Below, piece after piece: positions 1 to 64,000 of a DNA stretch of 64,000 bases. The DNA is from Harmothoe impar (taxonomy: Eukaryota > Annelida > Polychaeta > Phyllodocida > Polynoidae). The position numbers were made by a program, and so were the translations under genes. The stretch is from positions 39,896,976 through 39,960,975 of the forward strand of contig OX381718.1 of assembly GCA_947462335.1 (NCBI GenBank), read 5' to 3'. The first letter of the stretch is position 1, and the number at the start of each line of letters is the position of its first letter. The notes below the pieces were generated by a model. That model was not told where the DNA came from and searched no databases. It saw only the letters and a program-made list of their open reading frames with translations.

Positions 1-2108
1 TAAAGGGTTAAGCGTCGAGTATTCGAATAAACGCTTGTCTTGAATAAGCATCTGGGGTACAGCGGGTGTTATATATGAATATTAAGCACTAAACCCTATA
101 TCATATATAAGCGCCTGTATTCTATAAGCGCAGGTGTACAGTGGTATTCAAAATTATAAGGGCCCGAGACACTGAGATGAGCCACTATGGTACATTCCTC
201 GTCTCCGACTGGGAAGTTACTCTATATATCATCCCCCAGTTGAACAAAAACTGTGACTGTCCTTAGGTGCAATGTGTGTATTTACCAAATTTATCTTTCT
301 ACCATGTATCATTCTTCTTGGGGCCTGCAGTGTTCTAGTAGTGATAGAATATATATATTACTCAATTATATAAACACACATTCCATCAGTGACCATGTGA
401 TGACTATACATTATGAGACCAGTAGATCTAGACTGTTTTGCATGTTCTACAATCATGGTTTATTCAAATAGGAAAAAAATATATATGTTCAATGTACCTA
501 CCCAGTAGATTTTACCATGTCAATCAATATACAGAAAAGACCCTCTTGAATGCTCATAGTACAAGTTTTATGGCAATACATGTTATGTGGATGTTGAATT
601 ATGATCTACTATTCCATGAGTATATTTTGGTATTCTCAAATCCGCTGATCTCTCAACTCCTACCTTGTCACACGCTATAGTAGTACCACTAGTGGGCCTG
701 TCTAGATTGTATTATATAGAGCCAAATTGACGGAACCCTACATATAATATACTGATTGTAACATTACTGAGGATATTTACTGGAACAAACGTCAGTGTTT
801 CAAGAATAGCTATTACATGTACTTATATACCATAAACCTATTCAATGCATATTGGATACTATAGTGTACATACTATGATCCTTTACTTCAGACCGAACAC
901 ATATATGGGTGTTGGGAATGGAACATACACAATTCAATGATAGCAATAAATTTATATGCTTCATAATCTACCGTGCCCTCTCAGTGACGTCAATATATAT
1001 TCTGTACCGCAAGTTAAGAGCATAGGGGACTAATCGAAACCCAATCTGAGAGAGTCTTTAGCCCTAAGGATGTTAGCAAATAAATAACTGTATAGTATAG
1101 ATGTCAATAGAATCATGCGAAGTTTTATTTCAGTCATTAAGCCTTTGTCTATATAGGTGACGCTTGTGTACATATGTATCAAACAAGATGTATATATTTT
1201 GTGTGGTGTTTTAATCTAAATAATTGAAAAAGATGGGTTGAATTCAAGCTTAGAGGAACATCTTTATAATCTGAACAACGATGAAAGGCGTAATCGTAAA
1301 AGAAGTTTGACTAAGCCGCAATACTTTTGCTATTGCATCTGGCCAGCTTATGTACAAATATGAAATTATGTTCGTTCAAGAAAAAACTATCTGAAAAAGA
1401 ATGTTACGAACCAAAGATTGCGTTATGGGATTTGTGCAATATAATTGACCAGCATTGTACGCGCACAAATACAATAATGTGTGGTTACTATCTGATCTCT
1501 TTGACGGGAAAATGAAAATATGGTATATATGTTCCATGACTCCCTATTTTGACAATGAACCCTACAACTGGGCATCTTTCTCCATTGTTTTCTCATGGCT
1601 TATAAATGTGGTCACATTCTACTACTTAAATATCGTAAATTTTGCATTTATATCAGAGTTGAGTCCATTTTCAGATATTTACTTGCACAAATTAAATATA
1701 AAAAATATAATTAAATTGTAGTCTCTCGCACTGTTAACTTTGCCAAGAGCCCTCACAAAAGTATTCAGATGCTCCAAAGAACCACTTTGGACTTGGAGGA
1801 TGTGAATTGTATTGTTGATATTTCGCTACCAAACCCAAAGGTGCATGTAAATTATCTCGAACCATACTTGATGTAAATGAGTCAGGTGATAATTGTGTTG
1901 TATGGTTGTGTCATTGCTTTGTGTTGTATACGCAGCACAGATAAGTATAATACAATGTGTTTCACTTGTGTGGCTGTTATATATTATAAATAATATAAAT
2001 GTCAATAATAATGAATGTGATTTATCTTAGAAGATAAATGTGAATAATAAATGTATGTCAAAACCATTTTACTTTTTGTGTGGTTTATACTGTATATCTT
2101 TACTCTCA
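1..2108. other. AT-rich stretch without a confident gene
   Basis: Short frames only. The first 150 bases contain degenerate repeats of an 'ataagcg' type that look like an old short transposon. A coding-like but stop-interrupted stretch lies around 1,240-1,500. No splice-consistent continuation of the mesothelin-like gene was found here, so its remaining 3' exons probably lie outside the window. Confidence 0.4.
1722..1876 (+). CDS. possible terminal coding exon or gene fragment, unrecognised
   Basis: After an acceptor-like TTAAATTGTAG there is an open stretch of about 50 codons with ordinary protein composition, ending in TAA at 1,874-1,876 and followed by AT-rich sequence with AATAA-like signals. 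No family is recognised. It could be the last exon of a plus-strand gene, a transposase remnant or chance. Confidence 0.15.
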
Positions 2109-2334
2109 TACCGTAAATTCTCGCGTATAAGCCTAACTCGCGTATAAGCCGCACCCCTAACTTTGACAAATTATATAAGCCGCAGAGGGGGTCTGAATAT
2201 TGCGATTTTGGTACTGTAGTATACTAATAAAAACTCTCGTATAAGCCGCACCCTATATAGGCATGTTTGGTATCAAAAGAAAGCTGAGTCTGACTCGCGT
2301 ACAAGCCGCGGCTTCTACGCGAGAATTTACGGTA
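2109..2334. mobile_element. MITE, 'ataagccgcacc' family, copy 1
   Basis: It begins TACCGTAAATTCTCGCG and ends with the reverse complement (CGCGAGAATTTACGGTA). Inside are several copies of 'tataagccgcacc'. No coding capacity. Four more copies are in the window (3,091; 19,416; 23,136; 63,273). Confidence 0.75.
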
Positions 2335-3090
2335 ATCTTCTATTACAAAGCCATTATTATAATACGACCGAGTATAACTATTAAGTATTTAGTAACCCCT
2401 CATACAAAATTCCGACACTGTTCTGTTTTGAGGTATTTTATTGCATTAACTCAACACATCATGATTTGTATGTACAACAGGAAAAGTATGAATACATCAT
2501 TACTTATTTATAAACAAGGATAATTGTCCGGAAAGATACTGTTGAAACTCCCACATAGTCCTGCGGGTTATACATGGACAAAATGCCAGATACGTGATAT
2601 ACACATTTGCAAGCTCGGGGTGCGGGTTATACAAGGGGTTTCGGAAGTATAGTGCAGCACTTAAGTGGAAAGTATCAACACCCCAGGTATATAATATTCC
2701 AGGAAGGCGGTTCAGCGTATATGTTGATGTCATACCCAACATGTGCCTCCAAATACGGAAAAGATGCGGCAAATATACACCAAAAGTACTTTTTATGTTT
2801 CAGTTTGTCCTCCGTATACCCACCGTAACTTTTATTCAAAAAATGTAACATACAACATTAAACCATTGTCCACTTGGGTGTGGTACAGGTATGAAGTCAG
2901 ACGTACATGTTAGTATGACGTAGGACATGCATGTTAGCATGACGTAGGATGTGCATGTTAGCATGACGTAAGTAGCATCATCAGGGACAAAACCAACATG
3001 GCGGAGCAGGAGGTGGTCATGTGACCTGCAGGAGAAAAAGTAGAAATTAGCTGGAATTGAATCAAAATCACATAACGGTAGACCATAAAT

Positions 3091-3293
3091 TACCGTACAA
3101 CCTCGTGTATAAACCTAACCCGTGTTTAAGCCGCACCGAGACTTTAGGCCGATCCTGTAAGTCGCATTGGTGATCTGAGTATGGTGATTTTAGTACTGTA
3201 CTATCGTAGCTAAAACTCTGGGCCCATCCTATAAGCCGCACCTACAATCTGATTCGCGTACTAGCCGCGGCTTATACACCAGGTTTTACGGTA
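3091..3293. mobile_element. MITE, 'ataagccgcacc' family, copy 2
   Basis: A diverged copy with TACCGTA at the left end and TTTTACGGTA at the right, and the internal 'aagccgcacc' motif. About 200 bp, non-coding. Confidence 0.65.
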
Positions 3294-3669
3294 AGTATAT
3301 AGTGATATAAATTGTGGGGTCTAGAAAACGGCCTAAATAAGGAGGGGCACTTATTACATTGAATATTGTACTAAAAGCTCTTTAAATGTGACGGTAGGCT
3401 AAAGTTACCCCAGAGCTTCATGAAGACATGATAATTGATATGCATGTAACGTAAAACCCCTGCTATAGGACGACACCCCTTATAAGTCAAACCCTCAATT
3501 TGAGAAATGAAAATCGGCCTCTGTAAAACAAAGGTTTAAAACTCGTTTCCTCTTTAATTTAATGTATTGAAACCCAACCTATGAGCCGAAACCTCAATTT
3601 GAGAGAAAAAATCGGCTTATAGAAAGGAAATAATGCCAGAATAGATTGATGTGGTTTTCGGGTACTTAC

Positions 3670-3817
3670 CGGCTGACTCTGTGGTGGTGACCCGGTTGGT
3701 GGCTCCGGCCCCGGTCAGGGCACTGAGCTGCTCCGAGGACAGCGCCGCCTGCTGGGACGCCGTCACGGAGTTAGCTTGTGACGTGGAGAAGGAGGCGATC
3801 TGAACACTGCTGAACCC
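3670..3817 (-). CDS. mesothelin-like gene, exon 21
   Basis: Acceptor CCATCCACAG at 3,818 and donor GTAAGT at 3,664-3,669. Enters in phase 0 and leaves in phase 1. Encodes a Ser/Ala-rich repeat unit (FSSVQIASFS..., LSSEQLSAL) and then a Thr-rich end. The acceptor context is supplied by an adjoining MITE. Confidence 0.75.
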
Positions 3818-6800
3818 CTGTGGATGGAAGGGAGTAGTCATTTATTAGTTACAGGGGGGTTGGTGAATTGGGGGGGTGTAAAAAATAGGTCCACTCGCCA
3901 CTACAGTTCAAAGGGGGGCGAAAAATTGTCCATGCCTTCAGCGAGGGCGGGCCATGAATTATTCCACACGCTTTTAATGGGGGGACAGCGTTAATATTCA
4001 CACCTCCGCAGATTTCACCCCCTCTAATCAACACTTCCTAAGGGAGTAGTCATTTTTTAACAACAGGAAGGTTGTAGGCGGGTTGGAATTGAGCACAGCC
4101 GACCCCTTTGAGCGGTAGTTATGCATTTTTGGTCGCTCCCTCAAGAGGGGTCAACGTTTTTTTGGTTCCCTCTGCTTGTGTCAGTGCACATTATGTAGGT
4201 ATGAACGTCTTCCATCTCTCCTGGATCTCAACGATTTTTATGTCAAGACCCATGATTACCTATAGAACATTTGAGCATTTCAAGTGTATTTGTTTTTAGA
4301 TCCGTCACTTTCATCCTTGCACGTGGTAATTGTTGAAACAAGTTACCTTCTGGATATACCTCTGACGGGAGGACTACTCTCTACTACTTACATATCCCCT
4401 CCCTGATTCAAAGTGTCAATTCCCTATACTACTTACATACCCCCTCACTGATTCAAAGTGTCAATTCCCTATACTACTTACATACCCCTCACTGATTCAA
4501 AGTGTCAATTCCCTATACTACTTACATACCCCTCCCTGATTCAAAGTGCCAATTCCCTATACTACTTACATACCCCTCCCTGATTCAAAGTGCCAATTCT
4601 CTCCCTATACTACTTACATACCCCTCCCTGATTCAAAGTGTCAATTCCCTATACTACTTACATACCCCCTCACTGATTCAAATTGTCAATTCCCTATACT
4701 TCATTGTCTTCCCTGATTCAAAGTGACAACTCCCTACTACTTACATACCCCCTCCCTGATTCAATGTGCCAATTCTCTAATACTTACATATCCCCTTTCT
4801 GATTGAAACTGAAAATTCTGTTAACCCTGATTCAAGCTATCAGTTCACTATCCCAGTTCTCACTGTCTGTAGAACATATCAATTTGTCCCACTCGTTTCC
4901 CGCGGTTTTCCTGTTATCAGAGCCCACTTACAGCGAAGGTGGCGGGAGAGATCTGGGCGAGGCTGGTGGTGGAGATGGAGGCGATCTGAGACGTGGTGAG
5001 TGCCGCCAACTCAGCCTTAGTCAGCCCACCTACAGGAGGACAAGACATCATGTTATACTGTCGAGGGGCTGCATGGTGCGCTCCTCCATGATGCACTCCC
5101 ATACTAAGCACTCCTATCTGAGATGCACCGAGTGGCTGGTGTGGGGAATCCCCACAGGAGGGTGGTACAGCCTGGCACACTCACAGTAAACATACTGGAG
5201 GAGTGGTGACAGGTGTCCAGGGTGTTCCTCCTCTCCTGTCACACAGCCCCCCGCAGGGTGGATGGGTGACAGGAGGACCAGTCTATTTATAGACTGATGG
5301 ATGACTCCTGGTCCTCAGCCTGACAGAGCTGAGGAGTATAAATAGCCTCTGGATCCTCCAGAGGGTGCCTTATCCCACCAGGAGGCTGGGACCCACACTG
5401 GAGCTGCTGCTGTAACCAAGATGCCTGGAGTAGGGCTAGGAGCTGGGTGCTCCTACCCTACCTCCTTGTAGACATACATGTGAGGTGGCACTCACCCTGT
5501 ATACTACCTCTACTCTGTGACTACAATAAAGCTGGATATCAACTCTAATCTATTATGTCTCCTTGTCGGATCATCTACATCAAATGACCTCTCGACACTG
5601 GTGGAGAACCTTTGGCTGAACCCACTAGAAGTTAACCTCTTCACAGGCCAGGAGTGATATTGAGACAGATAGTTTTGGTTTTGATTCCACTTGATACAGA
5701 CACAGACACAGGAGGATAGACCACTGCCACCACACTGACTACACCACACAGCCACAGCCAAGTCTACCAATCACTACACCACCACCCGGCCACCTGCCTT
5801 GCTGACCAATATGCTGCCTGCCTGGTATATCACCACCCCAGCCTGGAGACACTCACCAAGGAGGAGAACCTCTGCCGTATTTCATCACCCTATCCGGACA
5901 CCAGGATGGGTACAGGTAGGCCCAGCCGCACTACTGCTGGAGTATTACTGGAATTTCAGGTTTATTCAGAATGTCACACACACAAGCAGTAGTCTCACAG
6001 GTATTATCGCAATGTACATGGCAGGGCAGGTTGGAATTAACTCATGCTAGACAAAGGACTATACTATTTTCAGTCATAGTCTATGGTTAGTCCCCCCCCC
6101 CTCCTCAAACCAAAACCCCCAATAAACCCAAGAGTATTGCACATATAGCATTGGTGACTTAGTGTCCCCCTAGGATAGAAGTCACTAGGCATGTATTATA
6201 CCACATATATATATATATATACCACCTCATCTCTGCTAGTATCCATACACCTGTTGTATGGACTCAGCTCCCTCCCACATTAACAACCCCCCCCCCCCCC
6301 CTCGCTCGTTGCCTTTTCATTTAGTTTCCTGAGTGCATGAAATTTTGCTATGAGCCCTCGGCGCAGGCCGTACTGTGGCTCAGTGATGCACTATAGTCTA
6401 CTCCGGTGCCCCTGCCTCTGCCGCAGGGTACCAGAGCACACTGGAGTCATAAGTAGGTGAGGATTGCAGACCTCTCAAGTCTCACACATTCGGCGTGAAT
6501 CTATCACGTTTGGGAGTGACGTCACGCTATCACGCTAAGGTTAAAATCTATAAGACTTTTCTCGAATATATAGTAATTATTTTTATAACAGAGGGCACAT
6601 CAAAATACATTAGAATGCACCAATTGACCTATGGAAATAAGACATTTCCTGGGGGGCATGCCCCAGACCCCCCCCCCCCCCCCCCCAGTGCGGAGCGGCG
6701 CTTCGCTTACGATAGTCGCCGTGCTACCACGACATTGGGCCACTGCGGGGCCATTCCCTGCAATCTCCAAAATCTCACTCTTTAACCTCACCAAGAGTTG

Positions 6801-9800
6801 AGAGCTCTGGGACTGTGAAAGGAATACAGGTTTGAGCAGTTAGGCCTGCATTCCACCAGACTGTTTACACCAGATTCAGACAATAATACCACCTGGCCAG
6901 ACCTTCATGTTTTAGTCAGATTTTTAAAGGCATTGTATCCTCAAGAGTTTGCATCGATCATTGAATATGCTTAACCCTTCCTTTACCGTACACGCATTAT
7001 TGCGAGTTTACAGTACAGGACCATACACGCATTGTTACGAGTTACTCGCCGATTTTTGGCCGATTTTGACCGATTTTGACCCCCTGTGCTTTGCCTAAAA
7101 GTTGGTAGAATCCCATGATTTTTTCTGAGAGTAGTCTATGGCATATTGTCTCTGCATATCTTAATCGGTTTGTACATACATTCAATATCTTAGAAATGCT
7201 GGGCATCTCAACTTGGATGATATTTAACTCATTTTCAATATGATTTGAGCAATATTCAAGGCAAAAATCATGAAAAATGTCAAACAATGTTGTTTTTTGG
7301 GTGAAAAATGGTTTTGTCCAACTTTTCATGCTGAAAAAGATGGCACCAAAAGTTTAAGTCTATTTTAATGCATTCTGGCCTAAATGTAAGTTTCAATAGC
7401 AACATATACAATAGAATAAGCCATATTTAATTTCAAATAGGGCTTTATCTCCCTAATTGGAACACTTTGGGCCATTGGGGTATCTTACTTTCTGGTTATT
7501 CGACATTGTTCATTTTATCATAGATATACTTCTGGTTTGATTATTTATGGAATTCTTTCAGTTTCTAAAAGGTTAGGCCATCTCCTAAATGACAATATCC
7601 CATTTGAATTTCATTCCAAAAAAAAAATCTGGTCTTGGGAGGGGTGTCTTTATGTGGAGCGTGGTAAAGGAAGAGTTAAGAGGCTATGAAAAATGGTCAT
7701 GAAATCACCCCCCCCTATAAACCTTTTCCGATTGCCCTGATTTTAGTGCCAATACACTTTTGGATGCTCAATGATTGTTTTCCATGCCAGATGATCTGTT
7801 TATAGTCTGATAACCACCTTGCCCTACAGTATGTGCCCGCACTACTTGACCCCCCCCCCCCCACACCCAATGCCGTCAGGAACCAACACCCCCTCCACCG
7901 GGTGTGATCAATGACATCGGGAATACCAGAAACCTATAAATAGAATCACCAGGAAGATCCTACACCATACCCCCTCCCCCTCCAAACCCTGATTCTATTT
8001 ATAGAACCATGACACCACACACCCCCACCACCCATTGCACATGTCAGGAGGACCATTTGACATGGGGAAACCAGGTCGACTTGACCTATAAAAAGTGACA
8101 GGGCCTCCACCCCACCCCACCCTGTCACAGCCCCACTGTAAGAATGAAACCATCCAGCTACCCCCTCCCCCCCTCCCCCACCCCCCCCCTCAACCCCAAC
8201 TCACCGTCAATACACAACATATATCAGAGACACTCACATATTCTCAATGACCTGACCACGCTATTAAAGGAGGGCTTATAGGGATGATCACAATTAAATT
8301 TGCGCGCCACAAGTTACTCATACTACCCCCCCCCCCCCCCCAGAACCCACACCAACTCCAGACCCCAGACCCAGGACTGTGTGGGGATAGAAAGTATGCA
8401 AGAAGATCGGAAAATCATCAGAATTGAACCATTTTTAACTTTTCCAGAAATATCGATTTTTCTTTCTCTACAACAATAACACCTACAAAAGCTGTGTGGG
8501 GATAGAATCTACATCTATCTACTTAGGTATTAAAGCCTGAAAATTCTTTCAACAAGTAATTTTCCCTTTGACGATATGAATAGGAGATTAATAAACACAG
8601 ACAACTCAGTAACAAGATAGGGCATTTGTCATATCCCTGAGGTCGAATTTTTTTTTTTTTTAGATAAAATAGAAAAACTAATTCTTTTTAAGGCCCACAA
8701 AATTTCGGTACTTAATATAATATGTTAAGCACTGCCCATAAAATCCATAGACCACAATGTAATTCCCACCTACCACCCCTATTATGAGTAACCACATTTA
8801 CCCTCATGCCCCCACGGGAAGTGCCGCCATCTTACACCCCTCCAAGCACACACCACCGCCCCCTAAGCCCCTCCCAAGTAAAACCCCACACGGATCTACA
8901 CATAACCCCCCCCCCTTAGTACCTTAGCCTTCCAGCCAAAGGGGAGCAGCTCAAATCAGCAGAGCTCCTACAGCAAGTATATGTAGATAGACTTTCTAAT
9001 ACACCCACACCTAAAAATAGGTAATAATTAACTCCCACTTATTCGAGGTGTCTACCAAAATATATCCATAAAATTGGCCAATCAATATAAAGAGTCAACA
9101 TACCAGGTATTAGGATTATTTAATCAGATTGCTCTCGGCACAGACTACCAGGAAAAGTAATGTGCCTAGAGGCCGCCAGGCAACCCCTTAACCACCAGTT
9201 GAGACACATACAACCACCCTAACAGTCATTCTAGCATCTTTCTTTAAAATTGTTATACACAAATAACAAATACATAGGTAATAATTAACTCCCACTTATT
9301 CCAGGTGTCCACCCAAATATATCCATAACTTTAGCTAATCAATATAAAGAGTCAACATACCAGGTATTAGGGTTATTTAATCAGATTGCTCTCGGCACAG
9401 ACTACCAGGAAAAGTAATGTGCCTAGAGGCCGCCAGGCAACCCCTTAACCACCAGTTGAGACACATACAACCACCCTAACAGTCATTCTAGCACCTTTTC
9501 TTTTAAATTTTTATACACAAATCACAAATACAGTAGGGTAAAACCAAGGTATACAGGGACTATTTAATCACAATTCTGGTGTGGTGCAAATCCAGTGCCT
9601 GGTGTGGAGCTGAAGCGGTAGAGACCAACCACATATCGGTCGGCTATAGAGATCTCTGGCTTGTTCTGGTGCGTGTATACACGGAATGCAGCTATGCATT
9701 GGGGAGACCGCAGCAGCGTGCCCTATCTTTTTTCCTCTGCATACACCGGTGTGAAGGCCTCTGTTTGGGAATTAAGAGGACCAGGTGGCTTGAGAAAAGA

Positions 9801-12800
9801 CATCACAATATTTTTCCCTTCGTTATAACACATCTCGGAATTTATTTATTAGAAGTTTCTTTTCGGAAGACCAGTACAAGTCTACTCAAACTTTCGATCC
9901 TTGATAACCAACTTCAGCCCCAGTACAAGGGCACCTTGTATAGGGTGGGTGAAGGCCTCACATACCCTATTGAATATTCATAGACGAGCTGCTCACACAG
10001 CCAAATTTAGGGATAGCCACTCCCCTCTGGGGTAAAGTTTGACAGGGATGAATTAGCCAGCTTCCCGACGATCCAAACTTAAGTGGAATCCCCAACACCT
10101 CAAATTAGTTGCACAAAATTATCCAAAGCACCTACATCCCCAGCACTTTTGGAAACTTTTCACAACACCTAAACACTCTTTTTCACACAAGCTGATCACC
10201 GGGTTTCTCACGTAGCAGGAGGATGGGCCTTAGGCTGAGGTAGGTGTACAGCGGACGCTTGTACCTTTTGGCATTGATTCTGCATTCACTATTTTCTAAA
10301 ACTGAATTTATGTCCCAGTCAAACAAATCTACGTTGGCGTGGTCAAAAGTGCTCGTAATAAGCTCCGCGGATATTTAACCCCCTCTGCACCAGATGAATA
10401 TTATCTAGACACCACACTAGGGCCGACACGTCCCCAGTGTACTCTAAACCTTTAAAAATATAGATTAGACTATAGCACCAGAAGCCATGGTTTCACACCA
10501 AGCTTTCTGGCCTTTATTTTATTTATTCATTTAATTTTTTTTTTTTTTGATGGGCGGACATCAAGGATACATCACCCCCAGTATACATTTTCATATTAAG
10601 TTAGCGTCTGGAGAACTCACACTAGTTCCTGAACGCTGCAATCATTGGACAGGAGACCCACAAGTTCATGATTTTGGGCCTAATAGCTTTAGAAACCCCC
10701 CCCCCCCCCCCCTCAGTACCCCCAACACCCGGAAACCTTGACCCTGAGACAATGCATACGTGGCAGTACAACAGCGGAAATCAACTTGTCTCCAATAAGC
10801 TAGGGATGTGGGAGCTATATATAGACCACCCTACCAATAAATATTTGTGCTACCTCCTGTCAGTGTCAGGTCATACCTGTCAGGGTCAGAAGGATCAGAG
10901 TCAACCCCCTCACCTCCCCACCTCCCTGACAGGGATCTGCTCGCGCACAAATAGGGACACATGTCAGCACCCTTCCCCCCTCTGAGAACAGGCATCAATA
11001 AAACACCTCCCAAATAGGTCCCACTGGCACGGTTACACCAGGATAATCGAAGTTGGGGAAGGTCAACGCCCCAGCACATAACCCCAACACCCCTCCCACA
11101 CCCTACCTGTCAACTGGTCCATAAGACTTGTGGAATTGAGGGCAACATGGCCTACATGTATGGTAACAGCGGAAGACACCCCAAACACCCTCACGTGCCG
11201 GGTGGACCATTTGACAAACAGGAATTGGGACTTTTCGACCTACAAAGAGTTGACATGGCGACACCGGCTGACCAATCACAGCCTACTGGAGGAGGCCAGT
11301 AACACCCACCCCCCCTCACCCCACACTATACCCCCACCCCCCTCTTAGACATTGTGGTGACGCGTGGGACAGTTCTAAAAATAGAACTGTCGGATCTTCA
11401 ACCCCACACCCACCTCAGACAACCGACACACCTACAAAAGCGAGGACACAAACCCTATTTATAGATTAAAAAGAAAGAGTTATAACCCCCACCCCACCAT
11501 TACTGACCATATATACCAAACACTGGTAGATCCATGTAAGCTGACCTTGCACCACGCTAAGGAGGACTTGTGGGAGTAATCACCTTTAGGGTTAGCGTTC
11601 CACAAGTCACTCAATGGTACAATAGGCCCCCGAACCCCCGAACCCCAAGCTGTGTGGGGATCGACATCAGCCCACACCTACCACTGACCCCGGGCTCGGA
11701 ATTGTGTTGGGATAGGGCATTTGAGAAAACCATAAATTGACCAGAGTTAAACCAATCTTTTTTTGTTTTCCCCAAAAATATCAATTTCTCTCTATTCACA
11801 CACTAAAAAGATTTTGGTGGGGATAGAAGCTACCCCGGTCCATGAAATAATTGAAACCCCAACATTTCGATCACAATAAGTAATTGCTCTTGGCAAGTAT
11901 AGTCTATATAAGAAAATTTGAAAAAAAAAAAAAAAAAAATCATATCCCTGAGACAAAGCTTTAGCATTGGCATAAATCACAGTTAAAGCCCACTAGATTG
12001 GGGCCCGTATAAAATCATCTGATTAGCACCCTCAACCCCCACCACCCTCCCTCCCCCCCCCCTTTTTTTTTCTCTTTTCTTTTTCTTTTTGTTGTCATGA
12101 AGCCTTGACCCTGGGAGACATAGGCAACAAATTAGATCACTCAGACAATGGAGTGATAGCACCTCATCGCACATAGACTGACAGGCCAACCCCCCCCCCT
12201 TCCACCCCTTTTATATGTGCACCTGTGTGTAAGGAAGATTGTTCACAGCTGTGTGGGGATTGTTCACAGCTGTGTGGGGATTGTTCACCTATGTATGAGG
12301 ATTGTTCACAACTGTGTGGGGATGATCCAGGCCTGCGTGGCTGTGACGTTGTGAGCCTTTTGTGTGACCTGTGACTGTGACTTCATTGTTTTGAACCTGT
12401 TATTTTAAAGTGATTTTCTTCTCATGTGTGCTGGGCTTCAATCAATACCCAGCTATGGCCTCCTGCCCTTGGATGATCTACTCCCTTCAGTTTGCCCCCT
12501 CCAGCACATTACCAGCAGGCAAAGGATGCCAGCTGGAAGTCGTCCAACCTGCACCACGAACTGGCATGATTGGACCCATACTACGAGACGAGGGCGCAGC
12601 CCTACCAACGGACACATAGCTGGTGTTAAGGAGAGTGTTGGGACATCCGACTGCTGCAGAGAATTACCCAGCTGAGGTTTCCCATACAAGATGCAGTCAC
12701 CCATTAACATGGGGCTTGTTATGGGGCCTTGGTACTTGCCACGTCTCGCGGCCTTTGGGTATTATCAAGGATGCAGTGAAAAGGAAAAACACCAGCGGCA

Positions 12801-15800
12801 TTAAAAGGAACACAAGTCCAAGGAGCATTTAACTTTGAGGCACCGAGGGAGCTTTTTATCCACATTCATACAATATGGATAATCTTTAGCATATTTCTAT
12901 TATTAATCATACAGGGCGCTTGATAAGAGACTTTTCGTCAGCCCCTAGTTTCCGCAATCCCTCGGTGAACCTCCAACGAACACTGGCTGCTAGAGCATCC
13001 GACTGCTGCAGAGAATCACCCAGCTGAGGTTTCCCGTAAAAGTTGCAGTCACCCATTAACATGGGGCTTGTTATGGGGCCTTGGCACTTGCCACGTCTCG
13101 CGGCCTTTGGGTATTATCAAGGATGCAGTGAAAAGGAATAACACCAGCAGCATTAAAAGGACCACAAGTACAAGGAGCATTAACATTTGAGGCACTGAGG
13201 AAGCTTTTTATCCACATTCATACAATATGGATAATCTTTAGCATTTTTCTATTATTAATCATACAGGGCGCTTGATAAGAGACTTTTCATCAGCCCCTAC
13301 TTTCAGCTATCCCTCGGTGAACCTCCAACGAACACTGGCTGCTGGGGCATCCGACTGCTGCAGAGAATTACCCAGCTGAGGTTTCCCATACAAGATGCAG
13401 TCACCCATTAACATGGGGCTTGTTATGGGGCCTTGGTACTTGCCACGTCTCACGGCCTTTGGGTATTATCAAGGATGCAGTGAAAAGGAAAAACACCAGC
13501 AGCATTAAAAGGACCACAAGTATAAGGAGCATTAACATTTGAGGCACTGAGGAAGCTTTTTATCCACATTCATACAATATGGATGATCTTTAGCATTTTT
13601 CTATTATTAATCATACAGGGCGCTTGATAAGAGACTTTTCATCAGCCCCTACTTTCAGCTATCCCTCGGTGAACCTCCAACGAACACTGGCTGCTGCCAA
13701 CATTAGTATAGTTTATTTTTACGCTTAGCATTTAAAAGGTTCCATAGCAACCACCCTCGTGACCATAACCTGCTATCAACAGGGAGGGTTGCCACTCCTC
13801 CAAGAGGGGTATTTATAATCGTTCTGGTACCAGGTTGTGTGCTGAAAACACACCTGTACCCTATCTCACTGCATAACATGTATCAAACCATTATAGGATG
13901 GAGAGTATCATACTCTCTGAGTATCATTGCATTTTTGTAGCACTGCATACATATGCTTTAGTTACGACACAAATCGCCCTGTTGATGTAAAAAGGGCACC
14001 AAAAAGATCTTATTTTTATTATACGTATCTTAAAATATCAATACAAATTGCCCTGTTAATACAAAGGGCTCCAAAAAAAAAACAAAAAAAAAAACACAAA
14101 AAAAACACTTTTTATTCTCATTACATGTATCCTTACAATAAAACAAAATTGCCCTGTTGATGTAGGGGCGCCAAAAAGATCTTATTTTTAAGCACTCATA
14201 TGAGTACCGGGTGTGCGTGCATCTTCACACCTCATAATGTATTCACATATCTCTATGCTTGTGGCACGTGCCCCCGCACCTGGTCGACTGGCCAAGCCAT
14301 CCCCCCAGGCCCGGGGACACAGGTCCTTGTGGCCACTGACTGCCCTGGCTCAGGGTACTACTTACCCTGTCCCAGGCCAGCAGGCATAGGCCTATTTAAG
14401 GCCACGGATCAGTGTTGGTCTCATCATATATTGATGTGTTATTTAGCCATACTTAGTAAGCCACCTTTAAGCTTTTCACACACACCTTTTAGCATTATTT
14501 AAGAATCTGATCACAGGACGGGCGACAGCAGGGGCTGAGACCCACTATTTCTATGTTTAGCTTTGGGTACCACTAAGGTACAGGATTGGCGCCAAGTAAC
14601 AGTGAATACCACTGACGTCACTAAGGCGCGTCAAAGGTCAGACATTTAATCTTGTGTGTGTGGAACTAAATAAGAGTTGATAACTAGCATTGCATTATAT
14701 TCCATGTTTTGATAAAAATAAAAGTAAAATTTTACAGAAAAAGTGACGCCATTGTTCTAGTCACCAAATTTATAGCATATCAGAGACAGTGACGCCATTG
14801 TAAAGCCTAGTCACTCAACTGCTACCTTTAAAATGTAACCTACATGATTGATTTGCCACCCACATACTTGCCTTTTTCAACATTTTCTGTCAAATGCCGA
14901 TCGGACGATCGCTTGAGTTTATTTTACCATGACTACATAATCGCGGCCAGCCTATACCTACCACCCCTTCCACCAACCCATTTTTGTTAATTTTTACCAC
15001 TCACTCCTGCCAGAGCTCTACCTTAAAGAGTTTTTATTAAAGTTTAGGAATTAATTCAAAATTATAATCAGTTTCCCCCACCCTTTTCTGAAACTCAGCA
15101 TTCTTGAAACCACTGTTTTCTCCGAGGTGAACGAGGAAGATAAATGATAAAACTCCGCACAGCACTATGTTCCTGGTTGCATGAACTCACTACTTTGAGA
15201 CTGAATGCCCAGTTAGCCACACATGTCCCACAAACCAGACCGAACAGGTTTTGGGTTTTTCCCTGCTGGGGCGGGTCAGCCACAGTCTAACAGTGGACCA
15301 TTAGCACCACACAGGCTTATAGCCCCCTGTGTGTAACCCCCGCTGTCCTTGTGTGATTGGCCGGCCCAGGCCGAGAACAGCCTTTTCGTTGAATATGCTA
15401 ATGGATTCACACCTGCGCGCGCAGTGGACACACCATAGTGACCAAGGCGTGCCAGAGAATTTGAATCCCATGAAATATAAGTTGGAACACAAATTTGGCA
15501 AAAACTTCGGTGCAGATTTTCTCTATGGTGGTGCATGCACAGGCACCGGTTACAAGTGCTTGGAAATTATTATTTTTGATTACCACCCATCAGTTCTCTG
15601 GAAGGACAGAAGCTTTGCTCCAGTGGAGATAGTTGCACGAGTCAGAATACACATTTATGACTTAAAAAGCCACCCCTCCCCCCCCCACCTCCAATTTTAT
15701 TTCTTAAAACCCATAGGGAAGGCCGCCCGCGGCATTGTGATGTTTTGGTATGCTATTATCCTCTTGCGAGCGTCGGCTACGGTATAATTTCTATATATCC

Positions 15801-18800
15801 ACACACAGCCACAGTGCATCATGTACACGGCCTATGGCCCCTCTCCTTGCATTCTTGCACATCCACTCTGTAGTGATACACTCACGTGGAAGTGAGTGGG
15901 TGTGTGGGGATGTGTCGAGGGGCTGCATGGTGCGCTCCTCCATGATGCACTCCCATACTAAGCACTCCTATCTGAGATGCACCGAGTGGCTGGTGTGGGG
16001 AATCCCCACAGGAGGGTGGTACAGCCTGGCACACTCACAGTAAACATACTGGAGGAGTGGTGACAGGTGTCCAGGGTGTTCCTCCTCTCCTGTCACACAG
16101 CCCCCCGCAGGGTGGATGGGTGACAGGAGGACCAGTCTATTTATAGACTGATGGATGACTCCTGGTCCTCAGCCTGACAGAGCTGAGGAGTATAAATAGC
16201 CTCTGGATCCTCCAGAGGGTGCCTTATCCCACCAGGAGGCTGGGACCCACACTGGAGCTGCTGCTGTAACCAAGATGCCTGGAGTAGGGCTAGGAGCTGG
16301 GTGCTCCTACCCTACCTCCTTGTAGACATACATGTGAGGTGGCACTCACCCTGTATACTACCTCTACTCTGTGACTACAATAAAGCTGGATATCAACTCT
16401 AATCTATTATGTCTCCTTGTCGGATCATCTACATCAAATGACCTCTCGACAATACTGTATATCATATAGGAGACTATAGTAGCAACTTGGGCACTTAAAG
16501 GAGTGGTCATTATTTATCAACATGGGGAGGGTTGGTGGATTTGGGGGAGGGCGTAACAAAATTCCAACCCCTTCATAGGGGAGGGGGGGGGATGATGTCA
16601 CCCCTTTTCAGCAAAAGAGCCGGGGGTTACTAGAGATCAAAGGCGGGGGGGGGGGGGCGGAAGCATTGCTTTATGTGTTGGAAGAAAATAAGACGAAAAC
16701 CGTGGACCATTATATAAAACCATACTGGTTAGGGGTGTGTGTATATAATGGAACAGAGCACAAAATAAAGCGGAAAATCATGTATGAATTAAAGTAGATG
16801 ACATTTTCATTTTTCTTTAAAAAAAAAGGGGGGGGGGAGAGATTTACCGATGACGGTGCCAACAGTGGTGATGACGGTTGAGTCCCAGGTGCTGGTAGCT
16901 CCATACGCAGCCTTAGCCAGACTGGCGTAGGCCGACAGTTGCACCGAGCTGCACGAGGTCAGCTCTCCAAGCGCCGACGCTGCCGTCCTGAAACACATTC
17001 ATGGTTTAGGTTTTATATTTGTTAACACTTAACACTAAAAGATCACATTTTGTCGTCATGATGCATTATTACAGCCCTGGAGAGTAACTGGCCGGTGCTG
17101 CATTGGTGCATCATGTCGACCTTTGGGGAGTGTCTCAACCCCTTAGATTCGGCATGATGCTTGAATGCAGCACTGGGAAATTACACGCCAGGGCTGCATT
17201 CATGCATCATGACAACCGAGGGCACGATGCATTAGTGAATTATGCCGTCCTTAAAGGGTTAAGGCATTGGGTAAAATGCTGTTGTGAACTAATAATTGGT
17301 TGATGGCATTTGAAGCTAAATCTTGCTCAAGGTTGTAGCCTATATAATTTGAAACCGAAATTTTCTGTAACCTTATTTTGGCCTAGGCCTACTTACTTGT
17401 AGTTACTGGATGTGAAGCTGACGATCTGCCCGGTTGTAGCTCCACATGCGAAGGAGCCGATGGTGAGCAGGTCGTCTCCCGTCACCGCCACGGCAGAACC
17501 AGCGTGTGTCAGCGACAGGAACCGACCGAAGCCTGCCGCAAGCTGCTCAACGAGAAGGGTGCAGGTGTCAGATCAACTATAAAACCATGCTTTAATTATT
17601 GACAGTCTTGCTTACTTATAGGGTACTCTCTTAACCTTGTCGCTAAAAGATGGCATTTGTCATCGTGATGCACCAATGCAGCACTGGTGAGTAACCCTGC
17701 GGGACTGCATTGGTGCATCATGCCGACCCTTCGGGAGTGTCTCAACCTCATAAAGTTGGCATAATGCTTGAATGCAGCACTGGCACTTGGCGGTTAAAGA
17801 CAATTGGCCTGTTCCGTTTCTGAGTTTTGACTTGCTCAGTCGTGGTGGGGTAAGAAAAGGCTGATAGGGAAAAACCTCAATTCTCAATGATTTATCAGCG
17901 TGATGCTTGAATGCGAGCTACTCGCCAGGGTTGCATTCATGTATCATGACGACTAAGGGCATGATGCATTAATGCACACTGCTTAGAGTGTTAATATAGA
18001 CTTTAACTGGAAGCCAGGATCTCTATTTAAGTTGAACTCATCAGCAATTTTATCATAACTTAATTTATTATAATCTATAATTCTTATAATAGCCACTGGA
18101 GTTCAATTGTAATCGCAGCAATGATTTTCAAATATCATGTGAATGAATAAATTATTTTCAAACTTTAAAAAAATACCGACCTGTTCAGCACTGAAGGCGG
18201 CGGAGGTGCCCATGACGGAGATCACAGAGGCGGCAGACAGTTGGAGACTGGTGATCTCTGCACTGGTGAGTCCTGCCGTCATGGTTCCCACCAACGTCAC
18301 GTCACTGGACGTCCACGATGACGGGCTGCTGCCATAGGCCTGGGGGAAGAACCAAACCATTATTTCAAAACAAGAATATCAATATTAGGATTATTATTTA
18401 GGATTACGATTTAGGATTAAAATGTATTACTAAGCTTGAATTTTCAATACAGGGATATAATTATATTAGAATTTGAGAATGCTGTGACATTTATATTAAC
18501 TTTGAACTTCATTTATTCACCGCACCTAAGGTGTGGACGGACGAGCTGCACCCCTTGTGATAATGAAAATCAATCATTTGCTTTATATTGGAATTGCATA
18601 GACACTGGATGGGTTGCGATGTGACAGCTTTCTATTCTAAATACCTGTGGCACTGGGAGAAATTAGGATGCTCACATCAAAAACACAATTAAAAGTGTAA
18701 CGATTTCTCTCCTAAGTGAAAACATGAAACTCGACGGGATAAAACGTGAACAAAACTTGAAAATCTTAGAAAAGAAACTTTACTTTAAAAGAAAATCACT

Positions 18801-21800
18801 TGAAAAAAAGAAGTGTCTCCTGGGCCACCGTACCTTGCGTGATGAAGAGTAAGTATTAGGAGTAACTCACGGCCTTGCACTGGGTGCCTAACTATGGCGG
18901 CCTAGGATGCCTCCCCTCCTCCCCCCCCCCCCGCCCAAAAAAAAGAAAGAATACAATTCAAGTGAAGTGTATTTTTTTGAGGTGAAAAAAAATCACTTGT
19001 TAATTTTCTTTGATGTGAGCCTCCTAGGCCACCATTGCGTGGTGAACAGTAAACATTAAGAGGAGTGACTCACGGCCTTGCACTGGGTGCCCAGCGTGGT
19101 GAGCTGCTCCGAGTCCCAGGTGGTGATGGCGCCCATGGTCTCTGTGCAGTCAGAGAACTCTGTGCTGGACATGGAGGAGAGCTGGGAGCTGGTCAGGGCC
19201 ACCGCGTTACTCCCCAGCACAGACACGTCCGAGCACGTGATGGCAGCTGGAGGGGTAATATCATAAAGTGAGTTAACCCTTTAAGGACGGATGTCACTAA
19301 AAGGGGACATTTGTTGTCATGATGCACCAATTAATGCAGCCCCTGTGAGTGGCGAGTTACTTGCCAGGGCTGCATTCATGCATCATGACGACCATGATGC
19401 AAACATAGTTAAAGATGCCGTAAATTCTCACATTTAAGCCGCACCCCTAACTTTGAGAAATCATTTAAGCCGCACAGAGGTTCTGGTTGTGACAACTGTT
19501 GTACAATACATTCAAAAACGTGTGTATAAGCCGCAACCTAACTTTGTCCCGGTCCTATAAGCCGCACCGACGATCTGACTTGTACTAGTCGTGGCCTTTA
19601 TGCGAAGTTTTACAGTAGTAGAACATTGAATCAGGGAGAGGGATGTAAGTAGTATAGGATTGAGAATTGACACTTTGAATCAGGGAGGGGTTTGTAAGTA
19701 GTATAGGATTGACACTTTGAATCAGGGAGGGTGTATGTAAGTAGCATAGGATTGACACTTTGCACCAGGGAGGGAGTATGTAAGTAGTATAGGATTGACA
19801 CTTTAAATTAGGTAGGGGGTATGTAAGTAGTAGAGAGCTGTCACTTTGAATGAGGGAGGGGGGATGTAAGTAGTATAGGATTGACACTTTGAATCAGGGA
19901 GGGGGTATGTAAGTAGCATAGGATTGACACTTTACACCAGGGAGGGAGTATGTAAGTAGTATAGAATTGACACTTTGAATCAGGGAGGGGTATGTCAGTA
20001 GTAGAGAGTTGTCACTTTGAATCAATGAGGGGGTATGTAAGTAGTAGAGAATTGACACCTTGAATCAGGGAGGGGATATGATTGTACAAAGAATAAGAGA
20101 GTACACCTAGAGTTTATTTAAACCCTTCAAGGTAGATTCACCTTGAGCGGAACACATACCCTGAAACGGACGCTTGAATTTCTCTACTCAAGCATTCTAA
20201 TCTCTCTATTTGTGAATAATGGTAAAGTTTAGGTCTAATTGTTTCCAACAATAACAACAGTACTAGAAGTCTTAATGTACATAGGTAACTAGAAATCTCA
20301 GTGTTCATCTCATGGTATGTGTCCGACTCATGGTGAATCCACATCGTGCTTGCATGCAATATATCCCATGTCGCCATAATGCTTAAATGCAGCCCTGACC
20401 AGTGAGGGCTGCATGCATGCATTATGCATCAGGCTCACAAATGAGCATCGTGCATTACAGCATTATGTGGTCCTAAAAGTTGCATAATCACTGAGCGTAT
20501 CCCAATAGCACTTCTACTACTGTTTTAGTGTACTATGTGGTTAAGGGCGAGTGGTGAGATTGTCCCTTTAAAGATATAATAGAGATATTCAGAAATGTCA
20601 ACCTACTGGTGGATCTCCTCCTCCTCCCCGTGTTGGTAGCGGCGTCTTGACTGGCGAGGTATCCATCCAAGGCCTTCCTGATGTAGGACAGACGCTGGGA
20701 GCTCATGCTCGACTTGTCAGCGTCCGAGACCTCCTCGGTGAAACCTGATTTCTCCCGGCTCTCGTCTCGGCTTTGTCTCTTCTCCATAGAACTAGCAAAG
20801 TCTGCCAGCGAATCACCCAGCGAAGACTGAGGACGAATGAAGGAAGAAATCAGAGAACATTACATTAATTTTGCATTCATTCTTCACGAGGGACGGGGAT
20901 TCCCCAAGGCGCATTTTTGTAACTTATTGTCTTTTCATATATATCACATACATTTAATACTTATTATAAATTCCAAAGTATAACTTACAGCCTTTGACCA
21001 TTTAAGGGCAATATTGTGCTTTAATGTACTTTTGTCGTCATGATGTTTGAATGCAGCCCGACGAGTAAATCACCAGTGGAGCTATGCATCAGTAGCATAC
21101 CGGGTCTACATGTAGTTGATATATTCCCAGTATAGTACAATAGCCATTTAAGGACAGAGGTCGCTAAAAGATGACATCTGTCGTCATGATGCACTAATGC
21201 AGCCTCCGCGAGTAACTCGCCAGGGCTGCATTGGTGCATCATGCCTACCCTACGGGAGTGATTCAACCCCGTAGGGTGGGCAAGACGTTTGAATGTAGCA
21301 CTGGCGATTCACTCACAAAGGCTGCATTCATGCATCATGCCGACCAAGGGCATGATACATTAAGGCTTAAATGGTTAAGTACTAGTCCCTATACCTACGG
21401 CAGGGGCCTGGCTGAGCTGGTTGTCCTCCAGTCCTCCCACCATACCAGCACTGCTGATGATGTTGTCTGAACTGTTCAGGAAACTCCTGCAGCAAACATT
21501 AATTCAGCATTATAGGCCCATAGCACCCCAGCTTACAAAAGAAAACCACGTTATTTTACATAAAAAACGTTATATAACGTTTTTCCATAGTAAGGTACTT
21601 TTTTTTAGAGAAACGTTATATATAGCGTTATAAAATGTTGTAGGCCTATAACGTTTTTTATTAGAGGCATTTTCTTAGGATTTATACTCAGACTTTTTTA
21701 CAATATGGCTCATCTGACATTACAAATACACATTCTCTGACAGGTATTTCACACCAGAAATGGCAGGGGTGCTAAGTTGATTAAAGTATACTATATCAAA

Positions 21801-24800
21801 AGGTTTGGCTAATTGATATCCAATTTGGCTAATGAAAATTGATACAAATTCGCCCAATTGGCTAATAGAAAACAAGTCCTAGCGGAATCCCAGGGCCTAA
21901 AATAATAGTCGTGTTCAGGTAACATAGCTCAAAAAGAATAGGGCCCTTAGGTCGATTTTCTTTTCTTTTTACTGAATGTGTTTAAAAGTGCATGCACTTA
22001 CGCATCATATGTAAAGAGCCGACCCCACACAGCCTTCTTACTTTCCCGGCCGCGTACGTTGTTCCCTATAGAGTCCATATTGAGGGACATGGCCTCGCCG
22101 TCCATCTTGTTGATGTCGGACAGCTCCAGACCACGTGACAGGTTGCCCAGGTCCCGGATGTCATTGTCGTCCAAGGTGGAGGCCCCTGTACGGTCCGTCA
22201 CCTCTCCTGTGTCGTCACGCAGCTGGGGGAGATAAGGGAGTGGTCATTTGTTAACAACAGCGGGGTCGGTGGATTTTCTCACGAGCGGGTTGAATTTCTT
22301 TTTGTCCCCCCATGGGAGGGGTCGAAATCTTTTTGGTCCCCCCCCTCAGGCCGACCCCTTTTGAGCTATAGTAACGCGCGGGCTTTTTTTGCTAAAAAGG
22401 GGTGCAACTTTTTTGGTCCCTCAAGGGGGGGACAATCTTTGTTGGTCCCGCCCCCCAAATCCACCACCCCCCCTGTTGTTAAAAATGACCACTCCCTAAG
22501 TGTTAAAGTTATAGCATGTGGCTGTGTCTAACGAAATTGGGCCATTGTGATCAGAAAGACCATACTTCATTCACTCTCATTCCATCGAATTGCACTCAAA
22601 TTTGGCATAATTATTAAATTTAAGCCCATGATGCCCATTAAGTCGCACCATTAGAAATAGGCCTACATGGAAAACACCTATAGCTAGCTACCATGGCACC
22701 ACCTATCGGGTCTATTACTGACCATAAAATGTATTTGATTATCTCCTCAACTTTCAATTTGATATTGCATCAGTGTACACGTAGAACAAGTTCAAGCAGG
22801 ATTTGCAAAATGGAATCTTTGGATGTACTAATTTTAAAGTATATTTGACACTAAAGATAGGAGAAACGGTTTACCACCATTATGTTATATTATGCTGGTA
22901 TTTGATTATTCTATCATTATGTCTTCATATGGGGGGGGGGGGTTGTAACAAGAAGAGAATTGATACTTTGAATGGTCAGAGATGGGGTAAATAGTAGTAG
23001 AGACCTGACAATTTGAAATCCAGCTTTGAACCACGGACGGGGCGTGTAAGTAGTAGTGAAATGTAACTTTGAATCAGGGAGGGGTATGTAAGTAGTATAG
23101 ATTTGACACTCTGGGTCAGGGAGGGGGCATGTAAGAACCGTAAAGCGTATTTATAAGCCCAACTCGCGTATAAGCCACACCTAGACTGTGGGAAAAGCCT
23201 TACAGGGGTCTTATTTTGGCGACTTTAATCCTGTAGTATACATTTAAAAACTCGTCCATATCAAGCCACACCTGCGATCTGACTTGTGTACTAGCCGCGG
23301 AGCACTTCCATGCCATAATTGACGATATAGTTGAGAATTGACACTGTGAATCAGGGAGCTGGGGGTGCACTAACCACAGATGACAGCGCGAAGTTCTTCA
23401 TCCGGGTAAGGTCCACCATGTACATGTTGTCTAGGTTGGCCTGCCCGATCATACGTGCTATGTCCGCCTTCACCGAGGCGTTGAACTTCACCAGGTCAGA
23501 GTCACTGCAAGGTAGTCAAAGATAAAGAAAATGATAATTATATTAACTAGTTGTTCATAATTTCAAAGATTTCAGCCAAGTTTTCATATCATTTGGTATA
23601 ATCGTGCATCAAAGAAACCATGTTTTGGGATTTTATTTTAATTTATCAAAAAAATACATGCTCTGAATTGCCAGTTTTCGAAAAGTACATTAATTTACAA
23701 AAACATACAAACTTACTTGAAATGCTTCATGAACTTTCCCATTTGTTCAATGGTGGCAGAATCAGTTGACGCTACATTTGTGTCATTGTCCATATCTAGA
23801 TGTCTGCGTACACGTTTTGAACAGGCCCAAGTCTGATGAGAGAATAACAGAGTTTACAGTTGCCATTGTCGTGCTAGTTTTTTATGTAATTATATACATT
23901 TATCAACAATTATACATCTCACCTTTTAGCTATTTCTAAAGATGGACAGAATCCTATGCCCCCTTAGAACAGTCTACCTTTTGTCCGAGCCTAACATAGG
24001 GTATCTTACATAGTGTTGTGTAAATCTAAATCATAAATCCTGATACACTACCAATGGGTCGGCATGATGCACCAATGTAGTTCAAGTGAGTTGGTGACGG
24101 CAAATAAACATGGCGTCTCGGGGGTCATACCAACACCACTCAACCTTTCAGGGTCACATAGTGCTTTATTGCATTACACCCTTTGGCATCATGATGCATG
24201 AATGTAGCCCTGCATGGCGAGTAACTCCCGGGGCTGCATTCATGCTTTATGCCAACCATTCGGGGAATGTATCCACTATCAGCATATGCTTCTTAAGTGC
24301 AGCACTGGTGAGTTAATCGCGACTGCTGCATTCATGCAGCATGCTGCCCAATGGCCTAACACACTAAAGCGCCATGCTACCCTTAAAGGGTTTAAAACTG
24401 CCCACTGACCTGGGATTCATCCATGTTGTGCTCGTTATCAGAGAGTATCTCAAACACTGCCCCCAGGTCTCCGTTATCAGGGAGGTCCTCCAGGTCCCCA
24501 GCGTCCATGCCCAGGGCAGCCACCGCCCCCAGTTCTCAAAGCACGTTGGCGTTGTTGGCTGGAGACCCGTACTCCTCCCGCAACTTGGCAAACATCTTCT
24601 TAGCCTGTCAAGGATCCATGTGGTAAATATGGTACAAGTCAGTTGCTGTATAGATGCTATAAGCTATAATATAAGGACACGGTAATTGTCCAAGGCGCCA
24701 GCCGAGGATGATTACCGTGTCCAAGGTTATAACACTTATGCAGCTACTCACGCTTAACCATAACTGACTTCAGTTCACAGTAGGATATATTTTTGCAAAT

Positions 24801-27800
24801 TTCGTAGTTTATCATGTTGTCGGCCTAGGTGAATCAATTTTCAGAACATCTTGAACTATCCTCCTACACTGAGTAAAGGTGTGTGTGCGTGTGTGTGTGT
24901 GTGGGGGGGGGGGATTGAACAAGATATGGAGGCAAGTATAGATCATAGAAATATCGAGGGGCAGCTTTGATATATTGGCAGCAATAGAGTAAGTCTGCTC
25001 AGTGTTGCAGGTGAACACATGGGGCCCAGTCGGGTTCACCTTGAGCAGCCTTGGGCTGGACAAGGCTGCGTGTTGGGCTAGGCAAATCAATGGGCTTTAA
25101 TGGAGCACCAGTTGGGGCAGATATATTACATGCTTTGTAAATAACCCTGATCTAATTAATCATACCCTCTATCAAAAGATATTTAAATACTAAAATGTAA
25201 TAGTGAATATTTTGTGGGAAATAATATTATGTGATTGGGCCTTTGATGGGCTTATACTGTGCTGATTTTACTTTCCAAATATGCTTTGCGGAATGCCCTC
25301 ATAGTATGAATCAAGCCCCCCTTTAAAAAGATGAGTTTAAAATGTTATAATGGATATTTTCCCCGACGGATGATCAGGTAACAAAATCGAGGGGCCGCAG
25401 TTGGGCAGCCTATAACTGGGGCCCAGTTGCCAGCCCAACTGGGCCCCAGCGGGGGCCTAGTTAGGCTTTCCACTTGGGTGTGTACTTACCATAGCCCTGT
25501 CAGGCGTGAAGGACGGCACACTGTCTGAACAGTTCAGGCCAAGGTCGGACACAGAGACAGAGTCAAGGTCGTTGGGAGACATGCACTTCGCCATGAGTTT
25601 TCCAATCTTCCGCAACTTGGACTTCTGAGCACTCATCACCTAAAAAGTAATATGCAACATACATCTTCATCATCCTAAAAAGAAGACCAAACATGAGTGT
25701 GTGCTTACAAGTTACGCACTAATTATTTGGAATAAGGTAATATTGTTATAAAAGCCACTATTTCAGAATCGATATGTCTTGAGCATCCTCTTTAAGGAAG
25801 AACTTTTAAGAACTATATATTGGGTACGGCCGTTTAAAAAAAATGTCAACGTGCATTTGGTTCCCGTTTCTACACAATCTCAAATTCTGGTTTTCATTGA
25901 GGGACGCATACTGTTTGAATGAATTAGTTCCCATTTATCATGAGTGCAGCCCTGTTGGGTAACTCGTCTGTGCACGCTAACACCGTAACAGTGCATCATG
26001 CCGACCCTTCGATAGTCTATCAACTCCATAGCGTCAGCAGGATGATTGCATCATGACGATAAATGATGCATTAATTGATATGTGACCCTTAAAGTGCTAA
26101 ACGTGTCCCTCCTGGGCTTCCGTACTTACCTTTTTCACAATCTTCCTGCACTGGCTGGCGTCAAAGTCCTTGTCGGCCAGGTCTTCTATGGAGTCCGCGA
26201 TAACAGAGGAGGGAATACTGTCCAGGTCACTGGCGTCAAGGCCCGTGATCAGGTAGCCGAACTCTCTGATCTTATCTGAGTCATAGCTTGAGGGCTGGAA
26301 TATAAGGGTTCCTGTTAATATTGATGCTTAAAAGTAAGTTAAACAGGAGGTTTAAACTAATTAATACCTTACATTCAATGAGCTCAAGTGTGACTTAAGC
26401 TCTAATTTGATACCAAATTTGCCAATATATTTCAAATTTTATGTACTTTTCACCAAAAATGTTTAAAAAAAAGAAGTTTTCACCCAAAAACACGATTTTT
26501 ATCATGCGCGCGGTGATGAGAAGCCAGTTGTTGTTTTTTTTGTCAAAATCTGATCCCTTCACACAGAAAAGTAAAGGAGTCGCCACGACTCTGACAGCCA
26601 GAGTCACAGGTCGTCTCCCACGTGACACCTGTAGAGGAGAGTCGAATGAGTTTGACTCTCCGTTCCTGAAGATCAACAGCAGTTGGCCATCAAAAGAGAG
26701 GAGTCAAAATCGAATACATGAGTGCATGCAGGTTAGGTGGATTGTGTATTTATGCCAGGGTAGAGTGGAGGCAACAGGTGTATATAATTAGTGGGCAGGC
26801 CAGATGAGACCTATAAGAAAAGTGAGTAGGTGAGGTTATTGCCCAAGACAGGTCAGTAACAAGACATGTTGTAATGTCCACCACTTCCCCTTGTGTGAAA
26901 GGGCTAGGTTGTATTTGCCTCACAGTACATTCTACAGACCATTGGCCATACACATATGTGATGCCAATATCAGATCTATATGAAGTAGTAAGCAGTGCCA
27001 TGCATTATATCTCAGACAGTTAGTGCCCAGCCTTATGTTTATTTCCCATACCTACAAATATGGACACTAAGCTGTATACCTTTGATGTTCTTGGAATGTA
27101 TTGTATAGTTTGTGATCACATTTGATTCAGGTAAGTTAACTAGAAAGCTTATCCATTGACATCCCTTAACCACACTATTTAGACATAGTGGACCTATCTA
27201 TAAAGAACCAAAACTGTGTAGCATGTAACAATTATCTAAAGTCTAGATAGTGGCTCTGCCTTGTGGTTGCCACTGGTGTCAAATTAGTGTTGGTTGCCCC
27301 ACCAGGTGGTTTCATATATGCAACTACTATCAGAGTCAACACATTTTTTATTTGACTCTTCATGAAGGGTCAAACTACAAATGACTCTGCTGTGGGCAGA
27401 GTCAACTGCACTTGACTCTGCACTGTTAGAGTCAAGAGGGAGAGTCAATTTGTACAAGGAGCAAGGGGTATGACTGGAGTAGCTGTGACCACTCCACCAG
27501 AGTCACCATGACTCTGCTACCAGAGTCAACTAGAGTTGACCATGGTAAAAGAGTCATGGCGACGCCTTTGCGTCTCCCTGTGTTGGCGAGAGGGATTTTG
27601 CTAAAGAGAAATAAGTGTATATGAAAAATACACAAAGTACCCCCTCCCCCATCCCGGTTTAGTATATGGGGTAACCAGCCATGGAATGTGAGAGAGAGAG
27701 GGAGGGAGGAGAAAGTCTATCTTGTTCTCTTTTACATCGTCAAAATGGATCCAGAACTCTTTCTTTCCCCTAAATCGACACCACCCAGCACTCCTCCTAT

Positions 27801-30800
27801 AGATAGACATGATGCGTTATCAAAGGGAATAATGATACTCGCAAAATTGAGGACATAAAGGGCCACCATGTGTACACATGTGCATGACCTACCGTGCCCT
27901 TGACCTTGTCCATGAGTTGCTTGGCCTCGCCTCGTGGGAAGGAAACATTGGCCAGGGTGGAGAGGGACCCGTTGATGACGTCAGAGGTTATCTGCTGAAG
28001 GTACCTGCGGCCCATACCCGTCATGAGATGCCCCATCTTAGATACCTTATCAGAGTCTATGGTGGTCGGGTCACTGTAGTTCGCCATCGTCTTCAAACGC
28101 CGTGCGAACTGCGCAGCCTGTGAGAAAGGAGTAAAGTCCCATAGATGATTTATATGCAGAATGTCCCTCTCTGTCTCTCTCCTCGAAATCGCTGTTTTTC
28201 AGTTTTCTGTGTTTTTTCTGTATCATTTTAGATTGGTTGGTGTTTCATATAAAATGCACAAGGTAGAAAGCATAATTATTATGTGGTACACTGTATTTTA
28301 AGCAACCTAAATTCTAAATTATAATAATATCTACATGCTGAAAACTGACTCACCCCACGTTTCTCAGTTTTCCTTGACCCTAGGTTGGACAGAGCACTGT
28401 CCAGGGTGGAGTCACTGAGTTGGCTGATGATACTGGGGTTGGTGCGGATAAACTGGTCAGCACTGCAAGAATGAGTGTAACTTAATTATTCAATCATGTT
28501 TCATCAATGTATTATTTGCACTACATATTTCCCAGTGGCATAATAATACGCAGAGAAAGGAAAAGGTCTGTGCTTCTTTGCAATTTTACTAGTATTTTGC
28601 TGTAGCATTTAATCATATTAGAAAGCCACCCCACCCCTCCCCATTGGTGAATCAGCTAAACTGGTAACGTACCCCCACAGTACTTGTGACGTCCTCAGAT
28701 CTCCAATTATCAGTGTTTACCTACTTTATGACGTCAACTATGCTCCCAGTGTCAGTGATTACCTACTTTATGGCGCCATCAGGTCGCCAATTGTCAATGT
28801 GTGTTAATTTTGCTTAAACACATCATCAGATCTCCAATTGTCAGCGTTTACTGACGTCATCAGGTCTCCAATTGTCAACATTTACTTACTTGATGACGTT
28901 ATCGGGTCACCAATTGTCAGTATTTACTTACTTTATGACGTCATCCATACTCCCATTGTCAGTATTTACTTACTTTATAACATCAGCAGATCTCCACTTG
29001 TCAACATTTACTTACTTGATGACGTCATCGGGTCGCCAATCATCAGTATTCACTTACTTTATGACGTTATCAGGTCTCTAATTGTCAACCTCTACTTACT
29101 TGATGACGTCATCGGTGCTCCAGTCACCTGCAGTGTCGCTGCCCAGTCCGACTACAAGCTTCCTACCAAAAGCAGCTTTCTTCCCGCTGTCCTCAAAATC
29201 AATGTCCTTGAAGGAGGAGGCCACTGATCTCAACTGGAAAAGAAATCATGATAATATTAATTCATTGTGTTTTCCCCCTGAAATGTCCAGATTATCGCAC
29301 CTGCATCGGTTCCTTTTATGTTAATTAATTTATCATTGTTATGCTGGGCACTTGTGGTCTCTTCCCAACTGAAGTTGTGGTCTAGTGTTGCAAATTTATA
29401 CTGCTTTTGATCGCCCTAAAATGATGCTTTCCAGTGCTGTGGCCCATACATCATACGGACCCTATACAGGTCTTTACCATACCCAGGTCTGTACCATACC
29501 TCCACGATGTTACTTCATGTATACATCATGCCGAGAAAAAGTAAAGTACTATGCTGCCCCTACAGCACTAAAGTCACCTATGAACAGTGACCCTCTTCCT
29601 TACCACAATAAGGTAGAGAATATTTGAAATTGAAGGCTCGTTCTGCATAGCATATTTTAAGAGGTAAATGGGTTTCTAATCAAGTGAGATACAAATGAGG
29701 AAAACATGTATGGTTTGCGTGTACCAACTTGTACAGACATTAAAGTACTGTGCTGCCTTTACAAAACTAAAGTCACAGTAAATCAGTAAACCTCTTCCCA
29801 GTAAACACCTTATACAACGCTTTAGAACGTTCCTCTATGGAACAGGACTTATTATGACCAAAGGTTGTATAACGAACGTTATTTTGACGTAAAATAACAT
29901 ATATATTGTAGCTGGCCCAGCTAACAAAAAAACGTTTTGAACTTTAGATAACGTTTTGCCATAGTAAGGAGACTTGAAGAAACGTTATATGGAAACTTTA
30001 TATAACGTTATGTAACGTTATAAAATGTTGTATAACGTTTTTTGTTCACTGGGGGGGGGGGGGGCTACTACCTGTGAGGAGGGGATGGACTTGATGGTCT
30101 TCTTGTCCAGTTGCTGAATGAGGGACCCCATGTCACTCAGCGTTGTGTTGTCCCACGTCGACGGGTTGCCATACGTCAGCGTCACCTGACTCTGCAAGGC
30201 TCTCTTCTTGGATTTACTCTTAAAGGCATTCTCTGAGGACTGCAAGTCACCGTTCTGGATCCTATATTTAAATGCATAATTTAGTAAATGTAAGGTAACT
30301 AAAGTGAATTTTCTCATATCAAACATTGATATCATCCTTTATTCCCCTCATGGTCTATTTTAAATCAAGGCCCATTTAGAAAGTGTGAGGACATAACCGT
30401 TCCTATAGCAATGGTATGTAGTTCTGATAGGAAAAGAAAGAAATAGGTAAAGAAAGAGCAGGAAGACATACATGTATATACCAAAAAGAGAGCAATAGGC
30501 TTCCATGATAAGCCTAGCTAGACAAATATAATGCGACCCTAGAGATTGTTAGGGCTCTTTCAGTTTTTGGAAGGATGACATCTTTTTTCAAGGACCATAT
30601 CTGACATGTTTCGTCGCAGAAATTCAGGGAAATTTCCCTAGCATTTTAAAGTAAAGTGTACATGTAAATACGTAATAGATAGACTATGGTTATGAAAAGG
30701 TACATAGAATTAACCACAGCTTGCTGGTGGGGCTAGACGAGGGCGAAGCCCAAGTCGCCCTACCAGCAAGTTGTGGTTAATCCTCTTACCTTTTCATAAC

Positions 30801-33800
30801 CATTGTCTATGTAGTAGATACCCCACAAGGACCTGAGAATATGTACAATTAACCACGACAGACTGACTGGTGCCCTCATAGGGCACCAGTCACTCTACCA
30901 TTGTTAATATTACATAACTCAGGTCCGAGGGGGTTATCTGACTTAACCTTCGGTTATGTGAAAATAACCAAGGTGTGAAATCCTTTGTCTTAGCCCTCAA
31001 CCGTAGATTAACTATTTTAAACCACAGCAGTAAGGTTATGTTACTTATTGTTAGGGTATACAATATACCCAAGGTGCGAAGTCCCTTGTCTTACCCCTCC
31101 GCTGTGGTTTAAATCATGGATAATGGACAATACTTAATACCACTCCCTTTTAATTCTGCACACTCTTTCATTGACTTACAGGTTTCTCAGGATGGTTGTG
31201 TTCATTGAGCGCAGGTCGGATGCCTTAAGGGCGGTGGGCATCTGTTTGACTACTGTGGACCAGTCGTCTTGGTTCCAGGAGCTGGAGGAGGCTGACTCCC
31301 GCATCTGGGCTACCACCATGCTGGCCTGTCCCTTAAGGGGCGTGAACTGTGTAGGAAGAGAAGTGTATTGCGCCTACACGCTTTTTTCTGCAGCCACTTT
31401 TAACATACTCTGTTTTTTTAACACACTAGGCCTACACACTTTTGCTAAAAGTGTGATCTCAACATAGGGCTTATACTATTATAGATTTTCAGGGGGGAAA
31501 AGCGTGTACAAGTGGTTTGAGAAAAAAATGTGTTACAATTTATAAATGTGTAAAATCTCAAAGTGTGTTGAAAATGGAAACCTTCGTGTCTATACCAGTG
31601 GATAAAGTTGTAGATGCACAACACATTGTCCCTCTATTTAGAAACTTTGAAGTATTTTGTGATACTTCATTTGGATGTTCCAAGGTCCAGACGATAGTGT
31701 AAAAAAAATAATGCTACTTTTGGATAAATTAGTTAAACTTGGTATTGATAGTATTTACTGCTTTAGACACCGTTTCTCGAATAGAGGGCAGCCCACAATA
31801 GCTATTCACCTTATTTCGATTCTGAATCCATTTAAGCTGTGGTGTACCCCAGGGGTCTGTTTTGGAGTTTTTCTCCCCCCCCCCCAACATAGTTGATAAA
31901 ATGTAGGCTGATGATTCTGGCCTCTGAACTAGTACATTTGTATTAAATGTGCTCGAAAAAATCCTTTGTAAATATTGACAAAGATCGGCCATACCGTGGG
32001 GTTTCTTCTCATGGCAGCCACGCAGTCCACGCCACTGCTCTTAAGTTTGTCCATCGTCTTTTTCTTAGAGCCTATCTTCATCTTGGTCTCACACAAGGAA
32101 TCCTTCTCTGAGGTCGTCATGTTGGCTACAGCCGAACTATCAAAATCATCATCATCGTCAGCCAACACCACCGTAGTGCAGCAGAGAGAGACTGGAAGAA
32201 ATGCGAAAGCATGATTAGTTTACATAGAATTCTATTTACTTTAGGAATTGAGGTGTCAATTACATAAAGAGAGCCACTGTCAGATTCAACGACTAGCATA
32301 GAAGGACAGGGAGAGAGGCAGAGACAGAGAGCATAATTGATTATGGAGAAAAATACTTAACAGAGACAGACGGATATCAGATAGAGACACGCATGACAAT
32401 ACACGGAAAGGGGAAGACAAGGAGAGAGACAGAGACATAGGTAAAGAGGCATGTAATAATTGTGACGAAACCTGGGAAATCGTAACATTAGGGGGAATAG
32501 CCATAAATGCTCTAAACATGATATTTCAGGAGATACAGCTAAAAATGTGAATACTTGAGAGAAAATGACCTTATACTAATTTTTCTCAAGGAATCTTTTG
32601 AAGCTATTATCAAAATTCTATTTTCATTCTAAATTGGTCTTATTTGGAATGTAAAAAGAACGTTTTAAGCCATTGTTAGCCCATTTGTTGATGTTTGGTT
32701 GCCATGGCAACCATCAATTCATTCTTTTGGAATAAAAAACATCCCTATCCAATTGCCCCATACATGAGGATTTCAGAACTGAAAACAGAATGCCAATATT
32801 CCTACCAGATCCAAATCTGTGTACAATAATATGCATTTATTGGTTTAATTTCTAATAATTATGATTAATATGGATTATTTGAAGATAGATTGATATGTGA
32901 TCGCATTGCAGTCTATTCTGAATTCCAAAATGCCCATACCATCCCATGTTTGAGATGTCATTTTTCGGCAACTATTTCAAATATGTTGATGCTTGAAGTA
33001 TCAAATTGTAGCTGAAGACATGAACTTGAATAAAGGTGTTTTCCCCTAATGTCACGTTTTCCCACGTTTTGTCACGTATACAGAGAGGGAGGAGAGGTGG
33101 GGGGGGGGGGGGAGGGAGACATACAGACAGAGACACCGACAGATGAGAGGAGGAGCGGGATGGAGAGACAGAGTGGGAGTGGGGCGCAGTTAGAGTGAGA
33201 AGAGAGGGAGGGGCAGACAGTCAGGTGCAGGAGAAGAGAGAGAGGGGCAGACAGACAGGTGCAGGAGAAGAGAAAGAGGGGCAGACAGACAGGTGCAGGA
33301 GAAGAGAGGGAGGGGCAGACAGTTAGGGCAGGCTAAGAGAGGGAGGGGCAGACAGTTAGGTGCAGGAGAAGAGAGAGAGGGGCAGACAGACAGGTGCAGG
33401 AGAAGAGAAAGAGGGGCAGACAGTCAGGTGCAGGAGAAGAGAGGGAGGGGCAGACAGACAGGTGCAGGAGAAGAGAGGGAGGGGCAGACAGTTAGGGCAG
33501 GCTAAGAGAGGGAGTGGCAGACAGACTAAGGCTCCTTACTATGGCATAACGTTTATTTAAAGTTTTAAAATGTCATTTTGACGTAAAATAACGTGTGTTC
33601 TTTTGTTAGCTGGGTGGTGGTATCTGCCGCCTGCTGGTTGAGGAGGTGGTCGGAGGATGTCTATGATATGATAAAGACACAGGTGGCACCAAGTTTGAAC
33701 ATATCGAAAACAAAGCCACTGCAGAAGCCATATCACCAGTTGCGCAAATATCCGTCAAACCATAAGTATTTATCTTAGAACTTACCAATGATTGCAGCCA

Positions 33801-33834
33801 TCAAGACCGCAGTCAATGTCCTAAGCACCTCCAT
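3670..33834 (-). CDS. mesothelin/stereocilin/otoancorin-like secreted protein gene (21 exons, 3' end not in window)
   Basis: I reconstructed 21 minus-strand exons: 33786-33834, 31995-32191, 31180-31346, 30072-30261, 29100-29233, 28354-28462, 27893-28117, 26130-26294, 25490-25639, 24410-24604, 23717-23832, 23375-23504, 22002-22222, 21399-21486, 20607-20826, 19074-19246, 18181-18339, 17397-17542, 16848-16987, 4932-5029 and 3670-3817. Together they give 3,220 coding bases (1,073 codons plus one base). All junctions are GT-AG and keep frame. The product has a signal peptide followed by an Asp run. It then shows recurrent superhelical-repeat signatures (S-S/T-W-D/T..., V/L-G-x-L/M, L-T-x-x-E/Q-I/L-x-x-I/L) typical of the mesothelin, stereocilin and otoancorin superfamily, whose members are secreted or GPI-anchored surface proteins. 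A furin-type site lies at residues 780-783. An in-frame TGA in exon 10 (codon 485) would truncate the product unless it is a polymorphism, sequence error or readthrough site. Family assignment is by motif; the exon model rests directly on sequence. Confidence 0.75.
3829..4170. mobile_element. two partial copies of the 'GGGAGTGGTCAT' MITE family
   Basis: AAGGGAGTAGTCATTTATTA starts here, and a second AAGGGAGTAGTCATTTTTTA with AACAACAG follows near 4,037. Both lead into G/C-rich 'ggttggtggattggggg' sequence like the complete copy at 22,234-22,498. The first copy starts 11 bases from the exon 21 acceptor. Confidence 0.55.
4375..4815. repeat. minisatellite, about 44-bp unit, in intron 20
   Basis: About ten units of the type CTCCCTGATTCAAAGTGTCA plus ATTCCCTATACTACTTACATACCCC. 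On the gene (minus) strand each unit reads ...GTATGTAAGTAGTA..., which contains a donor-like GTAAGT. The same unit is inverted at 19,613-20,085, with partial units at 22,950-23,135. Confidence 0.85.
4932..5029 (-). CDS. mesothelin-like gene, exon 20
   Basis: Acceptor CCTCCTGTAG next to 5,029 and donor GTAAGT at 4,931. Phase 1 in, 0 out. Encodes the classic repeat signature (GGLTKAELAALTTSQIASIS). Only 29 bp of host intron remain between this exon and the LTR element. Confidence 0.8.
5055..5058. repeat. target-site duplication ATAC, left
   Basis: ATAC just before the first LTR is repeated just after the second LTR at 16,452-16,455. This marks one insertion event for the whole 5,059-16,451 unit. 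Confidence 0.6.
5059..5597 (+). repeat. 5' LTR, 539 bp
   Basis: TG...CA termini with a 7-bp terminal inverted repeat TGTCGAG/CTCGACA. Contains a TATA box (GTATAAATAG, about 5,336-5,345) and a polyadenylation signal AATAAA (about 5,525-5,530). Several perfect stems are present (for example GTCTATTTATAGAC and CCTCTGGATCCTCCAGAGG). By eye it is identical to the copy at 15,913-16,451. Confidence 0.85.
5599..5610 (+). promoter_or_regulatory. candidate tRNA primer-binding site
   Basis: TGGTGGAGAACC begins one base after the 5' LTR. Its reverse complement, GGTTCTCCACCA, ends in CCA as a mature tRNA 3' end does. The tRNA was not identified. Confidence 0.45.
5611..9017. other. LTR-element interior, non-coding
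   Basis: Only short frames without recognisable domains. Contains long C/G runs (near 6,080, 6,290, 6,670, 7,850, 8,330), a short TA run near 6,208, and C-rich blocks with 'cctataaatagaatc' and 'tcaggaggaccatttgacat' (7,935-8,115). The latter resemble diverged pieces of the element's own LTR. Confidence 0.5.
9018..9531. repeat. tandem duplication, about 257-bp unit, two copies
   Basis: The segment from TAGGTAATAATTAACTCCCA recurs from 9,275 with few differences. It includes the shared 'cagattgctctcggcacaga' and 'ctagaggccgccaggcaacc' blocks. Non-coding, inside the LTR element. Confidence 0.85.
9532..12640. other. LTR-element interior, non-coding
   Basis: No credible coding region; the longest open frame (9,579-9,983) has no recognisable domain. 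Poly-C/A-rich blocks at 10,690, 11,300 and 12,050, and four repeats of 'ttgttcacagctgtgtgggga' type at about 12,236-12,325. A segment near 11,190-11,260 again resembles the LTR (TGCCGGGTGGACCATTTGAC). Confidence 0.5.
12642..13700. repeat. tandem repeat, about 353-bp unit, three copies
   Basis: Units begin CATCCGACTGCTGCAGAGAA at about 12,644, 12,995 and 13,348 and end AACACTGGCTGCTG. Copies differ at only a few bases. Open frames within it are interrupted. It lies inside the LTR element. Confidence 0.9.
13701..15912. other. LTR-element 3' interior
   Basis: AT-rich with A runs near 14,070-14,110 and repeated 'caaattgccctgttgatgta' phrases (13,970-14,165). No domains seen. It ends in purine-rich sequence (TGGAAGTGAGTGGGTGTGTG) before the 3' LTR. 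Confidence 0.45.
15913..16451 (+). repeat. 3' LTR, 539 bp
   Basis: Same length as the 5' LTR and no differences found by eye, including the TATA box and AATAAA. Followed by ATAC (16,452-16,455). Confidence 0.85.
16498..16650. mobile_element. fragment of the 'GGGAGTGGTCAT' MITE family
   Basis: AAGGAGTGGTCATTATTTAT followed by 'ggggagggttggtggatttgggggaggg', matching one terminus of the complete copy at 22,234-22,498. Confidence 0.5.
16848..16987 (-). CDS. mesothelin-like gene, exon 19
   Basis: Acceptor GTGTTTCAG next to 16,987 and donor GTAAAT at 16,847. Phase 2 in, 1 out. Encodes LGELTSCSSVQLSAYASLAK and STWDSTVITTVGTVIG, the hallmark alternation of the superfamily. Confidence 0.8.
17046..17268. 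mobile_element. double-hairpin foldback repeat, copy 1
   Basis: Two adjacent imperfect hairpins of about 55 bp. One is built on gatgcattattacagc/gctgcattggtgcatc and the other on gatgcttgaatgcagc/gctgcattcatgcatc, with loops around 'gagtaactcgcc'. The unit ends CCTTAAAGGGTTA. Non-coding. Confidence 0.65.
17397..17542 (-). CDS. mesothelin-like gene, exon 18
   Basis: Acceptor CGTTGAGCAG and donor GTAAGT. Phase 0 in, 2 out. Encodes LAAGFGRFLSLTHAGSAVAV and a segment with one Cys (IGSFACGATTGQIVSF). Confidence 0.78.
17637..18000. mobile_element. double-hairpin foldback repeat, copy 2 (interrupted)
   Basis: Same hairpins as at 17,046 (GATGCACCAATGCAGCACTG with its complement, and GATGCTTGAATGCAGCACTG), interrupted by about 90 bp of unrelated sequence near 17,790-17,890. 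Confidence 0.6.
18181..18339 (-). CDS. mesothelin-like gene, exon 17
   Basis: Acceptor CTTCCCCCAG and donor GTCGGT. Phase 0 both sides. Encodes AYGSSPSSWTSSDVTLVGTM and GLTSAEITSLQLSAASVISV, a very typical superfamily repeat. Confidence 0.82.
18815..18900 (-). pseudogene. duplicated 3' end of exon 16 with its donor
   Basis: 18,815-18,890 repeats 19,017-19,091 with mismatches: 'gagtaactcacggccttgcactgggtgcc' versus 'gagtgactcacggccttgcactgggtgcc'. This includes the exon end and a GTGAGT-type donor (here GTGAGTTAC). The copy lacks the rest of the exon. Confidence 0.7.
19074..19246 (-). CDS. mesothelin-like gene, exon 16
   Basis: Acceptor CCCCTCCAG and donor GTGAGT. Phase 1 in, 0 out. Encodes LTSSQLSSMSSTEFSDCTET and ITTWDSEQLTTLGTQCKA; three cysteines (ITCSDV, FSDCTE, TQCKA). 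Confidence 0.82.
19274..19412. mobile_element. foldback repeat, copy 3 (partial)
   Basis: Starts AACCCTTTAAGGACGGATGT and contains one fused hairpin (GATGCACCAATTAATGCAGC to GCTGCATTCATGCATC). Confidence 0.55.
19416..19617. mobile_element. MITE, 'ataagccgcacc' family, copy 3
   Basis: TGCCGTAAATTCTCA start, internal 'taagccgcacc' repeats and a diverged end GAAGTTTTACAGTA. Confidence 0.6.
19613..20085. repeat. minisatellite, same unit as 4,375 but inverted
   Basis: About ten units of GAATCAGGGAGGGGGTATGTAAGTAGTATAGGATTGACACTTT type. GTAAGT lies on the plus strand here, opposite to the orientation of the copy in intron 20. Confidence 0.85.
20360..20475. mobile_element. foldback repeat, copy 4 (partial)
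   Basis: CATAATGCTTAAATGCAGCC and GGCTGCATGCATGCATTATG form one hairpin of the same family. Confidence 0.5.
20607..20826 (-). CDS. mesothelin-like gene, exon 15 (furin-type site)
   Basis: Acceptor CGTCCTCAG and donor GTAGGT. Phase 0 in, 1 out. A charged, Ser-rich linker (MEKRQSRDESREKSGF) and a helical segment (LSYIRKALDGYLASQ) lead to NTGRRRRST. The tetra-Arg motif is at protein residues 780-783. Mesothelin precursors are cut by furin at an Arg-rich site between the released N-terminal part and the membrane-attached part. The position here, ahead of the strongest superfamily repeats, fits that role by inference. Confidence 0.75.
21000..21377. mobile_element. foldback repeat, copy 5
   Basis: Both hairpins are clear at 21,187-21,242 (GATGCACTAATGCAGCC with its complement) and 21,283-21,340. 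A third partial unit precedes them. Confidence 0.6.
21399..21486 (-). CDS. mesothelin-like gene, exon 14
   Basis: Acceptor TTTGCTGCAG and donor GTAGGT. Phase 2 in, 0 out. Short exon encoding SFLNSSDNIISSAGMVGGLE. Confidence 0.72.
21515..21665. mobile_element. 'ACGTTAT' MITE, copy 1
   Basis: Dense AACGTTATATAACGTT palindromes and 'ccatagtaaggtac', shared with 29,796-30,053 and 33,526-33,620. Confidence 0.5.
22002..22222 (-). CDS. mesothelin-like gene, exon 13
   Basis: Acceptor ATCTCCCCCAG and donor GTAAGT. Phase 0 in, 2 out. Encodes STLDDNDIRDLGNLSRGLEL followed by SDINKMDGEAMSL, a degenerate repeat. A MITE terminus starts 11 bases upstream of the acceptor. Confidence 0.78.
22234..22498. mobile_element. 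complete 'GGGAGTGGTCAT' MITE
   Basis: Inverted ends AAGGGAGTGGTCATTTGTTA (left) and the complement of AAAAATGACCACTCCCT (right), followed inward by G- and C-rich mirrored blocks ending 'ggtggattt'. Size 265 bp, no coding capacity. Confidence 0.75.
22950..23135. repeat. degenerate minisatellite units
   Basis: Three to four units of 'gtaagtagta...ttgacactttgaatcaggga' type, same family as 19,613-20,085. Confidence 0.6.
23136..23305. mobile_element. MITE, 'ataagccgcacc' family, copy 4 (right end lost)
   Basis: AACCGTAAAGCGTATTTATA start, then 'ataagccacacc' motifs. The sequence stops at 'ctagccgcgg' without the terminal repeat. Confidence 0.55.
23375..23504 (-). CDS. mesothelin-like gene, exon 12
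   Basis: Acceptor CTACCTTGCAG and donor GTTAGT. Phase 2 in, 0 out. Encodes DLVKFNASVKADIARMIGQA and NLDNMYMVDLTRMKNFALSS. Confidence 0.75.
23717..23832 (-). CDS. mesothelin-like gene, exon 11
   Basis: Acceptor CTCTCATCAG and donor GTAAGT. Phase 0 in, 2 out. Encodes TWACSKRVRRHLDMDNDTNV and STDSATIEQMGKFMKHF. Confidence 0.75.
24050..24390. mobile_element. foldback repeat, copy 6
   Basis: CATGATGCATGAATGTAGCC pairs with GGGGCTGCATTCATGCTTTATG, and a second hairpin lies at 24,290-24,345. The right end is CCTTAAAGGG. Confidence 0.55.
24410..24604 (-). CDS. mesothelin-like gene, exon 10, interrupted by an in-frame TGA
   Basis: Acceptor CCTTGACAG and donor GTCAGT. Length 195 bp, phase 0 both sides. 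The frame encodes AKKMFAKLREEYGSP...NVL, then TGA (24,536-24,538 on this strand), then ELGAVAALGMDAGDLEDLPD and onward to MDESQ. The sequence on both sides of the stop is typical of this protein, and downstream exons stay in frame. A single C-to-T change of a CGA codon would explain it. Whether it is a real disabling allele, an error or a readthrough codon cannot be told here. Confidence 0.75.
24636..24775. mobile_element. palindromic foldback element upstream of exon 10
   Basis: Inverted arms: GTCAGTTGCTGTATAGATGC and AAGGACACGGTAAT on the left, with the complements near 24,706-24,772. The centre is 'tgtccaaggcgccagccgaggatg'. Confidence 0.55.
25490..25639 (-). CDS. mesothelin-like gene, exon 9
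   Basis: Acceptor TTTTTAG and donor GTAAGT. Length 150 bp, phase 0. Encodes KLRKIGKLMAKCMSPNDLDS and VSDLGLNCSDSVPSFTPD; two cysteines. Confidence 0.78.
25905..26097. mobile_element. foldback repeat, copy 7 (degenerate)
   Basis: Contains GCATCATGCCGACCCTTCGA, 'gatgcattaat' and 'gacccttaaag' in family order, but the hairpins are eroded. Confidence 0.45.
26130..26294 (-). CDS. mesothelin-like gene, exon 8
   Basis: Acceptor ATATTCCAG and donor GTAAGT. Length 165 bp, phase 0. Encodes SYDSDKIREFGYLITGLDAS and DLDSIPSSVIADSIEDLADK, a full repeat of the superfamily type. Confidence 0.82.
26570..27575. mobile_element. 'GAGTC' foldback element in intron 7
   Basis: The left end GGAGTCGCCACGACTCTGAC and the right end (complement of GAGTCATGGCGACGCC) are inverted. 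Many GAGTC/GACTC repeats cluster at both ends (26,578-26,665 and 27,325-27,560). The interior is non-coding. Confidence 0.5.
27893..28117 (-). CDS. mesothelin-like gene, exon 7
   Basis: Acceptor TTTCTCACAG and donor GTAGGT. Length 225 bp, phase 0. Encodes AAQFARRLKTMANYSDPTTI, VSKMGHLMTGMGRRYLQQIT and VSFPRGEAKQLMDKVKGT. Confidence 0.8.
28354..28462 (-). CDS. mesothelin-like gene, exon 6
   Basis: Acceptor ATTCTTGCAG and donor GTGAGT. Phase 2 in, 0 out. Encodes ADQFIRTNPSIISQLSDSTL and DSALSNLGSRKTEKRG. Confidence 0.78.
28690..29112. repeat. minisatellite (about 53-bp unit) built from an exon end plus its splice donor
   Basis: About eight units of 'caattgtcaacatttacttacttgatgacgtcatcgggt' type run directly into exon 5. 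On the gene strand each unit reads GATGACGTCATCAAGTAAGT or a variant, which copies the last bases of exon 5 and its donor. Confidence 0.85.
29100..29233 (-). CDS. mesothelin-like gene, exon 5
   Basis: Acceptor CTTTTCCAG and donor GTAAGT. Phase 0 in, 2 out. Encodes LRSVASSFKDIDFEDSGKKA and GLGSDTAGDWSTDDVIK. Confidence 0.78.
29796..30053. mobile_element. 'ACGTTAT' MITE, copy 2
   Basis: TCCCAGTAAACACCTTATAC at the left and TTTTTTGTTCACTGGG at the right are inverted ends. The interior is rich in AACGTTAT palindromes and 'ccatagtaagg'. It ends about 20 bp from the exon 4 donor. Confidence 0.6.
30072..30261 (-). CDS. mesothelin-like gene, exon 4
   Basis: Acceptor TTAAATATAG and donor GTAGTA. Phase 2 in, 0 out. 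Encodes STWDNTTLSDMGSLIQQLDK and KTIKSIPSSQ, the clearest N-terminal superfamily repeat. Confidence 0.8.
30662..30815. mobile_element. long perfect-looking foldback hairpin, arms about 70 bp
   Basis: The left arm reads from 'atagatagactatggttatg' to TTAACCACAGCTTGCTGGT, and the right arm is its inverse (ACCAGCAAGTTGTGGTTAAT ... CATAACCATTGTCTATG). The loop contains GGGCGAAGCCC. Confidence 0.7.
31180..31346 (-). CDS. mesothelin-like gene, exon 3
   Basis: Acceptor CCTACACAG and donor GTAAGT. Phase 0 in, 2 out. Encodes ASSSSWNQDDWSTVVKQM and LKASDLRSMNTTILRNL, the first W-containing superfamily repeat. Confidence 0.8.
31995..32191 (-). CDS. mesothelin-like gene, exon 2
   Basis: Acceptor TTTCTTCCAG and donor GTATGG. 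Phase 1 in, 0 out. It completes the signal peptide (SLCCTTVVLA), followed by a run of five Asp and a Lys-rich segment (MKIGSKKKTMDKLKSSG). Confidence 0.8.
33190..33530. repeat. purine-rich minisatellite, about 34-bp unit, intron 1
   Basis: About nine units of AGAGAGGGGCAGACAGACAG plus GTGCAGGAGAAG. Open frames across it (KRGRGRQ repeats) are artefacts of the repeat. Confidence 0.9.
33526..33620. mobile_element. 'ACGTTAT' MITE, copy 3 (fragment)
   Basis: 'ctccttactatggcataacgtt' and 'tgacgtaaaataacgt' match 29,855-29,960. Confidence 0.45.
33786..33834 (-). CDS. mesothelin-like gene, exon 1 (start and signal peptide)
   Basis: ATG at 33,834-33,832 in the context CAAGTCACCATGG, a good initiation context. 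Encodes MEVLRTLTAVLMAAII, then donor GTAAGT after one base of the next codon. With exon 2 it gives a 26-residue signal peptide with a likely cut after VLA, before the Asp run. Confidence 0.85.
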
Positions 33835-33920
33835 GGTGACTTGTTGTTCTGTGCCCTATATGTTATCTACTACTCCTCCAGTAGTGTGGACGCTGAATAA
33901 TCTCAGCTCCCTGATGCTGC

Positions 33921-33930
33921 CCCTATATAG
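33921..33930 (-). promoter_or_regulatory. TATA box of the mesothelin-like gene
   Basis: CTATATAGGG on the minus strand, about 90 bp upstream of the ATG. Transcription would start near 33,895. Confidence 0.6.
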
Positions 33931-34104
33931 GTCCTGCCTCCAGAACTAGAGGGACAATATTGTTATGTTCTGGAGTGGACTGACCACAGCCGGCCGTTAG
34001 TGGACAGGTGTGCCTGGTACGGGCTGGGTTCTGCACAGGAGGAGGGAGACTCTCCAGGGTTCTGGCCACAAGTCATGGCACCCCTACTGGGTATTAACCT
34101 TGGT

Positions 34105-34320
34105 CCAAAGCATTGGTCGGCATGATGTATGCATGTAGCATGTGCATATAGAGAGTAACTCGCCAGTGATGCATTCATGCATCATGCCGCCCCTATGGTG
34201 CTGAGACACTCCCATGATGTACCAATACAGCACTGGTGAGTTTTACTCACCGGGGCTGCATTGGTGCATCATGAATGTAATATTTTAGCGACATGCTGCT
34301 CTGAAAGGGTTATCATTTGG
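34105..34320. mobile_element. foldback repeat, copy 8
   Basis: GATGCATTCATGCATCATGC and the GATGTACCAATACAGCACTG/GGCTGCATTGGTGCATC hairpin, ending 'ctctgaaagggtta'. Confidence 0.55.
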
Positions 34321-35856
34321 TCAAACTACCTCTAGTTATAATTGTTATATCAATACAACTTATATAACATGAACATTTTCCCCTAAATTACTACGCTCGA
34401 TTTTAAATGTTGTTTGAATAAGCCAACCATTATGACTTGGAAGCAACGACTGAGCTGATTCACATGTATGTGATAATTATAATAACTATATTTAAATCAA
34501 AAGGGAAATAACAGCTAAACCGGTTTTTAAAAAAAGAACAAAATAACGTAGGGCTAGGTGAGCTCTGTGGTGGACGTGTGTAGTGTGTTCATAAGAATGC
34601 TGCTTGCATCACCTGGCCAAAGACAGGTGCGCCTCAGGCTCAGGCAACCCGTCCCTAGATACAGAAAAGAGCTGACGCTAGCATTTTTCTCAATTTTAGG
34701 GATCAAACTTTTGTAAAATATTCATATTTCGTCTTCTGGGGTCGGCCCTGGTTTATCGCTGTAGGATCAGGTTGTCTGAAACACACAATTCAATTTATTT
34801 GGCCCAGGCAGGAACCAGATATAGGATAATCCATCAACTGGCTTTGGGTCATTAGGATAATCTGTGAAACGTCTCTACTAGAGGTTTAAACTACTTTGAT
34901 GTTTATCTCCATTGGGGGTCTGGTCACTGGAGGCTTTGCGTGAGGTGTATATTATGATAGAAATACTAGGCCTACCTATTATGACATATATATCTGGGAC
35001 TCGGGGTCACATTTCTATTTCGTATCAAATTTAGCTGGCATTCAACTGACACCGTGTCAATCTAGAATAATGTATTATAAGGAAACTCGTCACCCTGATC
35101 GTATTTCAGTAGGCGGGACAAGATCTATTGAATGAATTAATCCTCAATTTTGAATGATTGAAGTGTTCCTTTCTATCTATTTCATGTAGTTATGGACAGA
35201 TTATATCAATATCTTACTAGACTATAGATAACATGCAAAACTAGGGCTGAGACAGGTTTTTATACTATTGGGCATCAGACACCCCCCCCCCCCCCACCCC
35301 ATGGCCCACATGGGTTCTGGGTAATTTATGACATTCAGATTAATCCCCGTACTTCACACCTGAGGCAATGGGGAGGGGGTTGAGATAGGGGTGTGTTACA
35401 GGCTATCACCCTCATCAGTCATATCAGTGACCATTGTTCTGGTGTGTGAAGGGGTAGATAAGGCGTTTAGTCCTATGGCAAATCCAATATTGCCGTCAGG
35501 GGTGTTCTGCCCCAATATGGCAGCCCCCATGCTCTAATGTGTCTAAGCTGTATGCCAAGTGAATACTACTTTTATAGGTCAGACCAACTGGGGCGTTGCG
35601 TTGCACCCTATGACAGAAGCAAACACAGTACACGCCATGATATATACTATAGGGCGTTCAGGTCATTTTTATTGAGCATAGAAAAGTTGCGTTTTTTGTG
35701 CAGGATAGATAGCTTGGATCTTAACTAAGATAATTCTGAAAGAATTATAAATCTACCACCACTGGAACTTGGTTAAATTGGGTTTTCTTTGCAAAAAGTA
35801 AGGTGTTTTGGGAGGACAAGAGAGCCCAGTCTAAGCATGCAGTGGATTGGTCCTGA
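34321..35856. other. intergenic, no feature recognised
   Basis: Short frames only, a poly-C run at about 35,281, and no recognisable repeat. Confidence 0.4.
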
Positions 35857-35862
35857 AATAGC
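35857..35862. repeat. Polinton target-site duplication AATAGC, left
   Basis: AATAGC immediately before the left terminus is repeated immediately after the right terminus (55,181-55,186). Six-bp duplications are characteristic of Polintons. Confidence 0.9.
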
Positions 35863-36167
35863 AGTAGTATATAGGAGCATATTCAGCGCGTAGTAAACGG
35901 GTGCATCTAGGTCAGTTGACACTTGCAGAACGGAAGTGACCTCTGTCAACCAATCAGAAGCTTCTAAATGACAGGAAGTGACGTCATCAGAGGTCATGAC
36001 ATACTTTACAAGCTTCTGATTGGCTAGTACAATGTCAACATGACCTACTTCACTTGTACACGTGTTGAAGACCACGTGCTTATAATAAATGTCAACAATG
36101 ACACGTGTTTAAGTCCACGTGGTTGAAATAAATGTCAACAATGACATTGAGTAATGCCGTCACATGC
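35863..36167. repeat. Polinton left terminal inverted repeat
   Basis: About 305 bp, matching the inverse of 54,900-55,180 with scattered mismatches and indels. The outermost 30 bp are identical. Contains a CRE (TGACGTCA), ETS-type sites (CGGAAGTGAC, AGGAAGTGAC), two CCAATCAGAAGCTTC/GAAGCTTGT-type boxes in opposite orientation and CACGTG E-boxes. Confidence 0.92.
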
Positions 36168-36211
36168 TAAAGACAAACACAAGGCAAGAAATATTATTTT
36201 GGTTACTTTAT

Positions 36212-37150
36212 TCACATTTTATACTTTGTACAGTTCTTGCACACAAACAAGTCATGACCATTCCCTGCAATGTTACACATGATGCAGAAAGAACGATTGG
36301 TTGTGAAACCTTTCTGGCCTTTCCAAGAAACACCTCGAGTATTCCAAGTACTCACCCAACCAGTCCCCATCTTCACAATTTTAGATAGTTTCACATCAAA
36401 CAATGACTGAGCTAGAAAGTATTCGCGATTGTTTCTCACACCTGGAGTCAGAGCATTCAAGTAATCAGTTTTGAAACTGACTTCATACGAGAAATGCTGT
36501 AACACTGCTGTGAGAGACAAAGCTTTCAACTCTAGAGTAGCTTGCAGACACGTGAAACACACATTGTAAGCGATATCTGAAGGGTTCATGGGAACATTAC
36601 ACCTACAGAATGCGCCTATAATAGGTGATTCACGTAAGACTTCGTTGAACTCCATGAAGCTCTTGAAACTCCCTAGAGTGTATCTAGCATAGTGTCTGGG
36701 GCAAGTCAGAGAGTTATGCATTTGATACACAGCAATGGCGAAATCTGCAACGAATATAGGCAGATTCAATGTGGATTGCTCTATACACTGAGTGTATGCG
36801 TCCCAGAAAGCTTCATGGAAATCTCTGTACACATGTATACTGGAAAAACAGCGCTCAACAACATCAGGTAAGGTTCCTCTAAAATAGCTAATATTATTTA
36901 CGGGTATGAACTCCCAGAAGAAATGACCTTTACAACCACAAGTCAAAGCTGTGTCGAAGTTACGAGGTGACACTGGTTTTACATGAGTTGTAATGCGTGG
37001 GGGTGTATGAACATTTTTCTCACTTTCACGTGCTGAGAGAGTTGGTGCTGAAGCATCAAGTCTAGAACTACAACTACCATATATAGAACTGTACATACTG
37101 ACAGAGTCAAGGATATCGTCTATTTTTGACGTCAACTTGCTGTCAGCCAT
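36212..37150 (-). CDS. Polinton Cys-rich protein, unrecognised (312 aa)
   Basis: The first leftward-reading gene inside the left repeat, with the start codon at 37,150. The N-terminal 80 residues are Ser-rich and low in structure. The rest has several Cys/His clusters that could bind zinc: CGCKGH, CRC...CFTC and a C-terminal CIMC...CKNC. No family is assigned with confidence. The order of an aromatic-Arg-Gly turn (SYFRG) followed by a CxC-x-x-P cluster faintly recalls the adenoviral E4 34K family, which recruits cullin ubiquitin ligases. That is a hypothesis only. About 700 bp of AT-rich DNA upstream probably hold its promoter. Confidence 0.75.
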   Translation of the reverse strand: MADSKLTSKIDDILDSVSMYSSIYGSCSSRLDASAPTLSARESEKNVHTPPRITTHVKPVSPRNFDTALTCGCKGHFFWEFIPVNNISYFRGTLPDVVERCFSSIHVYRDFHEAFWDAYTQCIEQSTLNLPIFVADFAIAVYQMHNSLTCPRHYARYTLGSFKSFMEFNEVLRESPIIGAFCRCNVPMNPSDIAYNVCFTCLQATLELKALSLTAVLQHFSYEVSFKTDYLNALTPGVRNNREYFLAQSLFDVKLSKIVKMGTGWVSTWNTRGVSWKGQKGFTTNRSFCIMCNIAGNGHDLFVCKNCTKYKM

Positions 37151-37807
37151 TGTATATATTTCTTGACACTAATCAGAAAAAAAAAATTTCTCTGATGAAT
37201 TTGACGGACAAAGAGAGTTTAGTAAAGTAGTCTGAAATCAGTCAGTGGCGTCTTTGTAACAACTCTCTTTTCACGCCTGATTTTATTTTTTGGTGTGATA
37301 CAGTTCACTTTTTTTTGTTATTTTACGAGCTTTTTTTTAGCGATATAGTTCACTAGGAGAGAAATTGAGGTGAAACATTCGGAGAGAAATTGGATAATTT
37401 CCTCGAATGTTCAACTATAATTTCTCTCTCTTTCTCTTTATAGAAGCTGTATTATTTACATTTTTATGAAAATTTTTCATGAAAATTTTTCTCTTTTCTT
37501 CTTTTTTTTTTTTACTATATAGTTAGTACTACTTAATTTCCAATTATGGAAATATTTTCTTTTTCTTCACAGAAAATTTTCCTTTACTCCTTCTTTTTTT
37601 TACTATATAGTTAGTACTACTTAATTTCCATTTGTGGAAATTTTCTTTTCTTAACAGAAAATTTTCCTTTTTCTCTTTAATTATTTTCTCTTTTCTTTTT
37701 TACTGTAGGAAAATACTGTTTGTTTTTTTACTTTTTTTGAGTGATACAACTCACTTGTCTTTATCACACACAAACACAAACACACACACACACACACACA
37801 CACACAT

Positions 37808-37848
<41 letters not shown>

Positions 37849-37853
37849 GAGAG
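37151..37853. other. AT-rich spacer with a duplicated promoter-like block and (CA)n
   Basis: Two tandem copies (about 37,505-37,595 and 37,597-37,675) share TTTACTATATAGTTAGTACT. On the minus strand this reads AGTACTAACTATATAGTA, a TATA-like element upstream of the 312-aa gene. A (CA)n tract lies at 37,770-37,842. TTTT-rich throughout. Confidence 0.5.
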
Positions 37854-40800
37854 TCATATATCTAAAGGTTCAGTGCTGACACCATCTTCACATACTATTC
37901 TCTTAATGTACTGGTAGTTTAGACCTTGCTTGTTCTGAGAGTATGTAGTGACGTGATGGTCTATAACTCTGAAACCTCTGTTTGTCACAACATGAGTCTT
38001 TTCTGTTTTCAAAACGTTCTGATAATTTGTCTCAGTAAGATTATTCTGCCTCTGGATAACTCCTTTGCAACTAGTCTTATTCCCTGTCTCACTGACACAC
38101 ATGTAACATTTAGGGTTCAAAGATGTCATAGCGTCTCCTTCCCACTCTATCTTGAACAGACCTGGAGTTCGCTTGTCAAACACCAGGCGGCGATAGCAAC
38201 ACGGTGGTTGTACCCATGGGTAGTTGTGTGTTCTGCATTGAATGTACGTCTCTCTATGTTGAGGATTATCACAAGATTCAGAAGGTAACCACCTGTGACG
38301 CTCTCTGAAGTATTGCTCACGCATCTCAGGTTTGACAGCTTCGTCTAAATTCTTTTTAGACAATGCAAAATAAAAACTGTCAGTGTCCATTTCACACATT
38401 TCAAAGTCTTTTGAGTCAATGAACTTCAACAAGAAGTCGTAGTAGAACGCTAACATTTTCAGTTTAGCATACTGGTATACCATGAACCCAATCTGAACAG
38501 GTAAGTCGTATGTGATACTAGTCGGGAGAGATGACATTTCTACAGTGTTCTCACTGATGTCATGCACTTGTTGTACTGACCAGTGCAGACAATGTCGACT
38601 AGCAAAATCTGGACTTACATATTTAGTATTCAAGAAATTCTGCTTGTTACATATAGTCTTACCATATGAACTGTTACCTAACAGTTTATACAAGTCAGAC
38701 AGGATCTTGCAGTCAACATTCTCATCTCCTTTCCGTCTAGCTGCTGTCACTTCTTGCACAAAAGGTCTGAAAGTTTCTTCAGGTGTGTATTGAACTAACA
38801 AGTGCACTTTGCTAACTACTAAACCTTTCTCTAGATACCACTTAAGTAACGGAGTACCTAGTAGAAGACCTGATCCATGGAAACTACCTATCAACTGTCT
38901 CTGAGGTTGACGCAGTTTCCCTACACTTTCCAGATAAGTTTTCATATGGTCACCTACATCTTCTTTGCTGACAAGAATGTTCTTGAAAACTGGTGTCATT
39001 TCAGCAAAATATGGTTTGAGATGTTCAGGTGTGTGAATATCTACTTGAATCAACCCAAACACTGAACCACTTTTCACACCTTCTATTATCTCAGCTTGAC
39101 TCATCTTACCAGCTGAAGACGGTCTATTAACACTCCATTCAGGTTTCAGTTTCAAACACTGAGTGTTTTTTCGTAATTTGATCCACTGACATTCATATTG
39201 TTCTACTACTGTGTAACCTAAACTTTTCAGATACAGAGTTACAGCAGCTGTTTTACTAGAACGCTCTTCTATCCATTCCCGACCCTTCGTACTAGTCATC
39301 AATGTCTTGTTGATCTGACATGTATGACCATGCCAATAGCAACCATGGAACTGATATATCAATTTACGATCAGGGACTATCCCATCTACTCTTATACGCT
39401 GACTACCTACACTGACTTCACCATAGTTGTATTGATGTAAAATAGGTACTTTGTCTACTATAGCTCTGTAACGGAGCCATTCTACAGCTGAGTAACTGAT
39501 TTGCTGACTGAGAACAGGCTTGAAATCATCTTCGTGACGTCTCACTACATAGAACCCTGTACAATGAGCTTCACCCATACATTTCAAGTACAAGCTATTT
39601 GCATCTACTCCTAAAATGTGATCACACTTTTTACTCTCAACTCCATACTTACGCTCTCTTATTCTAGTTATACCACTACGATGGTGTCTGTGGAATATTA
39701 TAGCAGGTCCACCAACTAAATTCTTTCTCAGTAAGTTGTGGACTTCTTTTTCATGATGTGAAAAGAGAACATAAGGTGTCGCATTCAACTCAGTGTTCTG
39801 AAAGAGGAACTTCAAAGTCAAACCTGGAAATGTCAAACCATCTTTGAACATGTCGACATTCCTTTCTATGAAGAACTTGCTATGTTCATTTATAGCTCTG
39901 ACAAATGGAGCTACATCTAAATTGTTATAGTACACTAAGTAGTCTTTCATTGTTTTCATTTTTTCTTTCACCCACACTTCTTTACAGCTTCTATACTCAG
40001 CTTGAGTTATACCTTTCCCAGTCAGAGAGCTATAGAAACTCCTCCTAGGTGGGAGAGTTGTGTTATCTAATTTTCGGACATTGTCCATCCACTCATAAGG
40101 AAAAAAACCTTTCTCTGTGTCTTTCAAAAAAGCTTTCAAATAACTAGCGTAATTATAACCTGGAGCTAGATAGTTCACCATGTCTAAGAACACTAAGTGC
40201 TCAGTGTATACAGCAATGTACTGGTTACACCTTTTTATAGTCGTCATAGGTTTCTTTTCTCTTTCTGAGAAGAAAGTGTGGAAGCTTCTCTTTATTAGAT
40301 TTAAGTCATATCGACCTGAGTTAAAACCTACTACAGGTACTCTGTTCATATAAGCTGTCAGAGCTTGTTTAGCTCTGACGACAGGTGATAAATTATACTT
40401 ACTTTTCTCTAACTTAGCAGCTTTCAAAGCTGCACTCTCTAACTTTTCCTCTTCAGCTTGCAGAGCATCTAGCTGATCTGTCACTACTTTAAAACGCTCT
40501 CTGACACGTTCACCTATTTCACAAGCTAACATATCTATGTACCCTAATACACGACTGACTAAGTCATCATTTTCCCTGTTACTCTCTCTGACAAAACACA
40601 CTGGTTCTGTATACCCTGGAAAGTCACTAGCTACACTAGCAGACAGTGGTACATGATCTAACTCGAAAGTTGTGTTACAACTTTTCTCACCGTTCTTTAC
40701 AAAATAACTTTCAAAGTCGAAAGCAATCTTATATGGGTATATCTTTAAGTGAGCAGGTGTATGTACACCTAGCTCACTCAACTTCTGAAATATAGCTCTA

Positions 40801-41936
40801 CTAGGTTTGTACACACCTCCTTTGTATATAAATCGTACTTTAGTACAGTCTTTTGTTACAGCAGTGTGTCTCTTCAAGTTGTAATTAGAAGAGAATGCTT
40901 TGTAACATTTTTCACAACTGTACACGCGTCCATACTTACACATGTCTACTATCAGACTCAAGTGGTTGCGGTACATGTTGAGATTCAATACTTTCTTGCT
41001 ACTACAAAGCTTGCTACGCACTACAGTCACTTTATTAGTACTAGACAGCTTGAACACTCGTATGTCTATTTTGAATACATTCTCTAATCTATCTAAATCA
41101 CTTAAGAGAATACCTTTGAACTTTTTCTGACAAGTGTCTGGATAAGCTTCTTTGAAAAGCTCTACAGTTCTATCTAATGTTTTATACAAGTGGTGTGACA
41201 AGCATCTAAAGAAACACAAGTTGTCTCTGTACACTCTCTTACTGTAACAGTCTCGGTGGAAGTGTAACATACCTCTTTTCCTGAAACTAGCAGGGACACT
41301 CTCTAACTTACCTAAGAACACATTTGTAGGTCTAATATAAGTCAGATTCACATTCACATTACCTACTACAGTCCACTTTGTGTCAGGTCTACTTGTGTCA
41401 ACTTTCACTTTACTTTTCAATAGATCTATGCAACTTTCAAAGCTCTCAGAGTTCTTAACTAAGAAGTAAGGGTCTTGATGGTCTTCACTGTCATAAAAAA
41501 CTGAAGAGTTGTTAGCTGAAGCATGAAAATACATGACTCTTTGCTCAGCGTCTTCAGTGCAAGTCAAAATTCGACCAAAAGACACAGCTACTCTATAACT
41601 GTATAACTGATTCTCATGTATAGCTCTGAGAGCTGTCACTATCTCACTCACTCCTTGATCAGATTCAAAAGTAGTTAATCTGACGTTATATATAGCTTGT
41701 ACACAACCTAACACAACTAAACCTTGACCTATCGATCTGAAATTTGATTTGTAATATTCTAAGAAAAGAGAGTTTTTCTCAATCTCTTGAGGTAAAACTG
41801 TTTCACTAGAGAAGACTTCTCTCAAGTAAGTCTCTGAAGTACACAAGTTCTTACTACTGTTATGTATAGTAACTTGTCTAGGTATTCTAGGTGCATTACA
41901 CCGAATACAACTGATAGTATTCACGTGTCTATGCAT
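37854..41936 (-). CDS. polB: protein-primed DNA polymerase B with OTU-like and Vsr-like segments (1,360 aa)
   Basis: Replicates the element from its termini by protein priming, as known for Polintons, adenoviruses and related elements. Exonuclease motifs: FDFES (406-410), GFNSGRYD (537-544), YYNNLD (669-674). Polymerase motifs: A at DANSLYL (778-784), B at KLLGNSSYG (1084-1092), C at MDTDS (1183-1187). N-terminal to these is an OTU-protease-like signature, DNLCFFRCL (C241), with a possible partner His in YRNHLSLIV (H325), then a C2H2 finger at 341-364. Between motifs A and B, YQFHGCYWHGHTC (861-873) resembles the core of Vsr-type endonucleases. All polymerase catalytic acids are present, so the enzyme looks active. 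The roughly 400 N-terminal residues may also supply the terminal protein. Confidence 0.93.
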   Translation of the reverse strand: MHRHVNTISCIRCNAPRIPRQVTIHNSSKNLCTSETYLREVFSSETVLPQEIEKNSLFLEYYKSNFRSIGQGLVVLGCVQAIYNVRLTTFESDQGVSEIVTALRAIHENQLYSYRVAVSFGRILTCTEDAEQRVMYFHASANNSSVFYDSEDHQDPYFLVKNSESFESCIDLLKSKVKVDTSRPDTKWTVVGNVNVNLTYIRPTNVFLGKLESVPASFRKRGMLHFHRDCYSKRVYRDNLCFFRCLSHHLYKTLDRTVELFKEAYPDTCQKKFKGILLSDLDRLENVFKIDIRVFKLSSTNKVTVVRSKLCSSKKVLNLNMYRNHLSLIVDMCKYGRVYSCEKCYKAFSSNYNLKRHTAVTKDCTKVRFIYKGGVYKPSRAIFQKLSELGVHTPAHLKIYPYKIAFDFESYFVKNGEKSCNTTFELDHVPLSASVASDFPGYTEPVCFVRESNRENDDLVSRVLGYIDMLACEIGERVRERFKVVTDQLDALQAEEEKLESAALKAAKLEKSKYNLSPVVRAKQALTAYMNRVPVVGFNSGRYDLNLIKRSFHTFFSEREKKPMTTIKRCNQYIAVYTEHLVFLDMVNYLAPGYNYASYLKAFLKDTEKGFFPYEWMDNVRKLDNTTLPPRRSFYSSLTGKGITQAEYRSCKEVWVKEKMKTMKDYLVYYNNLDVAPFVRAINEHSKFFIERNVDMFKDGLTFPGLTLKFLFQNTELNATPYVLFSHHEKEVHNLLRKNLVGGPAIIFHRHHRSGITRIRERKYGVESKKCDHILGVDANSLYLKCMGEAHCTGFYVVRRHEDDFKPVLSQQISYSAVEWLRYRAIVDKVPILHQYNYGEVSVGSQRIRVDGIVPDRKLIYQFHGCYWHGHTCQINKTLMTSTKGREWIEERSSKTAAVTLYLKSLGYTVVEQYECQWIKLRKNTQCLKLKPEWSVNRPSSAGKMSQAEIIEGVKSGSVFGLIQVDIHTPEHLKPYFAEMTPVFKNILVSKEDVGDHMKTYLESVGKLRQPQRQLIGSFHGSGLLLGTPLLKWYLEKGLVVSKVHLLVQYTPEETFRPFVQEVTAARRKGDENVDCKILSDLYKLLGNSSYGKTICNKQNFLNTKYVSPDFASRHCLHWSVQQVHDISENTVEMSSLPTSITYDLPVQIGFMVYQYAKLKMLAFYYDFLLKFIDSKDFEMCEMDTDSFYFALSKKNLDEAVKPEMREQYFRERHRWLPSESCDNPQHRETYIQCRTHNYPWVQPPCCYRRLVFDKRTPGLFKIEWEGDAMTSLNPKCYMCVSETGNKTSCKGVIQRQNNLTETNYQNVLKTEKTHVVTNRGFRVIDHHVTTYSQNKQGLNYQYIKRIVCEDGVSTEPLDI

Positions 41937-42015
41937 TTTAAAAACTCTTCAGATATACACTCTCTCCTTCTTTTTTTCTTTCCTTTTTTTCACTAAAACA
42001 TACTCACTAACAAAC

Positions 42016-42018
42016 AGG

Positions 42019-42051
<33 letters not shown>

Positions 42052-42062
42052 GGACAGACAGA
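42016..42062. repeat. (CAGA)n microsatellite
   Basis: About 11 CAGA units between the polymerase start and the SIM protein gene. Confidence 0.9.
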
Positions 42063-42146
42063 CACATAATGCAAAGAATTTACAGCCCTATCAATACAGT
42101 GTTGAGGAACCTTACAACTGATGTAATTTAATTGTTGAGCACTCAC

Positions 42147-43679
42147 CTAATCAGTCTCATCGCAAGTGGTAACACCTCTGTAAAAGTTCTTGTCACTCTC
42201 CAGCATCGGCCCAACACGTTCCATGATGTCTTTGATCGTGTTGACAGTGACCGTGTACCCACAGTGTATTGGGCTGGTTGTTGCTCGACCTGCTGGCAGC
42301 GCTTTATCCATTTCTTCCACGTAGGACGACGTTCCGATGTGGATCTTAGGTTGTCCCCTGTAGAGGTTGACTAAGACACCTGTGTGTTTGACAGGGTTGT
42401 CTAAGTAGTTCAGATAGTTCTTGACTGCTGGCGCTCCTTTCTTGGCTTCTTCTTTAATCCTGTCATAGTTCTCTATGATAGATTTGCTCTGGTAGAAGAG
42501 CCCTCTGAAGTCGTTTGCCCGTAAGTTGACGCGCCTCTCATAAGGCTTGTTCAAATATTGCCTTATTGAGACGCCACTGATGAAGGGGAGCTTGTATACT
42601 TCAAGCAGCGTGCATGTATCTCCAGGTGGGTAGAACAGCTGGTCAGGAACAATGCTACCTTCGGCTTGCTGAGATGGGAAACCAAACCGACTAGGCCACT
42701 TCTCACCAGTCAAAGGGACTATGCGGAAGTTAGCCAGCTTAGACCCAACTTTCTTGGATCCGTTCCTCGGCGGAAGCGGTGTCACAACAGCAGTAGCAAC
42801 CGTCGATTGGGAAGTAACACTTCCCACACCAGCCTTTGCAGCACGTGCAGCAGCTGCAGCTACAGTAGCCACACTCTTGGTGTACTTTCGCTTCTTTTTT
42901 TTTTCAACAACTGCTTCTGGCTGAATCTGTGGAGATGGACCTCTTTTAGTAGCTGTCGTCACGCCCTTGGGAGGATTCACTTCACCACTTGTGTCACCTA
43001 CTACTCTTGAGTAGTACTCATCTGTGACTACTGTAGCTTCCCCGTTGATGACGACAACAGTGTCGGTCAGTCCAGGAGTGATGACGGCCCCGGCACTATC
43101 CCTCACTACAATGTCGGCTGGTACAGCTGTAGTGACAGGTGAGGAAGGTGGAGCACAGCGTCCTTCAGCTTCAGCTTTCTGGAACCACTCATCTAGTACT
43201 TCATTCAAGTCGTGCCCGATGATTTCACCTTCTTCTACTTCGTCCTCTGTCAAGTCGATGACGATTGGCGTAGTGGGTTGAAGTAGCTCATCACCAGTCA
43301 AGTCGATGATGACTGGAGGAGTAGCTGCAGTGGGAAGAGCTCCATTGCCTCGGCCCACGGGCATGACGTGTGACAGGGTCTGGTAAGTGAAGACATCTTG
43401 AGGCGGTTCAGGGTTGCTGAAGTCTGTAGAGCTCAAAGCTGGTGCTGACGTAGATACATCACGGTCCAGTACGCCAGTGGAAGGAGCCAGCATGCAGTCC
43501 AGATCGTGATGTAACCCCAAGATAGCTGCACTCTGCTCTTCAGGTGTACTTGGACGATGAATCCACTGTACTTCATTGCTTACTGTAGGAGGTATCTCCA
43601 CAGAAACGTCCAGAACTAAGTTCTTGCTCTTAGCTACTTTAGAACTCTTCTTAGAGCTCTTGTTGCCAGCAGACCGCAT
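42147..43679 (-). CDS. Polinton protein with tandem SUMO-interacting-like motifs (510 aa)
   Basis: The first leftward gene from the divergent centre; ATG at 43,679. The N-terminal 300 residues are disordered. They include a basic NLS-like KKKKRKYTK and two closely spaced acidic-flanked motifs, PVIIDLTGDE and IVIDLTEDE. The latter two match the VIDLT-type SUMO-interacting motifs of SUMO-targeted ligases and PIAS proteins. The C-terminal 200 residues look folded (KWPSRFGFPS..., RANDFRGLFYQSKSIIENYD, GYTVTVNTIKDIMERVG) and match no family I know. Nuclear action and contact with SUMOylated host proteins are inferred. It could also be a DNA-binding or replication factor. Confidence 0.8.
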   Translation of the reverse strand: MRSAGNKSSKKSSKVAKSKNLVLDVSVEIPPTVSNEVQWIHRPSTPEEQSAAILGLHHDLDCMLAPSTGVLDRDVSTSAPALSSTDFSNPEPPQDVFTYQTLSHVMPVGRGNGALPTAATPPVIIDLTGDELLQPTTPIVIDLTEDEVEEGEIIGHDLNEVLDEWFQKAEAEGRCAPPSSPVTTAVPADIVVRDSAGAVITPGLTDTVVVINGEATVVTDEYYSRVVGDTSGEVNPPKGVTTATKRGPSPQIQPEAVVEKKKKRKYTKSVATVAAAAARAAKAGVGSVTSQSTVATAVVTPLPPRNGSKKVGSKLANFRIVPLTGEKWPSRFGFPSQQAEGSIVPDQLFYPPGDTCTLLEVYKLPFISGVSIRQYLNKPYERRVNLRANDFRGLFYQSKSIIENYDRIKEEAKKGAPAVKNYLNYLDNPVKHTGVLVNLYRGQPKIHIGTSSYVEEMDKALPAGRATTSPIHCGYTVTVNTIKDIMERVGPMLESDKNFYRGVTTCDETD

Positions 43680-45169
43680 CCTAAACTAAAACAGTTAGTT
43701 TGTAGAAGTTGAAAAGTAGAGGCAGCGTGTAGAGTGGCAGGAGTAGAGTAGTCGTCACAGTTGAGCAGTTTGGGGAGGCTGTTATAGTGACAGCTTCCTG
43801 AGGCTGTGGCTAAGTGGATTGTAGTGTCTGGGATCTGACTGTAGCTGTCTATCTAAAACTAGTGATAGGACAATGGATCCCTTACTTTTTATCCTGGAAA
43901 CTGTTATAGTGACAGCTTCCGGAAATAGTATGGGTTTATCATTAAGTATGGCCTGTGAACACAATGTTAAAATCTTACAACATGCGCTGTGAAGTGTGAG
44001 GAGTCTTCCTGGGGTTATCTCTCTCTTCCTGTCTCTCTTTCTGTCTTTCTTGATCATAAAGTCCCTTGGAAGATGTTATAATGACATTTTCGTAGTGGGA
44101 CATGAGATCTTGATTCAAATGTCGTGCCAACCACAGTTAAAATATATCCTTATATGAAGATTGCATGACGCATGCATAGAAGGCCTGCATACTCCATCAA
44201 TTCGTGCTGTGTAGATTGCCCAGTGTTAGCTCATTAAGAGAAAATCACAGAAGTTGTGACTCTGTTTCAAGTGAAGTTTTCTACTTAATTGTACCCCCTA
44301 TATCTGTATATATTGTATGTTTATTTATTTTTGCTGTATATAGACTGTATGATTACCATCTTTATATCATCGATTGTATTATCATCTTTATCTCATCCAA
44401 TATGTGATAACAAATTATTGTATTATTATGAATGAAAAGGCATCACCTTTATTGTCATAACATATACCACAAATTGTAATTTTTGTGATTTGGCAATAAA
44501 AACCTTTCAAACCTAAAAAAAAAAAAGGAGCAGTTTGATTTCAACTGAGCAAATCAACGGGTATATATACTAATTTTACTGAGAACGATTGTCAAACGTT
44601 GTCACACGTTTGTTGAATGACAATAGACGAACATTTGACGTCTGACATTTTTTTCATATTTCATCTCTAATTGTTATTGTACGACAATTATACGCACGTG
44701 TCACTATAGTAAAGTACTAGGCTGAGTTTGGATACAACGTATCTTTATCAACCACACTGCATAAATAAGCACTGGATAACCCATAACAGACTGGTGCTTC
44801 TGCGGAGAGCAAAACAAAAAGTTGAAAAACAACAGTTGGAAATGTGAACTCTATTCAGATAGCACAGTGGCTGTCAGCTGGATGAGGCGTTGCAACATAA
44901 AAGGAACGTTCATGAATGATGTATCTTATACTACACTTTTCAAGATGAAAAAATATAAATACAGTCTAAAATTTTTTGTTAACTTATTATATGATTGACA
45001 AGTTTGAAGGTGAAGTTTACATTTTCTTCTTGACGTTTATTTGAAAGATTTTCGTTCAAGTGAGTTAATTTGTGGACACTACTTTTCTGGAGAGGGTGGG
45101 GGAAACGATTAGTGTACGTTGAAAACAACCGGCTGTGATCATATTCAAACTGAGCAGCTCTGAGACAAC
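43680..45169. promoter_or_regulatory. divergent non-coding centre of the Polinton
   Basis: Separates the leftward and rightward genes. No conserved coding frame. Repeated 'ctgttatagtgacagcttcc' blocks occur at 43,776-43,797 and 43,899-43,920, with a related 'gatgttataatgacattttc' at 44,071. These are candidate promoter elements. A TATA-like AATATAAATAC lies at about 44,952. The insertion at 44,200-44,526 is described separately. Confidence 0.5.
44200..44526 (+). mobile_element. probable retroposed LINE 3' end inside the Polinton
   Basis: Ends GGCAATAAAAACCTTTCAAA plus CCT and 12 A (44,515-44,526), typical of the 3' tail of non-LTR elements. The upstream AT-rich sequence has no coding frame. 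The 5' limit is uncertain. Confidence 0.4.
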
Positions 45170-45862
45170 ATGTCCAGTGCAGCTTGTACACCTCTACCGA
45201 TTTCACTCAGCACTAAAGACCGGCGGTCAGTTTGGGAGTTCATTTCAGACGTCAAGAGTGGAGTAGAGACTGGTGAGGAAAAGCAGTTGTTCAGATATTG
45301 TCCTGAAGAGTACATCAGAGATAGTTACATACCTCCAAATCTAGATTTTTCAAATTGTTTTCTGCATAACAACACGACTCCCATAAATGCTAGTAGTCCT
45401 TCTCTCAAGAAGTTCATAACTAGTTCTACTGGGAAAGCTACTCAATCTGAAGTAGTGAGCGGCGTGTTACTGCTAGTTTCTAAGTTACAACACAGTGTAA
45501 CTTCTCATAGTGTAGTAGCTTCAGCTATTAACTTTCAAAAATGTAGGATGAAACCCTACTTCAAAATTAATCAGCTCGAATCACAGCAGCTGGGAAATTC
45601 CGTGTTCATCTCTACGAGTATGGTACAAGGCTTAATCAAGCACACAGTATCAGCTCCTGACAAGATAACACGTGCTAAATACTCTTCAGATCGGTTTCTG
45701 TATGAAAGAGCATACAAGACTGAGATTGGACACAATGCAAATGGGTGTTGTCACGTTGTAAGAGTAGTTGTACAACGTTGTCAAAACCCTACTCTACTGT
45801 GCCAAGGAGTCTTGTATGAACTGGTGACAGCCTTTCCAACTCAATCCTTCTCCCCTAACTGA
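45170..45862 (+). CDS. Polinton protein, unrecognised (230 aa)
   Basis: The first rightward gene; start in the context AACATGTCC. The product has a Ser/Thr-rich middle, a helical stretch (SEVVSGVLLLVSKLQHSV) and a C-terminal half with alternating strands (CCHVVRVVVQRC, LLCQGVLYELV) that looks globular. No known family. It sits in the accessory block, apart from the structural gene run. Confidence 0.7.
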   Translation: MSSAACTPLPISLSTKDRRSVWEFISDVKSGVETGEEKQLFRYCPEEYIRDSYIPPNLDFSNCFLHNNTTPINASSPSLKKFITSSTGKATQSEVVSGVLLLVSKLQHSVTSHSVVASAINFQKCRMKPYFKINQLESQQLGNSVFISTSMVQGLIKHTVSAPDKITRAKYSSDRFLYERAYKTEIGHNANGCCHVVRVVVQRCQNPTLLCQGVLYELVTAFPTQSFSPN

Positions 45863-46063
45863 TGAAAAAAAAACCTTGACCAATAGTCTATTAGATGCTT
45901 CCCGAAAAAAAAAAGTGAAAAAAAAGTATAGGTGTACTAATAAACTAACTCTGGTCTCTCATATATTGAGAGACCCCCCTTTCAAACTGTCACTCTACTT
46001 CTTAAAATATTTTCCATGCACACTGTGTTTTAAACGGTTAGTTGTCAAGTCATAAATCACTCA

Positions 46064-46075
46064 GAGTATATAGGG
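46064..46075 (+). promoter_or_regulatory. TATA box for the DUF5662-like gene
   Basis: GAGTATATAGGG, about 55 bp upstream of the ATG at 46,121, with an initiator-like TCACTCATTC about 25 bp downstream. Confidence 0.5.
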
Positions 46076-46120
46076 TCGTGTAAGTGCACTCACTCATTCA
46101 AACGACCTTTCAACGTCATC

Positions 46121-46522
46121 ATGAAGACAGCTCACGACCTCTACACGCTAGTTAAAGCTAGATACCCTGAAGACGAGTTAGTATTACAGTATGTGTGTGA
46201 AAGAAAAGAGTCTGTCACATGCACTGTAAAAACTTTACAGTACATTTTCAATCATTTCAAACAGACTTTAGAGCATAGGAAATGGTTGTATTACACTTGG
46301 GTTCTGCTAAGTGATAGCTTCAATGAGAGTGAAGGTAAATGTATAGACAAGTTGATTATGAAGCACGACTTGTCTAAGTTTTCAGCTGTAGAAGCTGTTG
46401 GATACGGCTGGAAGTTTGGCCGCCTTAAGAGTTCAAAACCTCTCAAGAACTCTGACCACGTTGCAATGTGGGAATCAGCGCTGAAACACCACTACGCAAA
46501 CAACCCTCATCATCCTCAGTAA
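46121..46522 (+). CDS. DUF5662-like putative HD-type metal-binding protein (133 aa)
   Basis: The C-terminal half holds HDLSKFSAVEAVGYGWKFGR and WESALKHHYANNPHHPQ. These correspond to the HDxSKFS and W-x-x-x-H-x-x-x-N-x-H-H pattern of DUF5662, a small HD-domain-like family known from large DNA viruses and phages. Histidines at about 84 and in KHHYANNPHH, with the HD pair, could bind metal for a phosphohydrolase reaction; the substrate is unknown. The N-terminal 65 residues are an additional helical part. It has its own TATA box and is followed 15 bp later by the next small gene. Confidence 0.72.
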   Translation: MKTAHDLYTLVKARYPEDELVLQYVCERKESVTCTVKTLQYIFNHFKQTLEHRKWLYYTWVLLSDSFNESEGKCIDKLIMKHDLSKFSAVEAVGYGWKFGRLKSSKPLKNSDHVAMWESALKHHYANNPHHPQ

Positions 46523-46537
46523 CACTCTAATCAAGAC

Positions 46538-46774
46538 ATGCCGACACATTACTTGTTAGAGAGTATCATAGACATGCTAGGTTGTCGGCTTCAAAGGAAC
46601 TTAGCAGGTCGTTCAGATTTGAAAGTAGAAGACATTTTCAAAATCCCAGATACGTATCTAGAACGTTACACTGAAGCAGACAGACACAGAGTTAAAACTT
46701 ATTTAAGTCAGTGGGAGCGTGATATTACAACGTCCCCTCATCGTAGTGGTTTAGCGCTCAGAATGTTATTGTAA
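46538..46774 (+). CDS. small death-fold-like protein (78 aa)
   Basis: Starts 15 bp after the DUF5662-like gene. LAGRSDLKVEDIFKI and HRVKTYLSQWERDITTSPHR followed by GLALRMLL give the 'L..S.L...DI..I ... V...L..W.......S...L...L' layout of helices 2-6 of death domains. It resembles the product encoded at 47,125-47,688. Too short for a full domain, so the assignment is tentative. Confidence 0.5.
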   Translation: MPTHYLLESIIDMLGCRLQRNLAGRSDLKVEDIFKIPDTYLERYTEADRHRVKTYLSQWERDITTSPHRSGLALRMLL

Positions 46775-46967
46775 ACACTCTGATAAAAAAGTGAAACGTT
46801 AGTGCATCGTATAGAGTTGGGTGGGGTGGGGGGTGTGTATAGTATTAGTATAGGGTGTATGGGGTGGGGGCACCCCTCTAGTGTGAAATGGATAGGGGGG
46901 CGAGGAGTTCGAACTCAGAACGTTTTGCATACTCTTTACACGATTTCCCTACGTATCTACTCTAAAG

Positions 46968-46980
46968 AGCTATATAAAAG
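46968..46980 (+). promoter_or_regulatory. TATA box for the death-domain gene
   Basis: GAGCTATATAAAAG, about 85 bp upstream of the first ATG (47,060). Confidence 0.6.
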
Positions 46981-47059
46981 CTCCCCCCTAACCTACAACA
47001 CCCCATACAACGCTCTACCTACCTACCTGCCTGTCTACTCCTTCACACACTCGCTCATC

Positions 47060-47134
47060 ATGGCAGATTTCAATTTAGTAGTACCTGTATCATCATTCTT
47101 CAAAGGAGATACTTACCAGACGCTATGCTACTGA
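47060..47134 (+). CDS. short upstream frame overlapping the death-domain start (24 aa)
   Basis: ATG at 47,060 in a good context (ATCATGGC) opens MADFNLVVPVSSFFKGDTYQ and stops at TGA 47,132-47,134. The stop lies inside the overlapping start region ATGCTACTGA of the next frame. It may be a regulatory upstream ORF, or the true N-terminus joined by frameshift or a missed splice. Confidence 0.4.
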   Translation: MADFNLVVPVSSFFKGDTYQTLCY

Positions 47135-47688
47135 AAATAAGTAGTAAGTTGCCGACATCAGATTACATACGGTTAGGTTCATACCTCAAAGTGAACTTGA
47201 AGGACATGGGATATCTCAGTTGTGAGAGAAGTGTCATAACTCAAGCTAGAGAAATGTTCACTACTTGGTACCAGAAAAGTTGTACTACTAGGTGGAAGGA
47301 ACTAGCAGACGCCTTGGAAGAATCTTACCGTATGGACCTCATCCAATTCTCACGTGAGTACATGGACAAGCATGACATGTGGGATGGCTTAGAGAGTGGA
47401 GACATGGAGTGGAAAGTACAGAAATATTTCTCTCTTTTAGCTGAGCTCTGCCCTAGAGACTGGAAGACTATAGGGATCTACTTAGGGTTGACTTCTCATG
47501 AACTAGCTTTCATCTCTCAACCTGTGCCTTCTGACAGGACTGTCAAGAACCCTGTCTATGAAGTGCTGAGAGCTTGGAAGTACAACGAGACGTCTGAGCC
47601 TATGGCTCTGATTAAAGTGTTGCAAGACGACATGGGTCGCAGCGAGTCGCAATGTATGTTCAAGGGTTGTATGCAGCTGTACCCATAG
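47125..47688 (+). CDS. tandem death-domain protein (187 aa)
   Basis: Two death-fold repeats. The first, about residues 1-75, contains YIRLGSYLKVNLKDMGYLS, then AREMFTTWYQ and WKELADALEES. The second, about 100-180, contains DWKTIGIYLGLTSHELAFIS, then VYEVLRAWKYN and MALIKVLQDD. This is the canonical pattern of death domains as in MyD88-, FADD- and UNC5-type adaptors: W..L...LGL...I/L..I, then V..VL.AW, then A...L..VL. No protease, kinase or TIR domain is attached. A free tandem death-domain protein in a virus-like element would most simply act as a decoy or scaffold in host apoptosis or innate signalling; that is inference. Confidence 0.75.
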   Translation: MLLKISSKLPTSDYIRLGSYLKVNLKDMGYLSCERSVITQAREMFTTWYQKSCTTRWKELADALEESYRMDLIQFSREYMDKHDMWDGLESGDMEWKVQKYFSLLAELCPRDWKTIGIYLGLTSHELAFISQPVPSDRTVKNPVYEVLRAWKYNETSEPMALIKVLQDDMGRSESQCMFKGCMQLYP

Positions 47689-47748
47689 ACATAAAAGTGA
47701 GCTGTGTCACTCCAGTGTTGACCACTCTCGTCTGATCACTGCAGTAAG

Positions 47749-48438
47749 ATGGACGTCTCTAGCACTGTGGAATCTGTTGAATTCGATCCTAGACTACAGT
47801 CACCTTTCACTATGCTAATAGCAGGACCTACATCGTGTGGTAAGAGTGGTCTAGTATTCGAAGTGATAAATAACGTGAAGACTCTCGTCACACCTGAAGT
47901 ACACAATATAACTTACTGCTACAGCCAGTGGCAACCAGAGTTTGAAAAGTTGAAAAGTGCAGGTGTGAAATTCAACGAAGGTCTTCTTACAAGAGATGAA
48001 CTTTTCAACTCTAGTCGAGATACTACTAAACACTCGATGCTCATCATAGACGACTTGTTAGACCCGGAATATGCACCTATAGCTAAAGACCTCTTCATCA
48101 AAGGTTCTCATCATCTGAACATGAATGTAATATTCATTACTCAGAACTTATTCTTTGCTAACAAAGACTTCAGGACTCTCAGTTTAAACAGCCATTATCT
48201 AGTTATTTTCAAGAACCCTCGAGATATGAGTCAGATAAGTTATATATCTAGACAAGCTTTCCCAGCACAACCATCTTTCTTGACTCAAGTATATAACAAA
48301 GAGACTACAGCTAAGCACTCATACATAGTGTTGGACTGTAAGCAGAGCACACCTGACAACTTGCGAGTGAGGAACAGTATAACAACACCTTGGAACAGCG
48401 TAGTATTCATTCCTACTGGGAAAAAGCAGAAGAAATGA
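47749..48438 (+). CDS. FtsK/HerA-type genome-packaging ATPase (229 aa)
   Basis: Walker A is GPTSCGKS (26-33), Walker B MLIIDD (97-102), and VIFITQN near 130 fits the sensor region. This is the A32/HerA-like packaging ATPase found in Polintons and their viral relatives, which drives DNA into capsids. A TATA-like ACATAAAAG lies at about 47,688. Its stop overlaps the next start (ATGA). Confidence 0.92.
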   Translation: MDVSSTVESVEFDPRLQSPFTMLIAGPTSCGKSGLVFEVINNVKTLVTPEVHNITYCYSQWQPEFEKLKSAGVKFNEGLLTRDELFNSSRDTTKHSMLIIDDLLDPEYAPIAKDLFIKGSHHLNMNVIFITQNLFFANKDFRTLSLNSHYLVIFKNPRDMSQISYISRQAFPAQPSFLTQVYNKETTAKHSYIVLDCKQSTPDNLRVRNSITTPWNSVVFIPTGKKQKK

Positions 48439-48845
48439 AGGGTAGTACTAAGAGTAAGCGTGCTGAGAGTCTTAAGCGCCGTCAGAGAAGTGCTTACTAC
48501 CAAAAGTTAGTTTCTTTACGTCGTCATTACTCTCTGTTGAAACATATAGCTAAATGTAGTACTACAGACTGTCAACATTTAGTGAGAGGTCTCAGTGAAG
48601 AAGTGATCAGACTAATGAGTGTCATATGTGTCAATGTAATGAACAAAACCTTGACACCGAACTCAGTTCACGCAGTCAAGAAGTTATCGCCGTACAAGAA
48701 ACAACTGAAGGCTATAACAAAACCTAAGATTACTGTCATAGCTAAGAGACGAATACTACAGCAGAAAGGTGGTTTCATAGGTGCACTGCTAGGTGTAGCA
48801 CTACCTCTTATTACTAGTCTCATAGGATCAGCTGTCAAACGGTAG
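48435..48845 (+). CDS. small basic protein with C-terminal hydrophobic helix (136 aa)
   Basis: Start chosen at 48,435 (ATGA overlap with the ATPase) rather than the longer upstream frame. Strongly basic, with a C-terminal GGFIGALLGVALPLITSLIG helix. Similar Gly/Leu-rich amphipathic tails occur in Polinton and adenovirus-type virion core or membrane-active proteins. The role is inferred from composition and place. Confidence 0.65.
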   Translation: MKGSTKSKRAESLKRRQRSAYYQKLVSLRRHYSLLKHIAKCSTTDCQHLVRGLSEEVIRLMSVICVNVMNKTLTPNSVHAVKKLSPYKKQLKAITKPKITVIAKRRILQQKGGFIGALLGVALPLITSLIGSAVKR

Positions 48846-48847
48846 TC

Positions 48848-49870
48848 ATGTCTTACACACGTATGGCTTTAGTGAGACCTGATTTAGTGGGTAGAAGCGA
48901 CACCCCCATTTCTTCTACTACTAACACTGACCCGCTACCTAGTGCAACACTCGCGTCTTCTGCTCCAGCTGTGCTACCAGACCCTCAAACTCAGTTTTAT
49001 GAGAGTCAACTAGTCAGAGAAAAACTATCCCCACACAGTAGTCTAGTGGAGATATTGAGTCACTTACAGAAAGAAGCAACTAGAGTATTGAATGACTCTC
49101 AGTTGAACACTAGTGAGAGACTCAGTAGATACAACCAGCTCATGACTAAATCTTCTATACTATACAAAAAAGCTAAAATTGTGAGTCGAGCTGCTTCTTC
49201 TATGAACCCTAGAAATATTACTCCACACCGTCGGAGAAAAGATAGAAGAGGAGAAGAAGCAGACGATGAAGCTAGTTCAGGCGAGGATGATGATATGTTT
49301 TCTACTACTAGTCATCAAACTCCAACTCCAAGTTTACTTGGGGATAGTGGAGACGATGAATATGAGTCTCAAGAAGAAGAAGGAGAAGAAGACACAGGAC
49401 CTATAGGTAGACAAGGTGTCATGGTGATGGATACTTTAATTCAAAGGCGTGTACCTAATACTTATCAGAAGACTGCTATGAATCTGTATAGACACTTGGC
49501 AGACTCTGACAAAGGTCGAGGTACTATCAACTGGACTCCTAGTGGTGAACTAGTAGTGCACGGGCGGCGTATAGAAGGGAGTAACATCATTGATCTACTA
49601 GGTGATGCAGCTCGGAAAAATAGTCTAACTAAGAAGCAACCTCTCATAGGACAAAAGCACTTCATCGCAGCTGTTAAAAGGTTGAACCCAGACTTGAAGT
49701 TCGTCAGAAACAAAGAATCTTTCAAGAGTGGTAGTTCTATGACTCTCTCGCCCTTCAGAAGACGTTCATATAGTATAACACCAGGTCGTAAACGTAAAGC
49801 TAATACTTCACAGAGTGGTACTGGTATAACACCTCGTCAACTAGCAAAGTTATGGCGGACAAAGCTTTGA
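48848..49870 (+). CDS. conserved Polinton protein, acidic middle and basic tail (340 aa)
   Basis: Begins 2 bp after the previous stop. N-terminal Pro/Ser-rich region, a helical segment (residues 50-110), an acidic stretch rich in E/D (about 135-185) and then a conserved block with DKGRGTINWTPSGELVVHGR, IEGSNIIDLL and FIAAVKRLNPDLKF. It ends in a basic tail (FRRRSYSITPGRKRK). The conserved block looks like a family I have seen in Polinton-type elements, but I know no function. The stop overlaps the integrase start by 19 bp. Confidence 0.65.
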   Translation: MSYTRMALVRPDLVGRSDTPISSTTNTDPLPSATLASSAPAVLPDPQTQFYESQLVREKLSPHSSLVEILSHLQKEATRVLNDSQLNTSERLSRYNQLMTKSSILYKKAKIVSRAASSMNPRNITPHRRRKDRRGEEADDEASSGEDDDMFSTTSHQTPTPSLLGDSGDDEYESQEEEGEEDTGPIGRQGVMVMDTLIQRRVPNTYQKTAMNLYRHLADSDKGRGTINWTPSGELVVHGRRIEGSNIIDLLGDAARKNSLTKKQPLIGQKHFIAAVKRLNPDLKFVRNKESFKSGSSMTLSPFRRRSYSITPGRKRKANTSQSGTGITPRQLAKLWRTKL

Positions 49871-50934
49871 AGAAAGCTGTAGTCGATCGGTATACTTCAG
49901 TCAGAGAACCTGGAAGTTTCACTAGTGTGAGTAAGTTGCGACACCATCACTTCAAAAAGACTGACTTAAAAAAAATTGCTGAAGCTTTAGAAGATGTAGA
50001 TGCTTACACTAGACACAAACCTTACAAGAGACGGTTCACAAGACACAAGACTCAGACTTGGGGTATAGATAGACAATGGCAGTTAGATCTTATTGACATG
50101 AGAGAGTCTTCACGTGAGAACAAGGGGTACCAGTATATTTTAGCTGGTATAGATGTCTTCTCAAGATATGGCTTTGCTCAACCTGTCAAGAGCAAGAAAG
50201 CTGTAGATGTATTAGAAGCTTACAAAAAAATGACTGAGAGTAGACAACCTGTTAAAATCCAGACTGACAAAGGAAAAGAATTTTTGAACCAAACTTTCAG
50301 AAGTCATTTAAAAGAAACCGGTGTGGAATTGTTCACTGGAGAGAACGATGACGTGAAATGCGCTATAGCTGAACGATTTAACGCTACACTGCAAGGTAAG
50401 CTGTGGCGTTGCTTTGCTTACTTCAACAACTACAAGTGGACAAGTATACTTCAAGATCTAGTCCACTCTTACAATAGTACTGTGCATAAGACACTAGGTG
50501 CAGCTCTAGTAGACATCACAGACAAGAACTCTGATGCTCTGTTCTACAGGTTATATGAACAACCACCAGACAAGAGAACTGTGCCTAAGTTACTTTTGAA
50601 GAAAGGATCTAAAGTGTGCATGCTTGCTAAGAAGCGCGCTTTCAACAGAGGTTACGAACCTAACTGGACTGAAGAAGTATACACCATAGATTCTGTCAAA
50701 CCTAAAGGATACCAACTGAAAGATGAACTAGGAGAAGAGATAAAAGGAACTTTCTACCAGCCTGAAGTTCAAAAGGTCCATGTCCGTCAAGGGAAGCGGT
50801 ACGACATAGAGGAAGTAGTGAAGTACAGAGGCTCAGGTCGTAAGCGTCAAGCATACGTCAAGTGGAAAGGTTACGGAGATAAGTTCAACACGTGGGAACC
50901 TGCTAAGAACGTGAAAAAATGGCATTCACAATGA
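49852..50934 (+). CDS. int: Polinton integrase, retroviral type, with chromodomain (360 aa)
   Basis: rve-type DDE core: D79 in QLDLIDM, D139 in QTDKGKEF and E174 in AERFNATLQ. The D(35)E spacing is intact. The C-terminus is a chromodomain (about 317-356) with VKYRG...AYVKWKGYGDKFNTWEP, which reads methylated histone tails in related transposon integrases and steers insertion. It makes the staggered cut that gives the 6-bp duplication. It overlaps its neighbours at both ends (19 bp and 16 bp). Confidence 0.95.
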   Translation: MADKALKKAVVDRYTSVREPGSFTSVSKLRHHHFKKTDLKKIAEALEDVDAYTRHKPYKRRFTRHKTQTWGIDRQWQLDLIDMRESSRENKGYQYILAGIDVFSRYGFAQPVKSKKAVDVLEAYKKMTESRQPVKIQTDKGKEFLNQTFRSHLKETGVELFTGENDDVKCAIAERFNATLQGKLWRCFAYFNNYKWTSILQDLVHSYNSTVHKTLGAALVDITDKNSDALFYRLYEQPPDKRTVPKLLLKKGSKVCMLAKKRAFNRGYEPNWTEEVYTIDSVKPKGYQLKDELGEEIKGTFYQPEVQKVHVRQGKRYDIEEVVKYRGSGRKRQAYVKWKGYGDKFNTWEPAKNVKKWHSQ

Positions 50935-52268
50935 CACTACCTAGCAACTCGTCTATGAAAATTTTCCCAGACAACACTCTGACAACTTACAACACATTGT
51001 TACCTGAGTATGTATCTTCTAGTACTCCAATGGAGTGTGCTCTGCAAGAAATAACGTGTCCTACTAGTTGGTACAACGTAGAATGTGAGACATTGTTGTT
51101 CATAGAAGGTGAAACAGACTCAACTATACCCAAGAGCGTCATGAGTGCTAAAAGACTACAAGAAGCACTACATAAGCGAAGCTCAGACTTTTTTCCTTAC
51201 ACAGCGAACGATCCTGTGTTGAATAGGAAAAGTTCAAGTATACATGACAGCGTAGCTAAGAAGTGTCTACAGCGAGGTGTAGAGATCAAACGCTCTAAAC
51301 AAGTACCAGTACGACAACCTACAGCGAGACTTAGTGTAGAATCAGACCCAAGCTCTGGAGAAGTAGCGCGACCTGCGCCGCCACCTAGTGTCGAATCGGA
51401 CAGCGAAACCGAAACTGAACCAGACCCTTTAGCAGAAGTGCCGCCATCTGGTGCAGACAGTATCACTTACAGAATAGTACGCGGTTTGAACCCCGAGAAC
51501 CGTGCGAGTGCAGCAGTCTCAGCTGTGAGAGATTCACTCAACTTAAATTACACAGAAAAAGCAGCATTCATAAACGGGCTTACTACTAGAGAGTCAGAAG
51601 TTTTGACTGAGGAAGAACTCAGAGTAGTGAAAATAGAATTAAAGTTGAAGTATTTAGATAAACTAGTCAACACTTTTCAATTCCCAGCAGTCCGGACGTA
51701 TACAGCTTTCTCTCTGCAAGGTGTATATCTACAAGACAACTCTGACTTCATAAATTATCTGAACAAGTGTATAAACAGGAAACACCCTAGTATAGTCAAG
51801 AAACTGAGGACACACCACAAGAACAATAAATCTAACGTGTTCACATACAACAGGTATACAATGAAGTGTATTGTAGCTCTACCTCCTGATGTTGTGATAC
51901 AACTACCAGTAAACTTGGGTGTGCAGTTAGCGTTCGGAGGTGGTGTCTTCTTGATGAATAAGACTGAAAGTCAAGCTGTAGTAGACTTGAAGTTCAGAGC
52001 TCAGACTGTCTATGTATACTCTGATATAGTGAAACATAACATCGTTGGAGACAAGAGAGCACCTCTGTTGAGAGTTGTAAACATTAATCCACTGCTAGGT
52101 GACACACAGACTGTCACTTTCCAACCTTTGATGTACCAACCTGTGAGTAAGAGCAGCTTCAGACAGATCGCGATCTACTTAAGAGACAGCACAGGTCGTC
52201 CTATACCATTTGAACGTGGAGCAGTGACTGTAGTACTAGCTTTTAAGCCTATAAGCAACCACATATAG
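50919..52268 (+). CDS. minor capsid (penton-like) protein (449 aa)
   Basis: The N-terminus (NSSMKIFPDNTLTTYNTLLP, then MECALQEITCPTSWYNVE) has the 'N-T-L-T ... W/V-A-L-x-E-I ... P-x-x-W-Y-N' pattern of Polinton penton/minor capsid proteins. An acidic Ser/Pro linker (about 140-185) separates it from a C-terminal part rich in strands (VVIQLPVNLGVQLAFGGGVF, YVYSDIVKHNIVGDKRAPLL). It sits next to the major capsid gene, as usual. Family call by pattern. Confidence 0.75.
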   Translation: MAFTMTLPSNSSMKIFPDNTLTTYNTLLPEYVSSSTPMECALQEITCPTSWYNVECETLLFIEGETDSTIPKSVMSAKRLQEALHKRSSDFFPYTANDPVLNRKSSSIHDSVAKKCLQRGVEIKRSKQVPVRQPTARLSVESDPSSGEVARPAPPPSVESDSETETEPDPLAEVPPSGADSITYRIVRGLNPENRASAAVSAVRDSLNLNYTEKAAFINGLTTRESEVLTEEELRVVKIELKLKYLDKLVNTFQFPAVRTYTAFSLQGVYLQDNSDFINYLNKCINRKHPSIVKKLRTHHKNNKSNVFTYNRYTMKCIVALPPDVVIQLPVNLGVQLAFGGGVFLMNKTESQAVVDLKFRAQTVYVYSDIVKHNIVGDKRAPLLRVVNINPLLGDTQTVTFQPLMYQPVSKSSFRQIAIYLRDSTGRPIPFERGAVTVVLAFKPISNHI

Positions 52269-52275
52269 TAACAGT

Positions 52276-52767
52276 ATGCTTCAGCGCTTTGGCCCACCTC
52301 CATACTTGGCCCCTAGAGGGGAGTATGGTGCTTACTATGCTAAATCTCAGTTTGGTCACGGTGTTCTACCAGCTTTCGGTGGAGTAGCTAGGCAACGTGG
52401 TCATGGTATTGGATCTATCATATCAGGATTACTGCGAGGAGCTGTCCCCCTTTTGAGCACTATTGGTCGTAAAGTTGCTAAGACAGCTGGCACAGCACTA
52501 CTCTCTACAGGTGCAGGAGTACTTTCAGATGTCATGGCTGGAAAACCACTCAAGAAGAGTGTAAACAAACATGTCAGAGGTCAAAGCCAAGCTCTATTGA
52601 AGAGAGCTCATTCTTCAGCTCAGAACTACATAAACAGAGTGTCTCAACCTACTCCAGCCAAACGCCGTGCGACAGTCCGACGTGCAGGACGTACTAAGCA
52701 GCAGACAGGCAAAGGGCGCAAGAAGAAGAAGCAGAGTCGTGCTAGCAATAAAGCACTACTGTTCTAA
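52276..52767 (+). CDS. pVI/pX-like basic virion protein (163 aa)
   Basis: GHGIGSIISGLLRGAVPLLS begins an amphipathic Gly-rich segment (about 46-85), followed by a Lys/Arg-rich tail with TGKGRKKKKQSR. Such proteins precede the major capsid gene in Polintons and are likened to adenoviral internal proteins that bind DNA or disrupt membranes. Seven bp after the penton stop and 2 bp before the capsid start. Confidence 0.75.
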   Translation: MLQRFGPPPYLAPRGEYGAYYAKSQFGHGVLPAFGGVARQRGHGIGSIISGLLRGAVPLLSTIGRKVAKTAGTALLSTGAGVLSDVMAGKPLKKSVNKHVRGQSQALLKRAHSSAQNYINRVSQPTPAKRRATVRRAGRTKQQTGKGRKKKKQSRASNKALLF

Positions 52768-52769
52768 TC

Positions 52770-54083
52770 ATGAGTCTGTTACATCCTCATGGCCAGACAT
52801 GTGCTGTAGGAGAGTTAGATCTCCATGCAGTAGGAGTGACTCAAAAAGACATTCTGAAAAGTCAGACAGTCACTAAGACAACTAACAATGCTTTGACTGA
52901 CTACACTGACTCTTTCGACTTTACTTTTGAGCCAACTACTCTGTACACAGATTTGAGTGAAGCAGAGTTGTACTTGGAAATAGAAGTTGTAGATGCTGCT
53001 GGGACACCTCTAGCAGTAGGTGACGAAGCTGCACCTGTGAACAACATAGGCCACTCCCTCTTCTCTTCTGTTCAACTGTTGATCAACGGAGAGAAAGTGA
53101 CAGGGAACAATGAAGACTATGCACTGAAATCGACATTGTTAGACTTAGTAGGAACTGAAGTGAACGACAAGACTACTCGGTTGAAGGGTCTACAGAAGTG
53201 GATGATGGACACAGCTGGCCACATGGAAGGACGAGTTGCTGCTAACACTGGTTTCGTTGCTCGCCGGAAAGAGTTCAGTGCAAGACGGACTCACGGAGTC
53301 ATCATCAGACCCCACATCGACCTCCTCAAGCAGTGCAAGCTCTTCCCTTCACATTGTGAGTTCAAGTTCATATATGAACGTAGCTCTCCAGCTTTCTACA
53401 TGATGCAAGCTGCAGACTTGGACTTCAAAGTGAAGATCACTAAAGCTGAGATGAGCGTGCGCCAAGTGACTGTGAGAGACGAAGTAGCTGAAGTCCACAA
53501 TAAAACAGTGATGAACCCTCAGTTCGGGCCATTCAACTACACTCTGACGAGGTGTAGAGTCACTAAACACACTCTAGACGGAGGGTCACAAGAGTACAGT
53601 TGGACTCAACCCGACACAAGCCAGATCCCGACCCGTGTCCTACTAGCTTTAGTCAAAGAGACTGCAGCGTCAGGCACTAAAAGCGAGAACCCGTTCAACT
53701 TCCAGAACTACTCAGTGAGAGAAGTAGGTCTGAAGTATGATGACCATAAATATGAAGTGAAGACTGACTTTGCTGCAGGGAACTGTGTGAAAGCTTACAG
53801 GAACTTGTTCAGAGAGACAGGTCTACTAGCTGTAGGTCAAGATTGTGGTCTCACTTTAGAACAGTTCCAATCAGGGTACACAGTCTTCGCTTTCGACCTG
53901 ACTCCAGACAGGACTCCTGAATGCCCACGCATCAACTTAGTGAAGCAAGGGAAGTTGACTGTGTCTCTGAGGTTCAACGCCCCTACAAATCACGCCATCT
54001 CAGCTGTCATCTGTGCTTTCTACGACAACAACATCCAACTCACAGCTGACAGACTACCAGTCACAGACTACCACATGGCCTGA
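52770..54083 (+). CDS. major capsid protein, double jelly-roll (437 aa)
   Basis: The N-terminal jelly roll shows FDFTFEPTTLYTDLSEAELY, NNIGHSLFSSVQLLINGEKV and a DLV/LKGLQKWM helix region. These are standard landmarks of Polinton and adintovirus major capsids. The C-terminal half ends with strands LTVSLRFNAPTNHAISAVIC. The length fits the family. It forms the pseudo-hexagonal capsomers of the inferred virion. Confidence 0.92.
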   Translation: MSLLHPHGQTCAVGELDLHAVGVTQKDILKSQTVTKTTNNALTDYTDSFDFTFEPTTLYTDLSEAELYLEIEVVDAAGTPLAVGDEAAPVNNIGHSLFSSVQLLINGEKVTGNNEDYALKSTLLDLVGTEVNDKTTRLKGLQKWMMDTAGHMEGRVAANTGFVARRKEFSARRTHGVIIRPHIDLLKQCKLFPSHCEFKFIYERSSPAFYMMQAADLDFKVKITKAEMSVRQVTVRDEVAEVHNKTVMNPQFGPFNYTLTRCRVTKHTLDGGSQEYSWTQPDTSQIPTRVLLALVKETAASGTKSENPFNFQNYSVREVGLKYDDHKYEVKTDFAAGNCVKAYRNLFRETGLLAVGQDCGLTLEQFQSGYTVFAFDLTPDRTPECPRINLVKQGKLTVSLRFNAPTNHAISAVICAFYDNNIQLTADRLPVTDYHMA

Positions 54084-54087
54084 GAAG

Positions 54088-54537
54088 ATGAAGACTTCAC
54101 AACTGAACACTGTTCTTAGCCAACACCCTCACACTCGACGATACTTCCTAGGTACTTTCCCTAGTGATGAGTGCCCTGCTGAAGCAACACCTCTGACTTG
54201 CTTTGTCAGTAACACACACCCCCACACACAACCTGGACAACATTGGATAGCTTTCTATGTTCAGAGTGATGGAGTAGTGTACTATTTCGATCCTTATGGT
54301 TTACCCCCTATGAGTGTATATCACAGAGCGTTCTTGAAGAAATCGTCAGACAAGCGTGGGACGTTCAACAAGCAACAACTACAAAGTTTATACACTAAGA
54401 CTTGTGGAGCTCATTGCATCAACTTCTTGATAGAAACATGTCGAACCCAAGACCCTCAACACACTCTACACAACCTTCTCCAACTGCCAACCAACCTGAC
54501 CGATCGCATGGTAGAGCCATACATGAGTCTATACTAA
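54088..54537 (+). CDS. adenain-like maturation cysteine protease (149 aa)
   Basis: Start chosen at ATG 54,088, four bp after the capsid stop, not the longer frame inside the capsid gene. Catalytic residues visible: H52 in GQHWIAFYV, D68 in YYFDPYG, a Gln-rich stretch before the nucleophile, and C110 in CGAHCINFL. It cleaves virion precursors in adenoviruses and relatives. Intact and slightly shorter than adenoviral proteases. Confidence 0.92.
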   Translation: MKTSQLNTVLSQHPHTRRYFLGTFPSDECPAEATPLTCFVSNTHPHTQPGQHWIAFYVQSDGVVYYFDPYGLPPMSVYHRAFLKKSSDKRGTFNKQQLQSLYTKTCGAHCINFLIETCRTQDPQHTLHNLLQLPTNLTDRMVEPYMSLY

Positions 54538-54785
54538 AGTCTCTAGAGCAAGAAGCTGCAAGTACTAAACACAACTTACTTGCAGACAGCACTCAGAGAG
54601 AATTAGACGTGATCGACGGGTTGAAGAGTAACGCTGATGTCATGGATAAAATAATTGATATGATCAGTCAGCTCATGTACAGAGTGAGGCAACTAGAAGA
54701 AGTTCAAGACAAGGCAGAAGTGGAGAAAACTAAAACTGGAGGAGGGTGTGGGTTGAACTGTGCCAATAACGCATTCACTTTGTAA
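54438..54785 (+). CDS. small coiled-coil protein overlapping the protease gene (115 aa)
   Basis: Starts at 54,438 inside the protease frame (100-bp overlap). Pro/Ser-rich head, then a heptad-like helix (LEQEAASTKHNLLADSTQRE and VMDKIIDMISQLMYRVRQLE) and a Cys-Gly tail (GGGCGLNCANN). Unrecognised. A trimeric fibre or cement-type role is possible but unsupported. Followed by AATAAA near 54,812. Confidence 0.6.
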   Translation: MSNPRPSTHSTQPSPTANQPDRSHGRAIHESILKSLEQEAASTKHNLLADSTQRELDVIDGLKSNADVMDKIIDMISQLMYRVRQLEEVQDKAEVEKTKTGGGCGLNCANNAFTL

Positions 54786-54809
54786 CTGCTTTGCTTTTTG
54801 CTTTGTGTG

Positions 54810-54818
54810 AAATAAAAA
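54810..54818 (+). terminator. polyadenylation signal of the rightward genes
   Basis: GAAATAAAAAAG about 25 bp after the last stop codon, just before the right terminal repeat. Confidence 0.55.
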
Positions 54819-54899
54819 AGAATGAAAAAAACAAATTGTGTCGTGTATCTGTGTATATACCAACGGTATTTATTGAATACTAAAGTTAGTATTCCATCT

Positions 54900-55180
54900 G
54901 CATGTGACGGTATTACTGAAATGTCATTGTTGACATTTGAAAGCCACGTGGTGTATAGCACGTGTACCTTGTATTTACAAAGTTAGTAGGTCATATTGAC
55001 ATATATTAGCCAATCAGAAGCTTGTAAAGTATGTCATGACCTCTAATCTAGGTCAGTGACGTCACTTCCTGTCATATAGAGGCTTCTGATTGGCTCTTAA
55101 AGGTCACTTCCGTTCTGCAAGTGTCAACTGACCTACTTGCTACCGTTTCTTACGCGCTGAATATGCTCCTATATACTACT
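54900..55180. repeat. Polinton right terminal inverted repeat
   Basis: About 281 bp, inverse of 35,863-36,167. Keeps the TGACGTCA, CGGAAGTGAC (as its complement), AGGAAGTGAC, CCAATCAGAAGCTT and CACGTG motifs although flanking bases have diverged. Confidence 0.92.
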
Positions 55181-55186
55181 AATAGC
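55181..55186. repeat. Polinton target-site duplication AATAGC, right
   Basis: Exact repeat of 35,857-35,862, directly after the terminal CT. Confidence 0.9.
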
Positions 55187-55980
55187 ACTCCCCTGCTACA
55201 GTGTAAGTGGTGGGGATCCAGGTGCAGTGGAGGGTGACTTACATAGGGAATGTACTACTTCTCAGCAAAGGTAGATCCACATATGTATAAATCCGGTGGC
55301 TATTTCTTTTTCTATCACTTTGGGATTCAGGCAGTATATAGTTAACATATATGGGGTTTTAATGTATAATACATACCTACACATTTAGGCTCCCCTATTT
55401 GAAAGGTGATTCTATGGTTTTTGGAACATTTTGTCCTGTAGAACTAGGTCTAGCAGTCCGATTAAAATGTAGGATATCTCTAAATGTAAGTCTATATTAT
55501 GACATTACAATGTGATCATTTCTAAATTGACTTCCCTTGTAGTCTCTACCGGAAATCCATTCTACTGCAGAGTGTTTCTAGAGAGTTATCAATTACTACT
55601 GCCATTATGTGGGCCTGCACAGGCAGCACACACTCCCTAGTTCCGATTTACTCCTTCATATAAAAGTAATAGCAAAAATGCACAAATCCTTGCAGAAATT
55701 ACACATTATGCAGATTGCAACCATGGCTTTCCATTGGTATACACAGCTTTGTTTTTATTTGAGTTAATTAGACATAAAATAGCGATTACTGTGAAGTGAA
55801 TGGCTAATAGCTGAATGTCTGCGGTGGCAGGGCGGCCTGCAAGGCCTATATACTAGTACCAGCGCCTTCGGCGTAGGAGAGTGGAAGCATTACAGGTGAG
55901 AGGGATGCCCTTATATGCATAGGAACATGCAGGCGCACCCCCGCCAACAGACTGATTGATACGAGGGCTTGACAGTATAG
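55187..55980. other. intergenic, no feature recognised
   Basis: Short frames only; no recognisable repeat or gene. Confidence 0.4.
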
Positions 55981-55984
55981 AACA

Positions 55985-56330
55985 TATAGGGAGTGCCCCC
56001 CCCCCCAGTAGCCTACAGAACATATAGGGAGTGCCCCCCCAGTAGCCTACAGAACATATAGGGAGTGCCCCCCCCTCAGTAGCCTACAGAGCATATAAGG
56101 AGTGCCCCCCCCAGTAGCCTATAGAACATATAGGGACGCCCCTCCCCAGTAGCCTACAGAACATATAGGGAGTGTCCCCCAGTAGCCTACAGAACATATA
56201 GGGAGTGCCCCCCCCCCCAGTAGCCTATAGAAGATACAAAGGGAGTGCCCCCAAAAGTCTATAGAACATATAAGGAGTGCCCCCCAGTATAGAATATATA
56301 GGGAGTGCCCTCCCCCAGTAGACTATAGAA
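55985..56330. repeat. GC-rich minisatellite, part 1
   Basis: About nine units of AGAACATATAGGGAGTGCCC plus a C run and AGTAGCCTAC, 33-40 bp each with variable C-run length. Continues at 58,614 beyond the LINE insertion. Confidence 0.9.
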
Positions 56331-56332
56331 GA

Positions 56333-58613
56333 TTTTTTTTATATATTGTTTATTTATCCTGATACCAATAGGCTATGCACAATGCTTGCCTGTATTAATT
56401 GATACCAGCCTTAACCGGTCTGGTTCTTTCCACCACTCTTACATAATAATAAATCGATTAGACTACACATGTAGTGTGTCTGTTTAATACTAGGTTAGGT
56501 CAGTAATCTGAGTTAGTATGTCTCTTATGAGACTTATTTATCCACTACTGGTCCCCCAGATATAATAAGGAGGTAATACATTCATGTAATCACATCTATT
56601 ACAAGAAATAAGACAACTATAATTACACAAGAAAAAATTCTTAGGTATACAATATGATTGTAGCTAATGGCTGGTATGGCAGGAACCCCAATGACAAATG
56701 CAGTATGTACTGGATTTAAACAAGCTTAGCCCTTAAAGCCTTATGTATGTGGTTTTTCAATTGGGGGTAGGAGGCAATACTTTTTATATCCCTGTGTGTA
56801 TCTGACCATAATTTGAAGGTCCTATATTCAACTGATTTTTCATATTTAACTTTAATATTGTTTACAGTTTTAACCCTTTAAGGGCCGCTGCTGCCTCTGG
56901 GCAGCATCTAAAATACCCCTAAAAAACCGCTGCTGCCATAGGGCAGCAACAGTGCTGCCCTATGGCAGCAATAATACTAACTTGCAGCTCCTGCTATGAA
57001 ACAAAGAATGAGAATTTTTCAATCAATCCAAAAATATTCAATTAGAGTACTACATCCCCTTGTCAGAAAGGTGCAAATTATGTCTCCAATACTACTTATT
57101 TTACTACTTAGCCACTATCCCATGGAGCACATACTTGTTAAGTTGCATATTCCCATAGCAAAGGGCCGGTGGTTAAGGCCCAAATTGCAGTTTTAAGGCC
57201 GGCAGCTAAAGGGTTAAGCACAGGAAAGTCATGAGCTCTGGTTCTGATATTGCGCTGATCAACATACTTCCTTATACCAGTCCTCTTAAAGGTGAGGCCC
57301 AACAGCGAGGCCCAACGGAGATCCTCCAGCTTGTTGACACCAGATAATTTATGGAGAGCATCAGTAGAGACTCTATTTTCAGGTTTGATACATACCCTAA
57401 GACCCCTATTCTGAACCCTTTGGAGTTTGGTTAGGTTTCCTGCATTAGTAGCTGAATATATAACATCCCCATAGGTGAAATGTGGTAGTATCATGGATTT
57501 GTAAATTTCCAGACTGGCTGCTTCATCTGAGTCAAATCTAACCCTATTTAACAAATATATCTTGTATATGATAGCTTTCCTGGTTGTCTCAACATGCTTA
57601 TTAAAATTAAGGCAGCTATCTATTGTTATACCTAAATATTTAAACTCATTTGTTTTTTGGAGAACTGTATTACCCAATACTAACTTAGGTAGGATAACTC
57701 TTTTAAGTTTTTTGGAGGATGATACAATGGGCATGTATTTAGTCTTTTTTGCATTTATTGTCAGTTTATTTTCTACACACCACTTATGCAAGTTTGCCAG
57801 GTCAGCATTCAACATGGGGGTAGCATCCAAATTAACAGGAGAGGAGATATATAAAACTGTGTCATCAGCATATAACTTATATTTAGAATATTGAAGGCAG
57901 TTTTCAAGGTCATTGATATATAAGAGAAAAAGGAGGGGGCCTAGGATGGATCCTTGGGGGACTCCACAGGATATATTTCTAGTTTGAGAAAAAATATTAT
58001 TTGCAATTATATGTTGTGATCTATTTGAAAGATAATTTTTAAACCAATTTGCAGCACTATCAGAAAAACCTAGGAATTTCAATTTGTTTATTAATATTGA
58101 GTGATTTATCGTATCAAAGGCTTTGGAGAAGTCTATAAAAACAGTATGAGTTATATTGTTATTATTTATTGCTTTATAAATATCATCTGTGAAATCAGCT
58201 ATTGCTTGAATGGTAGAGTGGTTTTGCCTGAAGCCAGATTGGTGTTCTGTCAGAATATTATTTTCATTAAGGTAGGTACTTGTTTGATTGTGAATAATTC
58301 TTTCAAGGAGTTTGCCAGGTAAAGGAAGAGTAGAGATTGGCCTAAGATTATTTACATCTTGTGTGTTTCCATCTTTTTGGAGGGGGATAACTGTAGCAAC
58401 TTTCCATTTATCGGGGATTAAATTGGAAATTAAGGAGGAATTTATTATGTGTAGGAGCTGTGTAGAGAGTATCATAAAGGCATCTTTAAGCACTGAGGAT
58501 TTAATATTAGACACAGCGGAGGATTTGCTGGGGTTTATTTTCATGATACTTTTTTCAAGTACATCTAGTGTTATAGGCTGGAGTTCGAATTGCTGAGGTA
58601 GCTGGGTGGGTGG
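56333..58613 (-). mobile_element. 5'-truncated non-LTR retrotransposon (LINE) inside the minisatellite
   Basis: Lies between two halves of one minisatellite. The poly-A tail is seen as T8 at 56,333-56,340. The 3' UTR contains a hairpin-rich 'gccgctgctgcc' block near 56,880-56,970. No endonuclease domain remains at the 5' end. Confidence 0.75.
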
Positions 58614-58619
58614 ATACAT
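57138..58619 (-). CDS. LINE reverse transcriptase, C-terminal part of pol (493 aa)
   Basis: RT motifs in order: NLRPISTLPLPGKLLERI, FIDFSKAFDTINH (A, about 161-173), CGVPQGSILGPLLFLLYIND (B, about 218-237) and YADDT (C, 250-254), then the thumb region. The first few residues come from flanking sequence because the element is 5'-truncated, so the apparent start is not natural. The apurinic endonuclease domain is missing. The frame is open to its stop, so the insertion is not very old. Confidence 0.9.
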   Translation of the reverse strand: MYPPTQLPQQFELQPITLDVLEKSIMKINPSKSSAVSNIKSSVLKDAFMILSTQLLHIINSSLISNLIPDKWKVATVIPLQKDGNTQDVNNLRPISTLPLPGKLLERIIHNQTSTYLNENNILTEHQSGFRQNHSTIQAIADFTDDIYKAINNNNITHTVFIDFSKAFDTINHSILINKLKFLGFSDSAANWFKNYLSNRSQHIIANNIFSQTRNISCGVPQGSILGPLLFLLYINDLENCLQYSKYKLYADDTVLYISSPVNLDATPMLNADLANLHKWCVENKLTINAKKTKYMPIVSSSKKLKRVILPKLVLGNTVLQKTNEFKYLGITIDSCLNFNKHVETTRKAIIYKIYLLNRVRFDSDEAASLEIYKSMILPHFTYGDVIYSATNAGNLTKLQRVQNRGLRVCIKPENRVSTDALHKLSGVNKLEDLRWASLLGLTFKRTGIRKYVDQRNIRTRAHDFPVLNPLAAGLKTAIWALTTGPLLWEYAT

Positions 58620-59377
58620 AGGAAGTCCCCCCCCGTAGCATAAAGAACATATAAGGAGTGCTCCCCCAGTAGCCTATAGAACATATAGGGTCCCCTCCCC
58701 CCACCCAGTAGCCTACAGAACATATAGGGAGTGCCCCCCCCCCATAGGGCCCCCCTCCCGAGTAGCCTACAGAACATATAGGGAGTGCCCCCCCCATAGG
58801 GCCCCCCTCCCCAGTAGCCTACAGAACATATAGGGAGTGCCCCCCAGTAGCCTATAGAACATATAGGGAGTGCCCCCCAGTAGCCTATAGGACATATAGG
58901 GAGTGCCCCCCAGTAGCCCATAGAACATAATTATAGGGAGTGCCCCCCCCCCAGTAGTCTATAGAACATATAGGGACCCCCCTCCCCAGTAGCCTATAGA
59001 ACATAATTATAGGGAGTGCCCCCCTGTAGCCTACAGAACATATAGGGAGTGCCCCCCCAGTAGCCTATAGAACATAGGGAGTGCCCCCCCCCCCCAGTAG
59101 CCTATAGAATGAATAGGGAGTGCCCCCTCCCCAGTAGCCTACAGAACATATAGGGAGTGCCCCCCCAGTAGCCTACAGAACATATAGGGAGTGCCCCCCC
59201 CCCCCCAGTAGCCTATTGAACATATAGGGAGTGCCCCCCCCCCCCAGTAGCCTATAGAATATATAGGGAGTGCCCCCTCCCCAGTAGCCTACAGAACATA
59301 TAGGGAGTGCCCCCCCCCCCAGTAGCCTACAGAACATATAGGGAGTGCCCCCCTCCCCCAGTAGCCTATAGAACATA
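58614..59377. repeat. GC-rich minisatellite, part 2
   Basis: About twenty units of the same type as 55,985-56,330; C runs vary from 5 to 14. Confidence 0.9.
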
Positions 59378-59487
59378 TCCCAGTGGGCACACAACATTGT
59401 ATCAACATTGATAACTTGTTGTCAATGTTGATTCAATGTTGATTCAGCGTTGATTCAACGTTAAACTGAATTTTGTGCCCACTGGGA
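59378..59487. mobile_element. 110-bp MITE with TCCCAGTGGGCAC ends and TA duplication
   Basis: TCCCAGTGGGCACA at the left and TGTGCCCACTGGGA at the right, flanked by TA on both sides, inserted within a minisatellite unit. The interior holds 'gttgattcaatgttgattca' repeats. A second copy is at 62,217-62,316. Confidence 0.85.
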
Positions 59488-59610
59488 TAGGGAGTGCCCC
59501 CCCCCCAGTAGCCTATAGAATATATAGGGAGTGCCCCCCCCCAGTAGCCTATAGAATATATAGGGAGTGCCCCCCCCCCCCCCCAGTAGCCGACAGAACA
59601 TATACTCCCC
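59488..59610. repeat. GC-rich minisatellite, part 3
   Basis: Three further units after the MITE. Confidence 0.85.
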
Positions 59611-60340
59611 AGTAGCCCACTGCTCTGAGCACTTCTACCATCCATGTGCTGGGAGCAAAACATACAGCTCACCCCCCACCCCATCCTAGCCTCATGTGAC
59701 ACCCAGTAGGTCAGACATCCCATATATGGAATGTGTTACCCGTGTATGTGAGGGGGATTTCGAAGTACCGGTAAGTTGTGTTTTGTCGAGTCGGTATAAC
59801 CATTAGTAATTTTAGAATGTGGCTAACAGGCATGTGAGGGGGCTAATCTTGGGGTGGGTAGATTAAAACAAACACATGTCAGGACCGCAGACGACGACAG
59901 TGGAGTGCACGGTGGGTAGCTCCCCAAAATAAACTTAGTAGGTCAATTATACACACCAATGTGTGTAGGCCTACCCAATGTGAGGGGGTTTACAGGGTTT
60001 CACACAGATTGGGGGTGTGGACGTCCACTTAAAGGACCTGGCTAATACAGGTAAGATGCTTCAAGATATTCCTGTGTTTTCAATCATCAGTTTGCTTCTA
60101 CTGGTGTAGGCCTGTCTCATATATGATGTAATTCATTGTCATCATGCAATAGATACTTATTTCTAATATCCATGGCAATAACTTGGCCTCCGTTGTGTTG
60201 CTCTTCTTGGGCGGCATTTTCTACGTTTTGGATGATGATTGTTTGCCTAAAATAGCTAATTTGTTTAGGAGAAACTTAAATAGGTCCTGCCCGGAGAAGC
60301 TTTGAGCTGATAGAGGGCGAGGAGCCGGTCCTTATTGTTC
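59611..60340. other. upstream region of the GMC oxidoreductase gene
   Basis: No coding exon recognised; it probably holds the promoter and 5' UTR. No clear TATA box. Confidence 0.35.
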
Positions 60341-60611
60341 ATGAGCGTTCCGGTGGCGGCGCTGGTGGTTGGCGCTGGGTGTTTTGGCGCCTTGGTTTAT
60401 ATAGGTCAACTTATCGCCCTCTTCATTAAATGCAATTCTATAAGAATTCCACCCAATGTGTGCATTTGTCTTTCCTTGAATAGCTCAAACTCCATCATGT
60501 TCACCAAGTGGACAGTAGTTGTCATCAGCTTTGCCATCGCCTGGAGATGGATGTCACAAAGAACATCACTCACCAAGGACAAGCTGCTGGAGGAATATGA
60601 CTATGTTATAG
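60341..60611 (+). CDS. GMC oxidoreductase, exon 1
   Basis: Start uncertain. ATG 60,341 gives a long hydrophobic N-terminus; in-frame ATG 60,497 ([20 protein letters not shown]) gives a shorter, more typical signal anchor. The sequence 60,392-60,490 looks less coding-like. Donor GTAATG at 60,612. The donor region 'atgttataggtaatgt' is duplicated about 35 bp downstream. Confidence 0.6.
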
Positions 60612-60715
60612 GTAATGTATGTCATGTATGAATATTATGTTATAGGTAATGTTATTTTCCTCTTCAGCAAAACATACAACATGCAAGGTCTGCATGCTTA
60701 CTTAGTTAGTGTACT

Positions 60716-60773
<58 letters not shown>

Positions 60774-62110
60774 TCAATTCCCACGAAAATGGAACACAAG
60801 CCTGAAACAGCCCGGTATGTTATAACATTGTACAGACAATACAAAAGCTGTCAGTGTTGTTCTACCCATATGGGTATTGAAAAGACCTCCTCATGGGTAC
60901 TACCTTTGGCTTTCTATCATAAGTATTACAATTTTAAGGGGTATATATGTGTCTTTTAGTGCACTTTTCAATCAGAGAAAATTTAATATTTATTTTCAAA
61001 AAAAAAGATTTAGATGAAAAGTTTATATAAAGTGAAATGGATTCACACAAATACATAGAATATTCTATAGAGCAAAACTTAAGACGTTTGATGAATAGCC
61101 TGTGTAATTATTTTATCAAAATATTTAGATATATGTACTGGGGTAGCTTTAGCATCACCGTGCGTAGGTACACTATTAACTAAGCCCCAGACAAAGAAAA
61201 ATACCCCCTATGCATATGATAGGGCATTAATGACAATTGCCTAGTTTGATATTAATGTAAAAAAAATACAAAGACCTATTAACCCAATATGGTAATTTTT
61301 TATCTCATGATAAGTGATGTGGGGTAGGTCTCGCATCACCGTGCGTAGGTCCACAAGAAAGGTGATACCAGAAATACTCTTCAGAATTAAGAAAAAATAT
61401 CTATATATGTTATACTCCTATTACTAGCGGACATTAAAAGTAGTTCAGTCAGACTCTTATATTCTTTCTCTCTGTTCTAGGGTGAAAAAACCTATTAATA
61501 GTGACCGTGCGTAGGTCCATCACCGTGCGTAGGTCCACCATAAAATATCATTGGAAAAGTTGTTAAAGATTGTCAATATTTACAATATTTTTCAATACAC
61601 ATACTAACAAACTGAGTATGAATATGTTGGAGCATTTATAACAGTTAGAAATACATAAATAACATATAAACAAGTGTACATAAGGCCCGTCACCGTGCGT
61701 AGGTCCCGTCACCATGCGTAGGTCCCGTCACCGTGCGTAGGTCCAGTAATAAAATACTTTCCATTGCAAAGAACACATGTGTGTTTGTAACTCCGATGGA
61801 AATCTATAGTTTGATCATATATCTTTTAAATAAACTTGAAAATAGTCCTTAATATAGCAACACCATCAATTTAATTGGTTCTATACTGGCATCACGGTGC
61901 TTAGGTCCCATCACCGTGCGTAGGTCCCACTTTGAAGGGACCTAACCATGGCATTTTGTAGATTTAATGTTCCCAATTTCATGTATGTACTCCCTTGTAT
62001 GGTGATCATGACCTATTAAAAAAGTTGAGCGATATCTGCAATATAGGAATTTAGCCCTCTATCGACCTTGTGATCCATTTTCGTGAGAATCGACCATATA
62101 TATATATATG

Positions 62111-62150
<40 letters not shown>

Positions 62151-63917
62151 GTTTGCCTTTGTTGCCATACTTAATAGTTGAAGGCATATATACACAGGGT
62201 GGCACATCCCAGCGGGCACAGAACATTGAATCGACGTTGAAAACTGGTTGTCAATGTTGATTCAATATTGATTCAATGTTGATTAAACGTGGAACTGAAT
62301 TCTGTGTCCACTGGGATAGACTTGACTTAGATTAAATTGACCTAGATGTAATACTAGGTCATAGCTATCTGCATTGAAGTGAATCCTTTAAGGGTTGCTT
62401 GTGTTTTAACATATGTGCTATGCCATCTATATCTCAATAAAAGTGTGTTTTTTTGTAACACTCAGCATCAATTAAATTGGTGTAATATCCATATTCCAGT
62501 TGGTGCAGGTTCAGCAGGTGCCGTCCTGGCCGCACGTCTGAGTGAGGACCCTGATGTAACGGTAGCGCTCCTTGAGGCTGGTCCTGACAACGATGAGTTC
62601 CCAGAGGCCGACATGCCTCTGGCATTTTTCAGTCTGCAGCAGACAGACATTGACTGGCAATACTGGACAGAACCACAGAAACATGGCTGCCATGGTCTAG
62701 TGGGAAATGTATGATTTTAATAGATAATTTGTCATCATGAAGCATTGATGCAGCCTGGCGAGTAACTTGTCAGTGCTGTATGGTGCATTATGTTCCATCT
62801 GGTCAGCATGATGCTTGAATGCAGCACTGACAAGTTACTCACCAGGGCTGCATTCATGCATAATGACGGCCAAGGACATGATGCATTAAAGCATTATGGT
62901 ATCCTTAATGGTTATACTAAGAAGACATTGGGTCATGCAGATTGAATATGTAACAAAATAAAACTCGCGAAAATTAAATTCTTGTTGTATATGAATGTAC
63001 TTACAAAATGTTATTCTTGCAGAGGGGTGCCTGGCCCAGTGGCCGAGTCCTCGGTGGGTCAAGTACGATGAATGCAATGGTCGTAATACGCTGCAGTCGC
63101 CATGACTATGATGGGTGGGCTGAGATGGGGAATGAGGGATGGAGCTACAATGATGTACTGCCATACTTCAAGAAGATTGAGACAGTAACGCAAGCCAAAT
63201 GGAAAAAGTCAGGTATCAATACATTAAAACTTGATTAACTTAAAAGGATGTGCCTACCCAAAAAATATAATCTACCATAAATTCTCGCGTATAACCCGCA
63301 CCTCGCATATAACCCGCACCCCAACTTTGAGATATGCCTATAACCCGCTCCTGGGATCTGAAAATTGTGAGTATAGTACTGTTCTACACATTTAAAAACC
63401 ATCGTATTGCCCGCACCTAGACTTTGAGAATAGTGTGTAACCCACAATAGAGGTTTGGTTCACGTATAACCCATGGGTTATACGCTGGAATTTACGGTAA
63501 TTGTTGTGAAAAATTGAGTTTGAATATCAAAAGTGACATAAGTTTGTACATATATCTCTCCATATAGGATACCGCGGAGAGAGTGGACCAGTGCAAGTTA
63601 TAGAACCACAAGCATTTACAGATGCAATAGAAGTATTCCTTGAATCCGCTGAATCAGAAGGATTTGTCATAGATGATGCAAATGCAGAAGAAATAGATAA
63701 CAGTAAGTATGAAATTAAGTTAAGATGTTGCATGCTTCATTTTCTACAGTTCCAGTATGAATCTGCTCAATCATATCTAAATGCATTTTCAGGAATGATG
63801 GCATATCAGGCAAACATTGGTAAAAACGGAATAAGACAGAGTACAGCAGTGACCTACCTAAAACCTGCCATGTCACGTGACAACCTGCATGTACTCACTA
63901 ATGCACACACCACTAAG
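60341..63917 (+). CDS. GMC (glucose-methanol-choline) oxidoreductase gene, 5' part (5 exons)
   Basis: Exons 60341-60611, 62500-62708, 63023-63212, 63568-63702 and 63793-63917, all GT-AG and in frame; the gene continues to the right. FAD-dependent oxidoreductase of the choline/glucose dehydrogenase type. The N-terminus is a hydrophobic anchor. Then [20 protein letters not shown] gives the FAD-binding Rossmann motif across the exon 1/2 junction, [17 protein letters not shown] gives the GMC signature 1, and [15 protein letters not shown] the substrate-side region. The usual PRGKVLGG has Ser instead of Arg here. The catalytic His-rich C-terminal part lies outside the window. The substrate cannot be told. 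Confidence 0.88.
60719..60770. repeat. (TA)n microsatellite
   Basis: About 26 TA units at the left edge of the TIR transposon. Confidence 0.95.
60771..62096. mobile_element. 1.3-kb non-autonomous TIR transposon inserted in (TA)n, with dispersed 17-bp motif
   Basis: Ends TGGTCAATTCCCACGAAAAT and the inverse of ATTTTCGTGAGAATCGACCA, about 30 bp with 3 mismatches, each abutting a TA run. Inside, TCACCGTGCGTAGGTCC or a close variant occurs about ten times between 61,155 and 61,930, singly or in pairs and triplets. No transposase frame. Confidence 0.7.
62097..62150. repeat. (TA)n microsatellite
   Basis: TA repeats on the other side of the TIR transposon, interrupted once by TGTCA. Confidence 0.9.
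62217..62316. mobile_element. second copy of the TCCCAGTGGGCAC MITE
   Basis: TCCCAGCGGGCACAGAA at the left and TTCTGTGTCCACTGGGA at the right, same interior 'gttgattcaat' repeats. Target duplication not clear. Confidence 0.75.
62500..62708 (+). CDS. GMC oxidoreductase, exon 2
   Basis: Acceptor ATATTCCAG and donor GTATGA. Encodes [19 protein letters not shown], the LLEAGPDN loop and DWQYWTEPQ. Confidence 0.88.
62725..62920. mobile_element. foldback repeat, copy 9
   Basis: GATGCTTGAATGCAGCACTG and GGGCTGCATTCATGCATAATG hairpin in GMC intron 2, showing the family is not confined to the mesothelin-like gene. Confidence 0.55.
63023..63212 (+). CDS. GMC oxidoreductase, exon 3
   Basis: Acceptor TTCTTGCAG and donor GTATCA. 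Encodes [20 protein letters not shown] and [23 protein letters not shown] signature 1 and the following conserved turn. Confidence 0.9.
63273..63499. mobile_element. MITE, 'ataagccgcacc' family, copy 5
   Basis: TACCATAAATTCTCGCGTAT at the left and GGAATTTACGGTA at the right; here the motif reads 'ataacccgcacc'. Confidence 0.7.
63568..63702 (+). CDS. GMC oxidoreductase, exon 4
   Basis: Acceptor CTCCATATAG and donor GTAAGT. Encodes [20 protein letters not shown]. Confidence 0.85.
63793..63917 (+). CDS. GMC oxidoreductase, exon 5
   Basis: Acceptor CATTTTCAG and donor GTAAAG. Encodes [20 protein letters not shown] and [20 protein letters not shown], typical GMC sequence. Confidence 0.88.
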
Positions 63918-64000
63918 GTAAAGCCTCCGTCCGGTTAAATGATTTTTTTTCAATGTGGAGAAATATTGCTCCAGTGTATGGAATTGTATATAGTTAGCAT

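What the first reader, a model, noticed from the sequence alone, without database searches (positions are those of the whole stretch)
47125..47688. A Polinton-encoded protein made of two death domains
Both halves show the full death-domain helix pattern, including the DWKTIGIYLGL...AW...L core. No effector domain is attached. I know of no standard Polinton gene of this type. A decoy acting on MyD88-, FADD- or PIDD-like signalling is a natural hypothesis and would make this element an active manipulator of host cell death or immunity.
Basis: partly seen in the sequence, partly recalled or inferred. Interest (0 to 1): 0.86.

Follow-up and report, generated by a model that had tools for sequence, protein, structure and literature searches.

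The report
Polinton gene with two death domains
A virus-like transposon in an animal genome carries a small gene built from two copies of the protein module that animal cells use to wire up cell-death and immune signals, which suggests the element interferes with those signals in its host.

Summary
The ORF at 47125-47688 is made of two death domains: each half alone passes Pfam's Death cut-off; in four relatives 7 of 8 halves pass, the eighth missing by 0.7 bits. It lies in a 19.3-kb Polinton (35863-55180) with AGTAGT-type ends and a 6-bp target-site duplication. The window copy is decayed at both ends; 228-aa copies exist elsewhere in the genome, which holds at least 150 copies of the gene (capped list). 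Of 14 database relatives, 9 are 225-228 aa. Not in the finding: (1) a C-terminal [ST]-x-V motif, a predicted class I PDZ ligand, in 10 of 15 family members, 3 of the other 5 lacking the tail; (2) capture of the gene, with an ATPase fragment as a scar, by a second, ~9.8-kb Polinton type whose polymerase is full of stops, there fused to an N-terminal extension with a PPPY motif; (3) pN/pS of 0.13-0.33 among copies. Best reading: a death-domain adaptor decoy with a PDZ tether. No partner or effect was tested; the donor gene was not found; structure evidence is weak.

The parts
35857..35862 (.). 6-bp target-site duplication AATAGC, left
   Evidence: Sequence; identical to 55181-55186
35863..36058 (+). 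Left terminal inverted repeat, starting AGTAGTATATAGG
   Evidence: 85.6% identical to 54976-55180 reversed; end located
37854..41936 (-). Probable protein-primed DNA polymerase B gene, 1360 aa, with a Vsr-like endonuclease stretch
   Evidence: ORF; polymerase motifs read by eye (recalled); no polymerase family hit at E<=0.01; Vsr hits
46121..46522 (+). DUF5662 gene, shortened here (133 aa against 217 aa in L012, L013 and L014)
   Evidence: PF18907 E 2.8e-14, E 1.6e-21 in L013; lengths
47060..47134 (+). N-terminal piece of the death-domain gene, in another frame from the main ORF
   Evidence: Reads MADFNLVVPVSSFFKG as relative P0002 does
47125..47388 (+). Death domain 1 (residues 1-88)
   Evidence: PF00531 22.8 bits for residues 1-87; 23.5, 36.0, 21.9 and 31.4 bits in P0009, P0007, P0013, P0008
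47413..47688 (+). Death domain 2 (about residues 97-187; the part matching the last helix of P0002 is not kept in this frame)
   Evidence: PF00531 28.5 bits; profile match to FADD and RIPK1 death domains; helices of P0002
47689..47735 (+). C-terminal tail piece in another frame, ending LTTLV (predicted PDZ ligand)
   Evidence: Sequence; tails of relatives and copies
47749..48438 (+). Probable packaging ATPase gene
   Evidence: Weak Pox_A32 match E 0.026, below cut-off; codons 9-43 recur as the scar in type-2 elements
49852..50934 (+). Retrovirus-like integrase with chromodomain
   Evidence: PF00665 E 1.5e-10 and PF00385 E 5.9e-9
52770..54083 (+). Probable major capsid protein, 437 aa
   Evidence: 67 homologues at E<=0.001, 26 of them also 437 aa, none named as a capsid; role inferred from position and size
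54013..54537 (+). Adenovirus-type protease
   Evidence: PF00770 23.9 bits, cut-off 21.3
54976..55180 (-). Right terminal inverted repeat
55181..55186 (.). 6-bp target-site duplication AATAGC, right

Best explanation
The gene encodes a small adaptor-like protein of two death domains and a C-terminal PDZ ligand. Its most likely job is to act as a decoy: the two domains bind host death-domain proteins (FADD/RIPK1-like adaptors or receptors upstream of caspases or NF-kB) and cap or divert their assembly, while the tail tethers the protein to a host PDZ scaffold, so that a cell in which the Polinton is active does not die or signal. Shown: two death domains by sequence, conserved length and tail, pN/pS well below 1, location in a Polinton with many near-identical copies, and capture by a second element. 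Inferred: the direction of the effect (inhibition), the partners, PDZ binding, and expression.
For: Both halves are Death domains. Only Death reached its Pfam cut-off for the window protein; no family with a catalytic role matched significantly in the 7 members scanned. DD2 resembles FADD and RIPK1. The family keeps the two-domain length down to about 40% identity: 9 of 14 relatives are 225-228 aa. [ST]-x-V-COOH occurs in 10 of 15 members, in a tail that is otherwise variable and predicted disordered in P0002, with T/S swapped at -2 and L/W/S at -1. pN/pS is 0.33 within type 1, 0.13 within type 2 and 0.19 between types. A second Polinton type with a stop-filled polymerase captured the gene and keeps it. 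On three contigs that by equal length seem shared, the death-domain protein is 70, 51 and 39% identical to the window's and the capsid candidate 90, 77 and 71%: it changes faster, as is usual for host-facing genes.
Against: No binding, expression or effect is shown. The gene sits 13 bp upstream of the ATPase, on the strand of the integrase, capsid candidate and protease (L013), which would also fit a virion or assembly role. The stretch QPVPSDRT-KNPVYEV of DD2 is strongly conserved, which can mean one fixed partner, viral or host. The full-length AlphaFold model gave no Foldseek match at E<=0.001 and may mix helices of the two halves; the DD1 model is of middling confidence. pN/pS rests on few differences: single pairs reach 0.79 (L010/L030), and one pair (L004/L039) has two non-synonymous and no synonymous changes. 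Only copies with an open core entered, all from the capped similarity list.
Confidence: 0.45

Rival explanations
1. Activator rather than inhibitor: the tandem death domains nucleate a host signalling complex (for example a RIPK1/NF-kB type platform), keeping the cell alive or proliferating, as KSHV vFLIP does through IKK (recalled).
For: Death domains work by oligomerising (recalled); a two-domain protein with a scaffold-binding tail could bridge complexes. Profile match to RIPK1 as well as FADD.
Against: No direct evidence either way; no effector domain found to pass a signal on.
Confidence: 0.2
2. Virion or assembly protein: the death fold has been reused as a protein-protein module in capsid assembly, packaging or genome handling, with no host target.
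For: The gene stands directly upstream of the ATPase, on the strand of the integrase, capsid candidate and protease genes.
Against: It diverges faster than the capsid candidate on three contigs taken as shared. It was captured by an element with a stop-filled polymerase, in which tblastn with the window's proteins found no capsid gene. A PDZ-ligand-like end would be unusual for a virion part (inference).
Confidence: 0.17
3. Host-death trigger or selfish cargo: the protein promotes death (for release, or as a killer of cells that lose the element) rather than preventing it.
For: Death-domain proteins such as FADD kill when overexpressed (recalled). A stripped-down element still carries the gene.
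Against: At least 150 copies are tolerated in one genome, 148 of the 150 listed without a stop inside, which is hard for a killer unless silenced. I noticed no antidote-like partner gene but made no search for one.
Confidence: 0.1
4. Passenger: a host fragment carried along without function.
For: The window copy itself is decayed; many genome copies are near-identical and so may be too young to tell.
Against: A 15-member family down to about 40% identity with conserved architecture and tail, and pN/pS below 0.35 as set averages.
Confidence: 0.05

Closest known systems
FADD and RIPK1 death domains (Pfam PF00531)
   Same: DD2 matches by profile, FADD E 0.0014, RIPK1 E 0.005. The DD1-only model lists FADD, Fas/FADD and the PIDD/RAIDD complex among the first Foldseek rows, though at E>1.
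   Different: The Polinton protein has two death domains in tandem and no DED or kinase; its tail ends in a PDZ-like motif.
Viral death-fold decoys: vFLIPs (tandem DED), equine herpesvirus E10/vCLAP (CARD), myxoma M13L (PYD) (recalled; names used as terms in the search, listing only)
   Same: Small virus-encoded proteins that consist of death-fold modules without an enzyme.
   Different: Those are DED, CARD or PYD; here both domains match Death proper. The carrier is an integrating Polinton, not a herpes- or poxvirus.
Vertebrate Mavericks (PMC8097293, passages seen)
   Same: AGT-AGT ends, core modules and accessory genes of diverse kind; intact sizes 12.7-24.6 kb.
   Different: 'Death' occurs 0 times in the main text. 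The element here is not shown to be from a vertebrate.
Adintoviruses (PMC11071296, passages seen)
   Same: rve integrase with a C-terminal chromodomain; [quoted passage not shown]
   Different: 'Death' occurs 0 times in the main text; hexon and polymerase clade not tested here.
Marseillevirus LCMAC202 protein annotated 'Death domain-containing' (UniProt A0A481YZ84)
   Same: A virus protein with that annotation, listed.
   Different: 658-residue target, Foldseek E 4.2: no real similarity shown. It only shows that virus proteins with this label exist.

Membership tests
Death domain (PF00531) | Profile score above the curated cut-off, for each half | tested here: met
   22.8 and 28.5 bits against 22.6 in the window; 7 of 8 halves of four relatives, the eighth 21.9
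Death domain (PF00531) | Six-helix death fold for each half | tested here: inconclusive
DED/CARD/PYD viral decoys (vFLIP type) | Domains of DED, CARD or PYD type | tested here: not met
   No DED, CARD or PYD family listed for the window protein at E<=10 or for the 7 members scanned at E<=1; only PF00531 reached its cut-off
Polinton/Maverick | Terminal inverted repeats with AGTAGT ends | tested here: met
   end motif as described in PMC8097293
Polinton/Maverick | 6-bp target-site duplication | tested here: met
   AATAGC in the window; TACAAG, AAGGTG, GTTAGC in 3 of 4 other copies tried; in the fourth the left end was not in the piece fetched
Polinton/Maverick | rve integrase and adenovirus-type protease | tested here: met
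Polinton/Maverick | Protein-primed PolB | tested here: inconclusive
   Motifs read by eye (recalled); no polymerase family at E<=0.01 and no PDB polymerase at E<=1
Polinton/Maverick | A32-like ATPase and double jelly-roll capsid | tested here: inconclusive
   Pox_A32 E 0.026, below cut-off; capsid candidate has 67 homologues, none named as a capsid, and no meaningful PDB match
Adintoviridae | Integrase with C-terminal chromodomain | tested here: met
   PF00385 36.2 bits, cut-off 25.1
Adintoviridae | PolB with OTU-like N-terminus and BLAST-recognisable hexon | not tested
   No adintovirus reference sequences searched
Class I PDZ ligand | [S/T]-x-hydrophobic at the C-terminus (motif recalled) | tested here: met
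   [ST]-x-V in 10 of 15 members; P0004 ends VRTI, P0005 has an unrelated tail, P0001, P0012 and P0015 lack the tail. Binding not testable here

The most novel reading that the evidence does not exclude
Polintons of one clade carry a dedicated cell-death adaptor, two death domains plus a PDZ ligand, that passes between Polinton lineages. In its stripped-down carrier, where the polymerase is full of stops and this gene is the one seen kept with an open frame, it is the cargo: a mobile element whose intact product manipulates host death-domain signalling. Through its PPPY motif that long form may in addition recruit a NEDD4-type ubiquitin ligase to death-domain complexes.
Probability: 0.25. Interest if true: 0.85.

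Novelty: new variant of a known kind. Interest (0 to 1): 0.66.

Why it matters
Polintons are usually discussed as replication-plus-capsid elements, and whether they behave as viruses in animals is open (recalled). A conserved, host-like death-domain gene under purifying selection would be a direct and testable sign that at least one clade manipulates its host's cell-death signalling, as infectious viruses do. Movement of the gene into a second, stripped element would suggest it is useful to the element itself. It would also add tandem death domains, with a possible PDZ tether, to the known virus-encoded death-fold decoys.

Tried and rejected

F-box: P0002 has a weak F-box match (E 0.06, 13.8 bits, cut-off 20.5) at residues 22-42, helix 1-2 of DD1. 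Rejected, since Death covers the same stretch above its cut-off in relatives.

Bacterial death-like domain bDLD3: in 4 of 7 members at E<=1, best E 0.0022; where its score is shown it is far below the cut-off. Rejected in favour of Death.

Close relatives in IMG/VR: none for the death-domain protein, the ATPase or the capsid candidate. An alignment query was not accepted as too variable.

TIR divergence as age: the 85.6% left/right identity first looked like decay, but the same left/right difference (85.0-85.4%) occurs in the 3 other copies with both ends found, so it is a property of the element.

A closer P0007-like lineage in this genome: not seen; the 150 scored rows are 52-55% identical to P0007 (capped list).

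Host donor of the death domains: planned with a FADD fragment as query; did not complete. Host species: not identified.

A count by DNA pattern of all copies in the genome: sent once, not answered; 150 is therefore a lower bound.

Full report
What is there. The ORF at 47125-47688 (+), 187 aa, exists as described. It matches Pfam Death (PF00531) with E 2.4e-12, and each half alone passes the curated cut-off (22.8 and 28.5 bits against 22.6). The same test on the halves of four relatives gave 7 of 8 above the cut-off and one at 21.9 bits. Profiles of the two halves align to each other in register (hhalign E 1.3e-5, probability 81%, 19% identity), so they are most likely homologous domains. With the seven-member alignment, DD2 matches FADD (E 0.0014) and RIPK1 (E 0.005) in the PDB.

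The element. Inverted repeats 35863-36058 and 54976-55180 begin AGTAGT and are flanked by the same 6 bp, AATAGC. Inside lie an rve integrase with chromodomain, an adenovirus-type protease, a weakly matching A32-like ATPase, a DUF5662 gene, a large polymerase-like gene with a Vsr-like stretch, and a 437-aa capsid candidate. The polymerase and capsid assignments rest on motifs, size and position; no family search confirmed them. Vertebrate Mavericks are reported with AGT-AGT ends and accessory genes (PMC8097293, passages). Of four other copies whose ends I fetched, three had both ends, each with a perfect 6-bp duplication.

State of the window copy. Of 14 database relatives 9 are 225-228 aa. I examined 42 distinct genome copies, the window's included: 26 give 228 aa from the first ATG of the frame. 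The window frame lacks about 25 residues at the start and 30 at the end; matching pieces lie next to it in other frames. This copy is therefore decayed, while intact copies exist.

Copy number. The search of the window's own genome (1.51 Gb, 736 contigs) scored 150 places, its cap, and all 150 match; 2 of the 150 have a stop inside. The genome therefore holds at least 150 copies. In that list most are 93-95% identical to the window's protein, with many rows of the same score.

Family. Two database searches gave 14 relatives, 13 of 14 with PF00531 precomputed; the most distant, P0013, is 40% identical to P0002 and 39% to the window protein. Equal longest-contig lengths suggest that three of them lie with a capsid homologue on one contig: 14,638 bases (P0003/P0016), 12,409 (P0007/P0020) and 8,101 (P0013/P0027). 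On that inference the gene is a regular part of a Polinton clade. The death-domain proteins there are 70, 51 and 39% identical to the window's, the capsid candidates 90, 77 and 71%. No organism names come with these records.

C-terminal motif. In alignment A3, 10 of 15 members end in [ST]-x-V (TLV, SWV or TSV). P0004 ends VRTI, P0005 has an unrelated tail, and P0001, P0012 and P0015 lack the tail. The residues before it vary, and the model of P0002 is disordered there. This is the pattern of a class I PDZ ligand (motif recalled). In the genome 39 of 42 copies end LTTLV; L021 ends LTTLF, and the window copy and L036 do not reach the tail in frame. Binding is a prediction.

A second carrier. Of the 42 copies, 12 carry an N-terminal extension, Ala-rich (26-31%) in nine and 9-12% in the three shortest, with a PPPY motif in 12 of 12. 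In 8 of the 12 an ATG-started frame of 544-582 aa runs through to the death domains; in 4 the first ATG gives only 203 aa. In one search, 20 of 150 rows have open frames of 525 aa or more; I take these as the same type by frame length only. The copies on C8 and C20 share with the window one block at E<=1e-10, window 47077-47876 (93.6-93.7% identical): the death-domain gene plus the start of the ATPase gene. The rest differs, including a polymerase-like stretch 37-49% identical to the window's over its main part, with 24-73 stops per frame over ~3.1 kb and no open stretch above 193 codons in the three copies checked. The C20 copy is bounded by AGTAGT-type ends about 9.8 kb apart with the same 6 bp (AGTGTA) on both sides. 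The ATPase scar suggests the direction: the gene moved from the first type to the second. No other window gene was found by tblastn in the pieces fetched around these two copies.

Selection. For 33 of the 35 loci then at hand with an open 220-codon core (L001 and L036 dropped; L002 and L013 are one place; L041-L048 not used), counted over distinct sequences, pN/pS is 0.33 within type 1 (14 sequences), 0.13 within type 2 (9) and 0.19 between types. Differences are few (7 between L004 and L010); among the single pairs printed, L010/L030 reaches 0.79 and L004/L039 has two non-synonymous and no synonymous changes. The copies come from a capped list ranked by similarity, so the values may lean low.

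Literature. 'Adintovirus' or 'polinton' with 'death domain': 0 papers. A search for at least 3 of 'death domain', 'maverick', 'transposon' and 'virus-like' found 76 papers; in the 10 listed 'death domain' occurs 0 times. [quoted passage not shown] The founding adintovirus paper is not held, so I cannot exclude that it lists such a gene.

Judgement. That this is a tandem death-domain protein of a Polinton clade: about 0.95. That it interferes with host death-domain signalling as a decoy: 0.45. Activation, assembly role, killing and passenger are the rivals, in that order. The anatomy fits a virus-type adaptor decoy; partners and effect are untested.

Noticed in passing
window 46121-46522: The gene next to the death-domain gene is a DUF5662 protein (PF18907), 217 aa in copies L012, L013 and L014; its role in a Polinton is unknown to me.
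   Followed up: partly
window 37854-41936 (-): The polymerase-like protein has a Vsr-like endonuclease stretch at residues 848-924 (PDB hits E 0.0005-0.0007).
   Followed up: no
window 5059-5597 and 15913-16451: Two 539-base direct repeats, 100% identical, with TG..CA ends and ATAC on both outer sides: looks like a young LTR retrotransposon of about 11.4 kb, with one ORF of 152 aa the only one of 150 aa or more inside.
   Followed up: partly
window 57138-58619 (-): Reverse transcriptase ORF (PF00078, E 3.1e-40), probably of a non-LTR element, just outside the Polinton.
   Followed up: no
window 55976-56330 and 58612-59604: Minisatellite-like repeats; in the second stretch they read as GYWGALPICSI-like peptide repeats.
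   Followed up: no
L016 104-9351: Beside the type-2 copy on C8 lie three minus-strand ORFs of 354, 1624 and 869 aa that look by eye like gag, pol and env of a retroelement; no family search was made.
   Followed up: no
L017 1257-1667 and 2508-2856: The right part of the type-2 element holds a stretch of about 400 bases that is its own inverted repeat (86% identical) and short repeats near the terminus.
   Followed up: no
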